Source of the DNA: Halostagnicola kamekurae
GTDB lineage: Archaea > Halobacteriota > Halobacteria > Halobacteriales > Natrialbaceae
Direction of reading: 5' to 3'
NCBI RefSeq assembly: GCF_900116205.1
Contig: NZ_FOZS01000001.1
Location: 806,001 to 870,000 of the forward strand
Length of the DNA: 64,000 bases
Shown here: positions 1 through 64,000 of the stretch, piece by piece
Position numbering within the stretch: the stretch's first letter is position 1
How the letters are laid out: every line of letters starts with the position of its first letter
Program-made: the position numbers and the translations under genes
The notes under the pieces: generated by a model
Told to the model about the DNA's origin: nothing
Databases searched by the model: none
Seen by the model: the letters and a program-made list of their open reading frames with translations, nothing else

Positions 1-489
1 CTAACTACCGGACTTCGTCCGGCTTTCGCAGCACTTCACTTTCTTTCGAGCGCTATCCCACACAGCGACAGCGCCCGCGCTATCTCGAGTGTCGACCCGC
101 CAGCAGACGCCACGCCGTGCGGGCTCGGTATGGGACGGGGACGCACATGCTCAACTGATGAATAGTTTAAAATAATCCCGCCAGAAAGTGGCGGCTGCCG
201 GGGGAATCCCTGCCACCAGGGGCGGCACATTGTCGTTAGTACCCTACGCACACCTACCAGGGCGTACCACCCGCCCTTTTCGCGACCGGCTATACTCGAG
301 GAGCCCCGCCTCTCGAGTGCCGTTGGGCCCGCCGATACGTCACCCGATCGCCCGCTGGTGAACACGGGTGTCGGCCTCGCTCGCGGTCCCGTCGCTGGCG
401 AGTCTGTCACGTCAGAATCATCGAATCGTGCGCTTTAGAATGGAAGTTCCACGCGTCGCGGGTCAGTACTCGAACACTCCCGGAGCCGC
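1..489. other. Non-coding, structured stretch downstream of trxB
   Basis: I see no convincing gene here; the open frames are arginine-rich and unlike haloarchaeal proteins. Two hairpins stand out. One at 8-22 has perfect 6-bp arms (CCGGAC/GTCCGG). One at 178-194 (CCGCCA, 5-nt loop, TGGCGG) is followed on the minus strand by a T-rich run, as expected of a terminator for minus-strand transcription coming from trxB. The T-rich run also contains TTTAAA and could instead be a TATA box. Between them the sequence folds readily (CCCTG/CAGGG near 209-222), so a small RNA is possible but unproven. Confidence 0.3.
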
Positions 490-1803
490 TCAGTCGTCGG
501 CGGCGGCCGCCTCGACGTCAGCGGTCGCGGCGGTTTGCTCGAGGTTTTCTAAGTACTCGTCGACGTCGAGGGCGGCTTTCGAGCCCATGCCGGCGGCGGT
601 GACGGCCTGCTGGTAGTGGTAGTCGACGACGTCGCCCGCGCCGAAGATGCCGGGGACGGCGGTTTCGGTCTGGCCGGCGCCGTCGCCGCCCTGGGTTTTG
701 AGGTAGCCGTCGGCGTCCAGTTCGACGCCGGTCCCCTCGAGGTAGTCAGTGTTGGGGGTGTGGCCGATGGCGAAGAAGACCGCCCCGACGTCGAACTCGA
801 ACTGCTCGGTGTCGGGGTCTGCGAGGTTCTCGCTCGGGTATCCCTCCTCGTTCTGGGCGAGGGTGACGTGGTCGACGCCCTCTTCCTGGGAGCCGTGGAT
901 CTCGAGGAGTTCGGTGTTTTTCATGATCTCGATATCGCCGGCCTCGACCTGCTCGTGGACGCGGTCGACCCAGTACTGCTCGGCGCGGAACTCCTCGCGC
1001 CGGTGGGCGATGTAGACGGTGTCGGCGAATTTCGTGAGGAAGGAGGCTTCTTCCATGGCGGCGTCGCCCCCGCCGACGACGAGCATGTCCTCGCCGCGGA
1101 AGAACGCGCCGTCACAGGTCGCACACGTCGAGAGGCCGTATCCCATCAGTTCCTCCTCGCCGGGGATTCCCAGGGTGCGTGCGCTCGCGCCCGAGGCGGC
1201 GATCACGGCGTCTGCGGTGTAGACGTCGCCATTGGTCAACTCCACCCGGAACGGCCGGCTCGAGGCGTCGACGTCGGCGATGATCCCGTTTTTGAGCTCG
1301 GCACCGAACTGTTTGGCCTGTTCTTTCATGTTGTTGACCAGCTCGGGACCGCCGATGCCCTCGGGGAAGCCCGGATAGTTCGCGACGTCGGTCGTCAGCG
1401 TGAGCTGACCGCCGGGCTCGTCGCCCTCGATGACCAGCGGATCGTTGTCGCCACGTCCGGCGTAGATCGCGGCGGTCAGGCCGGCGATGCCCGTCCCCGC
1501 GATGATCAGCGGCCGGTGTTCGACCGCGCTGTCGGTTTCGATCCCCAGCTTTTCGTCGAGTTCGCCGGTCTCGTCGAGCGCGCTGGTCTCGTCCCAGCCG
1601 CCGATGAGTTCGTCGTCGATGAACACTTCGGGGGCCGTCTTGCGACCGTCCGCGCGTTCGACCATCTCCTCGAAGAGTTCCTCGTCGCCAGTGACGTTGT
1701 AGGTCTCGTACTCGACGCCTTTCGCGTCGAGGAGGTCCTTTGCCTTCTCGCAATAGGGGCAGTTCTCCTTGGTGTAGACTTCGACTCGAGGCTGGTCGCT
1801 CAT
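490..1803 (-). CDS. trxB: Glutaredoxin-thioredoxin reductase fusion (FAD/NAD(P)H-dependent)
   Basis: A two-part redox enzyme. Residues about 5-85 are a glutaredoxin fold with the CPYC active site (C15, C18) and a TAPEVFIDD cis-proline region. From about residue 97 it is a low-molecular-weight thioredoxin reductase: FAD-binding GTGIAG, redox pair CATC (C227, C230), pyridine-nucleotide motif GGGDAA, and the C-terminal GAGDV FAD motif. It should pass electrons from NAD(P)H through the flavin to dithiols, with the glutaredoxin domain as a possible built-in acceptor. The start at 1803 is preferred because the glutaredoxin strand begins six residues later; a longer frame to 1893 adds 30 residues with no domain match. 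About 437 residues, against roughly 310-340 for ordinary TrxB. No operon partner is visible. Confidence 0.92.
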   Translation of the reverse strand: MSDQPRVEVYTKENCPYCEKAKDLLDAKGVEYETYNVTGDEELFEEMVERADGRKTAPEVFIDDELIGGWDETSALDETGELDEKLGIETDSAVEHRPLIIAGTGIAGLTAAIYAGRGDNDPLVIEGDEPGGQLTLTTDVANYPGFPEGIGGPELVNNMKEQAKQFGAELKNGIIADVDASSRPFRVELTNGDVYTADAVIAASGASARTLGIPGEEELMGYGLSTCATCDGAFFRGEDMLVVGGGDAAMEEASFLTKFADTVYIAHRREEFRAEQYWVDRVHEQVEAGDIEIMKNTELLEIHGSQEEGVDHVTLAQNEEGYPSENLADPDTEQFEFDVGAVFFAIGHTPNTDYLEGTGVELDADGYLKTQGGDGAGQTETAVPGIFGAGDVVDYHYQQAVTAAGMGSKAALDVDEYLENLEQTAATADVEAAAADD

Positions 1804-1955
1804 GGGAACGTGTTGGGACACAACGCCTAAAACGCCTTCTGTTTCCCGGCTTTCGTGCCGCGAGACCGGCTTCGCGGCACTGACTGCCGACATTCCGTGG
1901 TCGGCCCGCCATCGTCGCGTTCCCTCGAGATCGGAGGGTCCGCTCGCGGGTGCCG

Positions 1956-3254
1956 TCAGGACGTGTCGCTGCTCCGGCGGTCGACGAACTCGACCGTCAC
2001 GGAGACGTCCCTGTCGGTTCGCTCCGAAATCCGGGCCGCGAACGTCTCGGCGAGTCCCGGATATTCCCGCCCGGCGCTGCGTTGGATCTCGATCGTGACT
2101 TCGGTTCGCTCGCTGACGATCCCGTGGTCGTCGAACTCGGTCCCGATCGAAACGAGTTCGAGATCCGCGAGATCGTCGTCCTCCTCGAGGACGGTCTGTA
2201 CCTCCTCGCTGACGGCGTCCTGAAAGGTCAGGTGCTGGGTGAGCGCGAACCCGCCGGCGGCGAGAACGGCCGCGAGCACGAACACGACGATGGCGACCGT
2301 GCCGACCCGCTGGAACGTGAGGTTCGACCGGACGGCCCCGGGCGTCCAGTCGCGCGGTCGGTATCCGAGATACCAGAAGACGACGAGCCCGGAGAGCAGG
2401 ATCGACATCGCGTTGACGACGACGAGCACGGCGGCCCCCAGAGCGATGCTCGCAGCGCCCCAGGCGAGGCCGACGCCGACCGTCGCGGCCGCCGGGATGA
2501 GCGCCACGGCGATCATCACGCCCACGAGCGAGACGGGGATGGCCGTCGCGAGGCCGAACGCCCCCGCAGCGCCCGCGGCGGCTCCGACGACCAGCCCGAG
2601 CACGCCGGGCGAGGCGCGCTGTTGTATCTGCGTGATCGCCCCGATGTCGACGATCGATGGGACGACTCCGGTCACTCTGATGACCCAGGCGACGACGAAC
2701 GAACCGACGACCGCGACGCCTAACCCCAGTAGCAGCGAGCGAATTCCGCTGACGATCATGTCCCGGTCGTTGATCACGAGCCCCACTGTGCCGGTGAGCG
2801 CGGCGCTCACCTGCGGGGCGATCACCATCGAACCGACGACGATCGCCGGCGAGTCGAGCAGGAGTCCGGCCGTCGCGACGATCGCGCTCAGGATCGTCAT
2901 CGTGTAGTAAGTGACCCGGCTCGGGGTGAGATTGAGCGCGCGCGTTCTGATCTCGTCTCGAGAGATGCTGTCGTCGGCTTCTTCGCCGTTGACGAACCGA
3001 TCCTCGAGGTCGTCGATCCGCGGCGTCCGGGCGGTTTCGATCGACGAGATGACGATGTACTCCTCGTCGATGCCGATATCCTCGCGCAGGTGCTCTAAGA
3101 GCCGGTCGACCGCCTCCGTCGGGACCGGAAACTCGACGAGTTCCCCCGCTGAACCCCGTTCGTCGATCCGAACGTAGTCGATGTCCTCGTCCTCGAGGAA
3201 GGTGAGCGTCCGCTCTCGTTTCCCCTCGGGAACGAGCAGTTCGATCGAGCGCAT
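1956..3254 (-). CDS. DUF389 family membrane protein
   Basis: An integral membrane protein of the DUF389/TIGR00341 family, function unknown. Residues 1-110 form a soluble acidic regulatory-type region; then come about six hydrophobic helices rich in Gly/Ala/Val, including the conserved SMVIAPQ stretch in the second helix; a soluble acidic tail of about 80 residues follows. The start at 3254 (MRSIELLVP) is chosen because family members begin with this strand; the frame is open nine codons further upstream. Divergently arranged with the DUF357 gene about 100 bp away. No transport substrate can be inferred from the sequence. Confidence 0.82.
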   Translation of the reverse strand: MRSIELLVPEGKRERTLTFLEDEDIDYVRIDERGSAGELVEFPVPTEAVDRLLEHLREDIGIDEEYIVISSIETARTPRIDDLEDRFVNGEEADDSISRDEIRTRALNLTPSRVTYYTMTILSAIVATAGLLLDSPAIVVGSMVIAPQVSAALTGTVGLVINDRDMIVSGIRSLLLGLGVAVVGSFVVAWVIRVTGVVPSIVDIGAITQIQQRASPGVLGLVVGAAAGAAGAFGLATAIPVSLVGVMIAVALIPAAATVGVGLAWGAASIALGAAVLVVVNAMSILLSGLVVFWYLGYRPRDWTPGAVRSNLTFQRVGTVAIVVFVLAAVLAAGGFALTQHLTFQDAVSEEVQTVLEEDDDLADLELVSIGTEFDDHGIVSERTEVTIEIQRSAGREYPGLAETFAARISERTDRDVSVTVEFVDRRSSDTS

Positions 3255-3355
3255 TGGACCCGCTACCAGCAGGGGGTACAAACCGATTGATATTTGCCGC
3301 GAAACGTGTCGATCGGACGACGCACTTACGGGTTCGAGTCCCGATAGCTACACCG

Positions 3356-3640
3356 ATGGCTGCAGACCTCGAGGAGAAGACCGATCGGTACGGTGAACTG
3401 CTATCGGACGCCCTCTCGGAAGCGACCGTCGCACCCCCCGAGGGGTCGCCGATGGCCGACGCCGCCGACGAGTGCTACGAGATGGCCGAGTCCTACCTCG
3501 AGGACGGGACCCACTTCCGCGAGCAGGGCGACCTCGTGAACGCGCTGGCGTCGTTTTCCTACGGCCACGCGTGGCTCGACGCTGGCGCTCGAGTCGGCCT
3601 GTTCGACGTGCCCACCGAGGGACACCTTTTTACCGTCTAG
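3356..3640 (+). CDS. DUF357 family protein
   Basis: A 94-residue soluble, acidic, mainly helical protein resembling archaeal DUF357 (COG1849): repeated Ala/Glu-rich helices around ADAADECYEMAESYLEDG and a SFSYGHAWLDAGAR segment near the C-terminus, reminiscent of helical-hairpin proteins such as the HEPN or TPR type. Function unknown. The ATG at 3356 is the first in frame after the divergent promoter region and gives the family's usual length. It stands alone, followed by the long tfb leader region. Confidence 0.7.
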   Translation: MAADLEEKTDRYGELLSDALSEATVAPPEGSPMADAADECYEMAESYLEDGTHFREQGDLVNALASFSYGHAWLDAGARVGLFDVPTEGHLFTV

Positions 3641-3792
3641 TCGACAATTTTTGCCCGACCGAACCGGTCGCGACGACCGACAACGTTTTATCTACGTGGC
3701 TGACTGTCAGCGCCGAATCGATCACGATAGATCACCATGTAGACGAAACGTATATAACCGATTTGGGTGTCAGTTTATAAAGTAGGCAAAAG

Positions 3793-3862
3793 CTTTTTAA
3801 GCTCTTCGGCCTTACACTATGTTAGCTGCGACGACCGGGTTTCTTCTGGTTCCCCCACCCGG
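3793..3862 (+). promoter_or_regulatory. tfb promoter and 5' leader hairpin
   Basis: CTTTTTAAG at 3793-3801 is the best TATA element upstream of tfb and would place transcription start near 3822, leaving a leader of about 65-70 nt; most haloarchaeal mRNAs have far shorter leaders. Within it CCGGGT (3835-3840) pairs with ACCCGG (3857-3862) across a 16-nt loop. Two more TATA-like motifs (around 3749 and 3771) lie further upstream, so several promoters are possible. Read from sequence only. Confidence 0.45.
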
Positions 3863-3890
3863 GAGTCTCACGTAACCAACTCGAAACACC

Positions 3891-4865
3891 ATGACAGATT
3901 CAACGATTCGAACGTACTCACGTGAGAGTGAGACCGAAGCGGAGACGAGCACGGAGACGGACGAAAGAGAGCGCTGTCCGGAGTGTGGCGGTCGGGTCGT
4001 CTCTGACGCCGAGCACGCCGAGACGGTCTGTGAGGACTGCGGCCTCGTCGTCGAGGAAGACGAGATCGATCGCGGCCCCGAGTGGCGCGCGTTCGACGCC
4101 GCAGAGAAAGACGAGAAGTCCCGCGTCGGCGCCCCGACCACGAACATGATGCACGACCAGGGGCTGTCGACGAACATTGGCTGGCAGGACAAAGACGCCT
4201 ACGGCAACTCCCTGAGCTCCCGTCAGCGTCAGAAGATGCAGCGCCTTCGCACCTGGAACGAGCGCTTCCGAACGCGCGACTCCAAGGAGCGCAACTTGAA
4301 GCAGGCGCTGGGCGAGATCGACCGGATGGCGAGCGCGATCGGCCTCCCCGAAAATGTCCGCGAGACGGCGTCGGTCATCTACCGGCGCGCCCTAGAGGAG
4401 GACCTGCTCCCCGGCCGTTCGATCGAGGGAGTCGCGACCGCCTCGCTGTACGCGGCCGCCCGACAGGCCGGCACACCGCGAAGCCTCGACGAGATCTCGG
4501 CGGTCAGCCGGGTCGAGAAGATGGAACTCACCCGGACCTACCGCTACATCATCCGGGAGCTCGGCCTCGAGGTACAGCCGGCGGATCCCGAGCAGTACGT
4601 CCCCCGATTCGCCAGCGGCCTCGACCTCTCCGAAGAGACCGAGCGGATGGCTCGAGAGCTGCTCGACGCCGCCCGCGAGGAGGGCGTCCACAGCGGGAAG
4701 TCGCCCGTCGGCCTCGCCGCCGCGTCGGTCTACGCTGCGGCACTGTTGACCAACGAGAAGGTCACCCAGAACGAGGTCAGCGAGGTCGCGAACATCTCGG
4801 AAGTGACGATTCGAAACCGCTACAAGGAACTGCTCGAGGCCTCGGACACGGCGACGCCGGCCTAA
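3891..4865 (+). CDS. tfb: Transcription initiation factor IIB (TFB)
   Basis: Archaeal TFB, which recruits RNA polymerase to the TBP-TATA complex. The N-terminal zinc ribbon uses C29, C32, C47 and C50 (CPEC...CEDC), followed by the B-reader/linker (EWRAFDA) and two cyclin-like repeats at about 130-210 and 225-315, the second ending in a recognisable HTH (VSEVANISEVTIRNRYKEL). At 324 residues it is full length; the first 25 residues are an acidic Ser/Thr/Glu extension common in haloarchaeal TFBs. Haloarchaea carry several TFB paralogues with differing promoter preferences; which one this is cannot be told here. Confidence 0.95.
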   Translation: MTDSTIRTYSRESETEAETSTETDERERCPECGGRVVSDAEHAETVCEDCGLVVEEDEIDRGPEWRAFDAAEKDEKSRVGAPTTNMMHDQGLSTNIGWQDKDAYGNSLSSRQRQKMQRLRTWNERFRTRDSKERNLKQALGEIDRMASAIGLPENVRETASVIYRRALEEDLLPGRSIEGVATASLYAAARQAGTPRSLDEISAVSRVEKMELTRTYRYIIRELGLEVQPADPEQYVPRFASGLDLSEETERMARELLDAAREEGVHSGKSPVGLAAASVYAAALLTNEKVTQNEVSEVANISEVTIRNRYKELLEASDTATPA

Positions 4866-4994
4866 CGCGACCGGTAGACTTCTCGCGGCGGTAGCTCGGT
4901 CTGTCATCGCGCTGTCTCGGTGACCCACGAGTGGGAGTCGGCCGGCCGACACGACCGAGGAAGCTTTTTCACCCGCGGTGTGCAATACTGTACC

Positions 4995-5174
4995 ATGGAC
5001 GAGACGTCGATCCAACTGTTGTGTCCCGAATGTACCAAAGATTGGCAGCGGTCGCCGGCCGAACTCCCCGAATCGACGGAACTCTTTCACTGCCCGAACT
5101 GTCACGCCTCGCGGTTGACCTCCGAGTTCGCGCGGACGGACCGCGACCTCCGGACGCTCAAACAGCTCGGCTAA
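4995..5174 (+). CDS. Small zinc-ribbon protein
   Basis: A 59-residue protein with two CxxC knuckles, CPEC near residue 11 and CPNC near residue 35, spaced as in a zinc ribbon, followed by a short charged tail. Similar small ribbons are conserved in haloarchaea without known function. The ATG at 4995 is preferred to an upstream frame because the preceding residues are low quality and the first knuckle sits close to the N-terminus. A role in nucleic-acid or protein binding is inference. Confidence 0.75.
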   Translation: MDETSIQLLCPECTKDWQRSPAELPESTELFHCPNCHASRLTSEFARTDRDLRTLKQLG

Positions 5175-5298
5175 GCCGACGTTTCGATCGGTATCGTACG
5201 GCTTCGACTCTTGAAACGTCGGTTCGAAGCGTGGAACGACGGTCGGTCGCGGGGCCCGTTCTCGCGAACCGACGGCTCCGAACGGTGCCGTTGAACGC

Positions 5299-5443
5299 GG
5301 TAAGCACTTCTTACCGACCCCGCGTCGAACGTTGTCGGGAGTTTCGGCGAATTTGACCCGATGTGCTCGTCGTCTCTCGTGGAAACAGGCAACTACAGGG
5401 ACCTGCTTCGCGTGTTAACGCGTCTCAAGATAATAATATAACC
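5299..5443 (+). promoter_or_regulatory. Promoter and dyad upstream of UPF0058 gene
   Basis: ATAATAATATAAC at 5431-5443 is a strong TATA element about 27 nt upstream of the start codons at 5463/5469, which predicts a leaderless or nearly leaderless mRNA. Further upstream, GGTAAG (5299-5304) and CTTACC (5310-5315) form a perfect 6-bp dyad with a 5-nt centre, a possible operator. Confidence 0.5.
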
Positions 5444-5468
5444 CTGCAGTGGATACAATTGCATGGTT

Positions 5469-5708
5469 ATGAAGAAACAGGAGCTCATTCACCTTCACGG
5501 CCTTCTCGCCGAAGTATCGAACCAGTGTGCCGCGTGGGATGACTGTCAGATTAACCTCGAGGAGTACGAGTCGCTCGGCATTCGACCGACATCGATTCAC
5601 AAATCGAAAACAGATCACAAAGCCGCCGTTTTTGCGATTGCCGGGGGGATCACGTACAACATGCGTGACGAAGAAGAACAGGAAGCAGTCGCCGCTACCG
5701 CCGACTGA
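5469..5708 (+). CDS. UPF0058 family protein
   Basis: A 79-residue conserved archaeal protein matching UPF0058: it opens with MKKQELIHLHGLLAEV, has a central CAAWDDC stretch, and ends in a helical HKAAVFAIAGGI segment plus an acidic tail. Function unknown. ATG 5469 is chosen over 5463 because family members begin with the MKKQELIHLH block; the promoter spacing allows either. Monocistronic by spacing. Confidence 0.8.
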   Translation: MKKQELIHLHGLLAEVSNQCAAWDDCQINLEEYESLGIRPTSIHKSKTDHKAAVFAIAGGITYNMRDEEEQEAVAATAD

Positions 5709-6092
5709 AGACACGTCGACTCCTCTGGAACGTAACCCGTGAAGTGACAACGCCGTCTCGCCGAGTTCCTGGTTTCCCTGCGACCGAACGGCTTTTGGCG
5801 GACGAACGCCCAACAGAGTGGCACCCATTATTATCGTCTCAGTGGATCGTTTCACCCCGTCGCCGTCGAGGCTATCCGACGTTTCTTCTCACAACGACTC
5901 GTTATCCGAGCGATCCAGTCTCCGTCTATCGTTCAGACTGACCTGTCGCGACGGGCGGGAGTCTGTCGGTCGCGTCGGCGTCGGTCACCGAACCCGCTCT
6001 CGAGGGGCCAATGGATCGAGCGGTTTCGAGAGCCTTAGCTCGGACGGGGAGAAAATCCAGTTGAAGTCGTCCTGCGCTATCGCGTCGGCGAT
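5709..6092. other. Intergenic region between convergent genes
   Basis: Between the ends of the UPF0058 gene (plus) and the UPF0212 gene (minus). The open frames here are poor continuations or antisense of the neighbours. I see no RNA gene or strong repeat. Confidence 0.4.
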
Positions 6093-6641
6093 CTACTCGA
6101 GTAGCTCTTCGAACTCGGGTAACACGTCGTCGTCCGTGGTCGCCTTGGATTTACTCGAGTCGTTCGTCGCTGTGTCGTCGCTCTCGTCGCTCTCGGTCTC
6201 GTCGGAACCCTGCTCGTTCGATTCGGCGTCGCGGTCGTTCGCGTCTGCGTCGGATTCCCCGTCTTCGGTGGTTTCGTCGTCCCCGACGGCTTCGGCGTCG
6301 TCTTCGTCCTCGATGACCTCGACGCGGAGCACCTCGAGCGGGATGTTTTCGAGTCGCTGGCCGATCTCCTTGCGCGCGATTCGCGAGGCGTGTTCCTCGC
6401 GCTCGACGTTGAACACGGTCATCTCGAGTTCGAGGGCGACGAGCGCCTCGTCGGCGGCGATGAACGCTGGCTCGAGTTCCTCGCCGGACGGCGAGGTTCG
6501 CGACCCCATGTTGATTTCGACGTAGTTCAGATCAGGGTTCAACATCTCGCCGGTCTTGGAGATCCCGATACGAATTGCTTCGTTCTCCGTCTCGACGTCG
6601 TATACGGGCACGGCGGCCTCGACGACAACCCTGCAGTTCAT
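6093..6641 (-). CDS. UPF0212/DUF555 family protein with acidic tail
   Basis: A 182-residue protein whose first 115 residues match the archaeal UPF0212 (DUF555) family: an N-terminal RVVVEAAVPVYDVE strand, the NPDLNYVEINMG block and the VFNVEREEHASRIA helix. The last 65 residues are a low-complexity Asp/Glu/Ser tail, probably disordered and common in haloarchaeal versions. The start at 6641 is well supported because the family block begins at residue 2. Function unknown. It is divergent from ogg about 170 bp away. Confidence 0.82.
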   Translation of the reverse strand: MNCRVVVEAAVPVYDVETENEAIRIGISKTGEMLNPDLNYVEINMGSRTSPSGEELEPAFIAADEALVALELEMTVFNVEREEHASRIARKEIGQRLENIPLEVLRVEVIEDEDDAEAVGDDETTEDGESDADANDRDAESNEQGSDETESDESDDTATNDSSKSKATTDDDVLPEFEELLE

Positions 6642-6814
6642 ATCGTGGTATTGTATAGCCAACAGTATGAACCTTCGCCCCGCGTGAGTGGGCTGAAAAC
6701 GCGATGTGGTCGGTTTGACACCGCCCGCCCGGCTCGAGTCGACCTGGGCGGTCCCCTTCGACGGCTCGTCGTACCTTCGAAAGCCCCAAGCCGTCGCTGG
6801 CGAATTGCAGGGCA

Positions 6815-7741
6815 ATGGAAACGGGCGCGATCCCGATCGAGAACTGTCCGGGCGGCTTCGATCTCTATCTGACACTCGAGAGCGGACAGAGCTACCTCTG
6901 GCGGCGCGAGGACGGGCAGATGTACGCCGGCGAAGGCACCGACACGCCGTCGGGTGACGATCACGGGCTCTGGTACTCGACCGTCGTCGACGGCGACGTC
7001 ATCCGCGTTCGACGCCGCGGCGCGAGCGAAGCCGGAGCGACCGGCGGCGTCCTCGAGTGGGAGGCGACGAGCGACCGCGAGGCGACGATCCGTCGCCTGC
7101 TCAGACTCGAGGACGACCTCGAAGCGATCGTCGACTCGATGCCGGACGACCCGCTGCTCGAGAAAGCTTACGACGCCTATCGCGGCCTTCGGCTGGTCGA
7201 GGACCCGCCCTTCGGAACCCTGATCTCGTTTATCTGCTCGGCCCAGATGCGCGTCGGTCGGATACACGACATGGTCTCGACGCTCGCTCGGACCTACGGC
7301 GACGCGGTCGAGTTGGACGGCGAGACCTACCACGCGTTTCCCCGGCCCGACCAGCTCGCGGCGGCGACCGAATCGGAACTTCGAGACCTCGGGCTCGGCT
7401 ACCGCGCACCCTACGTCGTTCGAACCGCGGAGATGGTCGCGAGCGGCGAGGCCCGTCCGGAGGCGGCACGCGACCTCGAGTACGAGGACGCTCGCGAGTA
7501 CCTCACCCGGTTCGTCGGCGTCGGCGACAAGGTCGCAGACTGTATCCTCCTGTTCGCGCTCGGGTTCGACGAGGCCGTCCCGCTCGACACCTGGATCAAG
7601 ACCGCCGTCGCCGACTACTATCCCGACTGCGACCGGGGGAACTACGCCGAGACTTCTCGAGCCATCCGCGAGCGTTTCGGCGGGGAGTACGCCGGTTATG
7701 CACAGACCTACGTGTTCCATTACCTCCGAACTGGCCAGTAG
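6815..7741 (+). CDS. ogg: 8-oxoguanine DNA glycosylase/AP lyase (OGG family)
   Basis: A base-excision repair enzyme that removes 8-oxoguanine. The N-terminal OGG-N domain (about 8-110, with the GQSYLW motif) is followed by the HhH-GPD core. The helix-hairpin-helix VGVGDKVADC carries K239, and the downstream PLD motif provides D258; their 19-residue spacing equals that of K249/D268 in human OGG1. The SAQMRVGRI block equals the SSNNNI-type region. At 308 residues it is normal length for the Ogg1 type. ATG 6815 is about 25 nt after a weak AT-rich element. Monocistronic. Confidence 0.9.
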   Translation: METGAIPIENCPGGFDLYLTLESGQSYLWRREDGQMYAGEGTDTPSGDDHGLWYSTVVDGDVIRVRRRGASEAGATGGVLEWEATSDREATIRRLLRLEDDLEAIVDSMPDDPLLEKAYDAYRGLRLVEDPPFGTLISFICSAQMRVGRIHDMVSTLARTYGDAVELDGETYHAFPRPDQLAAATESELRDLGLGYRAPYVVRTAEMVASGEARPEAARDLEYEDAREYLTRFVGVGDKVADCILLFALGFDEAVPLDTWIKTAVADYYPDCDRGNYAETSRAIRERFGGEYAGYAQTYVFHYLRTGQ

Positions 7742-7958
7742 TCGGTCGGAGAGTACGCGTCGGCGTCCATCGAACGCCGTCTGTCTGGCTTTTCCTCGGG
7801 AGTCCACCGTCCGTGTCGCCGTCAGACTCAAGAAACGGCTCGCCCGACTCGAGGGATCACGCGGCGCAACTCGAGAAATCGCGCCGCGCACCTATCGACG
7901 CGCGTTCGGCCGGCGCGGGTGGGCCGGATTTTTACCCCTCGCCCGCCTGCCGTCTCAC

Positions 7959-8237
7959 ATGACCGAGCGAACGCGAGCGCACGTCTTCGTCTCCGGCACG
8001 GTACAGGGCGTCTACTATCGGGCGACGACGCGGGACACGGCCCGCGACGCGGGTGTCGACGGCTGGGTGAAGAACTTGGAGGACGGGCGCGTCGAGGCGG
8101 TGTTCGAGGGCCCCGAGGACGCGGTCGAGTCGATGGTCGAGTGGTGTCACGAGGGGAGCCCGGCCGCAGACGTCAGCGACGTACAGGCCGAGTTCGAAGC
8201 CCCCGAGGGTGAAGACGGGTTCGAGATTCGATACTGA
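7959..8237 (+). CDS. Acylphosphatase
   Basis: A small enzyme hydrolysing carboxyl-phosphate bonds such as acetyl phosphate or carbamoyl phosphate. At 92 residues it has normal family length, with the diagnostic signatures GTVQGVYYR (catalytic R21) and GWVKNLEDGRVEAVFEG (catalytic N39). The upstream in-frame extension lacks homology, so ATG 7959 is chosen. The next gene begins 35 nt downstream on the same strand, a possible operon. Confidence 0.95.
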   Translation: MTERTRAHVFVSGTVQGVYYRATTRDTARDAGVDGWVKNLEDGRVEAVFEGPEDAVESMVEWCHEGSPAADVSDVQAEFEAPEGEDGFEIRY

Positions 8238-8272
8238 GCAATTCGAGCGCTGATACTGAGGGTTCGACCATC

Positions 8273-8695
8273 ATGTCCGATCAAGACCCGTCGTCGATCC
8301 GATCTATCGCCGTCGCAACGGAGGACGTCGTCGACGCGGCGATCTACACCCGCGAGAATCCCGGTACCGCCGTCCTCCGGATGACGCCGCCGTTTCACGG
8401 CCGGATGCGCGCCCGACTCCACGTCTTTCACGACGAGGGCGGCCGCGTGAGCGAGGCGATCCACCTCGAGCCGGACGACCTCCTCGCGGATGCGGTACTC
8501 GAGGCCTACCCCTCCTTCGACGACCGCTCCGAGGACGACCGAGACGAGGACCCGGATCGAATCAGGAAACGACGTGAGCGGGCGCTCGAGACCTGGCGCG
8601 AGCGGGCGGCGGACGCGATTCTCGACGCCGTCGTGCTCGGACGGGTCGACGGTATCGACGGCGGCCACCGCGTCGACGTGAAACGCCTCGGCTGA
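8273..8695 (+). CDS. Conserved haloarchaeal hypothetical protein
   Basis: A 140-residue acidic protein I cannot assign to a named family. Visible features are an N-terminal SIAVATEDVVDAAIYT block, a TPPFHGRMRARLHV strand region, and a highly charged helix of alternating Asp/Glu/Arg around residues 85-115, then GHRVDVKRLG at the C-terminus. Codon use fits the chromosome. It lies 35 nt after the acylphosphatase gene and may share its transcript. No membrane segments or cysteines. Confidence 0.7.
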   Translation: MSDQDPSSIRSIAVATEDVVDAAIYTRENPGTAVLRMTPPFHGRMRARLHVFHDEGGRVSEAIHLEPDDLLADAVLEAYPSFDDRSEDDRDEDPDRIRKRRERALETWRERAADAILDAVVLGRVDGIDGGHRVDVKRLG

Positions 8696-8877
8696 TCTCG
8701 ACCGTCGCGACTCAGAGCGGAAGTCGCGGGCTGTCGAACGACCGCACTCGAGCGCACTGCCCACCGCACCGGTTTGAGACGGTCGAACGATGCCGAGCGG
8801 GGCCCCGATTCAGTCCCGCACTTTCACTTTCACCGCGGACGGATCGGTTTCACGTACTATCGCTCCAACTGAGAGGT

Positions 8878-9072
8878 ATGAGTCAACTCGTAGAGCGCTT
8901 CGACGACGAACGGACCGATCGAGAACCCGTCGCCGACGCCGATCGCCCGCGGATCGACGTCAGCGATCTGCAGGCCAAAGGCGTCGAGGAGTTCGTCCGA
9001 ACGAACGTCGGCACGGACCGCGTCTCGCTCGAGCACCGCGGCTCGCACACCTACCTCCTTCTCGAGGAGTGA
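8878..9072 (+). CDS. Small conserved haloarchaeal protein
   Basis: A 64-residue acidic protein, unrecognised. It has an N-terminal Asp/Glu/Arg-rich half and a C-terminal half patterned as helix-strand-strand (GVEEFVRTNVG, RVSLEHRGSHTYLLLEE). ATG 8878 follows the typical haloarchaeal spacing after an AT-poor region. Its amino-acid bias and the 74-nt gap to the next plus-strand gene support real coding. Confidence 0.65.
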   Translation: MSQLVERFDDERTDREPVADADRPRIDVSDLQAKGVEEFVRTNVGTDRVSLEHRGSHTYLLLEE

Positions 9073-9146
9073 GTCTGCCCCCGTGATGGGGGATTCGACG
9101 CGCTCGTGGAGAAAGGCACTTCCGAACGCATCCCGTCCGCTCGAGC

Positions 9147-9680
9147 GTGAGCACCGACACGCCGAGCGACCGCGGAGCCGGGCCGCGCCGAATCGAGGTC
9201 TACGAGGGGCGCGAGGCCGTCGTCGAGTTCGACCCCGACCTCACGTTCGAGTGCGTCGACGACTGCACCTGGTGTTGCCATCACGGCGTCTTGCTATACG
9301 ATCGGGATCTGATCGAACTCGCCGCCCGCGCGAACCTCGCGGAGACGACCACCGACTTCCGCGGCGAGAAGTTCGTCACTCGAGAGCCCAAAGACCGCGA
9401 GGCACACGTCGACGAGGACGGCAACGCCTGTGCGTTCCTGCGCGAGGACGGGCTCTGCTCGCTACATCTCGAGGAGGACTGGAAACCGACCCGGTGTTCG
9501 GTGTTTCCACTCGGCGTCTGGCTCGAAGAGGGCGACCTGCACGTCGATATCCGGGACTCGGCACACGACCACTGCGACGGGCTGAACGTCAGCGATCGCC
9601 GCGTCATCGAGAACCTCGAGGCGTTCCTCCCGGAAGTGCTGTGGGACCTCGAGAACCCGGATTCCGAACGAGTCCTGTGA
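9147..9680 (+). CDS. YkgJ family cysteine-cluster protein
   Basis: A 177-residue protein of the YkgJ-type Zn/Fe-chelating cluster family (also called CxxCxxCC). The cluster CVDDCTWCC is at residues about 31-39, with further cysteines at CAFL, CSLH, CSVF and DHC; the pattern CxxCxxCC...C...C...C is typical. The RCSVFPLGVW segment is the family's second signature. A metal cluster, probably Fe-S or Zn, is expected; no substrate is known. Start is a GTG at 9147, placing the conserved core at its usual distance. Alone in its transcription unit by spacing. Confidence 0.85.
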   Translation: MSTDTPSDRGAGPRRIEVYEGREAVVEFDPDLTFECVDDCTWCCHHGVLLYDRDLIELAARANLAETTTDFRGEKFVTREPKDREAHVDEDGNACAFLREDGLCSLHLEEDWKPTRCSVFPLGVWLEEGDLHVDIRDSAHDHCDGLNVSDRRVIENLEAFLPEVLWDLENPDSERVL

Positions 9681-9760
9681 GCGCACGGCAGGTACTGTTT
9701 GCGGGGCTCGCGTAAACGGTCACAACATACTTGCCACCGCCCGTCGTGGGTGGGCCTGTC

Positions 9761-10873
9761 ATGCAAATCGATGCAGCCGTGGTCGAACAGGAAGGGGGAG
9801 CGTTCGAGATCGAGAGCGTCGAACTCGAGGAGCCACAGGATAACGAAGTGCGGGTGCGGATCGTCGGGGCCGGCGTCTGTCACACGGATCTGATCGTCCG
9901 CGATCAGTTGTATCCGACGCCGCTGCCTGCGGTGCTCGGACACGAGGGGTCAGGCGTCGTCGAGTCCGTCGGCGACGCGGTTTCGTCGGTCGAACCCGGC
10001 GACCGAGTCGTCCTGAGTTTCGACTACGACGAAGCGTGTCCGAGTTGTCGCGCCGGCCAACCGGCCTACTGCGAGGACTTCTTCGCGCACAACTTCGGGG
10101 GCGAACGTCCGGAGGACGGAACGTCGCCGCTCTCTCGAGACGGCGAGTCGATCAGCGGCCGGTTCTTCGGCCAGTCGTCGTTCGCGACCCACGCGATCGC
10201 GACCGAACGGAACGTCGTCCCCGTCGACGACGACGTCCCACTGGAACTGCTCGGACCGCTCGGCTGTGGCATCCAGACGGGCGCCGGCGCGGTCATCAAC
10301 TCGCTGGCCCCGAAGACCGGTTCCTCGATCGCGATTTTCGGCGCGGGATCGGTCGGCCTCTCGGCGGTGATGGCCGCCGACATCGAGGGCTGTACGGACA
10401 TCATCTCGGTCGAGTTGAAGGACAACCGCCGCGAACTCGCCGCGGATCTCGGCGCGACCGAAACCGTCGATCCGGCCGCGGTCGACGACGCCGTAGAGCA
10501 CGTCCGGGAGCTGACCGGCGGCGGGGTCGACTACGCCCTCGAGACGACGGGCGTTCCCGAGGTCGCCGAACAATCAATCGACTCGCTCACGCAGCGCGGT
10601 ACTGTCGGGATCGTCGGCGCGCCCGCGCTCGGCACCGAGGCGAGTTTCGACGTCAACGACCTGATTCTGAACGGGCGATCGATCACCGGGATCGTCGAGG
10701 GTGATTCCAACCCGAAGGAGTTCATTCCGGTTCTCGTCGAACTCCACCGGCAGGGGAAGTTCCCGTTCGACGAACTCGTCACCTACTACGACTTCGACGA
10801 GATCGAGCAGGCGGTCGAAGATTCGGAGAACGGGCGAACGATCAAGCCCGTCCTCAAGGTCAGCGAACCCTGA
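9761..10873 (+). CDS. Zinc-type alcohol dehydrogenase (MDR family)
   Basis: A medium-chain NAD(P)-dependent dehydrogenase of 370 residues resembling aryl-alcohol or class III-like enzymes. Catalytic zinc ligands C40, H61/E62 (GHE) and C169 are present, and the Rossmann motif GAGSVG lies near residue 195. The structural-zinc lobe is reduced: C93, C96 and C104 are seen, but the usual third cysteine is missing because the lobe is three residues shorter than CxxCxxCx7C. Substrate unknown; oxidation of a primary or aromatic alcohol is likely. ATG 9761 is chosen over an upstream TTG. It sits alone before eif1A. Confidence 0.9.
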   Translation: MQIDAAVVEQEGGAFEIESVELEEPQDNEVRVRIVGAGVCHTDLIVRDQLYPTPLPAVLGHEGSGVVESVGDAVSSVEPGDRVVLSFDYDEACPSCRAGQPAYCEDFFAHNFGGERPEDGTSPLSRDGESISGRFFGQSSFATHAIATERNVVPVDDDVPLELLGPLGCGIQTGAGAVINSLAPKTGSSIAIFGAGSVGLSAVMAADIEGCTDIISVELKDNRRELAADLGATETVDPAAVDDAVEHVRELTGGGVDYALETTGVPEVAEQSIDSLTQRGTVGIVGAPALGTEASFDVNDLILNGRSITGIVEGDSNPKEFIPVLVELHRQGKFPFDELVTYYDFDEIEQAVEDSENGRTIKPVLKVSEP

Positions 10874-10995
10874 GAGCCCGCTTTCGTCTCTCGTCGCCGT
10901 GGCGTTTCGGACTGGGAGTCTCGCCGACGCTTTGGTGAGTGTCACGATACCGTGCGACTCAAATGATTTAACCGTCGGGCGATACAATTACCGTT

Positions 10996-11280
10996 GTGAC
11001 TGAAGACACAGGGCGGCGGAACCTTCGCATGCCCAACAACGATGAGGTGTTCGCAGTTGTTACCGAACATCTCGGTGGTAACCACGTCCGGCTTCGCTGC
11101 CAGGACGGTGAAGAGCGCCTCGGTCGAATCCCCGGCCGCATGAAATATCGAACCTGGATCAACGAGGACGATATCGTCGTTGCAGAGCCGTGGGACTGGC
11201 AAGACGAGAAGGCGACCATCGAATGGCGCTACTCCGGGCAGGACGCAGACCAACTGCGACGCGAAGGACACATCGACTGA
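10996..11280 (+). CDS. eif1A: Translation initiation factor aIF1A
   Basis: Binds the 30S A-site and promotes initiator-tRNA and mRNA scanning or selection. The 94-residue protein is a typical OB-fold IF1[26 protein letters not shown], the [17 protein letters not shown] block, and the [14 protein letters not shown] strand. The GTG start at 10996 follows an AT-rich TATA-like stretch around 10965-10990, so the mRNA is probably leaderless or nearly so. Full length, single gene. Confidence 0.95.
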
Positions 11281-11741
11281 TCGACTTTTATCGCCGCGGG
11301 TAAACGCGGTGTCGACTTCTAGCTGCGAAAGGCAGCGTTGAGTACAGTACAGATCCGTTCGGACGGGTAGTAGCGCTTCATCGTTTCGACCTACCATGCG
11401 TGACATACTCTCCCATACTTTTATGGGGCTCCGACGACAAGCCACAAGTACCGCCGGTCGATAGCAAGTCCGGTGCCAGACTGTGCGCGCGTACCGCACT
11501 CGAACGAACCGCGACGGATCGCGCATCCTCGTGTGGGAGAACGACGCGGCGAGGACCTGAGTCTCATATTCGCGCGATCTGTTTTCCGATTTCTTCGCCG
11601 ATCACCTCGAACCACGGCCCGCTCGGACTGCCAGTCGCTCGAGCGACACGCCTCGGTCTGTCTCGACGGGCTTCGTTCTGTCACGAAAGCCTACCTATGT
11701 GTGACCCACGCTTATGATCCAGTCCCTACTATCGGGACACA
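11281..11741. other. Intergenic region before the carotenoid cluster
   Basis: About 460 bases without a convincing gene. CTTTTATGG around 11417-11425 resembles a TATA element not followed by a good start codon, so a short RNA from about 11448 is possible but unsupported otherwise. The region ends in the crtD promoter. Confidence 0.35.
11709..11717 (+). promoter_or_regulatory. Putative crtD promoter TATA element
   Basis: CGCTTATGA is centred about 29 nt upstream of ATG 11742, which fits a leaderless transcript starting at or near the start codon. A short TCCC/GGGA dyad lies between them. Confidence 0.45.
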
Positions 11742-13256
11742 ATGAACTCGTTGGCGGGTGAGTCGGTGGTCGTGGTCGGGGCCGGCGTCGGCGGACTCTC
11801 GACGGCCTGCTATCTCGCGGATGCGGGGGCGGACGTTCGCGTCGTAGAGAAGAACGAACAGCTCGGCGGCCGGGCATCCGTTCTCGAGGAGGACGGCTTT
11901 CGGTTCGACATGGGACCGTCGTGGTACCTGATGCCCGACGTTTTCGAGCGCTTTTTCGGCCAGTTCGACCGCGCGCCGACGGACTACTACGACCTCACCC
12001 ACCTCGATCCGCACTATCGAATCTTCTTCAAAGACGGCGACGAGGTCGACATCACCCCCGATCTCGCGGAGACGAAATCCCTCTTCGAATCCTACGAGGA
12101 CGGAGCCGGCGAGGCGTTAGAACGGTATCTCGAGAAATCACGAGAAAACTACGAGGTCGGCATGGAACACTTCGTCTACGAGGACCGACCGCGCCTGCGG
12201 GACTACCTCGACCTCGACGTCGCCCGGCAGGCTCGCGGGCTCTCCTTGCTCGGGACGATGCAGGGCCACGTCGAGAAGTACTTCGATCACCCGAAGCTCC
12301 AGCAGATCATGCAGTACACGCTGGTCTTTCTCGGCGGGTCACCGAACAACACGCCGGCGCTGTACAACCTCATGAGCCACGTCGATTTCAACCTCGGCGT
12401 CTGGTACCCCGAGGACGGACTCGGCGGCGTTATGGACGCGTTCGTCGAACTCGGTCGAGAGCTCGGCGTCACCTACGAAACGAATCAGCCGGTCACGGCG
12501 ATCAAGGGCAGAGCGGGCGCGTTTCTGGTCGAAACCGATCCCCACGGTGGGACGGACTCGTCCGCGCGTCCCGGCGCGTTCGAGGCCGACATCGTGGTCA
12601 GCAACGCGGATTACGCACACACCGAGCAGGACCTGCTCGCGCCCGACCAGCGCGGCTACGACGCGGACTACTGGGAGTCGCGGACGTACGCCCCCTCGGC
12701 GTTCTTGCTCTATCTCGGCGTCGAGGGCGAGATCGAGGAACTCGCTCACCACACGCTCGTCCTGCCGACGAACTGGGAGCAACACTTCGAGCAGATATTC
12801 GAAGAGCCGGCCTGGCCGGACAACCCGGCCTACTACTGCTGTGTGCCCTCGAAAACCGACGACGACGTCGCTCCCGACGGCCACAGCGCCCTGTTCGTCC
12901 TCGTGCCAATCGCGCCCGGCCTCGAGGACACGTCCGAACGCCGGGATCGGTACCGAGAGCAGGTGCTCGAGGACATCGCCGCGAACACCGGCGAGGAACT
13001 GCGCGACCGCATCGTCCTCGAGAAACGCTTCAGCGTGGAAGACTTCGCCGACAGGTACAACAGCTTCCGGGGGACGGCGCTCGGAATGGCCCACACGCTT
13101 CGCCAGACGGCGCTGTTCCGGCCGCCCCATCGCTCGAAGGCGGTCGACGGGCTCTACTTCACCGGCTCGTACACCACGCCCGGCATCGGCGTCCCGATGT
13201 GTCTCATCAGCGGCGAACTCACGGCCGACGCGGTGCTCGAAGACTACGCCGGGTGA
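11742..13256 (+). CDS. crtD: Carotenoid desaturase, CrtI/CrtD family (bacterioruberin pathway)
   Basis: A 504-residue FAD-dependent carotenoid desaturase. The N-terminal Rossmann motif VVGAGVGGLSTACYLA and the GGRAS substrate-site motif, and the C-terminal TGSYTTPGIGVPMCL signature, are those of CrtI-type enzymes. In haloarchaea this gene heads the crtD-lyeJ-cruF set, where it introduces the 3,4 double bonds during bacterioruberin synthesis; a phytoene desaturase role cannot be excluded from sequence. It is followed 4 nt later by lyeJ and then an overlapping cruF, so the three are almost certainly one operon. Confidence 0.88.
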   Translation: MNSLAGESVVVVGAGVGGLSTACYLADAGADVRVVEKNEQLGGRASVLEEDGFRFDMGPSWYLMPDVFERFFGQFDRAPTDYYDLTHLDPHYRIFFKDGDEVDITPDLAETKSLFESYEDGAGEALERYLEKSRENYEVGMEHFVYEDRPRLRDYLDLDVARQARGLSLLGTMQGHVEKYFDHPKLQQIMQYTLVFLGGSPNNTPALYNLMSHVDFNLGVWYPEDGLGGVMDAFVELGRELGVTYETNQPVTAIKGRAGAFLVETDPHGGTDSSARPGAFEADIVVSNADYAHTEQDLLAPDQRGYDADYWESRTYAPSAFLLYLGVEGEIEELAHHTLVLPTNWEQHFEQIFEEPAWPDNPAYYCCVPSKTDDDVAPDGHSALFVLVPIAPGLEDTSERRDRYREQVLEDIAANTGEELRDRIVLEKRFSVEDFADRYNSFRGTALGMAHTLRQTALFRPPHRSKAVDGLYFTGSYTTPGIGVPMCLISGELTADAVLEDYAG

Positions 13257-13260
13257 GTCT

Positions 13261-14166
13261 ATGACCGACGACGAACCGAGCGGGCACGGTGGAACGGTCC
13301 GGTCCGAGGGAGCCGACGACGCGAGCACGCTCGAGGGCGCGCTTCGATACCTGCTGGTGCTCTCGCGGCCGCGGTTCTGGCTGTATCTCGCGGGACCGGT
13401 GCTCGTGGGCGCGGCCTACGCCGCGGAGTCGGTCGGCAGCCTCCTCTCGCCGCCGGTTCTCGCGCTGTTCGCGTACTTTCTGGTTCCCGCGAACGTCTTT
13501 CTGTACGGGATCAACGACGTCTACGACCGGGAGATCGACGCGGCGAACCCGAAAAAATCGGGCCGAGAAACGCGCTACGAGGGCCAGCGGATCGTCGCGC
13601 CGGCGGTCGTCGCGTGCGCGCTCATTCCGATCTTCTTCGTCGCGCTGGTGCCGTCGGCGGCGTGGCCGTGGCTCGCGCTGTTTCTCTTCCTCGGGGCCGC
13701 CTACAGCGCGCCGCCGCTTCGGTTCAAGACCGCGCCGTTTCTCGACTCGCTGTCGAACGGGCTCTACATCGCCCCCGCGGGAGCGGCCTACGCGGCCGTC
13801 GCCGGGACGCACCCTCCCGCGATCGCCGTCCTCGGCGGCTGGCTGTGGGCGATGGGCATGCACACGTTTTCGGCGATTCCCGACATCGAGCCCGACAGAA
13901 CGACCGGCATCCGAACGACCGCGACGGTGCTCGGCGAGAGACGAACCTACGCGTACTGCGGCGTCTGCTGGCTGCTCGCCGCCGTCGCCTTCGGCGCTCT
14001 CGAGTACCGACTCGGCGCGCTCATGCTCGTCTACCCGACGTTTCTCGCGGCCGTCGCGACCGCCAGCGTCGACGTCGATCGCGCCTACTGGTGGTTTCCC
14101 GCGATCAACACCGCCGTCGGCGCGATTCTGACTATGGGCGGCCTCTGGAGGCTGGTGTATGTCTGA
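13261..14166 (+). CDS. lyeJ: Lycopene elongase/hydratase, UbiA-type prenyltransferase
   Basis: A membrane prenyltransferase of 301 residues that adds C5 isoprene units to both ends of lycopene to build the C50 skeleton. It has the two UbiA Asp motifs, NDVYDREID near residue 81-89 and DIEPDRTTGIRTT near 208, and about eight hydrophobic helices. The order after crtD and the 8-nt overlap with cruF match the characterised haloarchaeal bacterioruberin operon. The first 25 residues are an acidic cytoplasmic extension. Start ATG 13261, 4 nt after the crtD stop, suggests translational coupling. Confidence 0.9.
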   Translation: MTDDEPSGHGGTVRSEGADDASTLEGALRYLLVLSRPRFWLYLAGPVLVGAAYAAESVGSLLSPPVLALFAYFLVPANVFLYGINDVYDREIDAANPKKSGRETRYEGQRIVAPAVVACALIPIFFVALVPSAAWPWLALFLFLGAAYSAPPLRFKTAPFLDSLSNGLYIAPAGAAYAAVAGTHPPAIAVLGGWLWAMGMHTFSAIPDIEPDRTTGIRTTATVLGERRTYAYCGVCWLLAAVAFGALEYRLGALMLVYPTFLAAVATASVDVDRAYWWFPAINTAVGAILTMGGLWRLVYV

Positions 14167-15085
14167 GCGGGAACGTGGCGGTGACGGCTCGGACGCCCCG
14201 TCCGAGTCGCGGCGATCCGCGGATACCTCGAGCGCCCGGGGAACGCGATCGACCGTCCAGCGACGGCTCGAGGCGCTCGTTCGGGAGCACCGATTCACGA
14301 TCGCGGTCGTCTTTCCACTGGTCGGCGCGACGACGTTGCTCGCGAGCGACGCGGGCGTGCTCCCGGGGCCGCTTGCGTACAACCCGCTGTTTTTGCTCTT
14401 CGGGACGGCGGTCATGCGGTCGCCGCTCGTGGTCGGCTTGCTTCCGACGGTCGATCGGCGGGCGCTCTCCGGACTCGCGGCCTTGACGCTCTACACGTAC
14501 GCCATCGAGACTGTCGGGGTTCGAACCGACTGGCCCTACGGGGCCTTCGAGTACTCGATCCAGCTCGGGCCGATGCTCTTCGGCGAGGTCCCGCTGGCCC
14601 TGCCGCTTTTCTTCGTGCCGCTCGTGCTCAACGCGTACCTGCTGACGCTGTCGGCGCTCGAGAGGGCCTCGAACGTCGCGTTGATTCGCCTGCCCGTCGC
14701 GATCCTCGCAGTCGTCGCCGTCGACCTCGTGCTCGATCCCGGTGCGGTTTCGATCGGCTTCTGGACCTACGATCCCGCGGGTACCTACTACGGCGTCCCC
14801 GCCTCGAACTACCTCGGCTGGCTCCTCTCGGGTACCGTCGCGGTCATCCTCGTCGACCTCGCGTTCGATCGCTCGGCGCTGCGGGCTCGCGTCGACGACT
14901 GCGAGTTCGTCCTCGACGACCTCGTCAGCTTCACGGTGCTGTGGGGGGCGATCAACGTCATCTACGGAAACTGGCTCGCCGCGGGCGTCGCGCTCCTGTT
15001 CTGCGCCGGACTGTTTCGGACGGATCGGTACGACTTGGGGACGATCACGTCGGCGCTATCACGACGGTGGGAAAACGCGTTCTGA
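14159..15085 (+). CDS. cruF: Bisanhydrobacterioruberin hydratase CruF
   Basis: A polytopic membrane protein of 308 residues in the carotenoid-biosynthesis (COG2324/DUF422) family; in haloarchaea CruF hydrates the terminal double bonds of bisanhydrobacterioruberin to give bacterioruberin. About seven to eight hydrophobic helices are seen; GVRTDWPYGAFEYS and WTYDPAGTYYGVP are conserved loop motifs. The first 40 residues are Ser/Arg/Asp rich. It overlaps lyeJ by 8 nt (ATG inside the preceding gene's last codons) and ends 6 nt from the convergent crtB stop. Confidence 0.9.
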   Translation: MSERERGGDGSDAPSESRRSADTSSARGTRSTVQRRLEALVREHRFTIAVVFPLVGATTLLASDAGVLPGPLAYNPLFLLFGTAVMRSPLVVGLLPTVDRRALSGLAALTLYTYAIETVGVRTDWPYGAFEYSIQLGPMLFGEVPLALPLFFVPLVLNAYLLTLSALERASNVALIRLPVAILAVVAVDLVLDPGAVSIGFWTYDPAGTYYGVPASNYLGWLLSGTVAVILVDLAFDRSALRARVDDCEFVLDDLVSFTVLWGAINVIYGNWLAAGVALLFCAGLFRTDRYDLGTITSALSRRWENAF

Positions 15086-15091
15086 ACGGAT

Positions 15092-16042
15092 TTACCGGGT
15101 TGGCACGCCCTCTCCGTGACCGGGCCCGCGGCGGCCGGTTTCGCTCGGCGGCACGGCCGAGACGCGCTTGAAGACCGCCTCCGGATCCCGGTTCCAGTGC
15201 CAGTGCCAGCGCGTCTTCGCGAGACACAACAGCTTTCGCGTGGTCGACAGGGACGGCTCCTCGCTCAAGACGTCGTAGTCCTGCGCCCGGATCACGTGAT
15301 GGTGCTCGGCATACAGCACCGCCGCGAGCAAGACCGGCAACTGACAGTCGTTCGGCAAGTATCTGATCCCCGCGACGCCCTCGCGATAGAGCCGTTCCGT
15401 TCGTTTGAGTTCCGACTGCATCACCGACGCGAACGAGCCCGAAAACTCGAGGTTCTCCACCGCTCTCTCATCGACGCCGTGTTCGCGCAGGCTCTCGAGC
15501 GGGAGGTAGATCCGATCACGGTCGACGACGTCCTCTCGAACGTCCCGCAGGAAGTTCGTCATCTGGAACGCCTCACCGAGTTTCACCGCGTGCGGCTGAG
15601 CGAGATCCGCTTCGTCGGTTTCCATGATCGCCGTCATCATCACGCCGACGGCGGCTGCCGAACCGCGCATGTACGCCTCGAGATCGGCGTAGGTCTCGTA
15701 GCGGTTCGTTTCGATGTCGGTTTTCATCGCGTCGATGAAGACGTTTATCTCCCGGTCGGCGATGTCGTACCGCTCGCGAAGCTGATCGAACGCCACGAGC
15801 ACGTCGTCTTCCGGGGGCTGTTCGCCGAGGGCCTGCGCTCGGAGCGACTCGAGCCGAGCGGCCTGTTCGGCCGGGGGCGTTCCGTTCGCGTCGTCGACGA
15901 CCTCGTCCGCGATTCGAAAGAACGCGTAGAGGACGTGCGTGGCGTGGCGAACCCGCTCCGGAAGAAACCGCGTCGCGAGGTAAAACGTCTTTCCGGTCCG
16001 TTTCTGAATCGCCTTGCCCGTCTGGATGTGTTCCCGTTGCAT
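15092..16042 (-). CDS. crtB: Phytoene synthase
   Basis: Condenses two geranylgeranyl diphosphates to phytoene, the first committed carotenoid step. The 316-residue protein shows the two Asp-rich Mg-binding motifs, DEVVDD and DVREDVVDRDR, and the squalene/phytoene synthase blocks FYLATRFLP, YAFFRIAD and GEAFQMTNFLRD. ATG 16042 (MQREHIQTG) is preferred; upstream in-frame codons overlap the TATA box at 16111-16119. It converges on cruF with only 6 nt between stops, so the pathway genes sit in two opposed units. Confidence 0.93.
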   Translation of the reverse strand: MQREHIQTGKAIQKRTGKTFYLATRFLPERVRHATHVLYAFFRIADEVVDDANGTPPAEQAARLESLRAQALGEQPPEDDVLVAFDQLRERYDIADREINVFIDAMKTDIETNRYETYADLEAYMRGSAAAVGVMMTAIMETDEADLAQPHAVKLGEAFQMTNFLRDVREDVVDRDRIYLPLESLREHGVDERAVENLEFSGSFASVMQSELKRTERLYREGVAGIRYLPNDCQLPVLLAAVLYAEHHHVIRAQDYDVLSEEPSLSTTRKLLCLAKTRWHWHWNRDPEAVFKRVSAVPPSETGRRGPGHGEGVPTR

Positions 16043-16110
16043 TCTTTCGTTCCTGACCAGTAGCCTTCCGCTCGCTACCCCTCGAGGATGTCTTCCGTAC
16101 GACAGGTGCA

Positions 16111-16119
16111 TATAAAATA
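16111..16119 (-). promoter_or_regulatory. crtB promoter TATA element
   Basis: TATTTTATA on the minus strand, an excellent archaeal TATA box, predicts transcription start near 16088 and a leader of about 45 nt before ATG 16042. It also rules out the longer crtB frame that begins at 16111. Confidence 0.6.
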
Positions 16120-16272
16120 GACACCCCTCACTAGTTGGGTTTCGACGAATTTTCCTCGAGACAGACTGAGAACCGTCCTGACGAGACGGGCTGTTCCGTT
16201 CGTATACTGTTCGAGACGAGCTGTCCTGTCCGTGTGGGCGGCCGGTCAGTCCTCGGACAGTTCGTCGACGAG

Positions 16273-17502
16273 TCAGTCCTCGAGCAGTTCGTCGGCGAGC
16301 ATCGGAACGAACGTCCCGATGTCGGTGACCATGCCGATCGCCTGGGCGCTCCCCCGGTCGAGCAGTTGCGTGACCGTCGCGGGGTTGATATCGACGCAGA
16401 CGGTTTTGGTCGTCGACGGGAGGCAGTTCCCCACCGCGACGGAGTGAAGCAGCGTCGAGAGCATCAATACGAGATCGGCCTCGCGGGCCTGCTCGCGGAT
16501 CGCGTTCTGAGCTTCGATCGCGTCGGTGATCGTGTCCGGGAGCGGCCCGTCGTCGCGGATCGACCCGGCGAGCACGTAGGGAACATCGTTTCTAACACAC
16601 TGGTACATCACACCGCCGTCGACCAGGTCCGCCTCGACGGCCGCCTCGATCCCGCCGACGCGGCCGATCTCGCTGATCGTGTAGATGTGGTGTTTGTGAC
16701 CCTTCCGGGGGTGCTCGAGCGACTCCGTGTCGACGCCCAGTGAGGTCCCGTAGAGGTTGCGCTCTAAGTCGTGGACGGCGAAGCCGTTGCCCGCGCTCAG
16801 GGCGTCGACGTAGCCCGCCCGAACCAGGTCCGCGAGCGCGTCTCGACCGCCGGAGTGGACGATCGCAGGGCCACAGACGACGAGCACGGTGCCGCCCTCG
16901 GCCCGAACCTCGCGCATCTCGTCTGCGATCTCCTCGATCAGCGAGGCGGAGGGGCGCTCGCTCGAGACGCCGCCTTGCATGAAGCCAAAGGAACTGCCCC
17001 CGTTTCGCGGCCGTTCGGGCGGTTCGACCCTGATTCCGGTTTCGCCGGTGACCACGAGATCCCCCTCCTCGACGGCGTTGAGCACTTTCGTGCGCACGAG
17101 GGGGCCGTCGTCGGTCCGCTCGACGACGAGCGCGCAGTCCATCTCGGGGTCTTCGACTTCGACCCACGAGCCGTCGACGCGGACGAACGTCGGGTGGTTC
17201 GTCGTCGAGTAGAAGTCAACTGGAACGACCTCCTCGTCCGGCGCGGCCTCTACCGTCGCGTCCCGAGGATCCGCGACCGTCGCACCGTTTTGATTCAGTT
17301 CGTGCAGGATCGCCCGGAGGTCGTCCGCGGACGCCGCGGAGACGCGCATGCGACAGTACGTTTCGGCGTGTTTGTGTCGACCCACGTCGAACTCCTCGAC
17401 TTCGAACTCCCCGCCGAGATCCATCACGGCGCCGAAACACCGCCCCATCGCTCCCGAGTCGATGATGTGACCCTCGAGCTCGACGGTTCGCGTATTCGTC
17501 AT
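16273..17502 (-). CDS. Archaeal ornithine cyclodeaminase family protein (TIGR00300, LOR/SDH-like)
   Basis: A 409-residue protein of the LOR/SDH-type conserved family (TIGR00300). The N-terminal 100 residues form the LOR/SDH domain (VELEGHIIDSGAMGR; GRHKHAETYCRMRV), and the C-terminal half resembles a Rossmann-like NAD-binding region (TVLVVCGPAIVHSGG, KTVCVDINPATVTQLLDRG). Archaeal members have been assigned as ornithine cyclodeaminases converting ornithine to proline and ammonia; that role is from family knowledge. Start 17502 (MTNTRTVELEG) is preferred; a GTG start ten residues upstream is possible. Monocistronic. Confidence 0.82.
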   Translation of the reverse strand: MTNTRTVELEGHIIDSGAMGRCFGAVMDLGGEFEVEEFDVGRHKHAETYCRMRVSAASADDLRAILHELNQNGATVADPRDATVEAAPDEEVVPVDFYSTTNHPTFVRVDGSWVEVEDPEMDCALVVERTDDGPLVRTKVLNAVEEGDLVVTGETGIRVEPPERPRNGGSSFGFMQGGVSSERPSASLIEEIADEMREVRAEGGTVLVVCGPAIVHSGGRDALADLVRAGYVDALSAGNGFAVHDLERNLYGTSLGVDTESLEHPRKGHKHHIYTISEIGRVGGIEAAVEADLVDGGVMYQCVRNDVPYVLAGSIRDDGPLPDTITDAIEAQNAIREQAREADLVLMLSTLLHSVAVGNCLPSTTKTVCVDINPATVTQLLDRGSAQAIGMVTDIGTFVPMLADELLED

Positions 17503-17600
17503 GCGAGTTCCTTCGCGGTCGACCCCCGTCAAAGTGCGTGTCGTGACGGCAGCAACCAGGTGCGGTGCCCCCCGCGGCTACCGAACGTGGCGCTCCCCAT

Positions 17601-17635
17601 GAGCAGCCGGCGGGGCCTCAAAGCGGCGGCTGCTC
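17601..17635. repeat. 9-bp inverted repeat (hairpin)
   Basis: GAGCAGCCG at 17601-17609 is exactly complementary to CGGCTGCTC at 17627-17635 with a 17-nt GC-rich loop. It lies in the 287-nt gap between the divergent ornithine cyclodeaminase gene and the next small zinc protein. Could be an RNA structure, operator, or relic; no T-run follows on either strand. Confidence 0.5.
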
Positions 17636-17789
17636 GCTTGAGCGTTGCTACCCAGTCCGAAGATCGATATCGCGCCGTGAACTACCGACACCCTCGCGGA
17701 CCGACGACCAACCGGGAACCGATAACGGGGCGTGACTCTCAGTCGGTGGCGTGAAAATTCCTATGGGGGACGATACCGTACGTGAAGGT

Positions 17790-17951
17790 ATGTCCTCGGA
17801 CTCAGGAACGGCAGCTCGCTCGCGGTGTTTGAACTGCGGATTCGAAGCCGAAGGCGGCTCCTCGGAGTGGCGACGGCTCGAGGTGCCGAAGCTCGGGCGG
17901 ATGACCCAGTGTCCCGACTGCGAGAGCACCAACGTCATTACCGGCCGGTAG
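17790..17951 (+). CDS. Small zinc-finger protein
   Basis: A 53-residue protein with two knuckles, CLNC and CPDC, separated by about 24 residues (GFEAEGGSSEWRRLEVPKLGRMTQ), giving a zinc ribbon. Similar short ribbons occur throughout haloarchaea without known function. Start ATG 17790 is used; an in-frame ATG at 17763 would add nine residues and cannot be excluded. Codon use is like the neighbours. Confidence 0.65.
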   Translation: MSSDSGTAARSRCLNCGFEAEGGSSEWRRLEVPKLGRMTQCPDCESTNVITGR

Positions 17952-18062
17952 CCGCTTTCCCGTCGATCGGATCGGTTCCCTCGGGGCTCTCCGGGCGATC
18001 CGCGACCCGAGATATCGAGCCGTCCGGACAGACTCTTAGGGCTCTCGCCCGTAGGGTTACGT

Positions 18063-18506
18063 ATGGACCCAGAGACTGACACGCCCTCGAGCGGCGAGTC
18101 GTCGACCGACCGTGGAGCCGACCCGGCCGAAAAGAGCGACGCGGAGTGGCGCGAGGAACTGACCGACGAGCAGTACCAGATCCTCCGCGAGGCGGGAACC
18201 GAGCCGGCGTTCAGCGGCGAGTACGTCGACCACAAAGCCGACGGAAGCTACACCTGCGCGGGCTGTGGTGCGACGCTTTTCGACTCCGACACCAAGTTCG
18301 AATCCGGCTGCGGCTGGCCGAGTTTCTACGACGTCGACGACGCGCGGGTGACCACACACGTCGATACCAGCCACGGAATGCGCCGAACTGAAGTCCGCTG
18401 TGCGAACTGCGACGGCCACCTCGGTCACGTCTTCGAGGACGGGCCCGAACCGACCGGCAAGCGCTTCTGTATCAACTCGGCGGCCCTCGAGTTCGACGAC
18501 GAGTAG
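18063..18506 (+). CDS. msrB: Peptide-methionine (R)-S-oxide reductase MsrB
   Basis: Reduces methionine-R-sulfoxide in proteins. The 147-residue protein carries the zinc knuckles CAGC (C65, C68) and CANC (C113, C116), the SGCGWPSF block and the catalytic cysteine C136 in RFCINS; the C83 in SGCGWPSF may be the resolving cysteine. The first 28 residues are an acidic Ser/Asp/Glu extension. It would be recharged by a thioredoxin-type reductant, such as the system served by the TrxB fusion in this window (inference). Confidence 0.95.
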
Positions 18507-18637
18507 CGACACGACCTCGCCGACGAGTAGCGACGCGACTTCGGCAAGCAACGATGCGGTGGTCCCCCCCTCTGAAAAACGACACCGAATATGCAGGCAC
18601 CACGTTTTCGGACCGCTTTCTCGGAAGCGCTAGTACG

Positions 18638-18844
18638 ATGTCTACCGAACGACCGGCCGCCGAGGAACTCCGACAGGGAATGACGGTCGAAATCGTACAG
18701 GAAGACGCGGACGTTCGATCGACCGACGAAGAACCGATCCACGGCGAGATCGGCACGGTCTACGGCGACGATCCGGACGGCCCCCGGGTGAAGCTGAAAA
18801 GCGGCGTCGTCGGCCACGTCCAGTCGGTCGTCGTCGACGAGTAG
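18638..18844 (+). CDS. YwbE/DUF2196 family protein
   Basis: A 68-residue protein resembling YwbE (DUF2196): the GMTVEIVQ opening strand, the GEIGTVYGDDP turn and PRVKLKSGVVGHVQSVV give a small beta-barrel resembling KOW/S1-like folds. Function unknown. ATG 18638 aligns the family start; the upstream in-frame segment is not family-like. It follows msrB by about 130 nt. Confidence 0.75.
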   Translation: MSTERPAAEELRQGMTVEIVQEDADVRSTDEEPIHGEIGTVYGDDPDGPRVKLKSGVVGHVQSVVVDE

Positions 18845-19023
18845 CGGTCGACTCGGCGTCCGAGTAGCTGAGCGTCGGTTCGAGAATCCGCTCGAGCGGC
18901 GGCTCCGTCGCTGATTCGCCCCGCTAGTTCGTCTCGCTGATTTGTCGCTGATTCGTCTCGCCGTTCCGTCCCGCCGTTATCGTCGAGAGAAAATTATTTC
19001 ACCGGCTTTGATGAAGCGGGGCT

Positions 19024-19878
19024 GTGCGCTGGTCGAACGTTCGAAGCCTCGCTGCGGAGATCACGGCGGTCGCACGCGAACGGCGGATCGGCGTCACAGC
19101 CGCGGGGCTGGCCTACCACTCGTTCAACGCGCTCGTCCCGCTCGTCATTCTCCTGCTCGTCGCCGTCACCGTCGTCGACTCGCTCGAGACCGTCGTCGAT
19201 TCGCTCGAGACGATGACGGGACTCGAGGAGGTCATCGACCGGGAGCACCTCGACACGGTCGCCAGCGCCGGCGGGAACCGGACGCGAGCGGCGCTGCTCG
19301 CGCTCGGCATCTTCCTCTGGAGTACGATCCGCCTCTTTCGGGCGGTCGACAGCGCGTTTACCGTCGTGTACGCCTCGAGGCGAACGCGGTCGTCGCTCGA
19401 GGCCGCCCGCTCGGCGTCGCTCGTGACGGGTCTCTATACGATCTTGCTCGTCGCGACCGTCGCTGTCGCGGTCGCGCTCGTCGGCGCGCTGGGCGTCAGC
19501 GCGTCGTTGCTCTTTACCGGGCCGCTCGCGACGGGAGCGAGCCTGCTCGTGCTGACGGGGCTGTTGTTCGCGCTGTTCGCGCCGATCTACTACGTCTTCC
19601 CGCAACCGAACGTTTCGATCCGCGAGATCGTTCCCGGAACGGCTTTCGCCGCGGTCACGTGGTCGCTTCTCGCCGTCGGCTTTCGCGTCTACGTCTCGAC
19701 CGCCGAGACGGTCGCGCTGTTCGACGTCGCCGGCGCGATCCTGTTGATACTGACGTGGGTCTACTTCGGCGGGTTCTGTCTGCTCGTCGGCGCGGTGCTC
19801 AACGCGGTACTCGCCGACCGCGTCGACCCGGACGACGGCTGGGTTCCGCTGTCAGAGGAGCTCCCGAACGCGAGTTGA
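19024..19878 (+). CDS. YihY/BrkB family inner-membrane protein
   Basis: A polytopic membrane protein of 284 residues in the YihY family (formerly misnamed ribonuclease BN). Six hydrophobic helices are visible; characteristic motifs are GLAYHSFNALVPLV near the N-terminus, RLFRAVDSAFTVVYA, the PIYYVFPQPNVSIREIVPG segment and GAILLILTWVYFGGFCLLVGAVLNAVL. A short duplication, TVVDSLETVVDSLET (residues about 49-63), lies in the first extracytoplasmic loop. Start is GTG 19024. Function unknown. Confidence 0.88.
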   Translation: MRWSNVRSLAAEITAVARERRIGVTAAGLAYHSFNALVPLVILLLVAVTVVDSLETVVDSLETMTGLEEVIDREHLDTVASAGGNRTRAALLALGIFLWSTIRLFRAVDSAFTVVYASRRTRSSLEAARSASLVTGLYTILLVATVAVAVALVGALGVSASLLFTGPLATGASLLVLTGLLFALFAPIYYVFPQPNVSIREIVPGTAFAAVTWSLLAVGFRVYVSTAETVALFDVAGAILLILTWVYFGGFCLLVGAVLNAVLADRVDPDDGWVPLSEELPNAS

Positions 19879-19983
19879 CGCCGATACGCGGCGGTTTGGT
19901 TTCCCCCGGAAGTCTCCCCGCGGTCCTCTCACGTCCCGTCCGTATCGGTGGGTTCTATCCCGTCGGGCGCATACGGGTTGCGT

Positions 19984-22900
19984 ATGGATCCTTCGGTCCG
20001 CTGCGACGAGGTCCGCGTTCTCGTCGTCGAGCCGACGACCGATTCCGACGGGCCGCCCTCGCTCGAGAGCGCGCTCGAAGCCGCGTCCGTCGATACGTCG
20101 TTCGGTTCGCTCTCGGTCACTCGCGTGAAAACGGTTGCCGACGCCGTTGCACGGCTCGAATCCGGATCACCGTCGGCAGACGAAGCCGACTCCGAACCGA
20201 CACCCGCGGCCGACCCTGAACCAACACTCGCGGCCGACGGCATCGAGGTCGTCCTCGCCGCCGCGGATCTCCCCGACGGAACCGGGCTGGAACTGCTCGA
20301 GCGAGTCCGCGCCGGCCGACCGACGGTGCCGGTCGTCCTCTCGCCGCGTTCGGGCTCGGAGCGGCTGGCGAGCGACGCCATCAGCGCCGGAGCCGCCGAG
20401 TACGTCCCGCGAGAACGGGCGGGCGACGACCTCGCCGCAGTGCTCGAGCGAGTGATCGACCGCGAGCGCGACGACCGCGACGCCAGGGCAGCCGGTCGTC
20501 GGTTCAGGACGATCTTCGACGACCCGGAGACGTACGTCTGGGAGCTCGACCGCGAGGGAACCGTTCGACGGGCCAACGCCGCCGCGCTCGAGGCGATCGA
20601 CGCCTCGCAGGCCGACGTTCGCGGTCGGCCGTTGCAGGCGACGCCGTGGTGGCTCCCGGCCGATCGCCCGACGATCGAGACGGCCCTCGAGCGGGCGGCG
20701 TCGGGCGAGCCCGTCAGGCGGGAACTCGCCAGTCGGTGTGCGGCCGCACCGGACGGCGACGGGGACCGATCGGAGACGAGACGGGTGCTCGAGGTGACGT
20801 TCCGCCCGGTTCGAGACGAGTCGGGCTCGGTCATCTCCCTGCTCGCCGAAGGCAACGACGTCACCGACCGGGTCGAACTCGAGGCGGAGCTCCGGGAGTC
20901 CGAAGAGCTCCACCGCGTGACGCTCAACAACATGACCGACACGGTCCTCATCACGGACGAGTCGGGGGCGTTCACCTACGTCTGTCCGAACGTCCACTTC
21001 ATCTTCGGCTATACGGACGACGAACTCCACGAGATGGGGTCGATCGAGGAGCTTCTCGGACCCGACCTGTTCGACCGCGAGGAACTCGCAGAACAGGGCG
21101 TCCTGACGAACATCGAGTGCACCGCGACCGACAGGGAGGGCGACGAGCACACGCTGTTGGTCAACGTCCGCGAAGTCTCTATTCAGGGCGGAACGTTACT
21201 GTATAGCTGCCGCGACATCACGGCCCGAAAGCGCCGCGAGGAGGCGCTGACCGCCCTCCACCGGACCGCGAGACGGCTGTTGCTCGCGGAGTCTCGGGCG
21301 GAAATCGCGGACATCGTCGTCGAGGACGCCGTGGACGTCCTCGATCTCGAGGCCAACGGCGTCTACCTGTTCGACACCGACGACAGCGCTATCCGGCCGG
21401 CGGCGGCGACGTCGGCGTTAGAGCGCGCACACGGCTCACTCGCCTCGCACCGAGCGACGCCCGACTCAGTCGTCGGTCAGGCGTTCGTCGACGGCGAGAC
21501 GCAGATATTTGACGACAGCGAGTCGCAGCATTTCGACGACGTTCGCGAGTCGGACCGGCTCTCGCAACCGGAGACGGATCTTCGAAGTGGTGCGTACGTC
21601 CCGCTCGGGAACAACGGCGTCTTCATCACCGGATCGACGGCGGCGGGCGCGTTCGACGAGGTCACTCGAGAGGTCGTCGACCTGCTCGCGACGACCGCGG
21701 AAGCGGCGCTCGACCGCGTCGAGCGCGAATCGGCGTTACACGAACAGGAGCGGGAACTGAAAGACCGAAACCGACAGCTGACCCGGCTCAATCGCATCAA
21801 CGAGTTCATCCGCGAGATCGATCAGGCGATCGTCAGGGCCGAGACCCGCGAAGAGATCGAAGCGGCCGTCTGCAACCGGCTCACGGGGACCGATCGCTTT
21901 TCGTTCGCCTGGATCGGCGGGCTGGACCCGGACGGAACCAGTCTCGAGGCGCGCGCCCACGACGGCGCGGGCCGCGGCTATCTCGACGCCGTGGCGGGCC
22001 CGATCGGCGATAACCCGGGTGAACCGGCGATCGAGACGGCGCGGTCCGACGCCGTCACCGTCGTCTCGAACGTCGCCGAGGGGCTCCACGAGGAGCCCTG
22101 GCGAAAGCGCGCGCTCTCGAAGGACTACCAGTCGGCGATCAGCGTTCCGCTCTCCTACGACGAGTTCTCCTACGGCGTGCTCACCGTCTACGCCGGCCGC
22201 CCGTCGGCGTTCGGCGAGACGTCCCGGGCCGTCTTCGCGGAACTGGGCGAAACGATCGCGTCGGCGATCGCCGCGGTCGAACGGAAGAACGCCCTGTTGA
22301 CCGCCTCGCGGACGCGTCTGGACCTCGAGATTGACGACGAGACGTTCGTGTTCCAGCAGCTCGCGACTCGCGCGGACTGTACGGTCTCGTTCGACGGCGG
22401 CGTTCGTCAGCACGAAGACGGCGCTGCCGTCTCGGTCGTCGCGTCCGTCGACGGTGCGACGGTCGAAACCGTCGCCGCCGTCGCCGAGGACCTCGTTTCG
22501 GTCGCCGACGTACAGATCCTCAGCGAGGACGCGAGCGGCGGGAGTTCTCACGCCGACGGGGAGGCGTCGGGCGGGTCGCTCCTCCTCGAGCTTCCGACGC
22601 CGTTTCTCGCGATCCGACTGGCCGACCACGGCGTCGTCCTCCGGAGCGTTCGGGCGACGCCGGAGGGGACGCGGATCGTCGTCGACGTCCCCCAGACCGT
22701 CGACGCGCGAGCCCCGACGCGAATGGTGACGAACAGCTTCGAATCGGTCGAACTGCGCTCGAAGCGCCCGGTCGAGGGCGCGTCGGCCGGCGACCTGCGG
22801 ACCAGGCTCCTCGAGGAGCTGACCGATCGACAGCTCGAGGTCGTCCGAGTAGCCTATCACGGCGGGTTCTTCGAATCGCCCCGTGAACAAACGGGCGAGG

Positions 22901-23034
22901 AAATCGCGGCCTCGCTCGATATTTCGCCGGCCGCGTTCTACGGTCACAACCGAACCGTCCAGCGGAAACTGTTCTCGGTGCTCTTCGAGGAGATCGGTTT
23001 TCCGGCAACTGACGCACTGGGGGTTGAATACTGA
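19984..23034 (+). CDS. Bat-like multidomain sensor/HTH transcription regulator
   Basis: A 1016-residue signalling regulator of the bacterioopsin-activator (Bat) type. Rough order: degenerate receiver-like domain (10-135), two PAS domains (about 165-285 and 290-395), two GAF domains (about 400-560 and 590-740), the BAT GAF/HTH-associated region (745-915), and a C-terminal HTH_10 (945-1010; LTDRQLEVVRVAYHGGFF, EEIAASLDISPAAFYGH). The receiver's phosphoacceptor position is Ala (ADLPDGTG context) and its conserved Lys is Arg, so it is probably a pseudo-receiver. Cytoplasmic; may sense redox, light or small ligands through PAS/GAF. Start ATG 19984 is chosen over an upstream GTG. Targets unknown; the carotenoid genes 4 kb upstream are a guess only. 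Confidence 0.88.
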   Translation: MDPSVRCDEVRVLVVEPTTDSDGPPSLESALEAASVDTSFGSLSVTRVKTVADAVARLESGSPSADEADSEPTPAADPEPTLAADGIEVVLAAADLPDGTGLELLERVRAGRPTVPVVLSPRSGSERLASDAISAGAAEYVPRERAGDDLAAVLERVIDRERDDRDARAAGRRFRTIFDDPETYVWELDREGTVRRANAAALEAIDASQADVRGRPLQATPWWLPADRPTIETALERAASGEPVRRELASRCAAAPDGDGDRSETRRVLEVTFRPVRDESGSVISLLAEGNDVTDRVELEAELRESEELHRVTLNNMTDTVLITDESGAFTYVCPNVHFIFGYTDDELHEMGSIEELLGPDLFDREELAEQGVLTNIECTATDREGDEHTLLVNVREVSIQGGTLLYSCRDITARKRREEALTALHRTARRLLLAESRAEIADIVVEDAVDVLDLEANGVYLFDTDDSAIRPAAATSALERAHGSLASHRATPDSVVGQAFVDGETQIFDDSESQHFDDVRESDRLSQPETDLRSGAYVPLGNNGVFITGSTAAGAFDEVTREVVDLLATTAEAALDRVERESALHEQERELKDRNRQLTRLNRINEFIREIDQAIVRAETREEIEAAVCNRLTGTDRFSFAWIGGLDPDGTSLEARAHDGAGRGYLDAVAGPIGDNPGEPAIETARSDAVTVVSNVAEGLHEEPWRKRALSKDYQSAISVPLSYDEFSYGVLTVYAGRPSAFGETSRAVFAELGETIASAIAAVERKNALLTASRTRLDLEIDDETFVFQQLATRADCTVSFDGGVRQHEDGAAVSVVASVDGATVETVAAVAEDLVSVADVQILSEDASGGSSHADGEASGGSLLLELPTPFLAIRLADHGVVLRSVRATPEGTRIVVDVPQTVDARAPTRMVTNSFESVELRSKRPVEGASAGDLRTRLLEELTDRQLEVVRVAYHGGFFESPREQTGEEIAASLDISPAAFYGHNRTVQRKLFSVLFEEIGFPATDALGVEY

Positions 23035-23143
23035 ACCCAGGTGAGCGGATTCTGCTAGTAGTATAACGAATACGTCTTTCCTAATATCCCTATTACACTG
23101 AGGTGCCGACGAGCGCCGCGTCGCCGATTCGGCAGTGATACCC

Positions 23144-23284
23144 ATGAAAGACGTCACGACAAACCCCGACGAGGAATCGACATACGAGTGCTTTGCCTGC
23201 GGAGCGGTGACGCAAGCGACGTCCCCCATTGACTGTCCGGAGTGCGGTGCGGATATGCGGAATCGAGAGATTCCGGTCGAGTAA
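23144..23284 (+). CDS. 46-aa rubrerythrin-like zinc-ribbon protein
   Basis: A tiny gene of 46 codons with two knuckles, CFAC at residues 16-19 and CPEC at 31-34, in the order ECFACGAV...CPECGADMRN, the pattern of the haloarchaeal rubrerythrin-like (DUF7129-type) ribbon. It ends 3 nt before the glutamate dehydrogenase start (stop TAA 23282-23284, ATG 23288) and so is almost certainly cotranscribed with it. Metal binding is inferred; function unknown. Confidence 0.8.
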   Translation: MKDVTTNPDEESTYECFACGAVTQATSPIDCPECGADMRNREIPVE

Positions 23285-23287
23285 TTC

Positions 23288-24577
23288 ATGCCTTCGAATG
23301 TCTCGTCCGCCCCGCCTCGAGCGGACGCTTCGAACGAACCGGAGACGGCCCTCGAGACGGCCAGACGGCAACTTGCCCGCGCCGGGTCCCAGACCGAGAT
23401 CAGCGATAACGTCCTCGAGCGGTTAGACCACCCCGCGAAGGTCACGGAGGTCACCGTTCCGGTCGAGCGAGACGACGGCAGCGTCGACGTGTTCACCGGC
23501 TTTCGCGCCCAACACGACAGCGTTCGCGGCCCGTACAAGGGAGGCCTGCGATTCCACCCTGAGGTGACTCGAGACGAGTGCGTGGGGCTCTCGATGTGGA
23601 TGACCTGGAAGTGCGCCGTGATGGACATCCCCTTCGGCGGTGCCAAAGGCGGCGTCGTCGTCGACCCCAAATCGTTGAGCGAGGCCGAGCGCGAGCGGTT
23701 GACACGCCGGTTCACACAGGAGATCCGCGACGTGATCGGCCCGACCAGAGACATTCCGGCCCCCGACATGGGTACGGACTCGCAGGCGATGGCCTGGATC
23801 ATGGACGCCTACAGTATGCAACAGGGCGAGACCATTCCCGGCGTCGTCACCGGCAAACCGCCCTCCGTTGGCGGAAGCTACGGCCGCGAGGAAGCGCCCG
23901 GACACAGCGTCGCCATCGTCACGCGCGAGACCTGCGAATACTACGACATGCCCCTCGAGGAGACGACGGTCGCCGTCCAGGGATTCGGCAGCGTCGGCGC
24001 GAACGCCGCCCGCAAGCTCGAGGAGTGGGGCGCGACTGTCGTCGCCATCAGCGACGTCAACGGCGCAATCTACGACCCCGCTGGCATCGACGTCGCGTCG
24101 ATTCCGGCCCACGACGAGGAACCGGAGGCGGTGACCAGCACCGCAGACGACGTCATCCCGAACGAGGAACTGCTCGAGCTAGACGTCGACGTGCTCATTC
24201 CCGCCGCGATCGGTAACGTCATCACGGAGGCGAACGCCGACGATATCCGGGCCGATCTGGTCATCGAGGGCGCGAACGGCCCGACCACGTTCGCCGCGGC
24301 CGCCATCCTCGAGGAGCGAGACATTGCAGTCGTCCCCGACATCCTCGCGAACGCGGGCGGCGTGACGGTGAGTTACTTCGAGTGGCTCCAGGACATCAAC
24401 CGCCGAGCCTGGAGCCTAGAGGAGGTCACCGCCGAACTCGAGGCCGAGATGGTGACCGCCTGGAACGCGGTTCGATCGGAGGTCGAGTCCCGAGACGTGA
24501 GTTGGCGGGACGGCGCCTACATCGTCGCGCTCTCCCGGATCGCGGAGGCACACGAAGTGCGCGGCCTCTGGCCCTAA
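23288..24577 (+). CDS. gdhB: Glutamate dehydrogenase (Glu/Leu/Phe/Val dehydrogenase family)
   Basis: Interconverts glutamate and 2-oxoglutarate plus ammonium with NAD(P). The 429-residue enzyme has the substrate-binding lysines K84 (YKGGLRFHP) and K108, the catalytic K120 in PFGGAKGG, the PAPDMGT block, and the dinucleotide-binding [12 protein letters not shown]. The [17 protein letters not shown] signature is intact. The first 25 residues are an acidic/Ala-rich extension. Haloarchaea have several gdh paralogues; the gdhB symbol is by general resemblance. It follows the 46-aa zinc-ribbon gene by 3 nt. Confidence 0.92.
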
Positions 24578-24648
24578 TCGCGGGAGAATCGCTGATCTAG
24601 TCTCTCGGCTCTCGACTCGAGTAAAAGGGTCGTTGCGGGGACGAGTTC

Positions 24649-24888
24649 TCACCCCCGCACTGTGACCCACAGCGCTGTAGTACCCATGAGAAGGCCCGGG
24701 AGCATCGCGAGTGTTCCAACGGCCAGAAACCCCGTTTCAGTGTATTCGATTCCCCGAAACAAGAACAGATACTGAAGGAACGCGGGGATGGCGATGATCG
24801 ACGTGAATATACAGCCGTACACGAACAGGAGATCGATCTTTCGAGCGTCTCGTATCATTCGGGCTTCAGACTTCGTTCGTCCGTTCAT
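24649..24888 (-). CDS. Small two-helix membrane protein
   Basis: A 79-residue protein with a basic N-terminus (MNGRTKSEARMIRDARK), then two hydrophobic helices (about 20-40 and 53-75). Unrecognised. It overlaps the upstream DUF2892 gene by 4 nt (ATGA), so the two are coupled. A later in-frame ATG (MIRDARK) could also serve as start. Function unknown. Confidence 0.6.
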   Translation of the reverse strand: MNGRTKSEARMIRDARKIDLLFVYGCIFTSIIAIPAFLQYLFLFRGIEYTETGFLAVGTLAMLPGLLMGTTALWVTVRG

Positions 24889-25103
24889 TCGCGAGACTCA
24901 CCCGCCGACGTATCGATACCGAAAAGCGCGTTTCCTCCGCAAAACCCGGTGTACCAATTCACCACCAATCCGACGCCAGCGGTGCCGAGCGTCGCGGCTT
25001 TCGTCGGTTGCTCGTCTCTGAGTGCCGCGATCCCCGTCACGAGTAACCAGATACCCAGTACGCCTCGGATCGTCCGATCGACGGTGCCGATATTTCGGTG
25101 CAT
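24885..25103 (-). CDS. DUF2892 (YgaP-like) small membrane protein
   Basis: A 72-residue protein with the DUF2892 pattern: HRNIGTVDRTIRGVLGIWLLVTG opening, a Gly/Ala/Leu helix, and the closing WYTGFCGGNALFGIDT with the conserved Cys next to CPxN-like sequence. Two hydrophobic helices. In other organisms the domain is a membrane anchor of rhodanese or thiosulfate-handling proteins; here it stands alone. ATG 25103 is family-consistent. Overlaps the next gene by 4 nt. Confidence 0.78.
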   Translation of the reverse strand: MHRNIGTVDRTIRGVLGIWLLVTGIAALRDEQPTKAATLGTAGVGLVVNWYTGFCGGNALFGIDTSAGESRE

Positions 25104-25158
25104 GACTGGTGGTACGCGCCGCTGGATGGAATCCGTATAGCCGCACATTTCTACTGGG

Positions 25159-25166
25159 TTTATAAG
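25159..25166. promoter_or_regulatory. Shared TATA-like element between divergent genes
   Basis: TTTATAAG between the DUF2892 gene (minus) and the Bat-type HTH gene (plus). On the minus strand CTTATAAA lies about 59 nt from ATG 25103 and gives a leader of about 30 nt; for the plus gene the leader would be about 50 nt. Confidence 0.4.
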
Positions 25167-25241
25167 AGTGCGCGAACCGGGACTCGAGCGGGGCGCGGGT
25201 CGGACCAATTCTTTTGGCCGCGTCCGATCGAGTATCGGTGT

Positions 25242-25898
25242 ATGAAACGCGTTCGAGTGACGATTCGCACACGAGACCTCGAGTTGCCCCTGACCTACGA
25301 ACGGGCGACGAGCGAACGCGATATCGTCGAGCGGGTGCAGGTCATCAACTGGAACGTCGTCGCGCCCACGGCGTCGTTTTTGCTGCGAGTTCGCGGCGAC
25401 GTTCCTCGATTCGAGGAGCTTCTACGGGCAGATTCAGCCATCGACGAGTACGAACTGCTCCCGGTAACCGAGCGCGAGAGCTACTGCTTCGTGACGGGAG
25501 CCGGAACGCCCGACGCTCGAGCGCTCTGGGAGAACTTCAAGCGCGGCAGCCTGATGACGATCCCGCCGGCGGAGTGGAACGTCGGGGAGAGTTATACGTT
25601 CACTGCGGTGGGCAGACGATCCGACATCCAGGCTGCGATCGACGGACTGCCGGACGACGTTCGCGTGGACATCGAATCGATCGGTGGGAAACGGGTCGCG
25701 GCCGACGGCGTCGTCGACCGACTGTCCGATCGGCAACGAGAAGCCGTTCGGACGGCTATCGACCTCGGTTACTACGACACGCCGCGCGGAGCGACCAGCG
25801 ACGAGATCGCTCGCGAACTGAACTGCGCACCGTCGACCGCGGCAGAGCACCTTCGAAAGGCCGAATCGAAGGTGATAACCGGCGTGTTCGACGTCTGA
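25242..25898 (+). CDS. Bat-type HTH transcription regulator
   Basis: A 218-residue regulator with the haloarchaeal Bat architecture without sensor domains: an N-terminal alpha/beta region of about 150 residues (GAF/HTH-associated) and a C-terminal HTH_10 domain (LSDRQREAVRTAIDLGYYDTPRGAT, DEIARELNCAPSTAAEHLRKAE). Cytoplasmic DNA-binding protein of unknown target. Start ATG 25242, as the upstream in-frame codons are not family-like. The divergent small membrane genes are a possible target because the two share a promoter region (inference). Confidence 0.85.
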   Translation: MKRVRVTIRTRDLELPLTYERATSERDIVERVQVINWNVVAPTASFLLRVRGDVPRFEELLRADSAIDEYELLPVTERESYCFVTGAGTPDARALWENFKRGSLMTIPPAEWNVGESYTFTAVGRRSDIQAAIDGLPDDVRVDIESIGGKRVAADGVVDRLSDRQREAVRTAIDLGYYDTPRGATSDEIARELNCAPSTAAEHLRKAESKVITGVFDV

Positions 25899-25989
25899 CC
25901 GTCTCGATCATCGCGAGCGAACGAGTCCCGCCGGACTCCCGCTTCGCGACGCGACAGCTTTTTGCGTTCGTGCTCGAGCATGAGTGGTA

Positions 25990-26286
25990 ATGACTCTCGC
26001 CGATCGCATCGCCCGCTTTCGGGCGACGCTCGAGGAGTGGCTCCGGGGGCTCTCTCACGGACTGTTCTCCCACCCCGCCTACGAGAAGATCGAGAGCGAA
26101 GCCGAGGATCTCGAGGACGAGTTCATGCTGTCGTGTTTCCCCGACGCCTTCGGCGTCCCGTCGCCGGTCTCGTACTACACGGCCGAACTCCTGCCGTACC
26201 TCGAGGACGAGTTCGAAGCGTGGGAGCGACGGCTGTGGGACCGGGGCTCGCTCGTCGAGCGGAAAGGCCGGCAGTACCACTTCTGA
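25990..26286 (+). CDS. Conserved hypothetical protein upstream of arsA-like gene
   Basis: A 98-residue acidic, Trp/Tyr/Phe-rich protein (FPDAFGVPSPVSYYTAELLPYLEDEFEAWERRLWDR), unrecognised. Its stop codon overlaps the start of the ArsA-like ATPase by one base (TGATG), so the two are translationally coupled and probably act together. The aromatic, helical pattern could fit a small partner or client adaptor, but this is inference. ATG 25990 is chosen over GTG 25984. Confidence 0.75.
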   Translation: MTLADRIARFRATLEEWLRGLSHGLFSHPAYEKIESEAEDLEDEFMLSCFPDAFGVPSPVSYYTAELLPYLEDEFEAWERRLWDRGSLVERKGRQYHF

Positions 26287-27245
26287 TGGAGCGATACGTC
26301 TTCTTCGGTGGGAAAGGCGGTGTCGGGAAGACGACGGTCTCGGCGGCGTACGCCCACACGTGCGCGACCGCCGGCCTCGACACCCTCGTAGTCTCGACGG
26401 ATCCGGCTCATTCGGTCGGCGACCTCTTCGACCAGGAGTTCGGTGACGAACCCCGGCCGGTCGACGGCGTCGACCACCTCCACGCGCTCGAGATCGACCC
26501 CCAAGCGGAGGTATCGGAGCACCTCGCGGAGGTCAAACGAAACCTCTCCCAGCAGGTCTCGGCGGCCATGGTCAACGCCGTCGACAGACAGATCGAGATG
26601 GCCCACGGGACGCCCGGCGCGTACGAGGCGGCGCTGTTCGACCGGTTCGTCGACGTCATGCGAAACAGCGATCCGTTCGATCGCGTCGTCTTCGACACCT
26701 CGCCCACCGGCGGCACGCTGCGACTGCTCTCGCTGCCGGACTACCTCGAGGGCTGGATCGACCGACTGATAGCCAAACGCCGCAAGAGCATCGACCTCTT
26801 CGAGAAGGCGGCGATCGGGAATCAGGAACCCCGTCGCGTGATGGACGGCGATCCCGTCCTCGCACACTTACAGGATCGCAAGGAGTTCTTCGAGGCCGCC
26901 GGTGAGATGCTCCGAAACGAATCGGCGTTTTTCCTCGTGTTCAACCCCGACTCGCTCTCGATCCGGGAGACCGAACGCGCGATCGACGACCTCGCCGAGC
27001 AAGATCTCGAGGTCCGGGGCCTGGTCGCCAATCGGCTCACGCCCGAACCCGATCCCGACGAGAACGGACGGGGTGCCAGCTATCTCCGCGATCGGGTCGA
27101 GACCGAACGCGAGCGACTCGAGACGGCCGCTCGAGTGTTCTCGCCGCCGATCGTCGCCGAGATCGAGACGGCGGTCGAAGAAATTCGGGGCGACAGGCTC
27201 GCTCGGGTGGGTGACTCGCTCGAGATCGATGTCGGCGGAAACTGA
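26286..27245 (+). CDS. ArsA/Get3-like ATPase
   Basis: A 319-residue SIMIBI ATPase with the deviant P-loop GGKGGVGKTT (residues 8-17), the STDPAHS switch and a FDTSPTGGTLRLLSLP Walker-B region. A single ATPase half, as in Get3/TRC40 or single-domain ArsA. In archaea such proteins are linked to tail-anchored membrane proteins or metalloid efflux; no arsB or arsR lies near, which favours the chaperone-like role, but this is inference. The mid-region helices between the switch motifs are the client-binding part in Get3. No CxxC dimer motif is visible. Confidence 0.87.
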   Translation: MERYVFFGGKGGVGKTTVSAAYAHTCATAGLDTLVVSTDPAHSVGDLFDQEFGDEPRPVDGVDHLHALEIDPQAEVSEHLAEVKRNLSQQVSAAMVNAVDRQIEMAHGTPGAYEAALFDRFVDVMRNSDPFDRVVFDTSPTGGTLRLLSLPDYLEGWIDRLIAKRRKSIDLFEKAAIGNQEPRRVMDGDPVLAHLQDRKEFFEAAGEMLRNESAFFLVFNPDSLSIRETERAIDDLAEQDLEVRGLVANRLTPEPDPDENGRGASYLRDRVETERERLETAARVFSPPIVAEIETAVEEIRGDRLARVGDSLEIDVGGN

Positions 27246-27392
27246 TCGCGGGCGACTCGCCCGGGTTTGCTTCCCGAAGATATTTCTCCCTTATACAATA
27301 ACACAATATTGGTTCTCATCGAAATATTATCGGACCGAACCGCTCGAGGCCGATCCGCCTCTCTATTCGAGACTATCGGAGACTACAATGAA

Positions 27393-27405
27393 TTATATTT
27401 ATATT
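27393..27405 (+). promoter_or_regulatory. cstA promoter and ribosome-binding site
   Basis: TTATATTTATATT is a strong TATA element about 40 nt before ATG 27440. GAGAGGA at 27427-27434 is a good Shine-Dalgarno match 5-6 nt before the start, unusual in haloarchaea, where leaderless mRNA is the norm. Confidence 0.55.
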
Positions 27406-27439
27406 CCTCCCGTCCTACCCGGGCTAGAGAGAGGATAAC

Positions 27440-29317
27440 ATGGTAGGAGTAATATGGATCGTGGCACTGGTGTTGGTGACGTTTTCCGTCTCGTACATCG
27501 CGTACGGACGGTATCTCTCGCAGTTCGTGGGGCTAGACGACAGTCGGGAGACGCCGGCACACAAGTACCAGGACGGACAGGAGTACGTGCCGGCGAAGAA
27601 GCCGGTACTACTGGGGCATCACTACTCGAGTATCGCGGGCGGCGCGCCCGTCGTCGGCCCGATCACGGCCGCGCTGGTCTGGGGATGGATACCGGCCGTG
27701 CTGTGGGTCGCTATCGGCAACCCGTTATTGGGGGCGGTCCACGACTTCGTCTCGTTGACCAGCAGCCTTCGACACGAGGGGAAGTCGATCGGCTACATCA
27801 TCGGTGAGTACGTCGGGGAACGCGGCAAGAACATGTTGCTGTGGTTCGCGTTCTTGTTGACGATCCTCGTCGTGGCGGTGTTCGCGCTCGTCATCGGCGT
27901 CGTGTTGAACGCCTACCCATCAGCGGCGACCGCGAGTCTCCTCTACGTGACCCTCGCGTTCGTCTTCGGGGTTTGGCTCTACCAGCTGAACCTCCCGTTC
28001 TCGCTCGGGACGGTCATCTTCGTCGCCGGCGTCTTCGCGTCGGTCTGGATTGGCATCCAGTACCCGCTCGCGATCGTTCCCGGCGACTACCCCGACGGAA
28101 CGATCGTGCTGCTCGACTCGGCGTCGTTCTTCCCGGTGTTGCTCGAGAGCGCGAACATCGGCGCGTGGGTTCTGGTGATGCTCGTCTACGGAGCAGCGGC
28201 CAGCATCCTTCCGGTGTGGATGCTGTTGCAGCCACGGGACTACCTCTCCTCGTTCCTCCTGTACGCGGGGGTCGGCGGGAGCCTGCTCGCGGTCGTCGTC
28301 GGAACGTTCATCACGGGAACCAGCGGCGGTGCGGTCAATCCCGAAACCGACGCCCAGATCTCCCTCGAGATCGTGACGGGGGCGTGGTACGGCTTCCTCG
28401 GACAGGGCGGTCCGCTCGCCGCAGAGGGGCTCATTCCGGTCATGCCGCTGTTTCCCCTGCTGTTCCTGACGATCGCCTGCGGGACGATCAGCGGGTTCCA
28501 CGCGCTGGTCTCGTCGGGAACGACTGCCAAGCAACTGAACAAGGAAACCGACGCCAGACTGATCGGCTACGGTGGGATGCTCGCCGAAGGGCTACTCGCA
28601 GCAGTCGCACTCTGTGCCGTGACGATCATCGCTATCACGCCGTCGGGCGTCGACGGCGGTATCGGCCTCGCCTTGCCAAACTTCGCGACCGGCGGCGGTG
28701 CGATTCTCACCGCACTCGGGATCCCGTTCGATTACGCCGCGCCGTTCATGGCGCTCGTGCTCGCGAGCTTCCTGTTGACGAGCATGGACACGGCCGTTCG
28801 ATTGGGCCGATACATGTTAGAGGAAATCGTCGGGACGCCGGAGACGACCGCCGAGGAGTACGCGGCAAACCGCTACGTCAACACGTCGATCATCGGAGTC
28901 GTCGCGTTCTTCCTGCTCGCCAGCGGTCGGTGGGAGGACCTCTGGACGCTGTTCGGAGGTGCGAATCAGTTGCTCGCATCGCTGGCGCTTCTGGCCGGAA
29001 CCGTCTGGCTCGCGAACTGGGACGAGTCCAAACAGTTGCTCTCCACCGGCGCTCCGATGGCGCTGATGGGGTTCATCACGATTATCGGCCTCAGCTGGGT
29101 CGGGCTCTACCAGATCCTCGGTGGACGACTGCTCGGCATAACCGCCGACGCGGAGACGGCCCTGCTCGGGCAGGTGTCGGCGATCGTTCAGTTCGCGATC
29201 GTCGCCGTCCTCATCGGGCTGGCGCTGTCGCTGTTCAAGATCGGGTACGACAACATGCAGTCGGCCCGGAGAACGGGTGACGGAGTCGCGGCCGACGTCA
29301 GTTCGGACGACGATTGA
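27440..29317 (+). CDS. cstA: CstA family carbon-starvation/peptide-pyruvate transporter
   Basis: A 625-residue polytopic membrane transporter of the CstA family. Signatures: YGRYLSQFVGLDD at the N-terminus, PVLLGHHYSSIAGGAPVVGPI, and ISGFHALVSSGTTAKQLNKETDARLIGYGGMLAEG. About 16 hydrophobic helices. Bacterial homologues take up peptides or pyruvate during starvation; the substrate here is unknown. It starts with a strong TATA box and an SD sequence. No partner gene. Confidence 0.92.
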   Translation: MVGVIWIVALVLVTFSVSYIAYGRYLSQFVGLDDSRETPAHKYQDGQEYVPAKKPVLLGHHYSSIAGGAPVVGPITAALVWGWIPAVLWVAIGNPLLGAVHDFVSLTSSLRHEGKSIGYIIGEYVGERGKNMLLWFAFLLTILVVAVFALVIGVVLNAYPSAATASLLYVTLAFVFGVWLYQLNLPFSLGTVIFVAGVFASVWIGIQYPLAIVPGDYPDGTIVLLDSASFFPVLLESANIGAWVLVMLVYGAAASILPVWMLLQPRDYLSSFLLYAGVGGSLLAVVVGTFITGTSGGAVNPETDAQISLEIVTGAWYGFLGQGGPLAAEGLIPVMPLFPLLFLTIACGTISGFHALVSSGTTAKQLNKETDARLIGYGGMLAEGLLAAVALCAVTIIAITPSGVDGGIGLALPNFATGGGAILTALGIPFDYAAPFMALVLASFLLTSMDTAVRLGRYMLEEIVGTPETTAEEYAANRYVNTSIIGVVAFFLLASGRWEDLWTLFGGANQLLASLALLAGTVWLANWDESKQLLSTGAPMALMGFITIIGLSWVGLYQILGGRLLGITADAETALLGQVSAIVQFAIVAVLIGLALSLFKIGYDNMQSARRTGDGVAADVSSDDD

Positions 29318-29444
29318 TCGCGACTCGCCGTCGCGGTTTTCGATCGCGCTCGCTTTTCGCCGACTCGAGTCACGAAGAGCAGAATCACACGGCCATTTCA
29401 TTTCGGTTCGCCCTCGAGTGACGCGTCGGCGTCGAGGAGTCGGG

Positions 29445-30098
29445 CTATAGCTGTAGCCGCCGCGAAAGCAGTCCGAGTAACCCCGGATCGTCCGTCTCGA
29501 TCGGGTCCCAGAGCCGGAAGGCGCTCGCGACGTCGGCGTTCTCGCTCGCGACCAGATCCTCGTCGTCGGGCGCGACGACCGCGAGATTGATCTCGTAGTG
29601 GCCGTGGAAGCCGTACTTCAACAGCGTCCGCCCGTCGAAGCCCGCGACGCGCTCGCGGATCGAGTCGGGGACCGAGGGCGCAATCGTGACGAACGTGAAC
29701 TCCGTCGAGAAGTGCTCCTCGTCGGGCTCGATCCACTCGTCGGCCAGCCGCTCGCCGAGGTCGACGAACCGATCGAGCGTTCGATCGTCGACGGCGTCGA
29801 CGCGCCCGACGAACAGGTGTTCGGTCGACTCGTGTTCGGCCAGCGAGAGCGCAGGGTGGAGGAAGTGCTTCTTGTTCACTAACTGCATTCGACCGTAGAG
29901 CGTGAATCGCTCGCCCTCGACTGCGTAGTCTCTCTCGAGGTCGTAGTTGTGGAACAATCGGTCGCTGACCCGGTCGACGTACTCGTCGTCCCAGTCGGGG
30001 ACGTCCGCGAGGGCGTCGGCTGTCGACCCGGTCGCGGTATCGCCGGCCGCGGACGCGACCGAATCGGTTTCGTCGGGGGTATGGGTGCCGTCACTCAT
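29445..30098 (-). CDS. Conserved haloarchaeal protein, function unknown
   Basis: A 217-residue soluble acidic protein. The first 30 residues are low-complexity Thr/Asp/Ala. The rest is mixed alpha/beta: RLFHNYDLERDYAVEGERFTLYGRM, HPALSLAEHESTEHLFV, FTFVTIAPSVPDSIRERVAGFDGRTLLKYGFHGHYEINLAVVAP. I do not recognise the family. Start 30098 is chosen because it directly precedes an acidic N-terminus typical of haloarchaea; upstream residues are Cys/Arg rich. Confidence 0.72.
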   Translation of the reverse strand: MSDGTHTPDETDSVASAAGDTATGSTADALADVPDWDDEYVDRVSDRLFHNYDLERDYAVEGERFTLYGRMQLVNKKHFLHPALSLAEHESTEHLFVGRVDAVDDRTLDRFVDLGERLADEWIEPDEEHFSTEFTFVTIAPSVPDSIRERVAGFDGRTLLKYGFHGHYEINLAVVAPDDEDLVASENADVASAFRLWDPIETDDPGLLGLLSRRLQL

Positions 30099-30280
30099 GT
30101 TGGTCACCGGGTCGGTCCCCGAGGTGATTGTCGGCCGAGATCGACCGGCTCGGCTCGTGAGTACTCCATGCGCTCTGATGGCACGACACGTGCAAAAGTC
30201 CGTCGACACCGTCGCCGGCTGCGACCCTCGCGTGTCGGCAGGACTTAAGACACGTGCGACCCTATCACAAACGATAGATC

Positions 30281-30505
30281 ATGGCTACGGACCGCGAAGC
30301 GTGCGGCCGCTGTTCGATGTCAGTAGCGGTCGACGTCGCGAACGGTGATCGAGACGACGACGAGCGGGCAAAGCGCGATCCGTACGGTCGGGACCGCATC
30401 GAAGTCGACGAACGCGAGTTGAAGATCCTGTCGCCGGACGGCTGGATCGCCGGCCTCTCGAGTCGGTTGAACGACGCGGCCCAGCGCGCGATCTGGCGCC
30501 GGTGA
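30281..30505 (+). CDS. Small haloarchaeal protein with N-terminal CxxC
   Basis: A 74-residue protein; C9 and C12 (CGRC) near the N-terminus, an acidic middle, and a C-terminal LKILSPDGWIAGLSSRLNDAAQRAIWRR helix. Unrecognised. A TATA-like CTATCACAAAC lies just upstream, so the mRNA could be leaderless. Codon use fits the chromosome. Confidence 0.6.
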   Translation: MATDREACGRCSMSVAVDVANGDRDDDERAKRDPYGRDRIEVDERELKILSPDGWIAGLSSRLNDAAQRAIWRR

Positions 30506-30583
30506 CACGTTCTACGGACAGCGAGTCCACGCCTCGAGTCTCTCGACGGAGGCGAGCGAACGGTCTCGACGCCTGTGGAACGA

Positions 30584-31777
30584 TCAGTTCGTGGTCGTCA
30601 CTTCGATGACGTCTCGAGGCTCGACCTCGTAGTCTTTACCCAACTGGCGGTTCGTCCGGCAGTCCGTCGCGTAGAGGAAGCCGTCGCCGATGTCCGAGTG
30701 GAGACTGTAGGCGAAGTCCTCTGCGGTTGAGTCGGGGTCGATCAGGTAGCAGTCGGGCAACACTTCGCCGCGTTCGTTACCCAGCCCGTTCGCGCCGCCG
30801 GGGAAGACCGGAATCACGCCGAGCACGTCGAACAGGGCCGTCTCGAGGGCGGCCTGAACGCCCGTCGCCCCGTACTCGTCGAGGAAGTCCCGAATCTGTT
30901 CTAACCCCTCCTCCTGCGATCCGGACACGTCGCCCGTGATCTCGAAGTCGTCGTCGCCCGGTCGGTAGTCGACGACGCCGGCCTTGTCGGCGGATTTGAG
31001 CGCCTTTTCGGCGTGGGCGCTGCAGGGAACGATCGTCAGGTGCTCGTAGTCGGGATCGGCCGTGATCTCCTCGTAGTTTTCCTGCGCTTCGGGCGTGTCC
31101 ATCTTGTTCGCCGCGATCACCATCGGCTTGGTCTCCTTGCGGATCTCGCGGGCCAACTCGAGTTCGTCCTTGTCGTCCCACTCCTCGGGATCGAAGCCGA
31201 CGCCGACCCGTCGAATGAGGCGTTTGATCTCGTCCTCGTTGGTCTTGAACGCGCTCATTTGCTCGGCGAGTTCCTCCTCGATAGCGTCGTCTTCGGTCGT
31301 GTAGCCGGATGCGTAGCGCTCGATGCCCTTCTCCAAAATGCCGAAGTACCACTGATCGAGCTCCTCCTCTAAGAAGGCGATGTCGTCGCGCGGGTCGTGG
31401 CCCTCGGTCGGTTCGCCCTCGAGATCGGTCTCGCCGGAGAAGTCGACGACGTGGACGAGCACGTCGGTCTCGTTCAGATCGGTGAGGAACTGATTGCCCA
31501 GTCCCGCGCCCTCGTGTGCGCCGGGGATCAGCCCGGCGACGTCGACGAGTTTCGTCGGGACGAACCGGGTGCCGTGGTCGCAGTAGCCGACGTTCGGCGT
31601 ACACTCCTCGTCGAACTCGGGCGCCGCACACTCGACGCGGGCGTAGGCTTCGCCCACGCTGGGATCGATGGTCGTGAACGGGTAGGCCCCTTCGGGCACG
31701 TCGTTCATCGTCGCAGCGTTGAAAAAGGAGGACTTGCCGACGGAGGGTTTGCCGACGAGTCCGATTCGATAACTCAT
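30584..31777 (-). CDS. ychF: YchF/OLA1-like GTPase (TGS domain)
   Basis: A 397-residue Obg-family P-loop NTPase. G1 GKPSVGKS lies near residue 10; switch motif FTTIDPSVG; G3 DVAGLIPGA; G4 AANKMD; a helical insert between them; and the C-terminal TGS-type domain (ending DVIEVTTTN). Archaeal YchF-like proteins bind ribosomes and regulate translation or stress responses. Start 31777 is chosen because the family begins a few residues before G1. Monocistronic. Confidence 0.92.
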   Translation of the reverse strand: MSYRIGLVGKPSVGKSSFFNAATMNDVPEGAYPFTTIDPSVGEAYARVECAAPEFDEECTPNVGYCDHGTRFVPTKLVDVAGLIPGAHEGAGLGNQFLTDLNETDVLVHVVDFSGETDLEGEPTEGHDPRDDIAFLEEELDQWYFGILEKGIERYASGYTTEDDAIEEELAEQMSAFKTNEDEIKRLIRRVGVGFDPEEWDDKDELELAREIRKETKPMVIAANKMDTPEAQENYEEITADPDYEHLTIVPCSAHAEKALKSADKAGVVDYRPGDDDFEITGDVSGSQEEGLEQIRDFLDEYGATGVQAALETALFDVLGVIPVFPGGANGLGNERGEVLPDCYLIDPDSTAEDFAYSLHSDIGDGFLYATDCRTNRQLGKDYEVEPRDVIEVTTTN

Positions 31778-32148
31778 TGCCCGTTGTGGTGGGGCGGCAC
31801 CTAAACGGGTTTCTGTCCGTCGTCGTCGTGCGACGCCACGGCGTACCACAGTACTCCTACAGCGACTCGGAAACGCCGTCATTTTATGACTGATATTTTA
31901 CCATAATGGGTTATGCAGAAGAACTAATTAGTATTCCGTCACATATCTGCGTGCAACATGTTCGGTTTCGAAACCGATGGTGTGAGAGTGGCGATCGTTC
32001 GGAAAACAGTGAAAAAGGCTCTCTCGACGACGTTTTGTCGATCTCGATCGGGGGACGAAGACGCGAGGAGAAACGCGGTTTCACGACTCGGTCGGCGACG
32101 GCGAGTTCGTGTCAGTCTGCCGGCGAACTAAGCCGGTATGGGGGGACT
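31778..32148. other. Upstream region of the SipW/TasA locus
   Basis: About 370 bases. TATTTTACCATAATGG near 31892-31907 resembles a promoter and faces the first HTH gene. An ATG-led frame from 31906 runs into that gene but its first 81 residues are not haloarchaeal-like. GGGGGA just before ATG 32149 may be a ribosome-binding site. Confidence 0.4.
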
Positions 32149-32760
32149 ATGAGCACTCTGAAACAGCAACAGCCGGAGCGAACCGACACGCAGTATCGTG
32201 GGGGAGAGAACACTCGGATCGGTCGAGAAACCGCCTATCAGGCACTGAGCAACAAACGACGCCGGTTCATCGTCCACTATCTGCTACGAGAGCGAACGCC
32301 GGTTTCACTTCGCACGCTCTCGAAACAGGTGGCCGCCTGGGAGAACGCGGTACCACCGTCCCAGGTCACGTCCAAACAGCGAAAGCGCGCTTACACGGCG
32401 CTGCACCAGGCGCATCTGCCGAAACTCGACAAGATGGGGATCATCGAGTACGACACTCGAGAGATGGTCGCGCACCCGACGGCGAAACTCGAGACGCTGC
32501 AGGTCTACATCGACGTCGTTCCCGAAGACGACGTCCCCTGGAGCGTCTTCTACATCGGCATCGCGTTCGTGTTCGGTGCGAGTGCCACCCTCGGGTGGCT
32601 CGGACTCCCGCCGTTCGGGCTCTTTCCTGGGCACCTCTGGGCGCTGATCGGTTCCCTGACCGTCGCCGCGATGGGTGCCGTTCACACTTACCGCGATCGG
32701 CGACACGAGTTCGCGATCGAGGCGCCGCCGCCGGAGGTCGAACGGTCGGACTCTCGCTGA
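32149..32760 (+). CDS. Membrane-anchored DUF7344 HTH regulator, copy 1
   Basis: A 203-residue protein: N-terminal DUF7344 winged-helix domain (about 25-125; ALSNKRRRFIVHYL, VTSKQRKRAYTALHQAHLPKLDKMG), then two hydrophobic helices (about 145-165 and 168-188) and a short Pro/Glu tail. It resembles a membrane-bound transcription regulator. It is a close paralogue of the gene at 33117 (a 50-nt stretch is identical), so a tandem duplication. Its place upstream of the SipW-dependent proteins suggests it controls them. Confidence 0.82.
   Translation: MSTLKQQQPERTDTQYRGGENTRIGRETAYQALSNKRRRFIVHYLLRERTPVSLRTLSKQVAAWENAVPPSQVTSKQRKRAYTALHQAHLPKLDKMGIIEYDTREMVAHPTAKLETLQVYIDVVPEDDVPWSVFYIGIAFVFGASATLGWLGLPPFGLFPGHLWALIGSLTVAAMGAVHTYRDRRHEFAIEAPPPEVERSDSR
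32407..32456 (+). repeat. 50-nt exact direct repeat, copy 1
   Basis: Identical over 50 nt to 33369-33418. It encodes the conserved HTH recognition region of both DUF7344 paralogues. The silent sites match as well, pointing to recent duplication or gene conversion. Confidence 0.9.
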
Positions 32761-32793
32761 AGAGTTCGTCTGATCGATCGATCTATTTTCCCG

Positions 32794-32898
32794 CAGTATA
32801 CGACGCTTACGGACAGTATAGAGTGGCTGTAGCCTGACCGACGCTGTGTGTCGCCGTCGTAAACACTCACTGTCGCTAATATATTGTGTATACAAAAG
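32794..32898. promoter_or_regulatory. GTATAC-centred sites between the two HTH genes
   Basis: CAGTATACGAC (32794-32804), a second AGTATA copy at 32815-32820 giving an inverted TATAC/GTATA pair, and GTGTATACAAAAG (32886-32898). The same elements recur before the tasA-like gene at 33906-33916 and 33958-33970. The AT-rich GTGTATACAAAAG may be a TATA/BRE box; the others look like operator half-sites. Confidence 0.5.
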
Positions 32899-33116
32899 TA
32901 TAGCACATCCCTTGTCGCAGCCAGAATGGCAGCAGACGGCACTACTAACGGACGCGTCACGTCGAACCGGCACGCGGACGCGAGACTTGCGTGCGAGAAC
33001 GGACCGACACACACGGGCGAACCGCCTCGGGGGCGGTCGGACTATGAAGGTGCGTCACCTATCGCTCGAGTGAGTAGAACCGATCGGTCGCAGATCGCAA
33101 TCTGGAGGTGAGTGGC

Positions 33117-33722
33117 GTGAGTCTCACAGGCGAACGTCGGCGGGATTCCCAGCAGCTGGCTCGAGAAGAACGAGCACGAATCGACCGCGAGGTCGCGTAC
33201 CAAGCCCTGAGCAATCGGCGTCGGCGCTTTACGGTTCACTACCTGATGCAACAGTGGGAGCCGATTTCCCTCCGGACGCTGTCCGAACAGATCGCGGCGT
33301 GGGAAAACGGCGTCTCGCGCGCACAGGTTACGTCGAAACAGCGAAAACGAACCTACACGGCGCTTCATCAGGCGCATCTGCCGAAACTCGACAAGATGGG
33401 GATCATCGAGTACGACACCCACGAAATGGTCGCCCACCCCACGGAGAAACTCGGAACGCTTCGGATCTACATGGACGTCGTCCCCGAGGACGAGATTCCC
33501 TGGAGCGTCTTTTACACAGGAATCGCGATCAGCTTCGGAGCGGGTTCCGCTCTCGGGTGGCTCGGACTCCTGCCGTTCGCCGCGATATCGGGAGACGTCT
33601 GGGCGATACTCACGGCGGCGATAATCGCCGTAATCGGCGCAGTCAACATCTACCGCAACCGGCAGAACCGCCTCGGCATGGAGGGACCGCCGCCGGAGGT
33701 CGCCCATATCGAATCGTCCTGA
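33117..33722 (+). CDS. Membrane-anchored DUF7344 HTH regulator, copy 2
   Basis: A 201-residue paralogue of the gene at 32149: HTH region RRRRFTVHYLMQQWEP and the near-identical VTSKQRKRTYTALHQAHLPKLDKMG, two C-terminal hydrophobic helices (GIAISFGAGSALGWLGLL and ILTAAIIAVIGAV). GTG 33117 is chosen because GGAGGTG at 33104-33110 sits 6 nt upstream as a Shine-Dalgarno; the earlier GTG at 33108 lies inside that motif. Two tandem paralogues immediately before the secreted-protein genes make co-regulation likely. Confidence 0.8.
   Translation: MSLTGERRRDSQQLAREERARIDREVAYQALSNRRRRFTVHYLMQQWEPISLRTLSEQIAAWENGVSRAQVTSKQRKRTYTALHQAHLPKLDKMGIIEYDTHEMVAHPTEKLGTLRIYMDVVPEDEIPWSVFYTGIAISFGAGSALGWLGLLPFAAISGDVWAILTAAIIAVIGAVNIYRNRQNRLGMEGPPPEVAHIESS
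33369..33418 (+). repeat. 50-nt exact direct repeat, copy 2
   Basis: Second copy of the 50-nt repeat at 32407-32456, inside the second DUF7344 gene. Confidence 0.9.
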
Positions 33723-33897
33723 CGACCTGGACGCTACGGCCTGTCGATTCTCTTGCCTTCGCTCGAGAGCAGCTTGTGCTGTGGGTCTGAGCGATTTTTG
33801 TGCGTGGATTCTTCGGATCGACCTGAGAAGTCCATGCCGTTCGATCGCGGCTATCGGTGTTCGGCTTACTCCATCCAATTCGGTGTCGTAGAGGCTC

Positions 33898-33970
33898 TAT
33901 ACGGCCAGTATACGACCTCTTCCCGGCCGTACAGGCTCTTTGTTCAGGTCACAGCACGTGTATACAAAAG
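33898..33970. promoter_or_regulatory. Candidate operator and promoter of the tasA-like gene
   Basis: TATAC-GGCCA-GTATA (33898-33912) is a perfect 5-bp dyad with a 5-nt centre; it overlaps CAGTATACGAC (33906-33916). GTGTATACAAAAG at 33958-33970 is probably the TATA element, placing transcription start near 33991 and leaving a leader of about 30 nt. The same two motifs occur before the second HTH gene, so the regulators may bind both. Confidence 0.55.
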
Positions 33971-33991
33971 GCCGTCTCACCCCTCGTCGCT

Positions 33992-34009
33992 ACTGCGTGA
34001 AAACGCAGT
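33992..34009 (+). promoter_or_regulatory. Leader hairpin with GAAA tetraloop before the tasA-like gene
   Basis: ACTGCGT, loop GAAA, ACGCAGT: a perfect 7-bp stem closed by a GNRA tetraloop, ending 11 nt before ATG 34021. It would occupy nearly the whole leader of a transcript started at about 33991 and could control translation or mRNA stability. Confidence 0.55.
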
Positions 34010-34020
34010 TGAGAGACAAA

Positions 34021-34562
34021 TGAAGCAGAACATCGAACTGACGCGACGCAAAGTTCTTGCAAGTACGGCACTGGTCGGCGCGGCCGGCGCGACCGCCGGC
34101 GCGGGCACCTGGGCGTTCTTCAGCGACGAAGAAACGGCCGAAGACAACACGATCTCCGCGGGTACGATCGATCTCGACGTGAACGCGGGCGACGGCTTCT
34201 CCTACACCTGGGGCAACGCCGCGCCGGGCGACGACTACGACGGCGTCCAGCTCCCGTTCAGTAACACCGGCTCGATCGACGCGGAAGAACTCGTGATCGA
34301 GACCGAGATTGGCGGCGACACCGACCTCGCGGAGTACATCGACCTCGAGTTCGAGTACTCGAACGGTGATGCTCCAGAGTCGCAGACGCTCGCCGAATTC
34401 GCCGACGGCGAAGTTACGCTGGGCGGGATCGACGCCGGTGGGAGCGCCACCCTGACGATCGATGCGGCGTTCGCCAGCGACGCTGGCAACGACCTGCAAG
34501 GCGCGTCGATCGAGATCGATCACACGTTCACGCTCCGTCAGGTCGCCGGACAGGACGAGTAA
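34021..34562 (+). CDS. SipW-dependent secreted protein (TasA/archaeal bundling-pilin-like), copy 1
   Basis: A 180-residue exported protein. The N-terminus combines a twin-arginine-like motif (TRRKVLAS), a hydrophobic core rich in Ala/Gly, and the SipW-type motif AFFSDEETAEDNTISAGTI found after the cleavage site of TasA/camelysin family proteins. The mature part is an acidic beta-rich domain (SNTGSIDAEELVIETEI, GGIDAGGSATLTID). TasA forms bacterial amyloid-like fibres and its Pyrobaculum relatives form bundling pili; a fibre role is inferred. It is followed 24 nt later by the second copy. Confidence 0.82.
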
Positions 34563-34586
34563 TCGCCCGCCACCGTTTTTCACACC

Positions 34587-35333
34587 ATGACAGACAACTC
34601 ACGCACGATATTGACGCGGCGACGTGCGCTGGCGGGCGTCGCGGGGATCGGACTCGCCTCCGCCGGCGCGGGCGCGGGAACGCTCGCGTACTTCAGCGAT
34701 AGCGAGCGCTCGAGCGGGAACGCGATCGAAGCGGGAACGATGGAGCTGTCGGTATCGAACGGCTACACGTACGAGTACTCGTTCAGAGACGTCGCGCCCG
34801 GCGACGAACGCGCGCTGTTGCAGGTCGCCGACGGCGAGTGGGCCGACCGAGACCTCGAGTTCGACGGCGACGCGGTCAACTCTGGGAGCGTCGACGCCGA
34901 CTGTCTCGCCGTCTACATCGAACACGAAACGACTCCCGGCGAGGGCAGCGACGCCTCGAGCATGGAAGAACACCTCGAGATAGAGACGCTCAACTGGGAA
35001 GGGTCCGAGTACGTCTCCGACTACGAGGTGCTCTCGGAGAGCGACGCGAACCCGCCCAGCGACTTCGATTTCACAGTCGACGGCGAGGATTTCTTCGACG
35101 TCTTCGACGAAGGCGATTCGATGACCGCCGCCGATATCGCAGAACGGGAGCTTCGATTCCATCCCGCACCGCGAACGAACGGCGATCCGGCCAACGACGG
35201 ACGGACGTTCGGGTACACGTTCAAGATCAGCGAGGAGATGGGCAACGAGTATCAGGGGGCGGAGCTGACCACGGACATTCACTTCGCGCTCCTCCAGGAC
35301 GAGAGCCAGACGTTCGACGGCACGGTATCGTAA
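34587..35333 (+). CDS. SipW-dependent secreted protein, copy 2
   Basis: A 248-residue relative of the preceding protein: LTRRRALAG twin-arginine-like motif, Gly/Ala hydrophobic stretch, then LAYFSDSERSSGNAIEAGTM. The mature domain is larger, with acidic beta strands and the LRFHPAPRTNGDPANDGRTFGYTF block. It lies between copy 1 (24 nt gap) and the signal peptidase gene (7 nt gap), so the genes are one operon. The two products could form a heteropolymer or one may cap the other (inference). Confidence 0.82.
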   Translation: MTDNSRTILTRRRALAGVAGIGLASAGAGAGTLAYFSDSERSSGNAIEAGTMELSVSNGYTYEYSFRDVAPGDERALLQVADGEWADRDLEFDGDAVNSGSVDADCLAVYIEHETTPGEGSDASSMEEHLEIETLNWEGSEYVSDYEVLSESDANPPSDFDFTVDGEDFFDVFDEGDSMTAADIAERELRFHPAPRTNGDPANDGRTFGYTFKISEEMGNEYQGAELTTDIHFALLQDESQTFDGTVS

Positions 35334-35340
35334 CACCACG

Positions 35341-35886
35341 ATGAGTTCGGGAATCAGCAAACGGCGGGCGCTACGCGTCGCGGGAGCGGCGTTTCTGGTC
35401 GCGCTGGTGGTTCCCTTTCTCGTCTTCGCGGTACCGGCCGTCGTCGGTGCCGACGCGAGCTACGTCGTCCTCTCCGATAGCATGAGCCCGACCATCGAGG
35501 CGGGCGACGTCGTGATCGTACAGGATCGCGATCCGGCGAGGATCGAAACGGGAGACGTGCTTACGTTCGACGTCGCCGATCCCGACGAGTACGGTGCCGA
35601 CGGTGGCACGAGCATCGTGACACACCGGGTCGTCGACGTCGAGCAAACCGACGGCGGTCACGAATTCGTGACGCAGGGAGACGCCAACAACGCGCCGGAC
35701 GGCTCCCCAGTCGAGGAAGAGCAGATCGTCGGGGTCGTCGCCTTCTCGATTCCCTACATCGGGCGCGTCATTTCGTTTGCGGGCACGCGAGCCGGCATCG
35801 CGCTCCTGATCGTGGTTCCGTGCGCGCTCCTGGTCGTCAACGAGCTGTACGAACTCCTCTTCGAGGACGAACGAGCGGACCGATGA
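35341..35886 (+). CDS. SipW-like signal peptidase I (archaeal/ER type)
   Basis: A 181-residue type I signal peptidase: an N-terminal hydrophobic helix, the catalytic serine S47 in SDSMSPT, and the histidine H95 in VTHRV that replaces the bacterial lysine, as in SipW and ER-type enzymes, with the GDANNAPD box (D114, D120); a C-terminal hydrophobic helix follows (LLIVVPCALLVV). It should remove the signal peptides of the neighbouring YFSD-motif proteins. It overlaps the next gene by 4 nt (ATGA). Confidence 0.9.
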   Translation: MSSGISKRRALRVAGAAFLVALVVPFLVFAVPAVVGADASYVVLSDSMSPTIEAGDVVIVQDRDPARIETGDVLTFDVADPDEYGADGGTSIVTHRVVDVEQTDGGHEFVTQGDANNAPDGSPVEEEQIVGVVAFSIPYIGRVISFAGTRAGIALLIVVPCALLVVNELYELLFEDERADR

Positions 35887-36959
35887 CCGGGTCGATCGGG
35901 ACGGTATCGAAGCTCGCCGTCCTCTCGATCACCGTACTGGTGCTCGTGGGTTCGACCGGTTTTTCGGGCGCGTACTTCAGCGATCAGGCCTCGAGCGACG
36001 GTGGCCGGATCTCGGCTGCAGACCCGAAGCCGACGCGAGGCGACCTGAAGTTCACCCCGAAATCGCTTTCGACGACGAATCAGGGGACGACGACGATCCA
36101 TCTTGAGCAGCCGGCGGGTTCGACGATCGACCCCGAGTCGGCCGTCGCGACGGTCGACGGCCGGTCCGTGGACGCACCCGTACGGACCTGTAACCCGCAG
36201 AAGTGCCTGTTCGAACCGACGGCACAGGCCGTCATCGACGCCGGCGGGGCGGGCGAACCGACCCTCGAGGTGACCGCGACGCTCGAGAACGGGTCCGAAC
36301 TCGAGGCGTCGACGACCGTTCGGATCTTCGAACCGGGCGGGAGAAACCCCGGGCTCGGTCCGTCGCGCGATCAGGGCGACTCGGACGAGCAAGGCGTCGA
36401 CCCGGAGACTGAAACGGTCGAGAGTGCTATACCGGGTCCTGACGAGGGCGAATCGAGTCCCGATTCGATCGAGCGGTCGAGTAACGGGTCGAACGAATCC
36501 GCGAGCGAACGGCCGGGTGTAGAAACCGGGACCGGCGGTTCGACCGCCAGCGAAAACGAGTCGGGGTGGTCAGGCACCGATCCCGAAAACGACACCGCAG
36601 ACGGGGAGTCGGGGGCCGAATCGACGCCGAACGCGACTTCGGCGGACGAGCGCACAGCCGATCCAACCGGGATTGAGGAGACCAAAAGCGGCGAACCCGC
36701 CACCAGTTCGTCTGATCGTGACGAGACTGCGTCGGACGAGGAGTCGTTCGGCACGTCTGACACCAACGGCGTCGGAACTGACAGCGACGCCGGAACTGAC
36801 AGCGCCACCAAAGTCGACGCCGAAGTCGACGAAACCGAAACCGACAGCGAAGTCGACGACACCGACGACATCGACGACGCGCGATTGGACGCCGAAACGA
36901 CGGCCACGACCGAAGCCGAGACCGACGAGCGGTCGTCGCGACGCAGCGACGGGGACTGA
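35883..36959 (+). CDS. SipW-motif secreted protein with long acidic Ser/Thr/Asp/Glu tail
   Basis: A 358-residue exported protein. The signal is a single hydrophobic helix ending in GAYFSDQASSDGG, the same YFSD motif as its neighbours but without a twin-arginine pair. Residues about 45-140 form a compact beta-type domain with a disulfide-capable pair (CNPQKC); residues about 150-358 are low-complexity, extremely rich in Ser, Thr, Asp, Glu and Gly, probably disordered and heavily charged or glycosylated. No C-terminal membrane anchor or LPxTG-type signal. It ends the operon; a matrix or anchoring partner of the fibres is inferred. Confidence 0.75.
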   Translation: MTGSIGTVSKLAVLSITVLVLVGSTGFSGAYFSDQASSDGGRISAADPKPTRGDLKFTPKSLSTTNQGTTTIHLEQPAGSTIDPESAVATVDGRSVDAPVRTCNPQKCLFEPTAQAVIDAGGAGEPTLEVTATLENGSELEASTTVRIFEPGGRNPGLGPSRDQGDSDEQGVDPETETVESAIPGPDEGESSPDSIERSSNGSNESASERPGVETGTGGSTASENESGWSGTDPENDTADGESGAESTPNATSADERTADPTGIEETKSGEPATSSSDRDETASDEESFGTSDTNGVGTDSDAGTDSATKVDAEVDETETDSEVDDTDDIDDARLDAETTATTEAETDERSSRRSDGD

Positions 36960-37195
36960 CACGGCGGCAGCAAATACGTCAATAGGAACATTATTGTAGA
37001 TTGAACTTCGTCGTTGTAGTGGCTATTGATAATGTGTAACACGGTCCGGTCGACGACCAGCTAGAGGTGGGGCGGACACGGGGTGGATCGCGGGGGGTTC
37101 ACCGTGAGAGCGGGCGTGTACTCGGTCGGTTCGCTGATTCCACCGACCGCTCTGAGTATCGACGACCGTCGTTCAATAGTCGGCACACAACACCT

Positions 37196-38251
37196 ATGAC
37201 TACCAGATCGACGACTGACGGGAGCGACGTGACGATTCGAACGGCGACACCGGCCGATGGGGCGGCGATCGGCGACCTCTTCGCGAACAGTCCCGACGAG
37301 GGCGCGGTCAGCTTCGCGCCGCGGTTTTCCCACGACCCGTACCGGGCGTACGCTGGACTCAGGCCGGAATCGACCGGCTTCGTGGCCGAAACGACCGCGG
37401 ACCAAATCGTCGGGGTCGGGTTCGTCTCGCTCACCGAAGCTCGGTTCGACGGCGAACTGCGACCGACCGCGTTGTTGAACGCGCTCGCGGTCCACCCCGA
37501 CTATCGCGGTCGGGGACTGGCGAAACGGCTCGTCGAACGCCGGCTCGAGCACGCTCGAACACGCCTCGGCGAGGACTGCGTCGCGTTCGCGAACATCCAG
37601 CACGGAAACGACCCCTCGCGCGCGGTCGCGTCGTCGTGGGCCGATTCGCTCGCGCGAGAGTACGTCATGCACCCCGCAGAGCCGCTCGGTTCGCCAGCCG
37701 AATCGCTCGAGTACGACGTTCACGACGCCGGTCCCGACGAGCGGTCGGCCGCAGTCGATCGATCGAACGAGTTCTACGCTGACACCGATCTTTACCGGCC
37801 GTACTCGCCGGCTGAACTTGGCGACCGGCTCGCGGAGTCGCCGATAGACGAGCCGCTCCACCGCTATCTCGTCGCGACGGTAAACGGCGAGGTAGTGGCC
37901 GGCGTCTTCGCTTCCGAGATGCACAAGCTGATGCGACTCGTCCTCGAGTCGCTGCCGCCCGCGCTCGAAAACGCGGAGTCCCTTCCGAGCGCGATTCCCG
38001 AAAGCGAGGAGCTTCGAATGACGATGCTTTCGGACCTCTGGTACGCGTCCGGCCACGAAGCCGCGGCTCGAGCGATATGGCAAACCGTACGGGCCGACTC
38101 CGAGGGAGCGAATCGAATCATGCTGAACTACGACCCAGTAGGGCGGCTGGCGGACGCCCTCGCACTGGCTCCCGACGACGGCGCGATGGAACTGTCGGTT
38201 GCGGTGAAAGGCGCGGACATCCAGAGCGACGAGATCGCGCCGGTCTTCTAG
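37196..38251 (+). CDS. GNAT family acetyltransferase with extended C-terminus
   Basis: A 351-residue protein. The N-terminal 160 residues form a GNAT fold with the acetyl-CoA motif HPDYRGRGLAKRLVERRLEHAR; the remainder is a helical region (DRSNEFYADTDLY, HRYLVATVNGEVVAGVF, HKLMRLVLESLPPALENAESLP). Substrate unknown. ATG 37196 is the first good start after the intergenic gap of about 236 bp behind the SipW operon. The C-terminal extension makes it about twice the length of a minimal GNAT, suggesting a second degenerate GNAT domain. Confidence 0.8.
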   Translation: MTTRSTTDGSDVTIRTATPADGAAIGDLFANSPDEGAVSFAPRFSHDPYRAYAGLRPESTGFVAETTADQIVGVGFVSLTEARFDGELRPTALLNALAVHPDYRGRGLAKRLVERRLEHARTRLGEDCVAFANIQHGNDPSRAVASSWADSLAREYVMHPAEPLGSPAESLEYDVHDAGPDERSAAVDRSNEFYADTDLYRPYSPAELGDRLAESPIDEPLHRYLVATVNGEVVAGVFASEMHKLMRLVLESLPPALENAESLPSAIPESEELRMTMLSDLWYASGHEAAARAIWQTVRADSEGANRIMLNYDPVGRLADALALAPDDGAMELSVAVKGADIQSDEIAPVF

Positions 38252-38287
38252 ACCCGGTTCGTTTTTCTCCCCGATTGAGTCGGGGTA

Positions 38288-39250
38288 TCAGGGGTTACAG
38301 ATCGTGACGGTCAGCGAGTCGTCGAGTCGAACGCGGATCGCCTCGCCGTCGGGAACCGGAATCGTGTACTCGAGTACGGCGGGATCCGTCTCGACGGAGC
38401 GACACGGCCAGTCGGGGGGTTTCGACAGCGCGATCCAGGTCTGATCGGTGACGTCGCGGCCCCGTTCGTACATCACGGCGATGACGTGTGGGTCGGTCGC
38501 GACGACGATCGCCGGAAAGCTCATCAGCGACCGCTGGCAGACGTCACACGAGATCGCGAAGAATTCCTCGGTGGTTCGGCCACATTCCGGACAAACGCCG
38601 CTCCCTCCCGGATCGTGCGCCGGGCACGTCTCGAGCGTGTGGGTCGTCGTCGTTCCGCTACACTCCGGACAGATACCCGCCGCGAACAGTCGATGTACCT
38701 GCATTCCCATGCGAAACGCGGTCCGAAACGCCTCGAGCGGTTCGCGGTTTCGAATTCCGGTGGGGGAGACCTCGAAGCCCGCAAGCGTCCCCGCTGGGAG
38801 CGACTCGTCCTGTGCGAACGCCCCCACGCAATCCAGACAGTGGATGAACAGCCAGTCGTCCTCGAGGGTGATCGCAGACGTTCCGCCACAGTACGGGCAC
38901 GGTTCGTCGATGGTGACGGTCTCGAACCCGCCCCGGTCGGTGATGTCGCCCGCTCTGATGGCTCGGACGACCTGCACGCCCGCCTGTCTGATTCGATATC
39001 CGCCATCGACGCGGCTGATGAACCCCGCTTCGCGGAGCTTTCGCAGGTGGTAGTCGAAATTCCCCGCGTCGCGGTCGAACGCCTCTGCGTGGTAGTCGTC
39101 GACCCGGTCTGCGAGCTCGGAGTACGAAACCGGATCTGCGGCGAACGAATCCGCCGTCTGGGCGTCCTCGAGCGCGACGAGTGCGATGAGTCGGACGTCG
39201 TGGCTCAACACTCGAAAGGCGTCGTCGGGAAACGAGGAAGCTGGGTCCAT
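38288..39250 (-). CDS. Winged-helix regulator with zinc-ribbon C-terminus
   Basis: A 320-residue regulator: N-terminal ArsR-like winged helix (about 10-95; FRVLSHDVRLIALVALEDA, FDYHLRKLREAGFISRVDGGYRI), followed by several CxxC knuckles (CPYCGG, CLDC, CPECSG, CPAHD, CPECGR, CDVCQ), giving two or three zinc ribbons. Such haloarchaeal proteins (DUF7351-type) are probable DNA-binding proteins with unknown signal. Start 39250 gives a short acidic N-terminus. Upstream AT-rich ACTATTTTATAG around 39311 is a likely promoter. Confidence 0.83.
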   Translation of the reverse strand: MDPASSFPDDAFRVLSHDVRLIALVALEDAQTADSFAADPVSYSELADRVDDYHAEAFDRDAGNFDYHLRKLREAGFISRVDGGYRIRQAGVQVVRAIRAGDITDRGGFETVTIDEPCPYCGGTSAITLEDDWLFIHCLDCVGAFAQDESLPAGTLAGFEVSPTGIRNREPLEAFRTAFRMGMQVHRLFAAGICPECSGTTTTHTLETCPAHDPGGSGVCPECGRTTEEFFAISCDVCQRSLMSFPAIVVATDPHVIAVMYERGRDVTDQTWIALSKPPDWPCRSVETDPAVLEYTIPVPDGEAIRVRLDDSLTVTICNP

Positions 39251-39416
39251 AACTCGTTCACGGGCGCAGATTAGTTGAAACCGCGGGAATATGCACGAGA
39301 TAGTGGTTACACCACTATTTTATAGTCCGCTCCTCGTCTATCGCCGCGATTTTCGACCGACGCATCGGCGTTCCAACTGATTCGCCGTTCGCACAGTACG
39401 ATCGGCGAGCAGGTGA

Positions 39417-39692
39417 TCAGCGACCGCCGACCGCGTTCAAGCGCCAGGCGACGAGTCCGATCACGACGAGCCCGAGAACGAGAAGGACGCCCCAGAGGAT
39501 TCCGGCGCCGTCGGGCGCGAAGAGACTGATCATTCCGCTGGTTTGCATCATCGCCAGGACGATCGCGAGCATGAGAACGATCGAAACGACGGCGATGCCG
39601 GCCGAGTCGCGGACGATCGTCTTTCCCTCGCGTTCGGCCGTCTGCTCGTCTCGAGTCGGTTTCTCCGCCGGCTCCCGATCTGAGTCGGACAT
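39417..39692 (-). CDS. Small two-helix membrane protein
   Basis: A 91-residue protein: acidic/basic N-terminus of 30 residues (SDSDREPAEKPTRDEQTAEREGK), then two hydrophobic helices (about 31-52 and 63-84). Unrecognised, no cysteines. Monocistronic by spacing. Codon use fits the chromosome. Confidence 0.65.
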   Translation of the reverse strand: MSDSDREPAEKPTRDEQTAEREGKTIVRDSAGIAVVSIVLMLAIVLAMMQTSGMISLFAPDGAGILWGVLLVLGLVVIGLVAWRLNAVGGR

Positions 39693-39865
39693 ACGGGGTC
39701 TAGCGCAGATCCACGTGAAACGGTTCTACCTGCAGTTTCAGGCCGCCGGTCGCGGGCGGATCGTCGGCGACGCACCGCCCCGTTTTCGATCCGCTGTTGG
39801 GCCCGCGGCTCGCTCCCTGCAAATCGACGGAGTCTATTTACTTCCGGTCGAGGTGACGTTTCGGT

Positions 39866-40966
39866 ATGAGTTCACGCGGAGACGGAGGATACGCGTTCGC
39901 GCTCTGTCTCACCCACGACATCGATCGCGTCTACAAGACGCCACAGAACTACCTCTTCGACAGTCTCGAACAGCGAGACCCGCGTCATCTCGCCGGGTTG
40001 GTGTCCGCGAAGAATCCCTACTGGCAGTTCGAACGAATCATGGCCCTCGAGTCGATGCTCGGGGTCAGGTCGGCGTTTTACGTCCTCGACGAACGCCGCC
40101 TCGTAGAGCGGCCCAAACGAGAGTGGGCGACGCTCTCGGGGTGGAGTCGCTACTCCGGGCGCTACGACGTCACCGACCCGCAACTGGCGGCGACGCTCGA
40201 GAGCCTCGAGAACGGCGGCTGGGAGGTCGGGTTACAGGGATCGTTCACCTCTCCTCGAGACCTCGCTCGGCTTCGGTACGAGAAAGACCGCATCGAGGAC
40301 GCGACGGGCCGACCCGTCCGCGGGAACCGCCAACACTACCTGAACCTCGCCCGCCCCGAGACCTGGGACCACCACCGCGAAATCGGGCTCGACTACGACG
40401 CCTCGCTGGCCGACCCGCACAGCCTCGAGTTCCAGTACGGTCACGAACTTCGCCGGCCCTTCGACGACGAGTTCGTCGTCTTCCCGTGGACGATCATGGA
40501 CCAGACGACGATGGAATCGGCTAGGACGATGTCGGGGATCAGGGACAACTGCGAGCGGATCCTCGAGGAAGTGCGCGATGAAACCGGCGTTCTCGTGCTC
40601 GATTGGCACCAGCGGACGTTCTACGACGCCGACTTCCCCGGCTGGGGCGGCACCTACCGGTGGCTGATCGAGCGCGCCCTCGAGATGGGCGCGTGGGTCG
40701 GGCCGCCGCGGACGTTCTACGACGCGACGAGTCACCCCGACGGGACCGTCGCTGAGACCCTCGAGACGCTGGCGACCCGCGAGAGAGCCGAATCCGACGC
40801 ACACGTTGACTCGACCGGATATCCGGCTCGAGCCGCCGATTCGAACGGCGTCCGAGATCGAACGGGCGACCCGACCGGCCCTCGAGGTCGTACCGCCAGC
40901 GAAACCCCGATCCAGACTCGCTCCTCGGAATCCGCCACCAACGCGGGTGATTCTCCGGACCGATGA
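39866..40966 (+). CDS. Polysaccharide deacetylase-like protein
   Basis: A 366-residue protein of the carbohydrate-esterase-4-like superfamily. It begins with the metal motif LCLTHDIDRV, has the GWEVGLQGSF and GNRQHYLN blocks, and FPWTIMDQTTME and LVLDWHQRTF as later conserved elements; the first and third histidines and the Asp pair fit a divalent-metal N-deacetylase. The last 75 residues are an arginine/Ala/Ser/Thr low-complexity tail. It overlaps the formyltransferase gene by 4 nt (ATGA), so both probably act on the same glycan or lipid sugar. Confidence 0.82.
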   Translation: MSSRGDGGYAFALCLTHDIDRVYKTPQNYLFDSLEQRDPRHLAGLVSAKNPYWQFERIMALESMLGVRSAFYVLDERRLVERPKREWATLSGWSRYSGRYDVTDPQLAATLESLENGGWEVGLQGSFTSPRDLARLRYEKDRIEDATGRPVRGNRQHYLNLARPETWDHHREIGLDYDASLADPHSLEFQYGHELRRPFDDEFVVFPWTIMDQTTMESARTMSGIRDNCERILEEVRDETGVLVLDWHQRTFYDADFPGWGGTYRWLIERALEMGAWVGPPRTFYDATSHPDGTVAETLETLATRERAESDAHVDSTGYPARAADSNGVRDRTGDPTGPRGRTASETPIQTRSSESATNAGDSPDR

Positions 40967-41949
40967 CGACGACACGAGAACGGGTGGACGTCGATCGCGC
41001 GGCGGAGACTGATTCGGCGACGGAAGCCGATCCGGCGACGGAAACCAGCCCAGCCGTAGCGACCGACTCAGCGGCTGAATCGGAGCCCAAAACGGGACCC
41101 CGGCGCGTCTGTCTCCTCGCCGATCCCTACCTCGAGCGCTGGCAGATCCGCGCGCTCGAGCGGGCGGTCGAACGGACGGATATCGAGATCCCGCTCGTGC
41201 TGGTGGCCGCCCCCACCGATCCCGGTGTCGACCCCGACGCTGCCGCGTCGGCGATCAACGGCGGCCTCGGCGCGGACACGATCCGACTGGGGGCGTCGCT
41301 GCTCGCTCGAGAGCGGGCCTGGTCGCTGGTCGTCGCCGAGCGGAAACTCGCGGAGCTGTTCGGGGACGAATCGCATCCGCTCGAGCATCGCCGACGGGTT
41401 GGGACGATCGACTGCCTCGAGTCGTCGACGATCCGCCGCGTGCGCCCGATCGAAGACGGCAACTGGAACGAACTCCCGGAATCGGCGGTCGAGGCCGCTA
41501 CAGATCAGTGTGACGTCGTCGTCAGGTTCGGCTTCGGACTGGTTCGCGGCGATATCCTCACCGCGACCGAACACGGCGTCTTGAGCTTCCACCCCGCGGA
41601 TATCAGGCGGTATCGAGGGCTCGGACCGCCGAAAGCGTTCGTCGACGACCGCTCGAGCATCGGCGCGACGCTGCAGCGACTCACCGACGAGATCGACGGC
41701 GGCGAGATCGTTGCGGAGGATTGGATCGACATCGACGACTGCGCGACGCTGTGGGAGGTCTACGATCGGGTACACGAACTCGAGATCGAACTGCTCGCGA
41801 CCGGGATCGAATCGCTTCGCGAGCCGACCTTCGAGCCGACCGTGCCCGACTCGCTCGGGTCGTACTACTCGACGAAATCGCGGCGCGAGGCCGGGTTTGC
41901 AGTGCGCACCCTGGCGAAGAACGTTCGCGGACGCTTGGATCGACGGTGA
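40963..41949 (+). CDS. Formyltransferase family protein with altered active site
   Basis: A 328-residue protein. The first 45 residues are low-complexity acidic/Ala/Thr. The rest resembles methionyl-tRNA/GART-type formyltransferases: VVVRFGFGLVRGDILTATEHGVLSFHPADIRRYRGLGP and LTDEIDGGEIVAED. The canonical Asn of the N-H-D catalytic triad aligns with Ser (SFHPAD), while His and Asp are kept. The C-terminal domain is short and lacks a tRNA-binding appearance. Coupled to the deacetylase by a 4-nt overlap, so a sugar N-formyltransferase or an acyltransferase is more likely than initiator-tRNA formylation, which archaea lack. Confidence 0.78.
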   Translation: MTTTRERVDVDRAAETDSATEADPATETSPAVATDSAAESEPKTGPRRVCLLADPYLERWQIRALERAVERTDIEIPLVLVAAPTDPGVDPDAAASAINGGLGADTIRLGASLLARERAWSLVVAERKLAELFGDESHPLEHRRRVGTIDCLESSTIRRVRPIEDGNWNELPESAVEAATDQCDVVVRFGFGLVRGDILTATEHGVLSFHPADIRRYRGLGPPKAFVDDRSSIGATLQRLTDEIDGGEIVAEDWIDIDDCATLWEVYDRVHELEIELLATGIESLREPTFEPTVPDSLGSYYSTKSRREAGFAVRTLAKNVRGRLDRR

Positions 41950-42026
41950 CGGATCGGAAGCGTCTCGCTCGAGCCCCGGACCACCATAGCAGAACGGATT
42001 TACGTTCCCGAGGCGTTTACCCGGAT

Positions 42027-42638
42027 ATGGATTACGAGTCGAGTCTCGACCGCGCGATGGAGAACGTCCCCGACATCGGGGGCGACGAAGAACGGTTGCA
42101 GATTCCCGACGCCGAGCCACAGAAAGACGGCGCGTTCACCCGGTTTACCAATCTCGGAGAGATCGCGGACGTGCTCTCTCGAGAGACCGAGCACCTCCAC
42201 CGGTTCGTCCAGCGCGAACTGGGTACGAGCGGAAAACTCGAGGAGGGCCGAGCCCGATACAACGGATCGTTCTCCCAGACGGACTTCGACGCCGTCGTCG
42301 ACGCCTATGTCGAGGAGTACGTCCTCTGTTCGGAGTGTGGCCTGCCGGACACCCGTCTGGTCCGCGAGGATCGCACGCCGATGCTGCGCTGTGACGCCTG
42401 CGGTGCGTTCCGACCGGTCACCAAGCGCTCGTCGGGTGGCCAGCAGCAACAACAGCGCGAGGCCGTCGAGGAGGGCCAGACTTACACCGTCGAGATCACC
42501 GGCACGGGCCGCAAGGGCGACGGCGTCGCGGAGAAAGGCAAGTACACGATCTTCGTCCCCGGCGCAGAGGAGGGCGACGTGGTTGAAATCTACATCAAGA
42601 ACATCTCGGGCAACCTCGCGTTCGCCCGGCGCGACTAG
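42027..42638 (+). CDS. Translation initiation factor aIF2-beta with C-terminal TRAM domain
   Basis: The beta subunit of aIF2, which delivers initiator Met-tRNA. Residues 35-95 are the IF2B/IF5 core, and the zinc ribbon uses C101, C104, C122 and C125. A Gln-rich linker (GGQQQQQ) then leads to a TRAM domain (about 146-203; GQTYTVEITGTGRKGDGVAEKGKYTIFVPGA), an RNA-binding module found in several archaeal translation proteins. The fusion is typical of haloarchaea. At 203 residues it is longer than the common 140-residue aIF2-beta. Start ATG 42027, close to a weak AT-rich region. Confidence 0.93.
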   Translation: MDYESSLDRAMENVPDIGGDEERLQIPDAEPQKDGAFTRFTNLGEIADVLSRETEHLHRFVQRELGTSGKLEEGRARYNGSFSQTDFDAVVDAYVEEYVLCSECGLPDTRLVREDRTPMLRCDACGAFRPVTKRSSGGQQQQQREAVEEGQTYTVEITGTGRKGDGVAEKGKYTIFVPGAEEGDVVEIYIKNISGNLAFARRD

Positions 42639-43123
42639 TTCGGTTTCGAGTTTTCGGAAGTAGTCCGTTGTATTTCTGCGGCGGATCGTCTCGTGGGACC
42701 GTTCTCGAGTTCGTGGCAGTTGGGGCGACTCGAGCGCGATAGTGATCGGGAGCCAGTAGTGATCGGGAGCGACCCAGCGACTCAGCGACCCAGCAAATCA
42801 GCGTGACTCGAGCGATTTCTCTAAAAGCCCCCGATTCGTTCGGTCGGGGGCCTCGCTGCGCTCCTCGTCGCTTCGCTCCTGCGGTGCTTGCGTCGTCCGC
42901 CGTCCCGAACGAATCGGCCCCTTTCGATCCCACCCGGACCTCACCCTCCCCAGCCTCGGCGCTCACTCCGTTCGCGCCGTCCCTCGCGCGAGTCGACCGT
43001 GCTGGCTCACCGCGTTCGCCAGCACCGTCCGCGCGCGCCAGTCTGACTCAGGGGGATCCGGTCGTCTCGAGGAACCGTCGGTCGACCGCGAAACTAAAGT
43101 CAGCTTGCGCCAGTTACACACGC
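42639..43123. other. Intergenic region with hairpin and tandem repeats
   Basis: About 485 bases with no convincing gene. It contains a strong hairpin at 42828-42850 (CCCCCGA, 9-nt loop, TCGGGGG) and direct repeats described separately. It separates aIF2-beta from the cobamide cluster; a long frame running into the HAD gene from 42803 is not protein-like before the family start. Confidence 0.4.
42741..42800 (+). repeat. Short direct repeats (13-mer pair and 8-mer tandem array)
   Basis: AGTGATCGGGAGC occurs at 42741-42753 and 42758-42770. Directly after, the 8-mer GCGACCCA recurs as GCGACCCA, GCGACTCA, GCGACCCA, GCAAATCA (42769-42800). Likely slippage-prone filler; no function evident. Confidence 0.7.
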
Positions 43124-43771
43124 GTGGGAGTAACGTTCGATCTGTTCGGCACGCTCGTGACCGTGTCCCGACCCGCCGATCCGGCCGAGGCCGTCGCCGC
43201 GGAACTCGCGGAGCGAGGCGTCGACGCGCCGTCCGACTGGGCCGACGCCTACGCGGAGATGCACGTCGACGCGCCCGAGGGCGCGGAGGTCCCGCTCCCG
43301 GCTCACGTCGCTCGAGCGCTCGACAGCCGCGGGGTGGACTGTCCGGCGAACGCCGCGCGACGGGCCGTCGTCGCCGCGTTCGACCCCGAGGTCGAGACCA
43401 GAGACGGCGCTCGAGCGGCCATCGAGGCGGCTCGAGAACACGGACCGGTCGGGATCTGCTCGAACTGCAGCGTGCCCGAACTCGTCGGCCGGACGCTGGT
43501 CCGAGCGGACGTGAGCCGCGACGATTTCGACGCCGTCGTGACCAGCGTCGGCTGCGGCTGGCGCAAACCCGCCCCGAAAATCTTCGAGGTGGCCGCGGAT
43601 CGACTCGGCGTCGCGCCGTCCGACCTCGTCCACGTCGGCGACGACCCGGCGACCGACGGCGGCAACGAAGCCGTCGGCGGCACCGCGATCGTTCTCGAGG
43701 ACGGCGAATCCGGGGGCGAGTCCCTCGAGACGCTTCCCCGGCGATTCGAGGGAGGGGGGCTGTGGGAGTGA
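43124..43771 (+). CDS. HAD superfamily hydrolase
   Basis: A 215-residue HAD phosphatase with motif I FDLFGTL (nucleophile D6), motif III K in WRKPAPKIF, and motif IV VGDDPATD. GTG 43124 places motif I at the N-terminus as required; longer frames are rejected. In haloarchaea a HAD gene precedes cbiB and may supply a dephosphorylation step in cobamide or cobinamide metabolism, but the substrate is not shown by sequence. Confidence 0.85.
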   Translation: MGVTFDLFGTLVTVSRPADPAEAVAAELAERGVDAPSDWADAYAEMHVDAPEGAEVPLPAHVARALDSRGVDCPANAARRAVVAAFDPEVETRDGARAAIEAAREHGPVGICSNCSVPELVGRTLVRADVSRDDFDAVVTSVGCGWRKPAPKIFEVAADRLGVAPSDLVHVGDDPATDGGNEAVGGTAIVLEDGESGGESLETLPRRFEGGGLWE

Positions 43772-43811
43772 GCCGTGTCATAGTTTCGTCTCGGAAGCGG
43801 GAGGCGCTTCG

Positions 43812-44897
43812 ATGCTCGTAACCGCGCTAGCCGTCCTCGCGCTGGCGTTCTCACTCGATCTGGCGGTCGGGGAGCCGCCGAACCGAGTCCACCCCGTCGC
43901 GTGGTTCGGTCGGCTCGTCGGCGCGCTCGACCGAGACTGGGGCGGGGGGCAGCGGCGACAGCGCCAAATCGGCGTCGCCATCGCGGTGGTCTTGCCGCTC
44001 TGGCTCGCCGCCGTCGCCGGCGCGGCGGTCTTCGCGGCGACGCTCGTCGCCCCGGTACTCGGCGCGCTAACCGCCGCGCTCGTCCTCTACTGTTCGACCA
44101 GCCTGCGACTCCTCTTGGGACTGAGCGGGTCGGTAATCGCAGCTACGGAAACCGACCTCGAGCGGGCCCGCGAACGGCTTCGGGGGCTCGCCGGCCGCGA
44201 CGCCGCGGAGCTGTCCCCGGCACACGTCCGGAGCGCGGCCGTCGAGAGCGCCGCCGAGAACCTCTCGGACGGCTTCGTCGCCGCGTCGATTCCGTTCGCG
44301 GTGCTCGCGCCCGTCTCGTTGCCGGCGGCCGCCGGCGTCGCGGCCTGGGTCAAGGGCGTCAATACGCTCGATTCGATGCTCGGCTACCGGTCGAAACCGA
44401 TCGGCACGGCGAGCGCTCGCCTCGACGACCTCGTGATGTGGGTCCCGGCGCGACTGACGGCGGTCTGTCTCGCGATCGCGGCGGCCGACCCGGGCGCGCT
44501 CTCTCGCGCCCGACGATGGGCTCGAGTGCCGTCGTCGCCGAACTCGGGCTGGCCGATGGCGACGCTCGCCTGCGCGCGGTCGATCCGACTCGAGAAACCG
44601 GGCGCGTACGTCCTCGACGATCGGCCGGGAACGTCGCTTCCGACGGTTCGAGACGGTGAACGGGCGCTCGCCACCGTCCGGATCGGCGCCGTCGTCGCCG
44701 TCGCGATCGCCGTCACGCTCGCCATCGTGATTACCGCCACGCTCGCCACCGTCAGCGCCGCCATCGTCGGCGACGCCGTCAGCGTCGTCGGTTTCTCGAG
44801 TGCGGAGCCAGTGACACTCGAGCGACTCGCTTCGTCGTCGTTCGATCTCGCGGAAACTCGAAGCAATTACCTTCCTCCGGAGAAAGGTTGGATATAA
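43812..44897 (+). CDS. cbiB: Adenosylcobinamide-phosphate synthase CbiB
   Basis: A 361-residue polytopic membrane protein that attaches (R)-1-amino-2-propanol phosphate to adenosylcobyric acid. Family motifs: DLAVGEPPNRVHPVAWFGRLV at the N-terminus, ESAAENLSDGFVAASIPFAV, and NTLDSMLGYRSKPIGTASARLDD. About seven hydrophobic helices. Its stop (TAA) overlaps the cobS ATG (TAATG), the first of a run of coupled cobamide genes. Confidence 0.93.
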   Translation: MLVTALAVLALAFSLDLAVGEPPNRVHPVAWFGRLVGALDRDWGGGQRRQRQIGVAIAVVLPLWLAAVAGAAVFAATLVAPVLGALTAALVLYCSTSLRLLLGLSGSVIAATETDLERARERLRGLAGRDAAELSPAHVRSAAVESAAENLSDGFVAASIPFAVLAPVSLPAAAGVAAWVKGVNTLDSMLGYRSKPIGTASARLDDLVMWVPARLTAVCLAIAAADPGALSRARRWARVPSSPNSGWPMATLACARSIRLEKPGAYVLDDRPGTSLPTVRDGERALATVRIGAVVAVAIAVTLAIVITATLATVSAAIVGDAVSVVGFSSAEPVTLERLASSSFDLAETRSNYLPPEKGWI

Positions 44898-45655
44898 TGG
44901 ATTTATTACCTTCCGCGCTCCGGGGCGCGATCGGCTTTCTCACCCGACTTCCGATCTCTCAGGAGACGGACGACTGGGAGGCGTTCCGCTCGAGCCCGTG
45001 GACCTTCCCGCTCGTCGGCTATCTCGTCGGCTGGCTCGTCGCGATTCCGCTCCTCTTGACTGACTACATCCCTGCGGCGACGGTCGCCCTCGCCTACCCG
45101 CTCGCGGTGTACGCGGTGACCGGCATCCACCATCTCGACGGCGTCGCGGATCTCGGCGACGCCCTGGTGGTCCACGGCGACCTCGAGAAACGCCGGGCCG
45201 TCCTCTCCGATACGACGACGGGCGTGGGTGCGATCCTTGCTGTGTCGGTCGTCGTGGCCGCGCTCGCACTCGGTGGGCTCGCGCTGGCCGACCTCCGTGT
45301 GATCGACGCGATCGGTATCGTCCTCGTCGCGGAGATCGCGACCAAACTCGGTCTGGCGGCGATGGCCACGCTGGGAAGCACGGAGCACGAGGGGATGGGC
45401 AAGTCGCTGACCGACGCGGTCTCCCCCCTCGGCATCGTCGTTCCACTCCTCATCGCCGTCGCCGTGATCGCGCTCACGTGGCCGACACAGACCGCGGTCG
45501 TCACCGCCGTCGGTGCGCTCCTCGGCACCGCGTTCGCGTGGGCGCTCGCGGGACGCTACCTCGGCGGCATTAGCGGCGATATCTTCGGCGCGGCCAACGA
45601 GATCGGCCGCGTCGCAGGCGTTCACGCGGGGGTGATCGCGTGGATGCTCTTGTGA
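44897..45655 (+). CDS. cobS: Adenosylcobinamide-GDP ribazoletransferase CobS
   Basis: Joins the activated nucleotide loop to adenosylcobinamide-GDP to give cobalamin 5'-phosphate, in the membrane. The 252-residue protein has about seven hydrophobic helices, the N-terminal GAIGFLTRLPI block, the GIHHLDGVADLGDAL active-site motif, and an Asp/His-rich loop. ATG 44897 overlaps the cbiB stop. It overlaps cobY by 16 nt. Confidence 0.93.
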   Translation: MDLLPSALRGAIGFLTRLPISQETDDWEAFRSSPWTFPLVGYLVGWLVAIPLLLTDYIPAATVALAYPLAVYAVTGIHHLDGVADLGDALVVHGDLEKRRAVLSDTTTGVGAILAVSVVVAALALGGLALADLRVIDAIGIVLVAEIATKLGLAAMATLGSTEHEGMGKSLTDAVSPLGIVVPLLIAVAVIALTWPTQTAVVTAVGALLGTAFAWALAGRYLGGISGDIFGAANEIGRVAGVHAGVIAWMLL

Positions 45656-46260
45656 TGTGCGGCGGGCGGGGCACTCGTTTCGAGGGCTCGACCGAGAAAC
45701 CGCTGCACCCGATCGACGGCGTGGCGATGATCGATCGCGTCCGGCACGCGCTCGAGGCGAGTCGGGTCGAGTCGATCTACGCCGCGGTCTCGCCGAACGC
45801 GACCGAAACGGCGACGCACCTCGAGACGACAGATGGTGTCGAGCCGATCGAAACCGCCGGCGACGGCTACGTCGCGGATCTCGTCGCCGCGCTCGAACGA
45901 CCCGAACTCGAGCCCCCGCTGGTGACCGTCGGCGCGGATCTGCCCGCGCTCTGTGCCCCCGTTCTGGATCGGATCATCCGCCGGCATGGCGACGCCGACG
46001 CGTCGCGGACGATCTGCGTTCCCGCGGCGCTGAAGCGCCGACTCGGCGTGCGAATCGAGTCCCGACTCGAGTCGGAACCCCATCTGGTGCCGACGGGGGT
46101 CAACGTCGTCGGCACGAACGACCAAGATATGACACACGTAAGCTACGATCCCCGACTGGCGGTCAATGTGAACCGACTGGAAGACGCGCCGATCGCGTCG
46201 GACATCGCGTCAGGCGTTCGATCGGACCCCGACGATCCGGGAGGTCGGTCGTGCGCGTAG
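45640..46260 (+). CDS. cobY: Adenosylcobinamide-phosphate guanylyltransferase CobY
   Basis: The archaeal, CobU-independent GTP:adenosylcobinamide-phosphate guanylyltransferase. The 206-residue nucleotidyltransferase has the GTP motif MCGGRGTRFEGSTEKPL near the N-terminus and PLVTVGADLP later. Start is GTG 45640, inside the last codons of cobS. Its stop overlaps the start of cobT. Full length. Confidence 0.93.
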   Translation: MDALVMCGGRGTRFEGSTEKPLHPIDGVAMIDRVRHALEASRVESIYAAVSPNATETATHLETTDGVEPIETAGDGYVADLVAALERPELEPPLVTVGADLPALCAPVLDRIIRRHGDADASRTICVPAALKRRLGVRIESRLESEPHLVPTGVNVVGTNDQDMTHVSYDPRLAVNVNRLEDAPIASDIASGVRSDPDDPGGRSCA

Positions 46261-47291
46261 TCCTCGCCGCCGGCGGTACCGAGACGGCGCTGATCGACGG
46301 GATCAGCGCGGCGGGTGCGACGCCGGAACTGATGTCGCACACGCCGCCCGCGGACGCCGAGATCGTCGCCTACGGCGAACCGATCGCGGCACCCGTCACG
46401 CCCGTCAGCCCGAGCGGGTGTCCGACGCCCGCGGCCGTCACCCGGGCGGTTCGGGAAGTTGTCGGCTTCGACCTCACCGTCCTCGACGCGGGGCTTCCCG
46501 AGGAAACGGCGGCACCGACGGTCTCGCTCGAGGCGGCCTCCGGAGCCGACGTCAGATCGGCGGTGGCCGTCCCCGACGCGGCGGCGATCTACGACCGCGC
46601 TCGCGAGTTCGGCGCGAGCCTCCCCGACGACGAGATCCTGATCGGCGAAACCATCCCCGGCGGGACGACGACCGCGCTCGGCGTCCTGACCGCGCTGGGC
46701 GAACCCGCCGACGTCTCCTCGTCGCTGCCGACCAACCCGCTCGAGCGAAAGCGAGCCGTCGTCGAGGAGGCGCTCGCCGCGAGCGACCTCGCGGCCGGCG
46801 ACTGCGCCGACGAACCGCTCGAGGCGATCCGGCAGGTGGGCGATCCCGTGCAGGCCGCGGCGATGGGCGTCGCGACGGGCGCGCTCGAGGCCGGTCTCGA
46901 GGTGACGCTCGCCGGCGGCACGCAGATGGCGACTGTCGCCGCTCTCCTGCGCCGATCGGGCGTCGACGCCGAACTCTCGATCGCGACCACGTCGTTCGTC
47001 GCCGACGAACGGGGCGGCTCGCTCGGGGAGACCTGCTTTCGCCTGAACTGCGAGCTGACCGTTACCGATCCCGGATTCGACGAGGGAGACCACGTCGCAA
47101 TGGCGCGATACTGCGCCGGCGAGGCCAAGGAGGGCGTCGCGATGGGTGGGGCGCTCTCGCTGGTCCCGGACGACGAGCTCCCGGTAGTCAGAGAGCATCT
47201 CGTCACTGTCTGTGATCGACTCGGCATCGAGGCGACCGGCGGCGACGAGGCAATCCCTGGAACTGGCGACGAACCGACCCATGGATCCTGA
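46251..47291 (+). CDS. cobT: Archaeal CobT-like phosphoribosyltransferase (TIGR00303)
   Basis: Activates the lower-ligand base with nicotinate mononucleotide. The 346-residue protein is the archaeal CobT type: DLTVLDAGLPEE, GETIPGGTTTALGVLTALG, and AAMGVATGALEAGLEVTLAGGTQMATVAAL blocks. GTG 46251 starts inside the cobY end; its own stop overlaps cobD by about 11 nt. The order cobY-cobT-cobD fits the haloarchaeal cobamide assembly operon. Confidence 0.88.
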   Translation: MRVVLAAGGTETALIDGISAAGATPELMSHTPPADAEIVAYGEPIAAPVTPVSPSGCPTPAAVTRAVREVVGFDLTVLDAGLPEETAAPTVSLEAASGADVRSAVAVPDAAAIYDRAREFGASLPDDEILIGETIPGGTTTALGVLTALGEPADVSSSLPTNPLERKRAVVEEALAASDLAAGDCADEPLEAIRQVGDPVQAAAMGVATGALEAGLEVTLAGGTQMATVAALLRRSGVDAELSIATTSFVADERGGSLGETCFRLNCELTVTDPGFDEGDHVAMARYCAGEAKEGVAMGGALSLVPDDELPVVREHLVTVCDRLGIEATGGDEAIPGTGDEPTHGS

Positions 47292-48438
47292 GTCAGTTCT
47301 CGAGGCGGAACGTGTCGCTCACGGCGGCGAGACCGATCGAGCGGTGCTCGACTTCTCGGCGAACACGAACCCGTTCGTCCTCGACGGCGTCGAGGAGGTG
47401 TACGCGGACGCCTTCTCGGACGCGCGTCGCTATCCCGACGACGGCTATCCCGAGTTTCGGGCGGCGGCCGCCACGTACGTCGACTGCGACCGCGAGTACG
47501 TCGTCCCCACGCCGGGCGGTCTCGCGGCGATTCGGCTCGCGATGGAAACTGTCCTCGAGCCGGGCGACAGGGCGCTCGTTCCGTACCCCAGTTTCGGCGA
47601 GTACGCACGCGAGGTCAGGCTACAGGGAGCGACTCCGCTCTTCGTCGCACGCGAATCGATGCTCGAGGCGACGAAGAATCTGCTCGAGTCCTGTTCGCTC
47701 GCCGTGGTCTGTACGCCGAACAACCCCACGGGCGAGGCCGCGGACGTGAAGGCGCTCGAGCGGTTCGCGAACCGCTGTGGGGACGCAGGAACGACGCTTT
47801 TGATCGACGAAGCCTTCCTCGGGTTCACCGACGTGCCCTCCGCCGCGAGCCGTTCCTGGGGCCCTCGCTCCGCCGATCACGTGATCGTCGCCCGCTCGCT
47901 CACCAAACTCTTCGGACTGCCGGGCCTTCGCGCCGGGTTCGCCGTCGCGTCCGGCGACCGGCGCGACCGACTCGAGACCGCCCGCCGGTCCTGGTGTCTC
48001 GGGACGCCCGCCGCTCGAGTCGGCGCGCACTGTCTCGAGCAGGATTCGTTCGTCGCGGCGACTCGCGAGCGCGTCGACCGCGAACGCGGTCGAATGCGCG
48101 CGGCGCTCGAGACGCGATTCGACGTCTTCCCGTCCGACGCCCCCTACTTGCTCTGTGAAGCCGGTGACGAGGACGTATCCGAACTCATCGAGACCGCGAG
48201 CGAGCGCGGCGTCGCGATCAGAGATGCGCGGACGTTCCGCTCGCTCGAGTCGCATTTCCGAGTGGCCGTGAAGGACAGGGAACGCAACGATCGGGCGCTC
48301 GAGGCCCTCGGCATCGACCTCTCGAACGTCGAACAGTCGGGCGTCGAGCAGTCAGACGCCGGACAGTCAGATATCGAGCCAGACACCGAGCAGTCTGCTG
48401 TCGAACAATCGGACGTCGAGCCGACGGGGGACGAGTGA
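47281..48438 (+). CDS. cobD: CobD-like PLP-dependent aminotransferase/threonine-phosphate decarboxylase
   Basis: Makes (R)-1-amino-2-propanol phosphate, the linker used by CbiB. The 385-residue PLP enzyme shows FSANTNPFV, VPTPGGLAAIRLAMET, TPNNPTGEA and the PLP lysine in SLTKLFGLPGLRAGF. The last 35-40 residues are a repetitive tail built from VEQSD-like units (VEQSG, VEQSD, IEPDTEQS, VEQSD), absent from ordinary CobD. Start ATG 47281 overlaps the cobT end; its stop overlaps cbiZ by 4 nt. Confidence 0.9.
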   Translation: MDPESVLEAERVAHGGETDRAVLDFSANTNPFVLDGVEEVYADAFSDARRYPDDGYPEFRAAAATYVDCDREYVVPTPGGLAAIRLAMETVLEPGDRALVPYPSFGEYAREVRLQGATPLFVARESMLEATKNLLESCSLAVVCTPNNPTGEAADVKALERFANRCGDAGTTLLIDEAFLGFTDVPSAASRSWGPRSADHVIVARSLTKLFGLPGLRAGFAVASGDRRDRLETARRSWCLGTPAARVGAHCLEQDSFVAATRERVDRERGRMRAALETRFDVFPSDAPYLLCEAGDEDVSELIETASERGVAIRDARTFRSLESHFRVAVKDRERNDRALEALGIDLSNVEQSGVEQSDAGQSDIEPDTEQSAVEQSDVEPTGDE

Positions 48439-49256
48439 GCGGCGGTGGTGACGACGTGACGGACGCCCCCGAATCGAGTGCCGGCAATTCACCCGAACCG
48501 ACGGAAAGCGACGACTCGGCCGAACCGACCGCGTTCGAGACGACTCGACGCGACGGGGTCGTTCGCCTCCGCCGCGCCGGCGTCGAATGGCTCTCGAGCG
48601 GGGCCGACGGCGGGCGCTGGAAGACCGGTTCAGCGTACAACCTCACGGTCCCGGACGGCTGGCCGCGAACGGACCTCGAGACCTACGTCGACGACCGACT
48701 CGAGCGCGCCGGGTTCGACGAGCGCGGCCCCGCGTTGCTGACCGGCGTGGACGTCGGCGACGCCCGCGGCGCTCGATGCGGGTCGGTCACGGCTATCGTC
48801 ACCGCCGGCCTCTCGAATCCCGCTGTACTGCCGATGGACCCGCAGGGTGGCGCGCTGCCGGACGACGACCTCCAGAGCGCGTCCGAACCCGGCGATCCGG
48901 TCGGCACCGTCAACGTCCTCGTCGGAACGACCCGATCCCTTTCCGACGGGGCGCTCGCGAACCTCCTGACGGTCGCCGCGGAGGCCAAGGCCGCGACGCT
49001 GCTCGAGACAACCGGGTTTCCGGGAACGACCAGCGACGCGATTATCGTCGGACACGACCCTGCGGGCGAGCGGTCCGAGTTCTCGGGGACCGCGACGGCG
49101 GTCGGGGCGGCGACGCGAGCCTGCGTTCGGGACGCGCTCCTCGAGGCGCTCCGTGCACACTACGCCGGAAGCGAGACCGGCGTTCCACGCTCGATCGAGG
49201 CGGCCAAATACGGACTCTCGACGGACGTCGCCGCAAATGTCTTCGATCCCGATTGA
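48435..49256 (+). CDS. cbiZ: Adenosylcobinamide amidohydrolase CbiZ
   Basis: A salvage enzyme that cleaves adenosylcobinamide to adenosylcobyric acid, letting imported corrinoids be re-assembled by CbiB. The 273-residue protein has an acidic N-terminal extension of about 30 residues, then the CbiZ blocks LLTGVDVGDARGAR, VGTVNVLVGTTRSLSDGALANLLTVAAEAKA and ETTGFPGTTSDAIIVGHDP. GTG 48435 overlaps the cobD stop by 4 nt. Its presence says this cell both makes and remodels cobamides. Confidence 0.9.
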   Translation: MSGGGDDVTDAPESSAGNSPEPTESDDSAEPTAFETTRRDGVVRLRRAGVEWLSSGADGGRWKTGSAYNLTVPDGWPRTDLETYVDDRLERAGFDERGPALLTGVDVGDARGARCGSVTAIVTAGLSNPAVLPMDPQGGALPDDDLQSASEPGDPVGTVNVLVGTTRSLSDGALANLLTVAAEAKAATLLETTGFPGTTSDAIIVGHDPAGERSEFSGTATAVGAATRACVRDALLEALRAHYAGSETGVPRSIEAAKYGLSTDVAANVFDPD

Positions 49257-49310
49257 ACGCGAACGCGTTTCTGGTCACCATCTGTTCCGTTTTCGCCGGT
49301 CACTGGCGGA

Positions 49311-49694
49311 TCACAGCGAGTTCGTCCCGCCCTCGTCGACCGGATCCTGGGACCGGTCGTCGAGGCCCTCGAGGTCGCGTTCCGGGTTCGCCTCGTTTAC
49401 GTCGCCAGCCTGTCCCGTTATCTCGCCATAGATCGCCTCTCGGGCTTCCTCGGCCGATTCGAACTCCTCGCCGGCGAGTCGATCGAAGACGCTCCCGAGC
49501 GATTCCGTCTCGTTCGGAAGCGCCATCCGATCGTCGCCGTACTCCGACGCGATCTCCTCGCTGGTGATCGGATACTCGAGTTCGCCCAGGTGTTCCTCGA
49601 CGTTCTCGAGGATCGATTCGGTGGTTTCCGCGCGATCGGCTTTTCGGTCGCCGATACGATCCTGTGCGCGATCCGTGTCGGGTTCGTCGGCCAT
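49311..49694 (-). CDS. DUF5789-like haloarchaeal protein
   Basis: A 127-residue acidic soluble protein. The core ILENVEEHLGELEYPITSEEIASEYGDDRMALPNETESLGSVFDRLAGEEFESAEEAREAI looks like a small helical DUF5789-type domain, followed by a low-complexity Asp/Pro tail. Function unknown. Start 49694; upstream residues in the longer frame are Arg/Ser rich. It converges on cbiZ, about 55 bp apart. Confidence 0.7.
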   Translation of the reverse strand: MADEPDTDRAQDRIGDRKADRAETTESILENVEEHLGELEYPITSEEIASEYGDDRMALPNETESLGSVFDRLAGEEFESAEEAREAIYGEITGQAGDVNEANPERDLEGLDDRSQDPVDEGGTNSL

Positions 49695-50372
49695 GTGCGG
49701 GCGTACCCGAAGCGCGCTGAAAAGCGGTCGGCCGGCGAGCGCGTGTGCCGACCGCTCGACTGAGATCGCTGTGGGTGGCTCGCGTTCCGAACCGACTCCT
49801 CTCGAGACGTCCGTCGATCTCCGGATCGCTCTATAGACCTCATATACACCGTTTTTGCCCCTCGAAGTGTCTGTTCGACCGGCGTGTTCGGCCAGTGCCA
49901 TTCAGATTGTAGTCGACCCCCTCGGAACCTCACTTTCGGTGTCGCGTTGGTGAGTCCGACACCGATTCGGGCGACTCGTGACCCCGTTCGCGGCCACACG
50001 CCTGCGGAGACAACCGACATGGCTCGATCCCTGCAGATCGGACCGATCCCGGCTATTCCCCACGCCGGGACCGCAGTGGCTCCATGCCATCGATCCGATT
50101 CGGCTCGATGACCCCATCTCGAGCCCCCTCGTTTTCACCCTCCCGCGATTCGGCTCCGACTTGTAGGAATCGACTTTCCTTCGACATCGAACCCGCCGAA
50201 ACCCACCTTGCCTTCGACGACGACCCTTACCGCCGCCCGCGGCTACTGCACCACACCCCGCGGGAAGCCACCATCACACCAACTACCTACCGCTGTTCCG
50301 CGGGGTGTTCTCACTCGTTTGGAACTCGCTCTCGAGTGAAACATATGTCCGTCCGGACCGCGTACGACGGCT
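49695..50372. other. Long intergenic region between divergent genes
   Basis: About 680 bases. The frames here are arginine/serine-rich and not haloarchaeal-like. No tRNA or strong hairpin was recognised. A TATA-like element near the right end serves the glpA-like gene. The region may hold an untranslated RNA or decayed sequence. Confidence 0.35.
50338..50347 (+). promoter_or_regulatory. Promoter of the glpA-like gene
   Basis: GAAACATATG centred about 30 nt before ATG 50373, consistent with a leaderless transcript. Confidence 0.4.
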
Positions 50373-51614
50373 ATGAACAGTCAAACGGACGTCCTCGTTA
50401 TCGGCGGCGGCGCGACCGGCGTCGGGATCGCCAGAGACCTCGCGCTCCGGGACGTAGACGTGACGCTGGTCGAACGCGACGGCCTCGCCGCGGGCGCGTC
50501 GGGCCGGTCTCACGGCCTCTTACATAGCGGTGCCCGATACGCCGAGTCCGACGAAGCGGGCGCTCGAGAGTGCCTTCGAGAGAACCGAATCCTTCGGTCG
50601 ATCGGCGGCGACTGTGTTCGCCACACCCGCGGTCTGTTCGTCCAGTTGGCCGGCGACGATCCGGACTATTTCGAGGAGAAACGCGCCGCCTGTGCGGAGA
50701 TCGGCATTCCGACGGAGGTCGTCGACGCGAACGAGATCCGGGCGGAGCTGCCGGCGATCAACCACGAGGTCGAACGGGCGATGTGGGTCCCCGACGGCGT
50801 CGTCGTTCCCTCCCGGTTGGTCGCCGCGAACGCGGCGGACGCCCGCGATCACGGGGCGGAAATTCTGACTCACGCGCCGGTCACGTCGATGACGCTCGAG
50901 GAGGGCGACGGCGAACCCGGAACGAGGAAAATTTCACAGGTTTCGATCGGCGGCGAGCCAGAACGCACCATCGAACCCGAAATCGTCGTCAACGCCGCCG
51001 GCGCGTACGCCGAACGGATCGGCGAACTGGCGGGCGTCTCGATCCCGATGCGTCCGACCAGAGGCGTCATGGTCTCGGTCGAATACGACTCGTTCGAACC
51101 GGTGCTCAACCGCTGTCGCGATCCGGACGACGGCGACATCATCGTCCCCCACGACGAGGAGGTCGTCCTCGGGACGACGAGCGTTCCCGTCGACGACCCC
51201 GACGAGTACGAACGGCCCGACTGGGAGGTCGAACGCACGGTCGCTGAGTGCTCGAAACTGGTCCCGGACGTCAGCGAGCGAGCGATCGTCCGAACTTGGT
51301 GGGGTGTCAGACCGCTGTACGAACCGGACGAAGCCGCCCGCGGCGGCCGCGGAATCTCGAGGGGGTTCGTCCGACTGGACCACGCTGACGACGGCGTCGA
51401 GGACTTCCTCAGCATCGTCGGCGGGAAACTCACGACCTACCGGCAGATGGCCGAGGCGACCGCCGACCTGGTCTGTGAGAAACTCGAGGTGGACGCCGAG
51501 TGTCTGACGGCGGACGTCTCGCTTCCGAACGCGGACGATCCAGAACAGTTAGACGCTTACGTCCGAGAGTTCGACGCTGGCAGTCCGACGGACGCGGATC
51601 TCGTCGGCCGGTGA
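50373..51614 (+). CDS. Short GlpA-like FAD-dependent oxidoreductase
   Basis: A 413-residue flavoprotein of the glycerol-3-phosphate dehydrogenase (GlpA/DAO) family: FAD motif DVLVIGGGATGVGIARDLA, GASGRSHGLLHSGARYA, the PTRGVMVSVEYD and RTWWGVRPLYEPDEA blocks, and VGGKLTTYRQMAEATAD. Haloarchaeal anaerobic GlpA is usually about 570 residues with a C-terminal BFD-like [2Fe-2S] domain and is followed by glpB and glpC; all three are absent. Either this is a short class of the family or the gene end was removed when the adjacent element inserted. Its stop is right at the element boundary. Confidence 0.8.
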   Translation: MNSQTDVLVIGGGATGVGIARDLALRDVDVTLVERDGLAAGASGRSHGLLHSGARYAESDEAGARECLRENRILRSIGGDCVRHTRGLFVQLAGDDPDYFEEKRAACAEIGIPTEVVDANEIRAELPAINHEVERAMWVPDGVVVPSRLVAANAADARDHGAEILTHAPVTSMTLEEGDGEPGTRKISQVSIGGEPERTIEPEIVVNAAGAYAERIGELAGVSIPMRPTRGVMVSVEYDSFEPVLNRCRDPDDGDIIVPHDEEVVLGTTSVPVDDPDEYERPDWEVERTVAECSKLVPDVSERAIVRTWWGVRPLYEPDEAARGGRGISRGFVRLDHADDGVEDFLSIVGGKLTTYRQMAEATADLVCEKLEVDAECLTADVSLPNADDPEQLDAYVREFDAGSPTDADLVGR

Positions 51615-51738
51615 TCGGCGATCCGATCCCCGAATTAGTACTGTAACCTGATACGGTGTGACCCAGCCGTCAGGTCGCGGTCGGTATCTAAACATCATAC
51701 CAGTGTTTATATCATTATAAAAGAAGGTTATTCAGACA

Positions 51739-51894
51739 ATGGTGATCGAATTTGGTCTCCTGGCCTTGATCGTTTTCGTGTTTGTGATGGTTGCAGCTTA
51801 CGCGGGCGCGCTCCGAGCATTAGACGTGTACCTCGATCAGGATCAAGATAGCATCTTCCTCTCGGACGATTCCGAACCGCCGAATACCCGATAG
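51739..51894 (+). CDS. Small membrane protein at the element's left edge
   Basis: A 51-residue protein: one strong hydrophobic helix (FGLLALIVFVFVMVAAYAG) then an acidic tail ending PPNTR. GTGTTTATATCATTATAAAAG just upstream (about 51702-51722) is a strong TATA region, so the gene may be leaderless. Whether it belongs to the chromosome or the element is unclear. It overlaps the integrase remnant in another frame. Confidence 0.5.
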   Translation: MVIEFGLLALIVFVFVMVAAYAGALRALDVYLDQDQDSIFLSDDSEPPNTR

Positions 51895-52318
51895 GGCAGA
51901 GCGAATCATCGCCTTGCCGGAGCGTACCTGTGAAGTCGTGAGCGACTGGATTACCCACATTCGTCCCGATGTAACGGACGACAACGGACGAGAGCCGCTC
52001 ATCACTACCGAGCAGGGGCGTGTCAGTCAGAGCAACATCCGTGCCCTCGTGTATCACATCACCCGACCTTGCTACTACGGGGAGTCCTGCTGTTGTGACG
52101 AGCAGTATCCCTACTCCTACGCCAGCAAGTGCGAGCAGTCACGGAGTCCCCACTGCTTGCGGAAGGGGAGCCTCACCCATCTCTTGAAGAACGACGTGCC
52201 GAAGCAGGTCGTCTCTGACAGGGCAGACGTCTCGTCCGACGTGTTGGACAAGCACTACAACAAGATGACCGAGGAGGAGAAGATGGAGCAACGGAGGGAG
52301 TACCTCGACTTGATGTAA
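51893..52318 (+). pseudogene. C-terminal remnant of a tyrosine-recombinase integrase
   Basis: In frame from about 51893 the sequence reads as the C-terminal half of a haloarchaeal phage-type integrase: an RIIALPERTCEVVSDWI segment, EPLITTEQGRVSQSNIRALVYHITRPC, then HCLRKG (catalytic H-x-x-R), a later His/Trp-position region and the nucleophile Y in DKHYNK. The N-terminal half with the first catalytic Arg is missing and no good start exists; a TTG at 51914 is only a frame start. So the element cannot excise on its own. The remnant lies at the end of the element far from the tRNA. Confidence 0.78.
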
Positions 52319-52624
52319 CCGCCCGATTGTCATAGTATTATATGAGAGGGTGAAGGGACTGGTAGACCACCCCTCTTTGGATTACAGACAACAGATATAA
52401 CACAGTGGTGTTTAAGAGTGTATGAGTGTCCACACTCGTCTAGAAAAGTCACCTAATAACACCTCTGTGTACAGAAAGCCGGAATAGAATTGGTCGCCAT
52501 CTTTAAGTACGATACTAACCAATAGTAGTGTAAGGAAGTCAGAAACGTATCGCTCGATGAATAGCCACTTCTCCTGCTGAGGGTGCCTGTTCAGCCGGTG
52601 GTCTGAGCAGTCGGTCTGGCAGTC
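52319..52624. other. AT-rich region with GAGTGT repeats, candidate origin
   Basis: Low-GC gap before the replication-type genes. GAGTGT occurs twice with 2 nt between and is followed, 2 nt later, by its inverse ACACTC (52416-52437), the last two forming a perfect dyad at 52424-52437. Several AT-rich runs surround it. The position just upstream of a primase-like gene makes it a candidate replication origin. Confidence 0.5.
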
Positions 52625-53274
52625 GTGGCGAACAGCAACGACTCTGGCAATCAGGAGGACAGGGAAGCGTCCGAGAAGGACGTGGATACAGACACAGCGG
52701 AAGCCGTAACCGATGGAGGGCAACCGCTCGCCTTGGAGGAACGACTCGATACTGGCTCGAAGTCGTGGGAGGAGGTGCAGAAAGACAAGCATCAGTACGA
52801 CCATCAGCCGAGTTTCCCACCGTGTTCGACGGCTCGCACGACCCTCTACGCACGAGAGGCAGACGACGACGAGGAGGAACGGTACGAGGTGTTCTTCCTC
52901 CTGCAACACGGACGACAGCACCCTGCGGAGAGACGTGCCAACGGCTACAGCGAGGGATGGGATGGCCAGAAGGTACGACAGGAAGACGTCTGGAAGTTCT
53001 GTCGAGCGCACATCGTCCTCTCGCAAGCCGGTGTCGCTGCCCCAGTCGAGGAGTGGGCAGTCCAGAAGGTGATGGAAGAAGACCTGCGAGGATTCAGTCG
53101 GTACCACGAGGGAATCGATGGAGCCGCTCTCGGATTCGCCACTCTCTGCAAGTACGACGACGTCGAGATGGCGAAGGACTCCTATTGGTGGATGAGGTCG
53201 AGGCGATGCTCGGTGTAGATGGCGAGAAGTTGGTGGAGTACGTCTGGCGGAAGTACGGAGGTGACGTGCGATGA
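52625..53274 (+). pseudogene. Element gene of unknown function with a -1 frameshift
   Basis: From GTG 52625 an acidic protein of about 197 residues is open to 53218 (SWEEVQKDKHQYDHQ, WDGQKVRQEDVWKFCRAHIVLSQAGVAAPVEEWAVQKVMEEDL). About 53186 the natural continuation moves to the -1 frame (LVDEVEAMLGVDGEKLVEYVWRKYGGDVR), which ends in TGA overlapping the next gene's ATG (ATGA, 53271-53274). That overlap argues the shifted frame is the true end, so one base was lost, or a -1 frameshift is used. Function unknown; it is probably a replication-initiation partner of the next gene. Confidence 0.7.
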
Positions 53275-54211
53275 GTCGATTCGAGTTCACCTCCCAGCAG
53301 GACAACGAGGATAACACGGATGGTGGTATTCCGAGTCGCCTGAGGGAACACGACCAGTGGCTCGTAACACAGGACAAGAAGCCAGTCGCTCCGTCCGAAG
53401 GGTGGCAGGAATCGGTGAATCATCTCTCCTTCACCGAGGTGCAGGACAAGGCCGAGCAACTCGGTGGAGAAGTGGCCTTCTGCTTCACCGAGAGCGGTCC
53501 TTTCGTCGGATTCGACCTCGATGTCGTCAAGGCAAACGGCGAGTTCACTGAGGAGGCACGCACCATCGTGCGACGACTCGACTCTTACACCGAGGTATCG
53601 AGTTCGGGGACAGGGCTACACGTCATCGCAGAAGGCAACCGCTCGGACGACCACAAGCACCGAGGCGACTTATCGGAGGCAGGGCATCTCGAAGTGTACG
53701 ACGAGAGCCGGTATTTCGTACTTACCGGAGATGTGTACGATGGCTTCACATCGGTCGAGGGCAGGCCCACAGTCGTCCCAGAGGTGCAGGACGGCTATCT
53801 CCCAAAGCGCCAGAAGTTCTCCTTCACGAGCCAGCAGAAGCCTGTGAGCGAACAGGAGTTCGATGGAGGGCAAACGGATGCAACACCCGAACAGGTACGT
53901 CGGACGATTCAAGCCTACGTCAAGACCGACAGCAAGGATGTAGACGAAGAGGTACTCCGCCTGTGCGAGGGAGCGACGAGGGGCGAAAGTCTCCATCAGA
54001 GGCAGATATGGCCTTCGTGAAGCAACTATACTACTGGTGTCGAGGTGACCAGCAGTTGATGGATGATTGCTTCCGAGCCTCTGACCGGATGCGTCAGAAG
54101 TGGGACGAGGTACACTCCTCTGATAGAGTCACGTATGGGGAGATGACCATACGAAGGGTCTGTCGAACCAACAGCGACACCTTCGGAGGGAGGTACGTGG
54201 AGAGAAGGTAG
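53271..54211 (+). pseudogene. Primase-polymerase-like gene (NrS-1 polymerase type) with a -1 frameshift
   Basis: The N-terminal part (SRLREHDQWLVTQD, EVAFCFTESGPFVGFDLDVV, TYTEVSSSGTGLHVIAEG, GHLEVYDESRYFVLTGDVYDG) is the bifunctional primase-polymerase fold with the metal-binding GFDLDVV-type motif. The C-terminal helix bundle of NrS-1-type polymerases (SEADMAFVKQLYYWCRGDQQ, FRASDRMRQKWDEVHSS, TYGEMTIRRVCR) follows, but in the -1 frame: the first frame stops at 54020 and the second runs to 54211. The switch is near the GGGG run at 53980-53983, where one G is probably missing. No helicase domain follows. Confidence 0.75.
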
Positions 54212-54344
54212 GTGTTCGAGAATGTTGGTATCCGTCAATCCCTCTGTGTTATCCCGCTGGTCATCAATCGAATTACACGGGGTGTTTCCCATATACAGTA
54301 TCTCTCGGTGAATCCCTCCACTACATCATATGACAATCGGAGGG

Positions 54345-55088
54345 TTACTCTTGAACTGCGGTGAGACTGTAAATATCGTTCTCCAAACACACATCTTCAC
54401 GCCCTCTGTCTGCTATCTCCTTGGATTTCACTGAATACGACAAGTCGTTTAGCAATTCTTCGACTTTCGAACTAGGGGAATCTCTTATCCCGTGACTTTC
54501 GACCAAGATTACCCTCGGTTGAATTGTCAGATTCTCCAATATCTCAATTTCGGCTCCCTCACAATCTAATTCCAGAACGTCACACTCAGGAAGTTGCTCT
54601 GGAGAAACACGAGATGCATTTTTTGCTTCCCCACGAAGACTAATTTCCGGCCCGACAATACCGTGTACAACATCAACTCTATCGGAGAGATTATGTTTCC
54701 TGATGGTTTCTTGAACGTGGTTAATTTGTCTCTCTGACCCCTCATATACCGTCACCCTCCCAGAATTTCCTACCTTCTGTGCGGCTTTAACTGCTGTAAC
54801 ACCCCATCCACCTCCTACAATAACTACATTATCCCCCTCTTCCGTGAACTCCTCAATTCCCGAAACCAGTCCAGATTCGTAATCGGGTCTATTTTGATTG
54901 CATCTCCACGGAGCAATCGAGTCAAAGTATTTTCCCGTGTTCACGTCGACAGAATTATATTGAACATAAGGTTTTGGCAACAACAACGGGCCAACATAAT
55001 TGTCGATGAGATATGGAACTCCTCTTTTGAGTAGTTCGAAGGGGCCTTCTCTTCTAAGAATACGGATTGCTTTGATGAGAGTGTTCAT
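54345..55088 (-). CDS. FkbM-type SAM-dependent methyltransferase, AT-rich cargo gene
   Basis: A 247-residue protein with a class I SAM fold: VVIVGGGWGVTAVKAA (motif I), an acidic strand-end VYEGSE, and CDVLELDCEGAEIEILENL (FkbM-type motif). The N-terminus (LIKAIRILRREGPFELLKRGVPYLIDNYVGP) is family-like for haloarchaeal glycan-linked methyltransferases. Base composition is strikingly AT-rich with many AAT/ATT/TTA codons, unlike the flanks: recent transfer from a low-GC source is likely. Start 55088 is chosen; an ATG at 55112 adds eight residues. Substrate unknown. Confidence 0.78.
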   Translation of the reverse strand: MNTLIKAIRILRREGPFELLKRGVPYLIDNYVGPLLLPKPYVQYNSVDVNTGKYFDSIAPWRCNQNRPDYESGLVSGIEEFTEEGDNVVIVGGGWGVTAVKAAQKVGNSGRVTVYEGSERQINHVQETIRKHNLSDRVDVVHGIVGPEISLRGEAKNASRVSPEQLPECDVLELDCEGAEIEILENLTIQPRVILVESHGIRDSPSSKVEELLNDLSYSVKSKEIADRGREDVCLENDIYSLTAVQE

Positions 55089-55479
55089 TCTGTTTAATAT
55101 CCCGCACCCCACTATGTCAATGCTGGGTAGTGGTTCAGGTGGTTTCCGAAATTATGCCTCATTGGTGAGGGCTCTCATAGACCACCGAGCGCATATGTCT
55201 GGTTGCAGAGCAGGGATATTTTTGGAGTCGGAGTGTAATCCTTTTATCATATCGAGTTCAACGCGCTATATAAAAATACGCCGCTCAAGGCTTGTGCACC
55301 CGACTGACAGCAGTACGCGCTATCGGGCCGAAAGTTTCTAGGTTCCCCGATACGTTCGGCTATACGCGAACGCACGACGGCGGTCACCCGAGTCAGTTGA
55401 CCTGTTCAACCCAAACACGTCGAGATGGAATCGCACGATAGCGCGGCTCCGCTCGGCTCTGAATCGACCCGGAAGAAAG
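55089..55479. other. AT-rich region between cargo gene and tRNA-Tyr
   Basis: About 390 bases without a supported gene. TATATAAAAATA near 55268 is an AT-rich promoter-like run; on the minus strand it would lie 180 nt before the methyltransferase start. No integrase N-terminal fragment is found here, where a split integrase would leave one. Confidence 0.35.
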
Positions 55480-55553
55480 TCCGCCCTCCCCGATTTGAAC
55501 GGGGGGCAAGTCGATCTACAGTCGACTGCTCTACCAGTCTGAGCTAAGGGCGG
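55480..55553 (-). tRNA. tRNA-Tyr (GUA)
   Basis: 74-nt cloverleaf read on the minus strand. Acceptor stem CCGCCCT/AGGGCGG with the C1-G72 pair diagnostic of archaeal tRNA-Tyr, D-arm GCTC/GAGC with loop AGACTGGTA, anticodon arm GTCGA-CTGTAGA-TCGAC (anticodon GTA), variable TTGCC, T-arm CCCCG-TTCAAAT-CGGGG, discriminator A. No intron and no encoded CCA. Its 3' end faces the integrated element. Confidence 0.97.
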
Positions 55554-55676
55554 GCACTCGAACATAGCAGACGAGACGGACATAAGGGTTATCATTCGAT
55601 GGCTGTGTGACAGCCGTCCGACAAAGGCAAATATTCATAAGGACGGGGCTGAAATACGAATCCAATCGAGACACTC

Positions 55677-56276
55677 ATGAGCAAGATCACGTTCCGTGCC
55701 GACGACGAGCTCATCGACGAACTCGAGACGTTCGACGCGTCGAAAAGCGAGGTGATGCGAGACGCGCTTCGAACGTATCTCGAGGGCGGTTCGTCGGCTC
55801 AGTCCCAGGAGACGATCACCCAGGCTGAGCCAGCACGGGACGGGTCGGGCCACGAGAGCATTGACGAGTTCGTTCGCGAGCGGGTCGACGAACTCCTCGA
55901 GGACCGACTCGCAGAGCGGAGACAGCGAGAGCCTCAGGACGTAAACGTCACGGTGGCCCTCGAGAAGGCTCAGCAGACGCGTAAGACACAGGAGGCGAAC
56001 GACGCCGTTGGAAATTCTGTCACACAACCACACCAATCTCGAAGTCCGGGTCGGACCGAACCGAACTCGACCGGACAACAGTGTGGCCAGTGCGGCGAAT
56101 CCATCTCGGGAGACCACGTCTACTGCCCGAACTGCGGCGAGAAAGCGTCTCACCGGCTGTTCTGTGAGTGTGGCGACGAACTGCGATCGGACTGGGGATT
56201 CTGTCCCGGCTGCGGGCGTCGGACGGCCGCGGCGGACGTTCTCGATTCGAACGGCCAGCACTCGAGAAATTCGTAA
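55677..56276 (+). CDS. cdrL: CdrL: ribbon-helix-helix protein with C-terminal zinc ribbons
   Basis: A 199-residue regulator. Residues 1-45 are a ribbon-helix-helix domain (MSKITFRADDELIDELETFDASKSEVMRDALRTYL); a charged coiled segment follows (FVRERVDELLEDRLAERR), and the C-terminal third carries two zinc ribbons (CGQCG, CPNCG, CECGD, CPGCG). In haloarchaea CdrL is encoded just upstream of cdrS-ftsZ2 and regulates that cell-division operon; assignment is by architecture and position. Start ATG 55677, about 120 nt downstream of tRNA-Tyr. Confidence 0.85.
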   Translation: MSKITFRADDELIDELETFDASKSEVMRDALRTYLEGGSSAQSQETITQAEPARDGSGHESIDEFVRERVDELLEDRLAERRQREPQDVNVTVALEKAQQTRKTQEANDAVGNSVTQPHQSRSPGRTEPNSTGQQCGQCGESISGDHVYCPNCGEKASHRLFCECGDELRSDWGFCPGCGRRTAAADVLDSNGQHSRNS

Positions 56277-56337
56277 TACGGGAAAATTTCTGTCCGACAA
56301 AACCTTTATTACCTATCGGTAGCATTGCTATATGTGC

Positions 56338-56439
56338 GTAAGACGACCGTCTTACACGAGAGTCAAAATGCGTGAAAAACCCGTTTCACGCCACTCTCCC
56401 GTGTAAGACAAAGCGTCTAACAGGGGCGCGCCGTCTTAC
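56338..56439. promoter_or_regulatory. Large dyad upstream of cdrS-ftsZ2
   Basis: A nested inverted-repeat region. GTAAGACG/CGTCTTAC is a palindrome at 56338-56355. GTCTTACACGAGAGT (56349-56363) is complementary to ACTCTCCCGTGTAAGAC (56393-56409) apart from a 2-nt bulge, and inside them GCGTGAAA (56370-56377) pairs with TTTCACGC (56384-56391). More half-sites, GTAAGAC/GTCTaAC (56403-56421) and GTCTTAC (56433-56439), follow before ATG 56457. Likely operator array for an RHH regulator, possibly CdrS/CdrL. Confidence 0.75.
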
Positions 56440-56456
56440 CCAGAGGGAATACAACA

Positions 56457-56636
56457 ATGGAGCGTGTGACACTGCGAATCCCGGAACAGCAGATCGACGA
56501 GGTCGAACAGCTGGTCGACTCGGGCGAGTTTCCGAACCGGAGCGAGGCGATCCGGTCGGCCGTTCGAGAGATGATCAACGAACAACAGAACGGTCGTCGC
56601 GACCAGACGAGTAAACGCGGCTGGGCGAAGGTGTAA
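56457..56636 (+). CDS. cdrS: CdrS: short ribbon-helix-helix cell-division regulator
   Basis: A 59-residue RHH protein: beta strand [19 protein letters not shown] and the two helices [21 protein letters not shown], then a basic/polar tail ([14 protein letters not shown]). CdrS in haloarchaea is encoded directly before ftsZ2 and controls its expression and cell division. It is 2 nt before the ftsZ2 ATG, an operon, and sits behind the large dyad at 56338-56439. Confidence 0.92.
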
Positions 56637-56638
56637 CG

Positions 56639-57820
56639 ATGCAGGATATCGTACAAGACGCCCTCGATAACGCCGAAGCGGAAGCTCGTCAGATGGACGA
56701 ATCGATGGACGACGACGAGTTCGGCGATCCGCGGATCGTGATCGTCGGCTGTGGCGGTGCTGGAAACAATACGATCAATCGGCTGTATAACATCGGCGTC
56801 GACGGTGCGGACACCGTCGCGATCAACACCGACAAGCAGCATCTGAAGATGATCGAAGCCGACACGAAGATCCTCGTCGGCAAATCCCTTACCAACGGCC
56901 TCGGCGCCGGCGGTGACCCGTCGATGGGCGAACGAGCGACCGAAATGGCCCAGAGCACGATCAAAGAGGTTCTCGGTGACGCAGACCTCGTCTTCGTGAC
57001 CGCCGGCATGGGCGGTGGCACCGGCACGGGTGCCGCCCCCGTCGTCTCGAAGATCGCGAAAGATCAGGGCGCTATCGTCGTTGGCATGGTTTCGACGCCG
57101 TTCAACGTCGAGCGCGCTCGGACGGTCAAAGCCGAGGAAGGCCTCGAGAAACTTCGAGAACAGGCCGACTCGATCATCGTCCTCGACAACAACCGGCTCC
57201 TCGATTACGTCCCGAACCTCCCGATTGGCAAGGCCTTCTCGGTGATGGACCAGATTATCGCCGAAACGGTCAAAGGGATTTCGGAGACGATCACCCAGCC
57301 GAGCCTGATCAATTTGGACTACGCGGACATGTCCACGATCATGAATCAGGGCGGCGTCGCGGTGATGCTCGTCGGCGAGACCCAGGACAAGAACAAGACA
57401 CAGGAAGTCGTCAGCGACGCGATGAACCACCCGCTGCTCGACGTCGACTATCGGGGTGCCTCCGGCGGCCTCGTTCACATCACCGGTGGACCGGACCTCA
57501 CGCTGAAAGAGGCCGAAGGCATCGCGGACAACATCACCGAGCGACTCGAGGCGAGCGCGAACGTCATCTGGGGCGCTCGTATCCAGGAGAACTACAAGGG
57601 TAAGGTTCGCGTCATGGCCATCATGACCGGCGTCCAGAGCGCGCAGGTCCTCGGGCCGACGACCCAAAAACAGGCCGATAAGTCACGCCAGAGTATCGAA
57701 GGGCTCAACGACGCCGATTTCGATGCGAGTAACAACGTCGAAGCGTCTCACCCCGGCACCCAGAGTGACGGCGGCAGAGACAAACTCGAGCAGAAAAACG
57801 GCGTCGACGTTATTCGGTAA
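56639..57820 (+). CDS. ftsZ2: Cell-division GTPase FtsZ2
   Basis: The tubulin-like division GTPase that forms the constriction ring together with FtsZ1. Residues 33-45 hold GxGxxG-type [16 protein letters not shown], residues 123-131 the tubulin signature [12 protein letters not shown], and the T7 loop [11 protein letters not shown] is intact. The N-terminal 30 acidic residues and the C-terminal [14 protein letters not shown] region are haloarchaeal. FtsZ2 rather than FtsZ1 is inferred from linkage to cdrS. Full length at 393 residues. Confidence 0.93.
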
Positions 57821-57991
57821 TCTTCCCTGGCGGATCCCGTGTTTCGAACGGACAGTCGATCCGTTCTTGTCGTGGCGCTCTCGACCTCGAGAACGGATTC
57901 GCGGTTACTTCGTTTTTCAACTACGCAGCAAGAGTCTGGAAACTCGACCTCGAGGGGACGGTACTAAACGTCCGTCCGTTCCCGATCGAAC

Positions 57992-58957
57992 TCAGGCGAG
58001 CGCGTCTAACAGCGAGCACTTCCGACACCGCTCTCGAGTCGTCGTCGATCCGCACTCGACGCACTCGCGGAGGTCGGCTCCCGCCTCGTCGTCGCCGTGG
58101 TATCGCTCCGCGACGAGACCGGCGAGTTCCTCGTACCCCGAGAGGATCGAGTGGCGAGTCCCCGGGTGATTCTCCTCGAGATCGTACAGGAGTCGCTGTA
58201 TCTCCCCGCGATAGGCCTCGCTCGAGTGAGGACACTCGGTGATGTGTGCGGGGAGGTCTCGGACGTGCGCGTAGAGGGCCACCTCCTTCTCGGGCACGTC
58301 ACGGAGGGGCTTTGCTCGCGGGACGAACTCGGATTGGTCCTCGCGATCGGAAATAGGACCGAGACTGGCGTCGAAGTGCTTCGCGATCTGTGCGACGTCG
58401 CCCTCGAGGAAGTTCATCAGCGCCGTCTGGGCCTCGTCGTCGAGGTTGTGGCCGGTCAGCATGAGATCCGCACCGAGTTCGTCGGCGTATTTCTCGAGGA
58501 GGTCCCGTCGGAAGACGCCGCAGTAGGCACAGGCGGCCATGTCCTCGGGATCGTCCTCGACGACGTCGTCCATCTCGACGCCGAACTCCTCGGCGTAGCT
58601 GACGACTTCGTGGCGGATCTCGAGGTCGTCGGCCAACTCGACGCAGGCGTCGACGGACTTGTCGCGATAGCCCTCGATCCCTTCGTGAATCGTCAGCCCG
58701 ACCAGCTCGATGCGGGGGTCCTCCGCGAATGTTTCGTGGAGGATCTGCGTGAGGACGACGCTGTCTTTCCCGCCGGAGAGGCCGATAACCCACGTTTGCG
58801 GGTCCTCGGGCATCGCGTCGGGAGAAACGAGGTCGTCCCGGCGGACCCGTCGCCGGACGCGTTTCTCGACCGATTCGCGAAAGTGTGACTCACAGAGGTG
58901 TGCGCCCGAGTACGCGGCGTGCATGATCGACGGCTCCTCGCACCGGTTACACTCCAT
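57992..58957 (-). CDS. ncsA: NcsA/TtuA-type tRNA 2-thiolation protein
   Basis: Thiolates U34 of tRNAs (or U54 in the TtuA subgroup). The 321-residue protein has an N-terminal zinc finger (C3, C6, C22, H25), the ATP-binding PP-loop SGGKDS (61-66), the redox pair C143/C146 (CAYC) and the GHNLDDEAQTALMNFLEGD helix, then a C-terminal zinc ribbon (CVECGSTTTRERCRKC). It should act with a SAMP-type sulfur carrier. Full length for TIGR00269. Monocistronic. Confidence 0.9.
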   Translation of the reverse strand: MECNRCEEPSIMHAAYSGAHLCESHFRESVEKRVRRRVRRDDLVSPDAMPEDPQTWVIGLSGGKDSVVLTQILHETFAEDPRIELVGLTIHEGIEGYRDKSVDACVELADDLEIRHEVVSYAEEFGVEMDDVVEDDPEDMAACAYCGVFRRDLLEKYADELGADLMLTGHNLDDEAQTALMNFLEGDVAQIAKHFDASLGPISDREDQSEFVPRAKPLRDVPEKEVALYAHVRDLPAHITECPHSSEAYRGEIQRLLYDLEENHPGTRHSILSGYEELAGLVAERYHGDDEAGADLRECVECGSTTTRERCRKCSLLDALA

Positions 58958-59111
58958 TACGAGCGCCTAGTCGATGCGGGTGTATGTCGGTTTCGTCTCC
59001 GCTAGCGCTCGCACGGCCCGCGTCGAGGAGACCACACGTCATCGACTCAGCACCGTGCTCTCGAGCGAACCGATCGAAACGTCTATTACCCGACAGTTCG
59101 ACGTCGGGACG

Positions 59112-59813
59112 ATGCGTATCTACGATCGATCGCCCTCGAGTGGCTACCGGCTTATCGATACCTTCGAGAGGGGATTCGGGTGGATGGCTCATCCCGAGGA
59201 GGCCGGACTGCGCGCGAGTCACGCAGTAGTCGGCGACGACGGCGGCGTCTGGCTGTTCGATCCGCTCGATGCGCCCGGGATCGACGAGGAGATCGACGGG
59301 CTCGGCGACGTCTCCGGGGTCGCCGTCTGTTCGCGATACCACGCTCGCGACGCGGCCGCGTTTGCGCGTCGGTACGACGTTCCCGTTTACGTTCCCTCGT
59401 GGTTGGGTCGGGTTTCCGACCAGATTCAGGCACCGCTCGAGTATTACGACGATGTACTGGCTGGCTCGGGATTCACCGCCAGGCGGGTCGATTCGATGCC
59501 GGGCTGGTGCGAAGCGGCTCCGTACCGGGAGTCAGACGACACGCTGTACGTCCCCGACATGCTCGGAACGGCACCGTTGTATACGACCAATTCGGAGCGA
59601 CTCGGCGTCTACCTCCTGTGTCGGCTGCTGCCGCCGTTCGAGGCGTTTACGGATTTGAACCCGGAACGGATCCTCGTCGGTCACGGAACCGGACTCTTCG
59701 ACGAGCCGGCAGCGGCGCTTCGGAGTGCGCTGGCGAACGCGCGACGCGGTTTTCCGCGCGCACTGCTCGAGAACGGACCGACGCAGATTCGGGCGCTGAC
59801 CGACGCGCTCTGA
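59112..59813 (+). CDS. Degenerate metallo-beta-lactamase-like protein
   Basis: A 233-residue protein that resembles the MBL fold in outline: strands GLRASHAVVGDDGGVWLFDPLDAPGIDEEI, VSGVAVCSRYHARDAAAFARRYDVPVYVPSWL, LYVPDMLGT, and RILVGHGTGLFDEPAAALRSAL. The HxHxDH metal box appears as SRYHARDAAA, keeping only one His and one Asp, so metal binding is doubtful. Start ATG 59112 follows a weak promoter. Substrate unknown; the family is conserved in haloarchaea as far as I recognise it. Confidence 0.65.
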   Translation: MRIYDRSPSSGYRLIDTFERGFGWMAHPEEAGLRASHAVVGDDGGVWLFDPLDAPGIDEEIDGLGDVSGVAVCSRYHARDAAAFARRYDVPVYVPSWLGRVSDQIQAPLEYYDDVLAGSGFTARRVDSMPGWCEAAPYRESDDTLYVPDMLGTAPLYTTNSERLGVYLLCRLLPPFEAFTDLNPERILVGHGTGLFDEPAAALRSALANARRGFPRALLENGPTQIRALTDAL

Positions 59814-59866
59814 GCGTAAGGGACATCGAATGCAGGAAAAGGGCGGAGCCAGCGTTCGATCGAGCG

Positions 59867-60586
59867 TCAGACTGGAACCGTCGGCCGATCTTCGATCGAT
59901 TTGGCGCCGTCTTGCAGCGCCGTGATGAGAGTATCGACGTAGCGTTCGCGAACGCGGGAGGAAAACAGCTCGTGACCGCCGCTGTAGAGCACGACGTGTT
60001 CGGCGGGAACGCGCTCGCCGATCGGTCGGAGGCTGATGACGGGGTCTCGAAGCGAGCAGAAGACGACGGCGTCGTGGTCGATCGTGAGCAGTTCCTGCTG
60101 AGCGTGGCGCGTCTCCCGGACGAACGCCGGGGAGACCCACTCGGGGGTCGTCGCGATCTGATGATCCGTTGCGAGACTACCCAGGTCTTCCGTGCCCATC
60201 CCGCCGAAGGGGACGAACGGAAAGTCCGTCGGGATCCGTTCGACGAGCTCGAGGACGAACTCCGGGTGGTCCTCGCTGTAGGCCCACCAGGGGCTCAGGT
60301 AGACGTGGTTTTCCGCCCCGTCGAGGGCCTGGCCGACGAGCGCGCCGGCGCTGTGGGCGAGCAGCTGGTAGCCGTCGAGGTCGACGACGTACTCGACGAT
60401 CGGCTCGAGCCAGTCGGCTTTGAAGTCGTCGATGTTCGTCGGGAGTTCGAACGCGTGGATCCGAAACCCGGCATCTGCGAGCCGGCCGATGAGCCAGCTC
60501 ACGTTTTCGTGGGTCCAGCGATTTCCCCAGCCCATGATAAAGACCAGATCGTCGTCGCTGCCCTCGTTGAAGATGCGGTGTCTCAT
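59867..60586 (-). CDS. Alpha/beta hydrolase
   Basis: A 239-residue alpha/beta-hydrolase-fold protein: GWGNRWTHENVSWL oxyanion-side segment, nucleophile elbow LAHSAGALVG (GxSxG variant HSAG), and a late His in YSGGHELFSSR; the acid is probably an Asp before it (SLRDPV). Substrate unknown. Start 60586 is chosen over 60613. It is convergent with the MBL-like gene, 54 bp apart. Confidence 0.83.
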   Translation of the reverse strand: MRHRIFNEGSDDDLVFIMGWGNRWTHENVSWLIGRLADAGFRIHAFELPTNIDDFKADWLEPIVEYVVDLDGYQLLAHSAGALVGQALDGAENHVYLSPWWAYSEDHPEFVLELVERIPTDFPFVPFGGMGTEDLGSLATDHQIATTPEWVSPAFVRETRHAQQELLTIDHDAVVFCSLRDPVISLRPIGERVPAEHVVLYSGGHELFSSRVRERYVDTLITALQDGAKSIEDRPTVPV

Positions 60587-60694
60587 ACCCGCCCGTTCAT
60601 CGGCGGGGACCAAAAATCTGCGCTCTTGACACGAGTCTTCGAAAAGAACCTCTTCCGGTCGTTTCAGGCCGTTGTGCCGTTTCTCTGGGCTGAG

Positions 60695-60958
60695 TCACAC
60701 CGGAAGGACATCGAGTGCCATCGCGCCGATGAAACAGGCGACGAGCACGATTGCGAGTCCGATCCAAAGCAACACCCCGCCCTCGAGAGCGAATTGCGCA
60801 CCGATCACGAACAATCCGGACGCTAACGAGAGCATTATGATCGTCACGAGGACGTGTTTCAACGCGTCTTCGATGGCAGTCCGGAGGATTTCGTACTGGC
60901 GATGGTCCTCGAGACTGAACTCGAGTTCACCGTCGTCTGGAGGGGCTGACTCGTCCAT
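60695..60958 (-). CDS. Small two-helix membrane protein
   Basis: An 87-residue protein: acidic N-terminus (ESAPPDDGELEFSLEDHRQYE), then two hydrophobic helices (about 38-56 and 62-82). Unrecognised. An AT-rich TTAAATATCACG upstream (about 60962) is a likely promoter. No cysteines. Confidence 0.65.
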   Translation of the reverse strand: MDESAPPDDGELEFSLEDHRQYEILRTAIEDALKHVLVTIIMLSLASGLFVIGAQFALEGGVLLWIGLAIVLVACFIGAMALDVLPV

Positions 60959-61033
60959 CGGTTAAATATCACGTCGATTGATATAAAGCGTTGTGACTCG
61001 TCACTCGAGCGAACAGTCGGAAGACGCGGTGGC

Positions 61034-61123
61034 CAGTGTCGTCTCCGTAGCGTGGCTAGTCCACGCATCGCGTCGTGTCCCCATATTGTGGTTAGTCCCC
61101 GTATCGCGGCTGGTCCTCGTGTC
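61034..61123 (+). repeat. Degenerate 18-bp tandem repeat
   Basis: Five units of about 18 bp with the core GTGGCTAGTCC..CGTATC (starts 61034, 61052, 61070, 61088, 61106). The units vary and the frames they contain code for hydrophobic/Arg-rich residues without homology. It lies in the leader region of the gene at 61184. Function unknown. Confidence 0.6.
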
Positions 61124-61183
61124 ACGGCTTTCGTCTACCTGCCGTGAGAAACGGATTTGGGGCTCGAGACGCTACGACGCGTA

Positions 61184-61837
61184 ATGAGCGGATTCTCTCG
61201 TGACGAGGCCGTCGACCGGCTCGAGGCGATCGTCGAGACCGTCGAGAATGACCTCACGCCGGTTCCCGTCCGCGAAGTGTGGGCGTTCGGGGATATCGCG
61301 CTGGGACTCGACCCGGTCGAACGGCTGGACGTCTACCTGACGAAAGACGTGCTCGTCCGCGACGATCAAGCGGGTGGCCCAGCGGCGGACGCCGAGTACG
61401 ACGTCGAGGGCGTCGGTAAGTCGGTCCGTGCCGAGTGGGCCGAGCGCTATCCCGAACACCTTCGAGCGAACCGAAACGGCCACGCCGCACCCGAGAAGTG
61501 TCTGGCCGCCCAGTTGCTTCCCGACGACGAACCGGTCCACCTCGAGGTCTGTAATACGTCCTTCGAGGACAACGTCACACAACGACTGCGCGGCGCGAAA
61601 CTCCGGGAGGACTACACCCAGTTGCTCGATCCGCGCGGGGTCTGTCTCTGGGTCGACGGCACCACGAGCGAAGAGGCGTTTCGGAAACTCCGTGAGGGCG
61701 ACCTCGCGCTGCCGACGCTGTCTGCGGCCCTCGAGATGCTCGGAATGGACGAGCCGGAGGCGGACGAGGCTGCCCAGGCCGTCCACGAGTGGCGGTCGAC
61801 CCAGGAGGGCGTGACGATCCGCGGCGACGTGGTCTGA
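61184..61837 (+). CDS. Conserved haloarchaeal protein, function unknown
   Basis: A 217-residue acidic protein: FSRDEAVDRLEAIVETVENDL, VREVWAFGDIALGLDPVERLDVYLTKDVLV, and a C-terminal SEEAFRKLREGDLALPTLSAALEMLGM. The middle DPRGVCLWVDG segment suggests an alpha/beta core. I do not recognise a catalytic family. Start 61184; upstream codons run into the repeat. Codon use fits the chromosome. Confidence 0.75.
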   Translation: MSGFSRDEAVDRLEAIVETVENDLTPVPVREVWAFGDIALGLDPVERLDVYLTKDVLVRDDQAGGPAADAEYDVEGVGKSVRAEWAERYPEHLRANRNGHAAPEKCLAAQLLPDDEPVHLEVCNTSFEDNVTQRLRGAKLREDYTQLLDPRGVCLWVDGTTSEEAFRKLREGDLALPTLSAALEMLGMDEPEADEAAQAVHEWRSTQEGVTIRGDVV

Positions 61838-61853
61838 GCGACTTCCCGCGGGC

Positions 61854-62732
61854 TCACCGCTCGCACTCTGAAACCGGACTCGTCGGATTCGGAACTGAAC
61901 CCTCCGACTCCGGTACTGCACCCCTCGTGTCCGGTACCGAACCCGTCGTGACGAAAAACGGAACCGATTCCTCGCGGCGGTACTCTCGAGACGCCATCTG
62001 GTCGATCACGTCTCGGCCCATCTCCCGCCAGGAACCGCGCAGGTCGTCGTACTCCGACTCGGTCAGCGCGCCCGCGAGCATCGTCTCGCGGTCGTCCGCT
62101 AGCCCGGATCCGGTCGCTTTCCGCCGGGCGTCGAGCACCGCTCCCTCGCTATAGGGCGGTTCGACGCGTCGGACGTGATCGTACCGGCGCGTCTCGTGGA
62201 CGTCGAGGCCGGCAGATTCGAAGGCCTCGCGCGCTCCCCCGCCCAGCGTCACGTCGGTCCGAACGCCCTCGAGGTAAGCCCGACGCGCCCGCCGCTCGAG
62301 TCGTTCCTCGCGGTCGACGCTCGAGTCGACGTCGACGGCACCGTTGTCGGGTTCGATCGCCGCGACCAGATCGCTCGAGACGCGGGCGAACTCCGCGAGC
62401 GCCGCCGCCGGGTCCGGGAGGTTGATCAACAGGGCCTGACAGACGACCAGATCGAACGCGTCGTCTGCGAACGGGAGCTCGAGCGCGTTTCCGGCGACCG
62501 TCGAGACGCCGTCTCGAGTTCGCGCGCTCTCGAGGAGCGTCGCGTCAACGTCACAGCCGACGACCTCGCCCGGCGAATCGGCGGCGAGGACGGCGCTCAA
62601 CTCGCCGGTTCCACAGCCCACGTCGAGAATCCGGCTCCGTGACTCGAGCGAAAGCGGCTCGAGCGCCGCTCGAGAATCCGCCCACATGCCCTCGCGGGTT
62701 CGACGAAGGTATTCCGCCGTAAACTCGCGCAC
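61854..62732 (-). CDS. Class I SAM-dependent methyltransferase
   Basis: A 292-residue methyltransferase with motif I ILDVGCGTGELSAVLA, the acidic end VGCDVDA, the TVAGNALELPFADDAFDLVVCQALL motif, and FARVSSDLVAAIEPDNG; the C-terminal third is acidic with a low-complexity end (TRGAVPESEGSVPNP). Substrate unknown; UbiE-like ubiquinone or small-molecule methylation would be typical. Start 62732; it is divergent from the amphi-Trp gene. Confidence 0.85.
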   Translation of the reverse strand: MREFTAEYLRRTREGMWADSRAALEPLSLESRSRILDVGCGTGELSAVLAADSPGEVVGCDVDATLLESARTRDGVSTVAGNALELPFADDAFDLVVCQALLINLPDPAAALAEFARVSSDLVAAIEPDNGAVDVDSSVDREERLERRARRAYLEGVRTDVTLGGGAREAFESAGLDVHETRRYDHVRRVEPPYSEGAVLDARRKATGSGLADDRETMLAGALTESEYDDLRGSWREMGRDVIDQMASREYRREESVPFFVTTGSVPDTRGAVPESEGSVPNPTSPVSECER

Positions 62733-62868
62733 GGGTCAACACTGCGGCGTCTCGAGTAAAAGCGGGTCGGTTTCTCCCGCGACGGCTCGCTCCTCTCGTC
62801 GCCGATCGACCGGCCGAGCCTGCGGATTCGCGGCCAACCTATTTCCGATCGATCGGTGATGAGTCCGT

Positions 62869-63117
62869 ATGGGAGATACGACAACCTATACGGACGACCT
62901 CGCGCGAGAAGAAGCGTCGGACCTAATTCAGGAACTGGCTCGAGAGCTCCGCGAGGGCGACACCGCGGAGGTCCGCATCGGGAACAAGATGGTCGAGTTG
63001 TCGCCCGCCTCGGAGGTCGAGTACTCGATCGAAGCCAACGAGCGGTCACCGATGCTCGGGGGTGCTCACGAATCGATCACCGTCGAGGTCTCCTGGTCGG
63101 TGCCGGATAAAAGCTGA
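62869..63117 (+). CDS. Amphi-Trp domain protein
   Basis: An 82-residue protein with the amphi-Trp domain: EEASDLIQELARELREGDTAEVRIGNKMVELSPASEVEYSIEAN, ending in the conserved VEVSWSVPDKS with the Trp. Function unknown; the domain is common and often fused to membrane proteins. ATG 62869 matches the family length. Confidence 0.82.
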   Translation: MGDTTTYTDDLAREEASDLIQELARELREGDTAEVRIGNKMVELSPASEVEYSIEANERSPMLGGAHESITVEVSWSVPDKS

Positions 63118-63249
63118 CATCGGGCGCGACACGTTCGCCGCGGCGGACGTCAGTTCGCTGTGGCGGTCTCGAGTCTGCGGTCGTTCCGCGCGAGTTTACC
63201 GTCGGTTCGTACGGGTTCGTCGTCAGTCCCGCGCCGCCGCGAATCGCGG

Positions 63250-64000
63250 TTAGTCCTCGCGGAGTTCTCTGACTTTCTCGATGTTCCACGCGAAGCCGCG
63301 GCCGTCTTCGGTCGGGGTCTCGAGCGCGAACGGCAGGTCCCGGAGATCCGGGTGGTTCACGATGGCGCGCATGCCGTCCTCGCCGATGTACCCCTCGCCG
63401 ATGAGCGCGTGTTCGTCCTTGTGGGTCCCCACGTCGTGTTTCGAGTCGTTCAAGTGAATGTACTCGAGGTACTCGAGTCCGACCTCGTCGTCGAAGCGGC
63501 CGATCGTCTCGTCGACGGCCGCGGGCGTTGTGAGGTCGTTGCCCGCGACCAGCGTGTGAGCGGTGTCGATGCAGATGCCGATGTCGGTCTCGGTGCGGTC
63601 GATGATCCCCGCGAGGTGGGCGAACTCGCCGCCGAGTTTCGTCCCGCTGCCCGCGTCGGACTCGATGAGGATCGTCACGTCGTCGGGAACCTCGAGGTCG
63701 TCGATGACGCCCGCGGCGTTGTCGAGGCCTCCTTCGACGCCCGCGCCGGTGTGGGCACCCAGGTGGACGTTTACGTAGGGAATGCCGAGGCGTTCGGCCG
63801 CGTCGAGTTCGGCCTGCATGCTCTCTTTTGACTTTCGGCGCAGGTCCTCTTTGGGCGTACAGAGATTGACCAGATACGCGGAGTGGATCACCCATGGTCC
63901 CTCGAGTTTGTCGTCGGTCTCTTCTTTGAACCCCTCGGCGGCTTCCTCGCTGATCTCTGGCTGCGCCCAGACCTGTGGCGAGGTCGTAAACACCTGTCCG
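63250..64000 (-). CDS. nfo: Endonuclease IV (deoxyribonuclease IV), N-terminus beyond window
   Basis: C-terminal part of an AP endonuclease of the Nfo type: [10 protein letters not shown], the metal-binding [36 protein letters not shown] and [16 protein letters not shown] blocks, ending [15 protein letters not shown]. It cuts at abasic sites, complementing OGG in base-excision repair. The gene runs off the right edge, so its start is not visible; the longest in-frame start inside is GTG 63993. Confidence 0.92.

Follow-up and report, generated by a model that had tools for sequence, protein, structure and literature searches.

A candidate TasA-type surface-fibre module with Tat-type subunits and putative membrane regulators in the haloarchaeon Halostagnicola kamekurae

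Analysis of 64,000 nucleotides of Halostagnicola kamekurae contig NZ_FOZS01000001.1 (positions 806,001 to 870,000; the whole stretch is hereafter the window) identified six same-strand genes at 32149–36959, named D1, D2, T1, T2, S and Z, that are best read as a haloarchaeal, Tat-routed version of a known kind of system, the TasA/SipW donor-strand fibres, equipped with regulators of its own. Under this reading, to which we assign a probability of roughly 0.6, T1 and T2 would be Tat-type subunits of a surface fibre, S their signal peptidase, Z a starter or anchor and D1 and D2 the regulators. The observations that carry it are homology, the fold of T1, the types of export signal, gene linkage, co-occurrence across genomes and a sequence element common to D2 and T1.

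The first-pass annotation had described six genes at this place, and all were found with the claimed families and motifs (Table 1); the start of T1, given there as 34021, lies one base earlier. The claimed spacing was exact, with gaps of 24 nt between T1 and T2, 7 nt between T2 and S and −4 nt between S and Z. The group is flanked by genes for an Obg/YGR210-like GTPase (minus strand) and a GNAT acetyltransferase, and relatives at the locus include Natronosalvus and Salinadaptatus contigs. An Rfam scan of 31800–37400 gave no match.

Table 1. Genes and candidate control elements of the locus, in window coordinates
Feature	Position	Strand	Description
D1	32149..32760	+	203 aa; DUF7344 winged-HTH-like domain and C-terminal membrane helices
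CAGTATACGAC copy, D2 side	32794-32804		
GTGTATACAAAAG before D2	32886..32898	+	231 nt before D2 start
D2	33117..33722	+	201 aa; GTG start; second DUF7344 membrane protein
CTATAC, T1 side	33897-33902		
CAGTATACGAC copy, T1 side	33906-33916		
GTGTATACAAAAG before T1	33958..33970	+	62 nt before T1 start
CTGCGTGAAAACGCAG hairpin	33993..34008	+	leader, just before T1 start codon
T1	34020..34562	+	180 aa; TasA/camelysin-family, secreted; Tat-type signal, SipW-type site AFFSD
T2	34587..35333	+	248 aa; TasA-family; Tat-type signal, AYFSD site
S	35341..35886	+	181 aa; SipW/Sec11-type Ser/His signal peptidase
Z	35883..36959	+	358 aa; non-Tat signal, SipW-type site AYFSD

Both T1 and T2 matched the camelysin family PF12389, at 2.4e-12 (47.5 bits) and 1.5e-7 (31.9 bits) respectively against a gathering score of 22.5, and they were the only proteins of the whole genome above the cut-off of TIGR04088, which covers SipW-dependent substrates (31.7 bits for T1 and 33.8 bits for T2, the latter at 2.6e-8; cut-off 19). 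The T1 profile found TasA (5of1/8aur) at E 2.2e-12 and AbpX (9sj2) at E 7e-6. With the TasA equivalog NF046066, T1 scored 29.6 bits against a curated cut-off of 450 and is therefore a distant relative and not an orthologous TasA. T2 was included in alignments A5/A6.

Mature T1 was modelled from 34 relatives, among which Bacillus subtilis TasA was absent, and the resulting model had a pLDDT of 78 and a pTM of 0.69. The lack of a TasA-like jelly roll had been named in advance as an outcome that would speak against a fibre; for T1, the one protein to which this result applies, the two top VIA matches were the TasA monomer 5of1 (Z 10.5, rmsd 2.3, 118 aligned) and the TasA fibre 8aur (Z 10.0), both clearly above the remaining matches. 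The Pyrobaculum bundling pilus 7ueg (VIA Z 7.7) fell below the level of a stand-alone match. The first 17 residues were of low confidence, and the disordered N-terminus of the model is compatible with donor-strand polymerisation.

Alternatively, T1, T2 and Z could be individual secreted surface proteins or proteases that do not polymerise, as the Pfam name of PF12389, Peptidase_M73 (camelysin metallo-endopeptidase), would suggest; many T relatives are also 450–700 aa long with inserts, one with a vWA-like stretch (locus L071), and could be adhesins. We consider this improbable, as the HExxH zinc motif is absent from the T1 and T2 sequences, T1 matches TasA first in both fold and profile, and short tandem T copies beside S together with a Z partner correspond to the TasA layout. 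T1 and T2 are probably fibre subunits.

A twin arginine precedes the hydrophobic stretch in both subunits (LTRRKVL in T1, LTRRRAL in T2), and TRRK or TRRR stands before GAGTxA[FY]FSD, in accordance with the original description of two secreted proteins with twin-arginine signals and YFSD-type sites. When proteins were gathered with a profile of the mature part, signal excluded, RR preceded the cleavage region in 126/126 T proteins from haloarchaea versus 8/60 from elsewhere. This comparison supersedes an earlier one made with a signal-containing profile (149/150 haloarchaeal versus 1/19 elsewhere), which was circular in that the profile had been seeded on RR. Given their Tat-type signals, T1 and T2 are therefore probably folded before export. 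The third YFSD protein, Z, has no twin arginine and ends in an extended acidic tail (D+E make up 24% beyond residue 50), just as had been claimed, and the suggestion that two export routes converge on one peptidase is supported by a family-wide sequence pattern of Tat-type T and mostly non-Tat Z proteins.

The peptidase in question matched TIGR02228 at 9e-32 (110.1 bits versus a cut-off of 51.85), its Ser47 and His95 were invariant in 30 relatives, and the profile of its family found human SEC11C at E 2.8e-20. It scored 92.9 bits with the Bacillus SipW equivalog NF046067, for which the curated cut-off is 190. By its sequence, S is a predicted signal peptidase of the archaeal/ER-type Ser/His class, which upholds the first assignment.

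Mapping covered forty regions of the family, 39 around SipW-type peptidases plus the second locus of this genome. They showed three layouts: a DUF7344 gene divergent from a T-gene array that ends in S and Z; a DUF7344 gene directly before S, often with a 4-nt overlap and close to a T gene; and the D-D-T-T-S-Z order of the window, common to two species of the same genus. At strict thresholds T-type genes occurred in 42/121 and SipW in 39/121 genomes of the family, and the three extra T-only genomes (G003, G031 and G059) are 53–77% complete. Among the 111 family genomes at least 90% complete, S and T were both present in 36, both absent in 75 and never found one without the other, counts that are not independent as the loci share ancestry. 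The gene set is not a chance assembly, because S and T are all-or-none across genomes and the S-Z junction is conserved. This perfect co-occurrence supports the view of a self-contained module and, together with the TasA fold of T1, its interpretation as a surface-fibre module, where fibre formation itself is predicted from sequence and model.

The gene after S was positionally conserved at 59/64 loci in a loose test, and in a strict test a Z-type gene followed S in 24/40 cases in comparison to 9/538 after other genes (p 1e-24). The proteins encoded there usually lack RR (those of L088, L089, L100 and L104 have it near the start); their site is of the [LVY]F[ST]D type, and their tail is acidic or rich in Ser and Thr. 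In Z of the window, an all-beta region of ~100 aa is followed by the acidic disordered tail. Placement of Z in a named domain family was rejected, as there was no Pfam or NCBIfam match, none to TIGR04088, and a best E of 0.88 for its profile against the PDB. No TasA jelly roll was detected in Z by sequence, the model of its domain was poor (pLDDT 65) with fold matches tied at VIA Z 6.5 or less, and a class-wide genome search with Z gave only weak matches outside the window. At 33/35 loci the 16 residues after the Z site nevertheless scored above shuffled versions of themselves in likeness to the T donor-strand segment, with a mean z of 1.8 over 35 loci and 2.96 for Z of the window; this likeness could reflect peptidase recognition and not donor-strand mimicry.

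Judged from these features, Z is TapA-like in its predicted anatomy, with a SipW-type site, a donor-strand-like start, a start/stop overlap with the peptidase gene and a disordered tail. For the V-set Ig fold that forms the centre of TapA, the tied matches of the poor Z model gave no clear sign either way. In Bacillus, TapA has been proposed as the giver of the first donor strand (PMC9674648, PMC10151520), a proposal that rests on the same start-likeness reasoning as applied here to Z. Another possibility, which we regard as rather unlikely, is that Z is simply one more substrate of the peptidase or a T paralog that has degenerated, such as an uncleaved membrane-anchored acidic coat protein, and not an initiator. 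Its low-complexity tail, the wide range of lengths across loci (93–1640 aa), the restriction of the Z-T likeness to ~20 residues and the clear matches of the ~100-aa domain in close relatives only would all fit such a protein. Against it stand the constant place of the gene and its overlap with S, mostly 4 nt (ATGA) across genera, and the fact that TapA is also variable. The TapA gene overlaps its peptidase gene, the protein is poorly conserved, and biofilm requires no more of it than the N-terminal residues (PMC10151520).

D1 and D2 are members of DUF7344, matching PF24035 at E 1.6e-28 and 9.9e-29 with 99 and 100 bits versus a Pfam gathering score of 27.8; they are 62% identical, and the GTG start of D2 corresponds to ATG in the relative G067. 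Of the earlier description as paralogous HTH proteins with two membrane helices, family and paralogy stood, and the hydrophobic C-terminal part of each is compatible with two helices, of which one is clear in each by Kyte-Doolittle. The 4.1-Mb genome contains 27 DUF7344 matches, the majority of which have no predicted membrane helix and no link to a peptidase, and by chance ~10% of 16-kb stretches would be expected to contain one. A DUF7344 gene adjoined 39/39 SipW loci examined in the family, once seven truncated regions had been extended, so chance linkage of this abundant protein family was rejected. In loci from other families the link is frequent without being general. In a midpoint-rooted tree with several branches open, the linked proteins fell mostly into two lineages, one of which (26 rows) is a fully supported clade, and D1 and D2 clustered with copies from D-S operons, separate from those copies in this genome that are unlinked. 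A partial literature search found no paper on DUF7344.

Operon control was addressed through the upstream sequences. A search of the 4.1-Mb genome that allowed up to one mismatch found GTGTATACAAAAG exactly twice, once upstream of D2 and once upstream of T1, with none at D1. Each copy is accompanied by CAGTATACGAC and lies in a block that three species have conserved; the block on the T1 side has 25/30 columns identical in these, and the copy before D2 is conserved in G067 and G054. Among the loci examined the element is confined to the genus, and upstream of T genes from other genera no copy was seen. The GTGTATACAAAAG region before T1 is probably a core promoter. A sigma-70 promoter scan was uninformative for an archaeon, and the CTGCGTGAAAACGCAG hairpin, with fold z values of −1.95, −2.75 and −1.23 in three species, is weak alone.

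D1 is probably a membrane-bound regulator, and the claim of dedicated membrane regulators draws support from the linkage, from the DUF7344 lineages at these loci and from the putative promoter element common to D2 and T1. We think it unlikely that D1 and D2 instead assist the peptidase or the export machinery in the membrane, having kept an HTH-like fold, or regulate other genes. That view would accommodate the ~10 loci at which the genes for DUF7344 and the peptidase overlap or abut (often −4 nt), as might be the case for a subunit gene, and D1 and D2 are membrane proteins whose DNA binding is putative; however, the many helix-free, unlinked matches fit a regulator family, in most other loci D and the first T gene diverge, a layout usual for regulators, and the element is private to D2 and T1.

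For the fibre module we infer Tat use, cleavage, polymerisation into fibres, regulation and a role for Z, and these could be joined as follows. T1 and T2 would probably fold before export, while the signal helix would tether the segment at their N-terminus, A[FY]FSD...NxIxAGT, to the membrane. S would then cut before this segment and free the donor strand, which would insert into the next subunit. Z, presumably made by translation coupled to S and carrying a non-Tat signal, a similar cleavage site and a donor-strand-like start, would probably start or anchor the fibre, the part played by TapA in Bacillus. D1 and D2, as membrane-anchored HTH proteins, would probably control the operon, D2 and T1 having the private promoter element.

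The mechanism of TasA and TapA has been described (PMC9674648, PMC10151520), and the tapA-sipW-tasA operon of B. subtilis shares with this locus a TasA-family subunit with the TasA fold, a dedicated Ser/His-type peptidase, SipW-type sites, and a second substrate that overlaps the peptidase gene (start/stop) and has a flexible start and a disordered tail. Unlike in B. subtilis, the haloarchaeal subunits are Tat-type, there are two subunit genes, the partner follows the peptidase, DUF7344 membrane proteins take the place of SinR, and sequence identity is low. Camelysins of Bacillus cereus have Sec-type signals, and neither DUF7344 nor an acidic partner is known to accompany them. Their cluster, sipW-calY1-calY2, likewise has two PF12389 proteins and one peptidase (PMC10151520). 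AbpA of Pyrobaculum and AbpX form archaeal donor-strand fibres, which T1 resembles in the profile and fold matches given above, but they are hyperthermophile proteins of low identity. We know of no Tat-type gene cluster with DUF7344 for them. A second locus of the same genome (contig C4, ~180–185 kb) encodes DUF5305, a Sec11-like protein of 504 aa, DUF7344 and two small RR-signal proteins; it resembles the window in combining a peptidase, DUF7344 and small RR-signal proteins, and differs in having no PF12389, a different peptidase class and SGAF instead of YFSD.

TasA relatives in archaea were already known (PMC10151520 and references there). A partial literature search found no paper on TasA in haloarchaea, and no description of a Tat-routed haloarchaeal form with a DUF7344 link and a conserved Z partner. 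It may be, although we would sooner doubt than assert it, that haloarchaea reworked TasA/SipW for Tat, with subunits exported folded, donor-strand assembly licensed only once the dedicated peptidase has cut the signal that holds them at the membrane, a separately exported, acidic and peptidase-coupled TapA-like starter, and control by membrane HTH proteins specific to these loci. If the fibre reading is correct, haloarchaea would possess TasA-type matrix fibres encoded by a clear genetic unit, and the sharp mechanistic question would arise of whether Tat can export a donor-strand fibre subunit in a folded state. A first functional context would also emerge for one branch of DUF7344, a large and uncharacterised family, and for a conserved protein that is coupled to the peptidase and has no family name.

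Upstream of D1, the first of the two DUF7344 membrane HTH genes, the block holding the palindrome was found to be conserved, with 24 of 30 columns identical across three species, although the palindrome itself is imperfect in the relative G054. The small frame ahead of the paralogous D2 was compared with a second relative, G067, where it is open as far as a homologous stop, and it may represent a leader frame for D2. Elsewhere in the window, GC content drops to 0.51–0.59 at 52001-58000 in comparison to approximately 0.65 in the remainder, and this stretch is possibly acquired DNA.

Features mapped around the peptidase loci
Feature	Position	Remarks
Palindrome CGGTTTCGAAACCG	31963-31976	~185 nt upstream of D1
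Small open frame	32926-33111	end overlaps D2 start region; stop TGA 33109-33111
Second peptidase cluster	L102 (G000:C4:176000-192000), 4496-9282	same genome as window

In another genome (L085; G078:C29), the position of the acidic-tailed protein gene after SipW is occupied by a gene whose 1640-aa product consists of CARDB-like domain repeats. The TasA-like protein at L071:4315-5808 contains a stretch resembling von Willebrand A (LVLDRSGSMSS), a sequence feature that suggests fibre subunits or adhesins carrying inserted domains.

Alongside DUF5305 and a Sec11-like peptidase (504 aa), the second cluster encodes a membrane protein of the DUF7344 family. It also contains genes for two small proteins with RR signals, which possess SGAF motifs and weak likeness to DUF1102. 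The pairing of peptidase with DUF7344 may be a wider theme.
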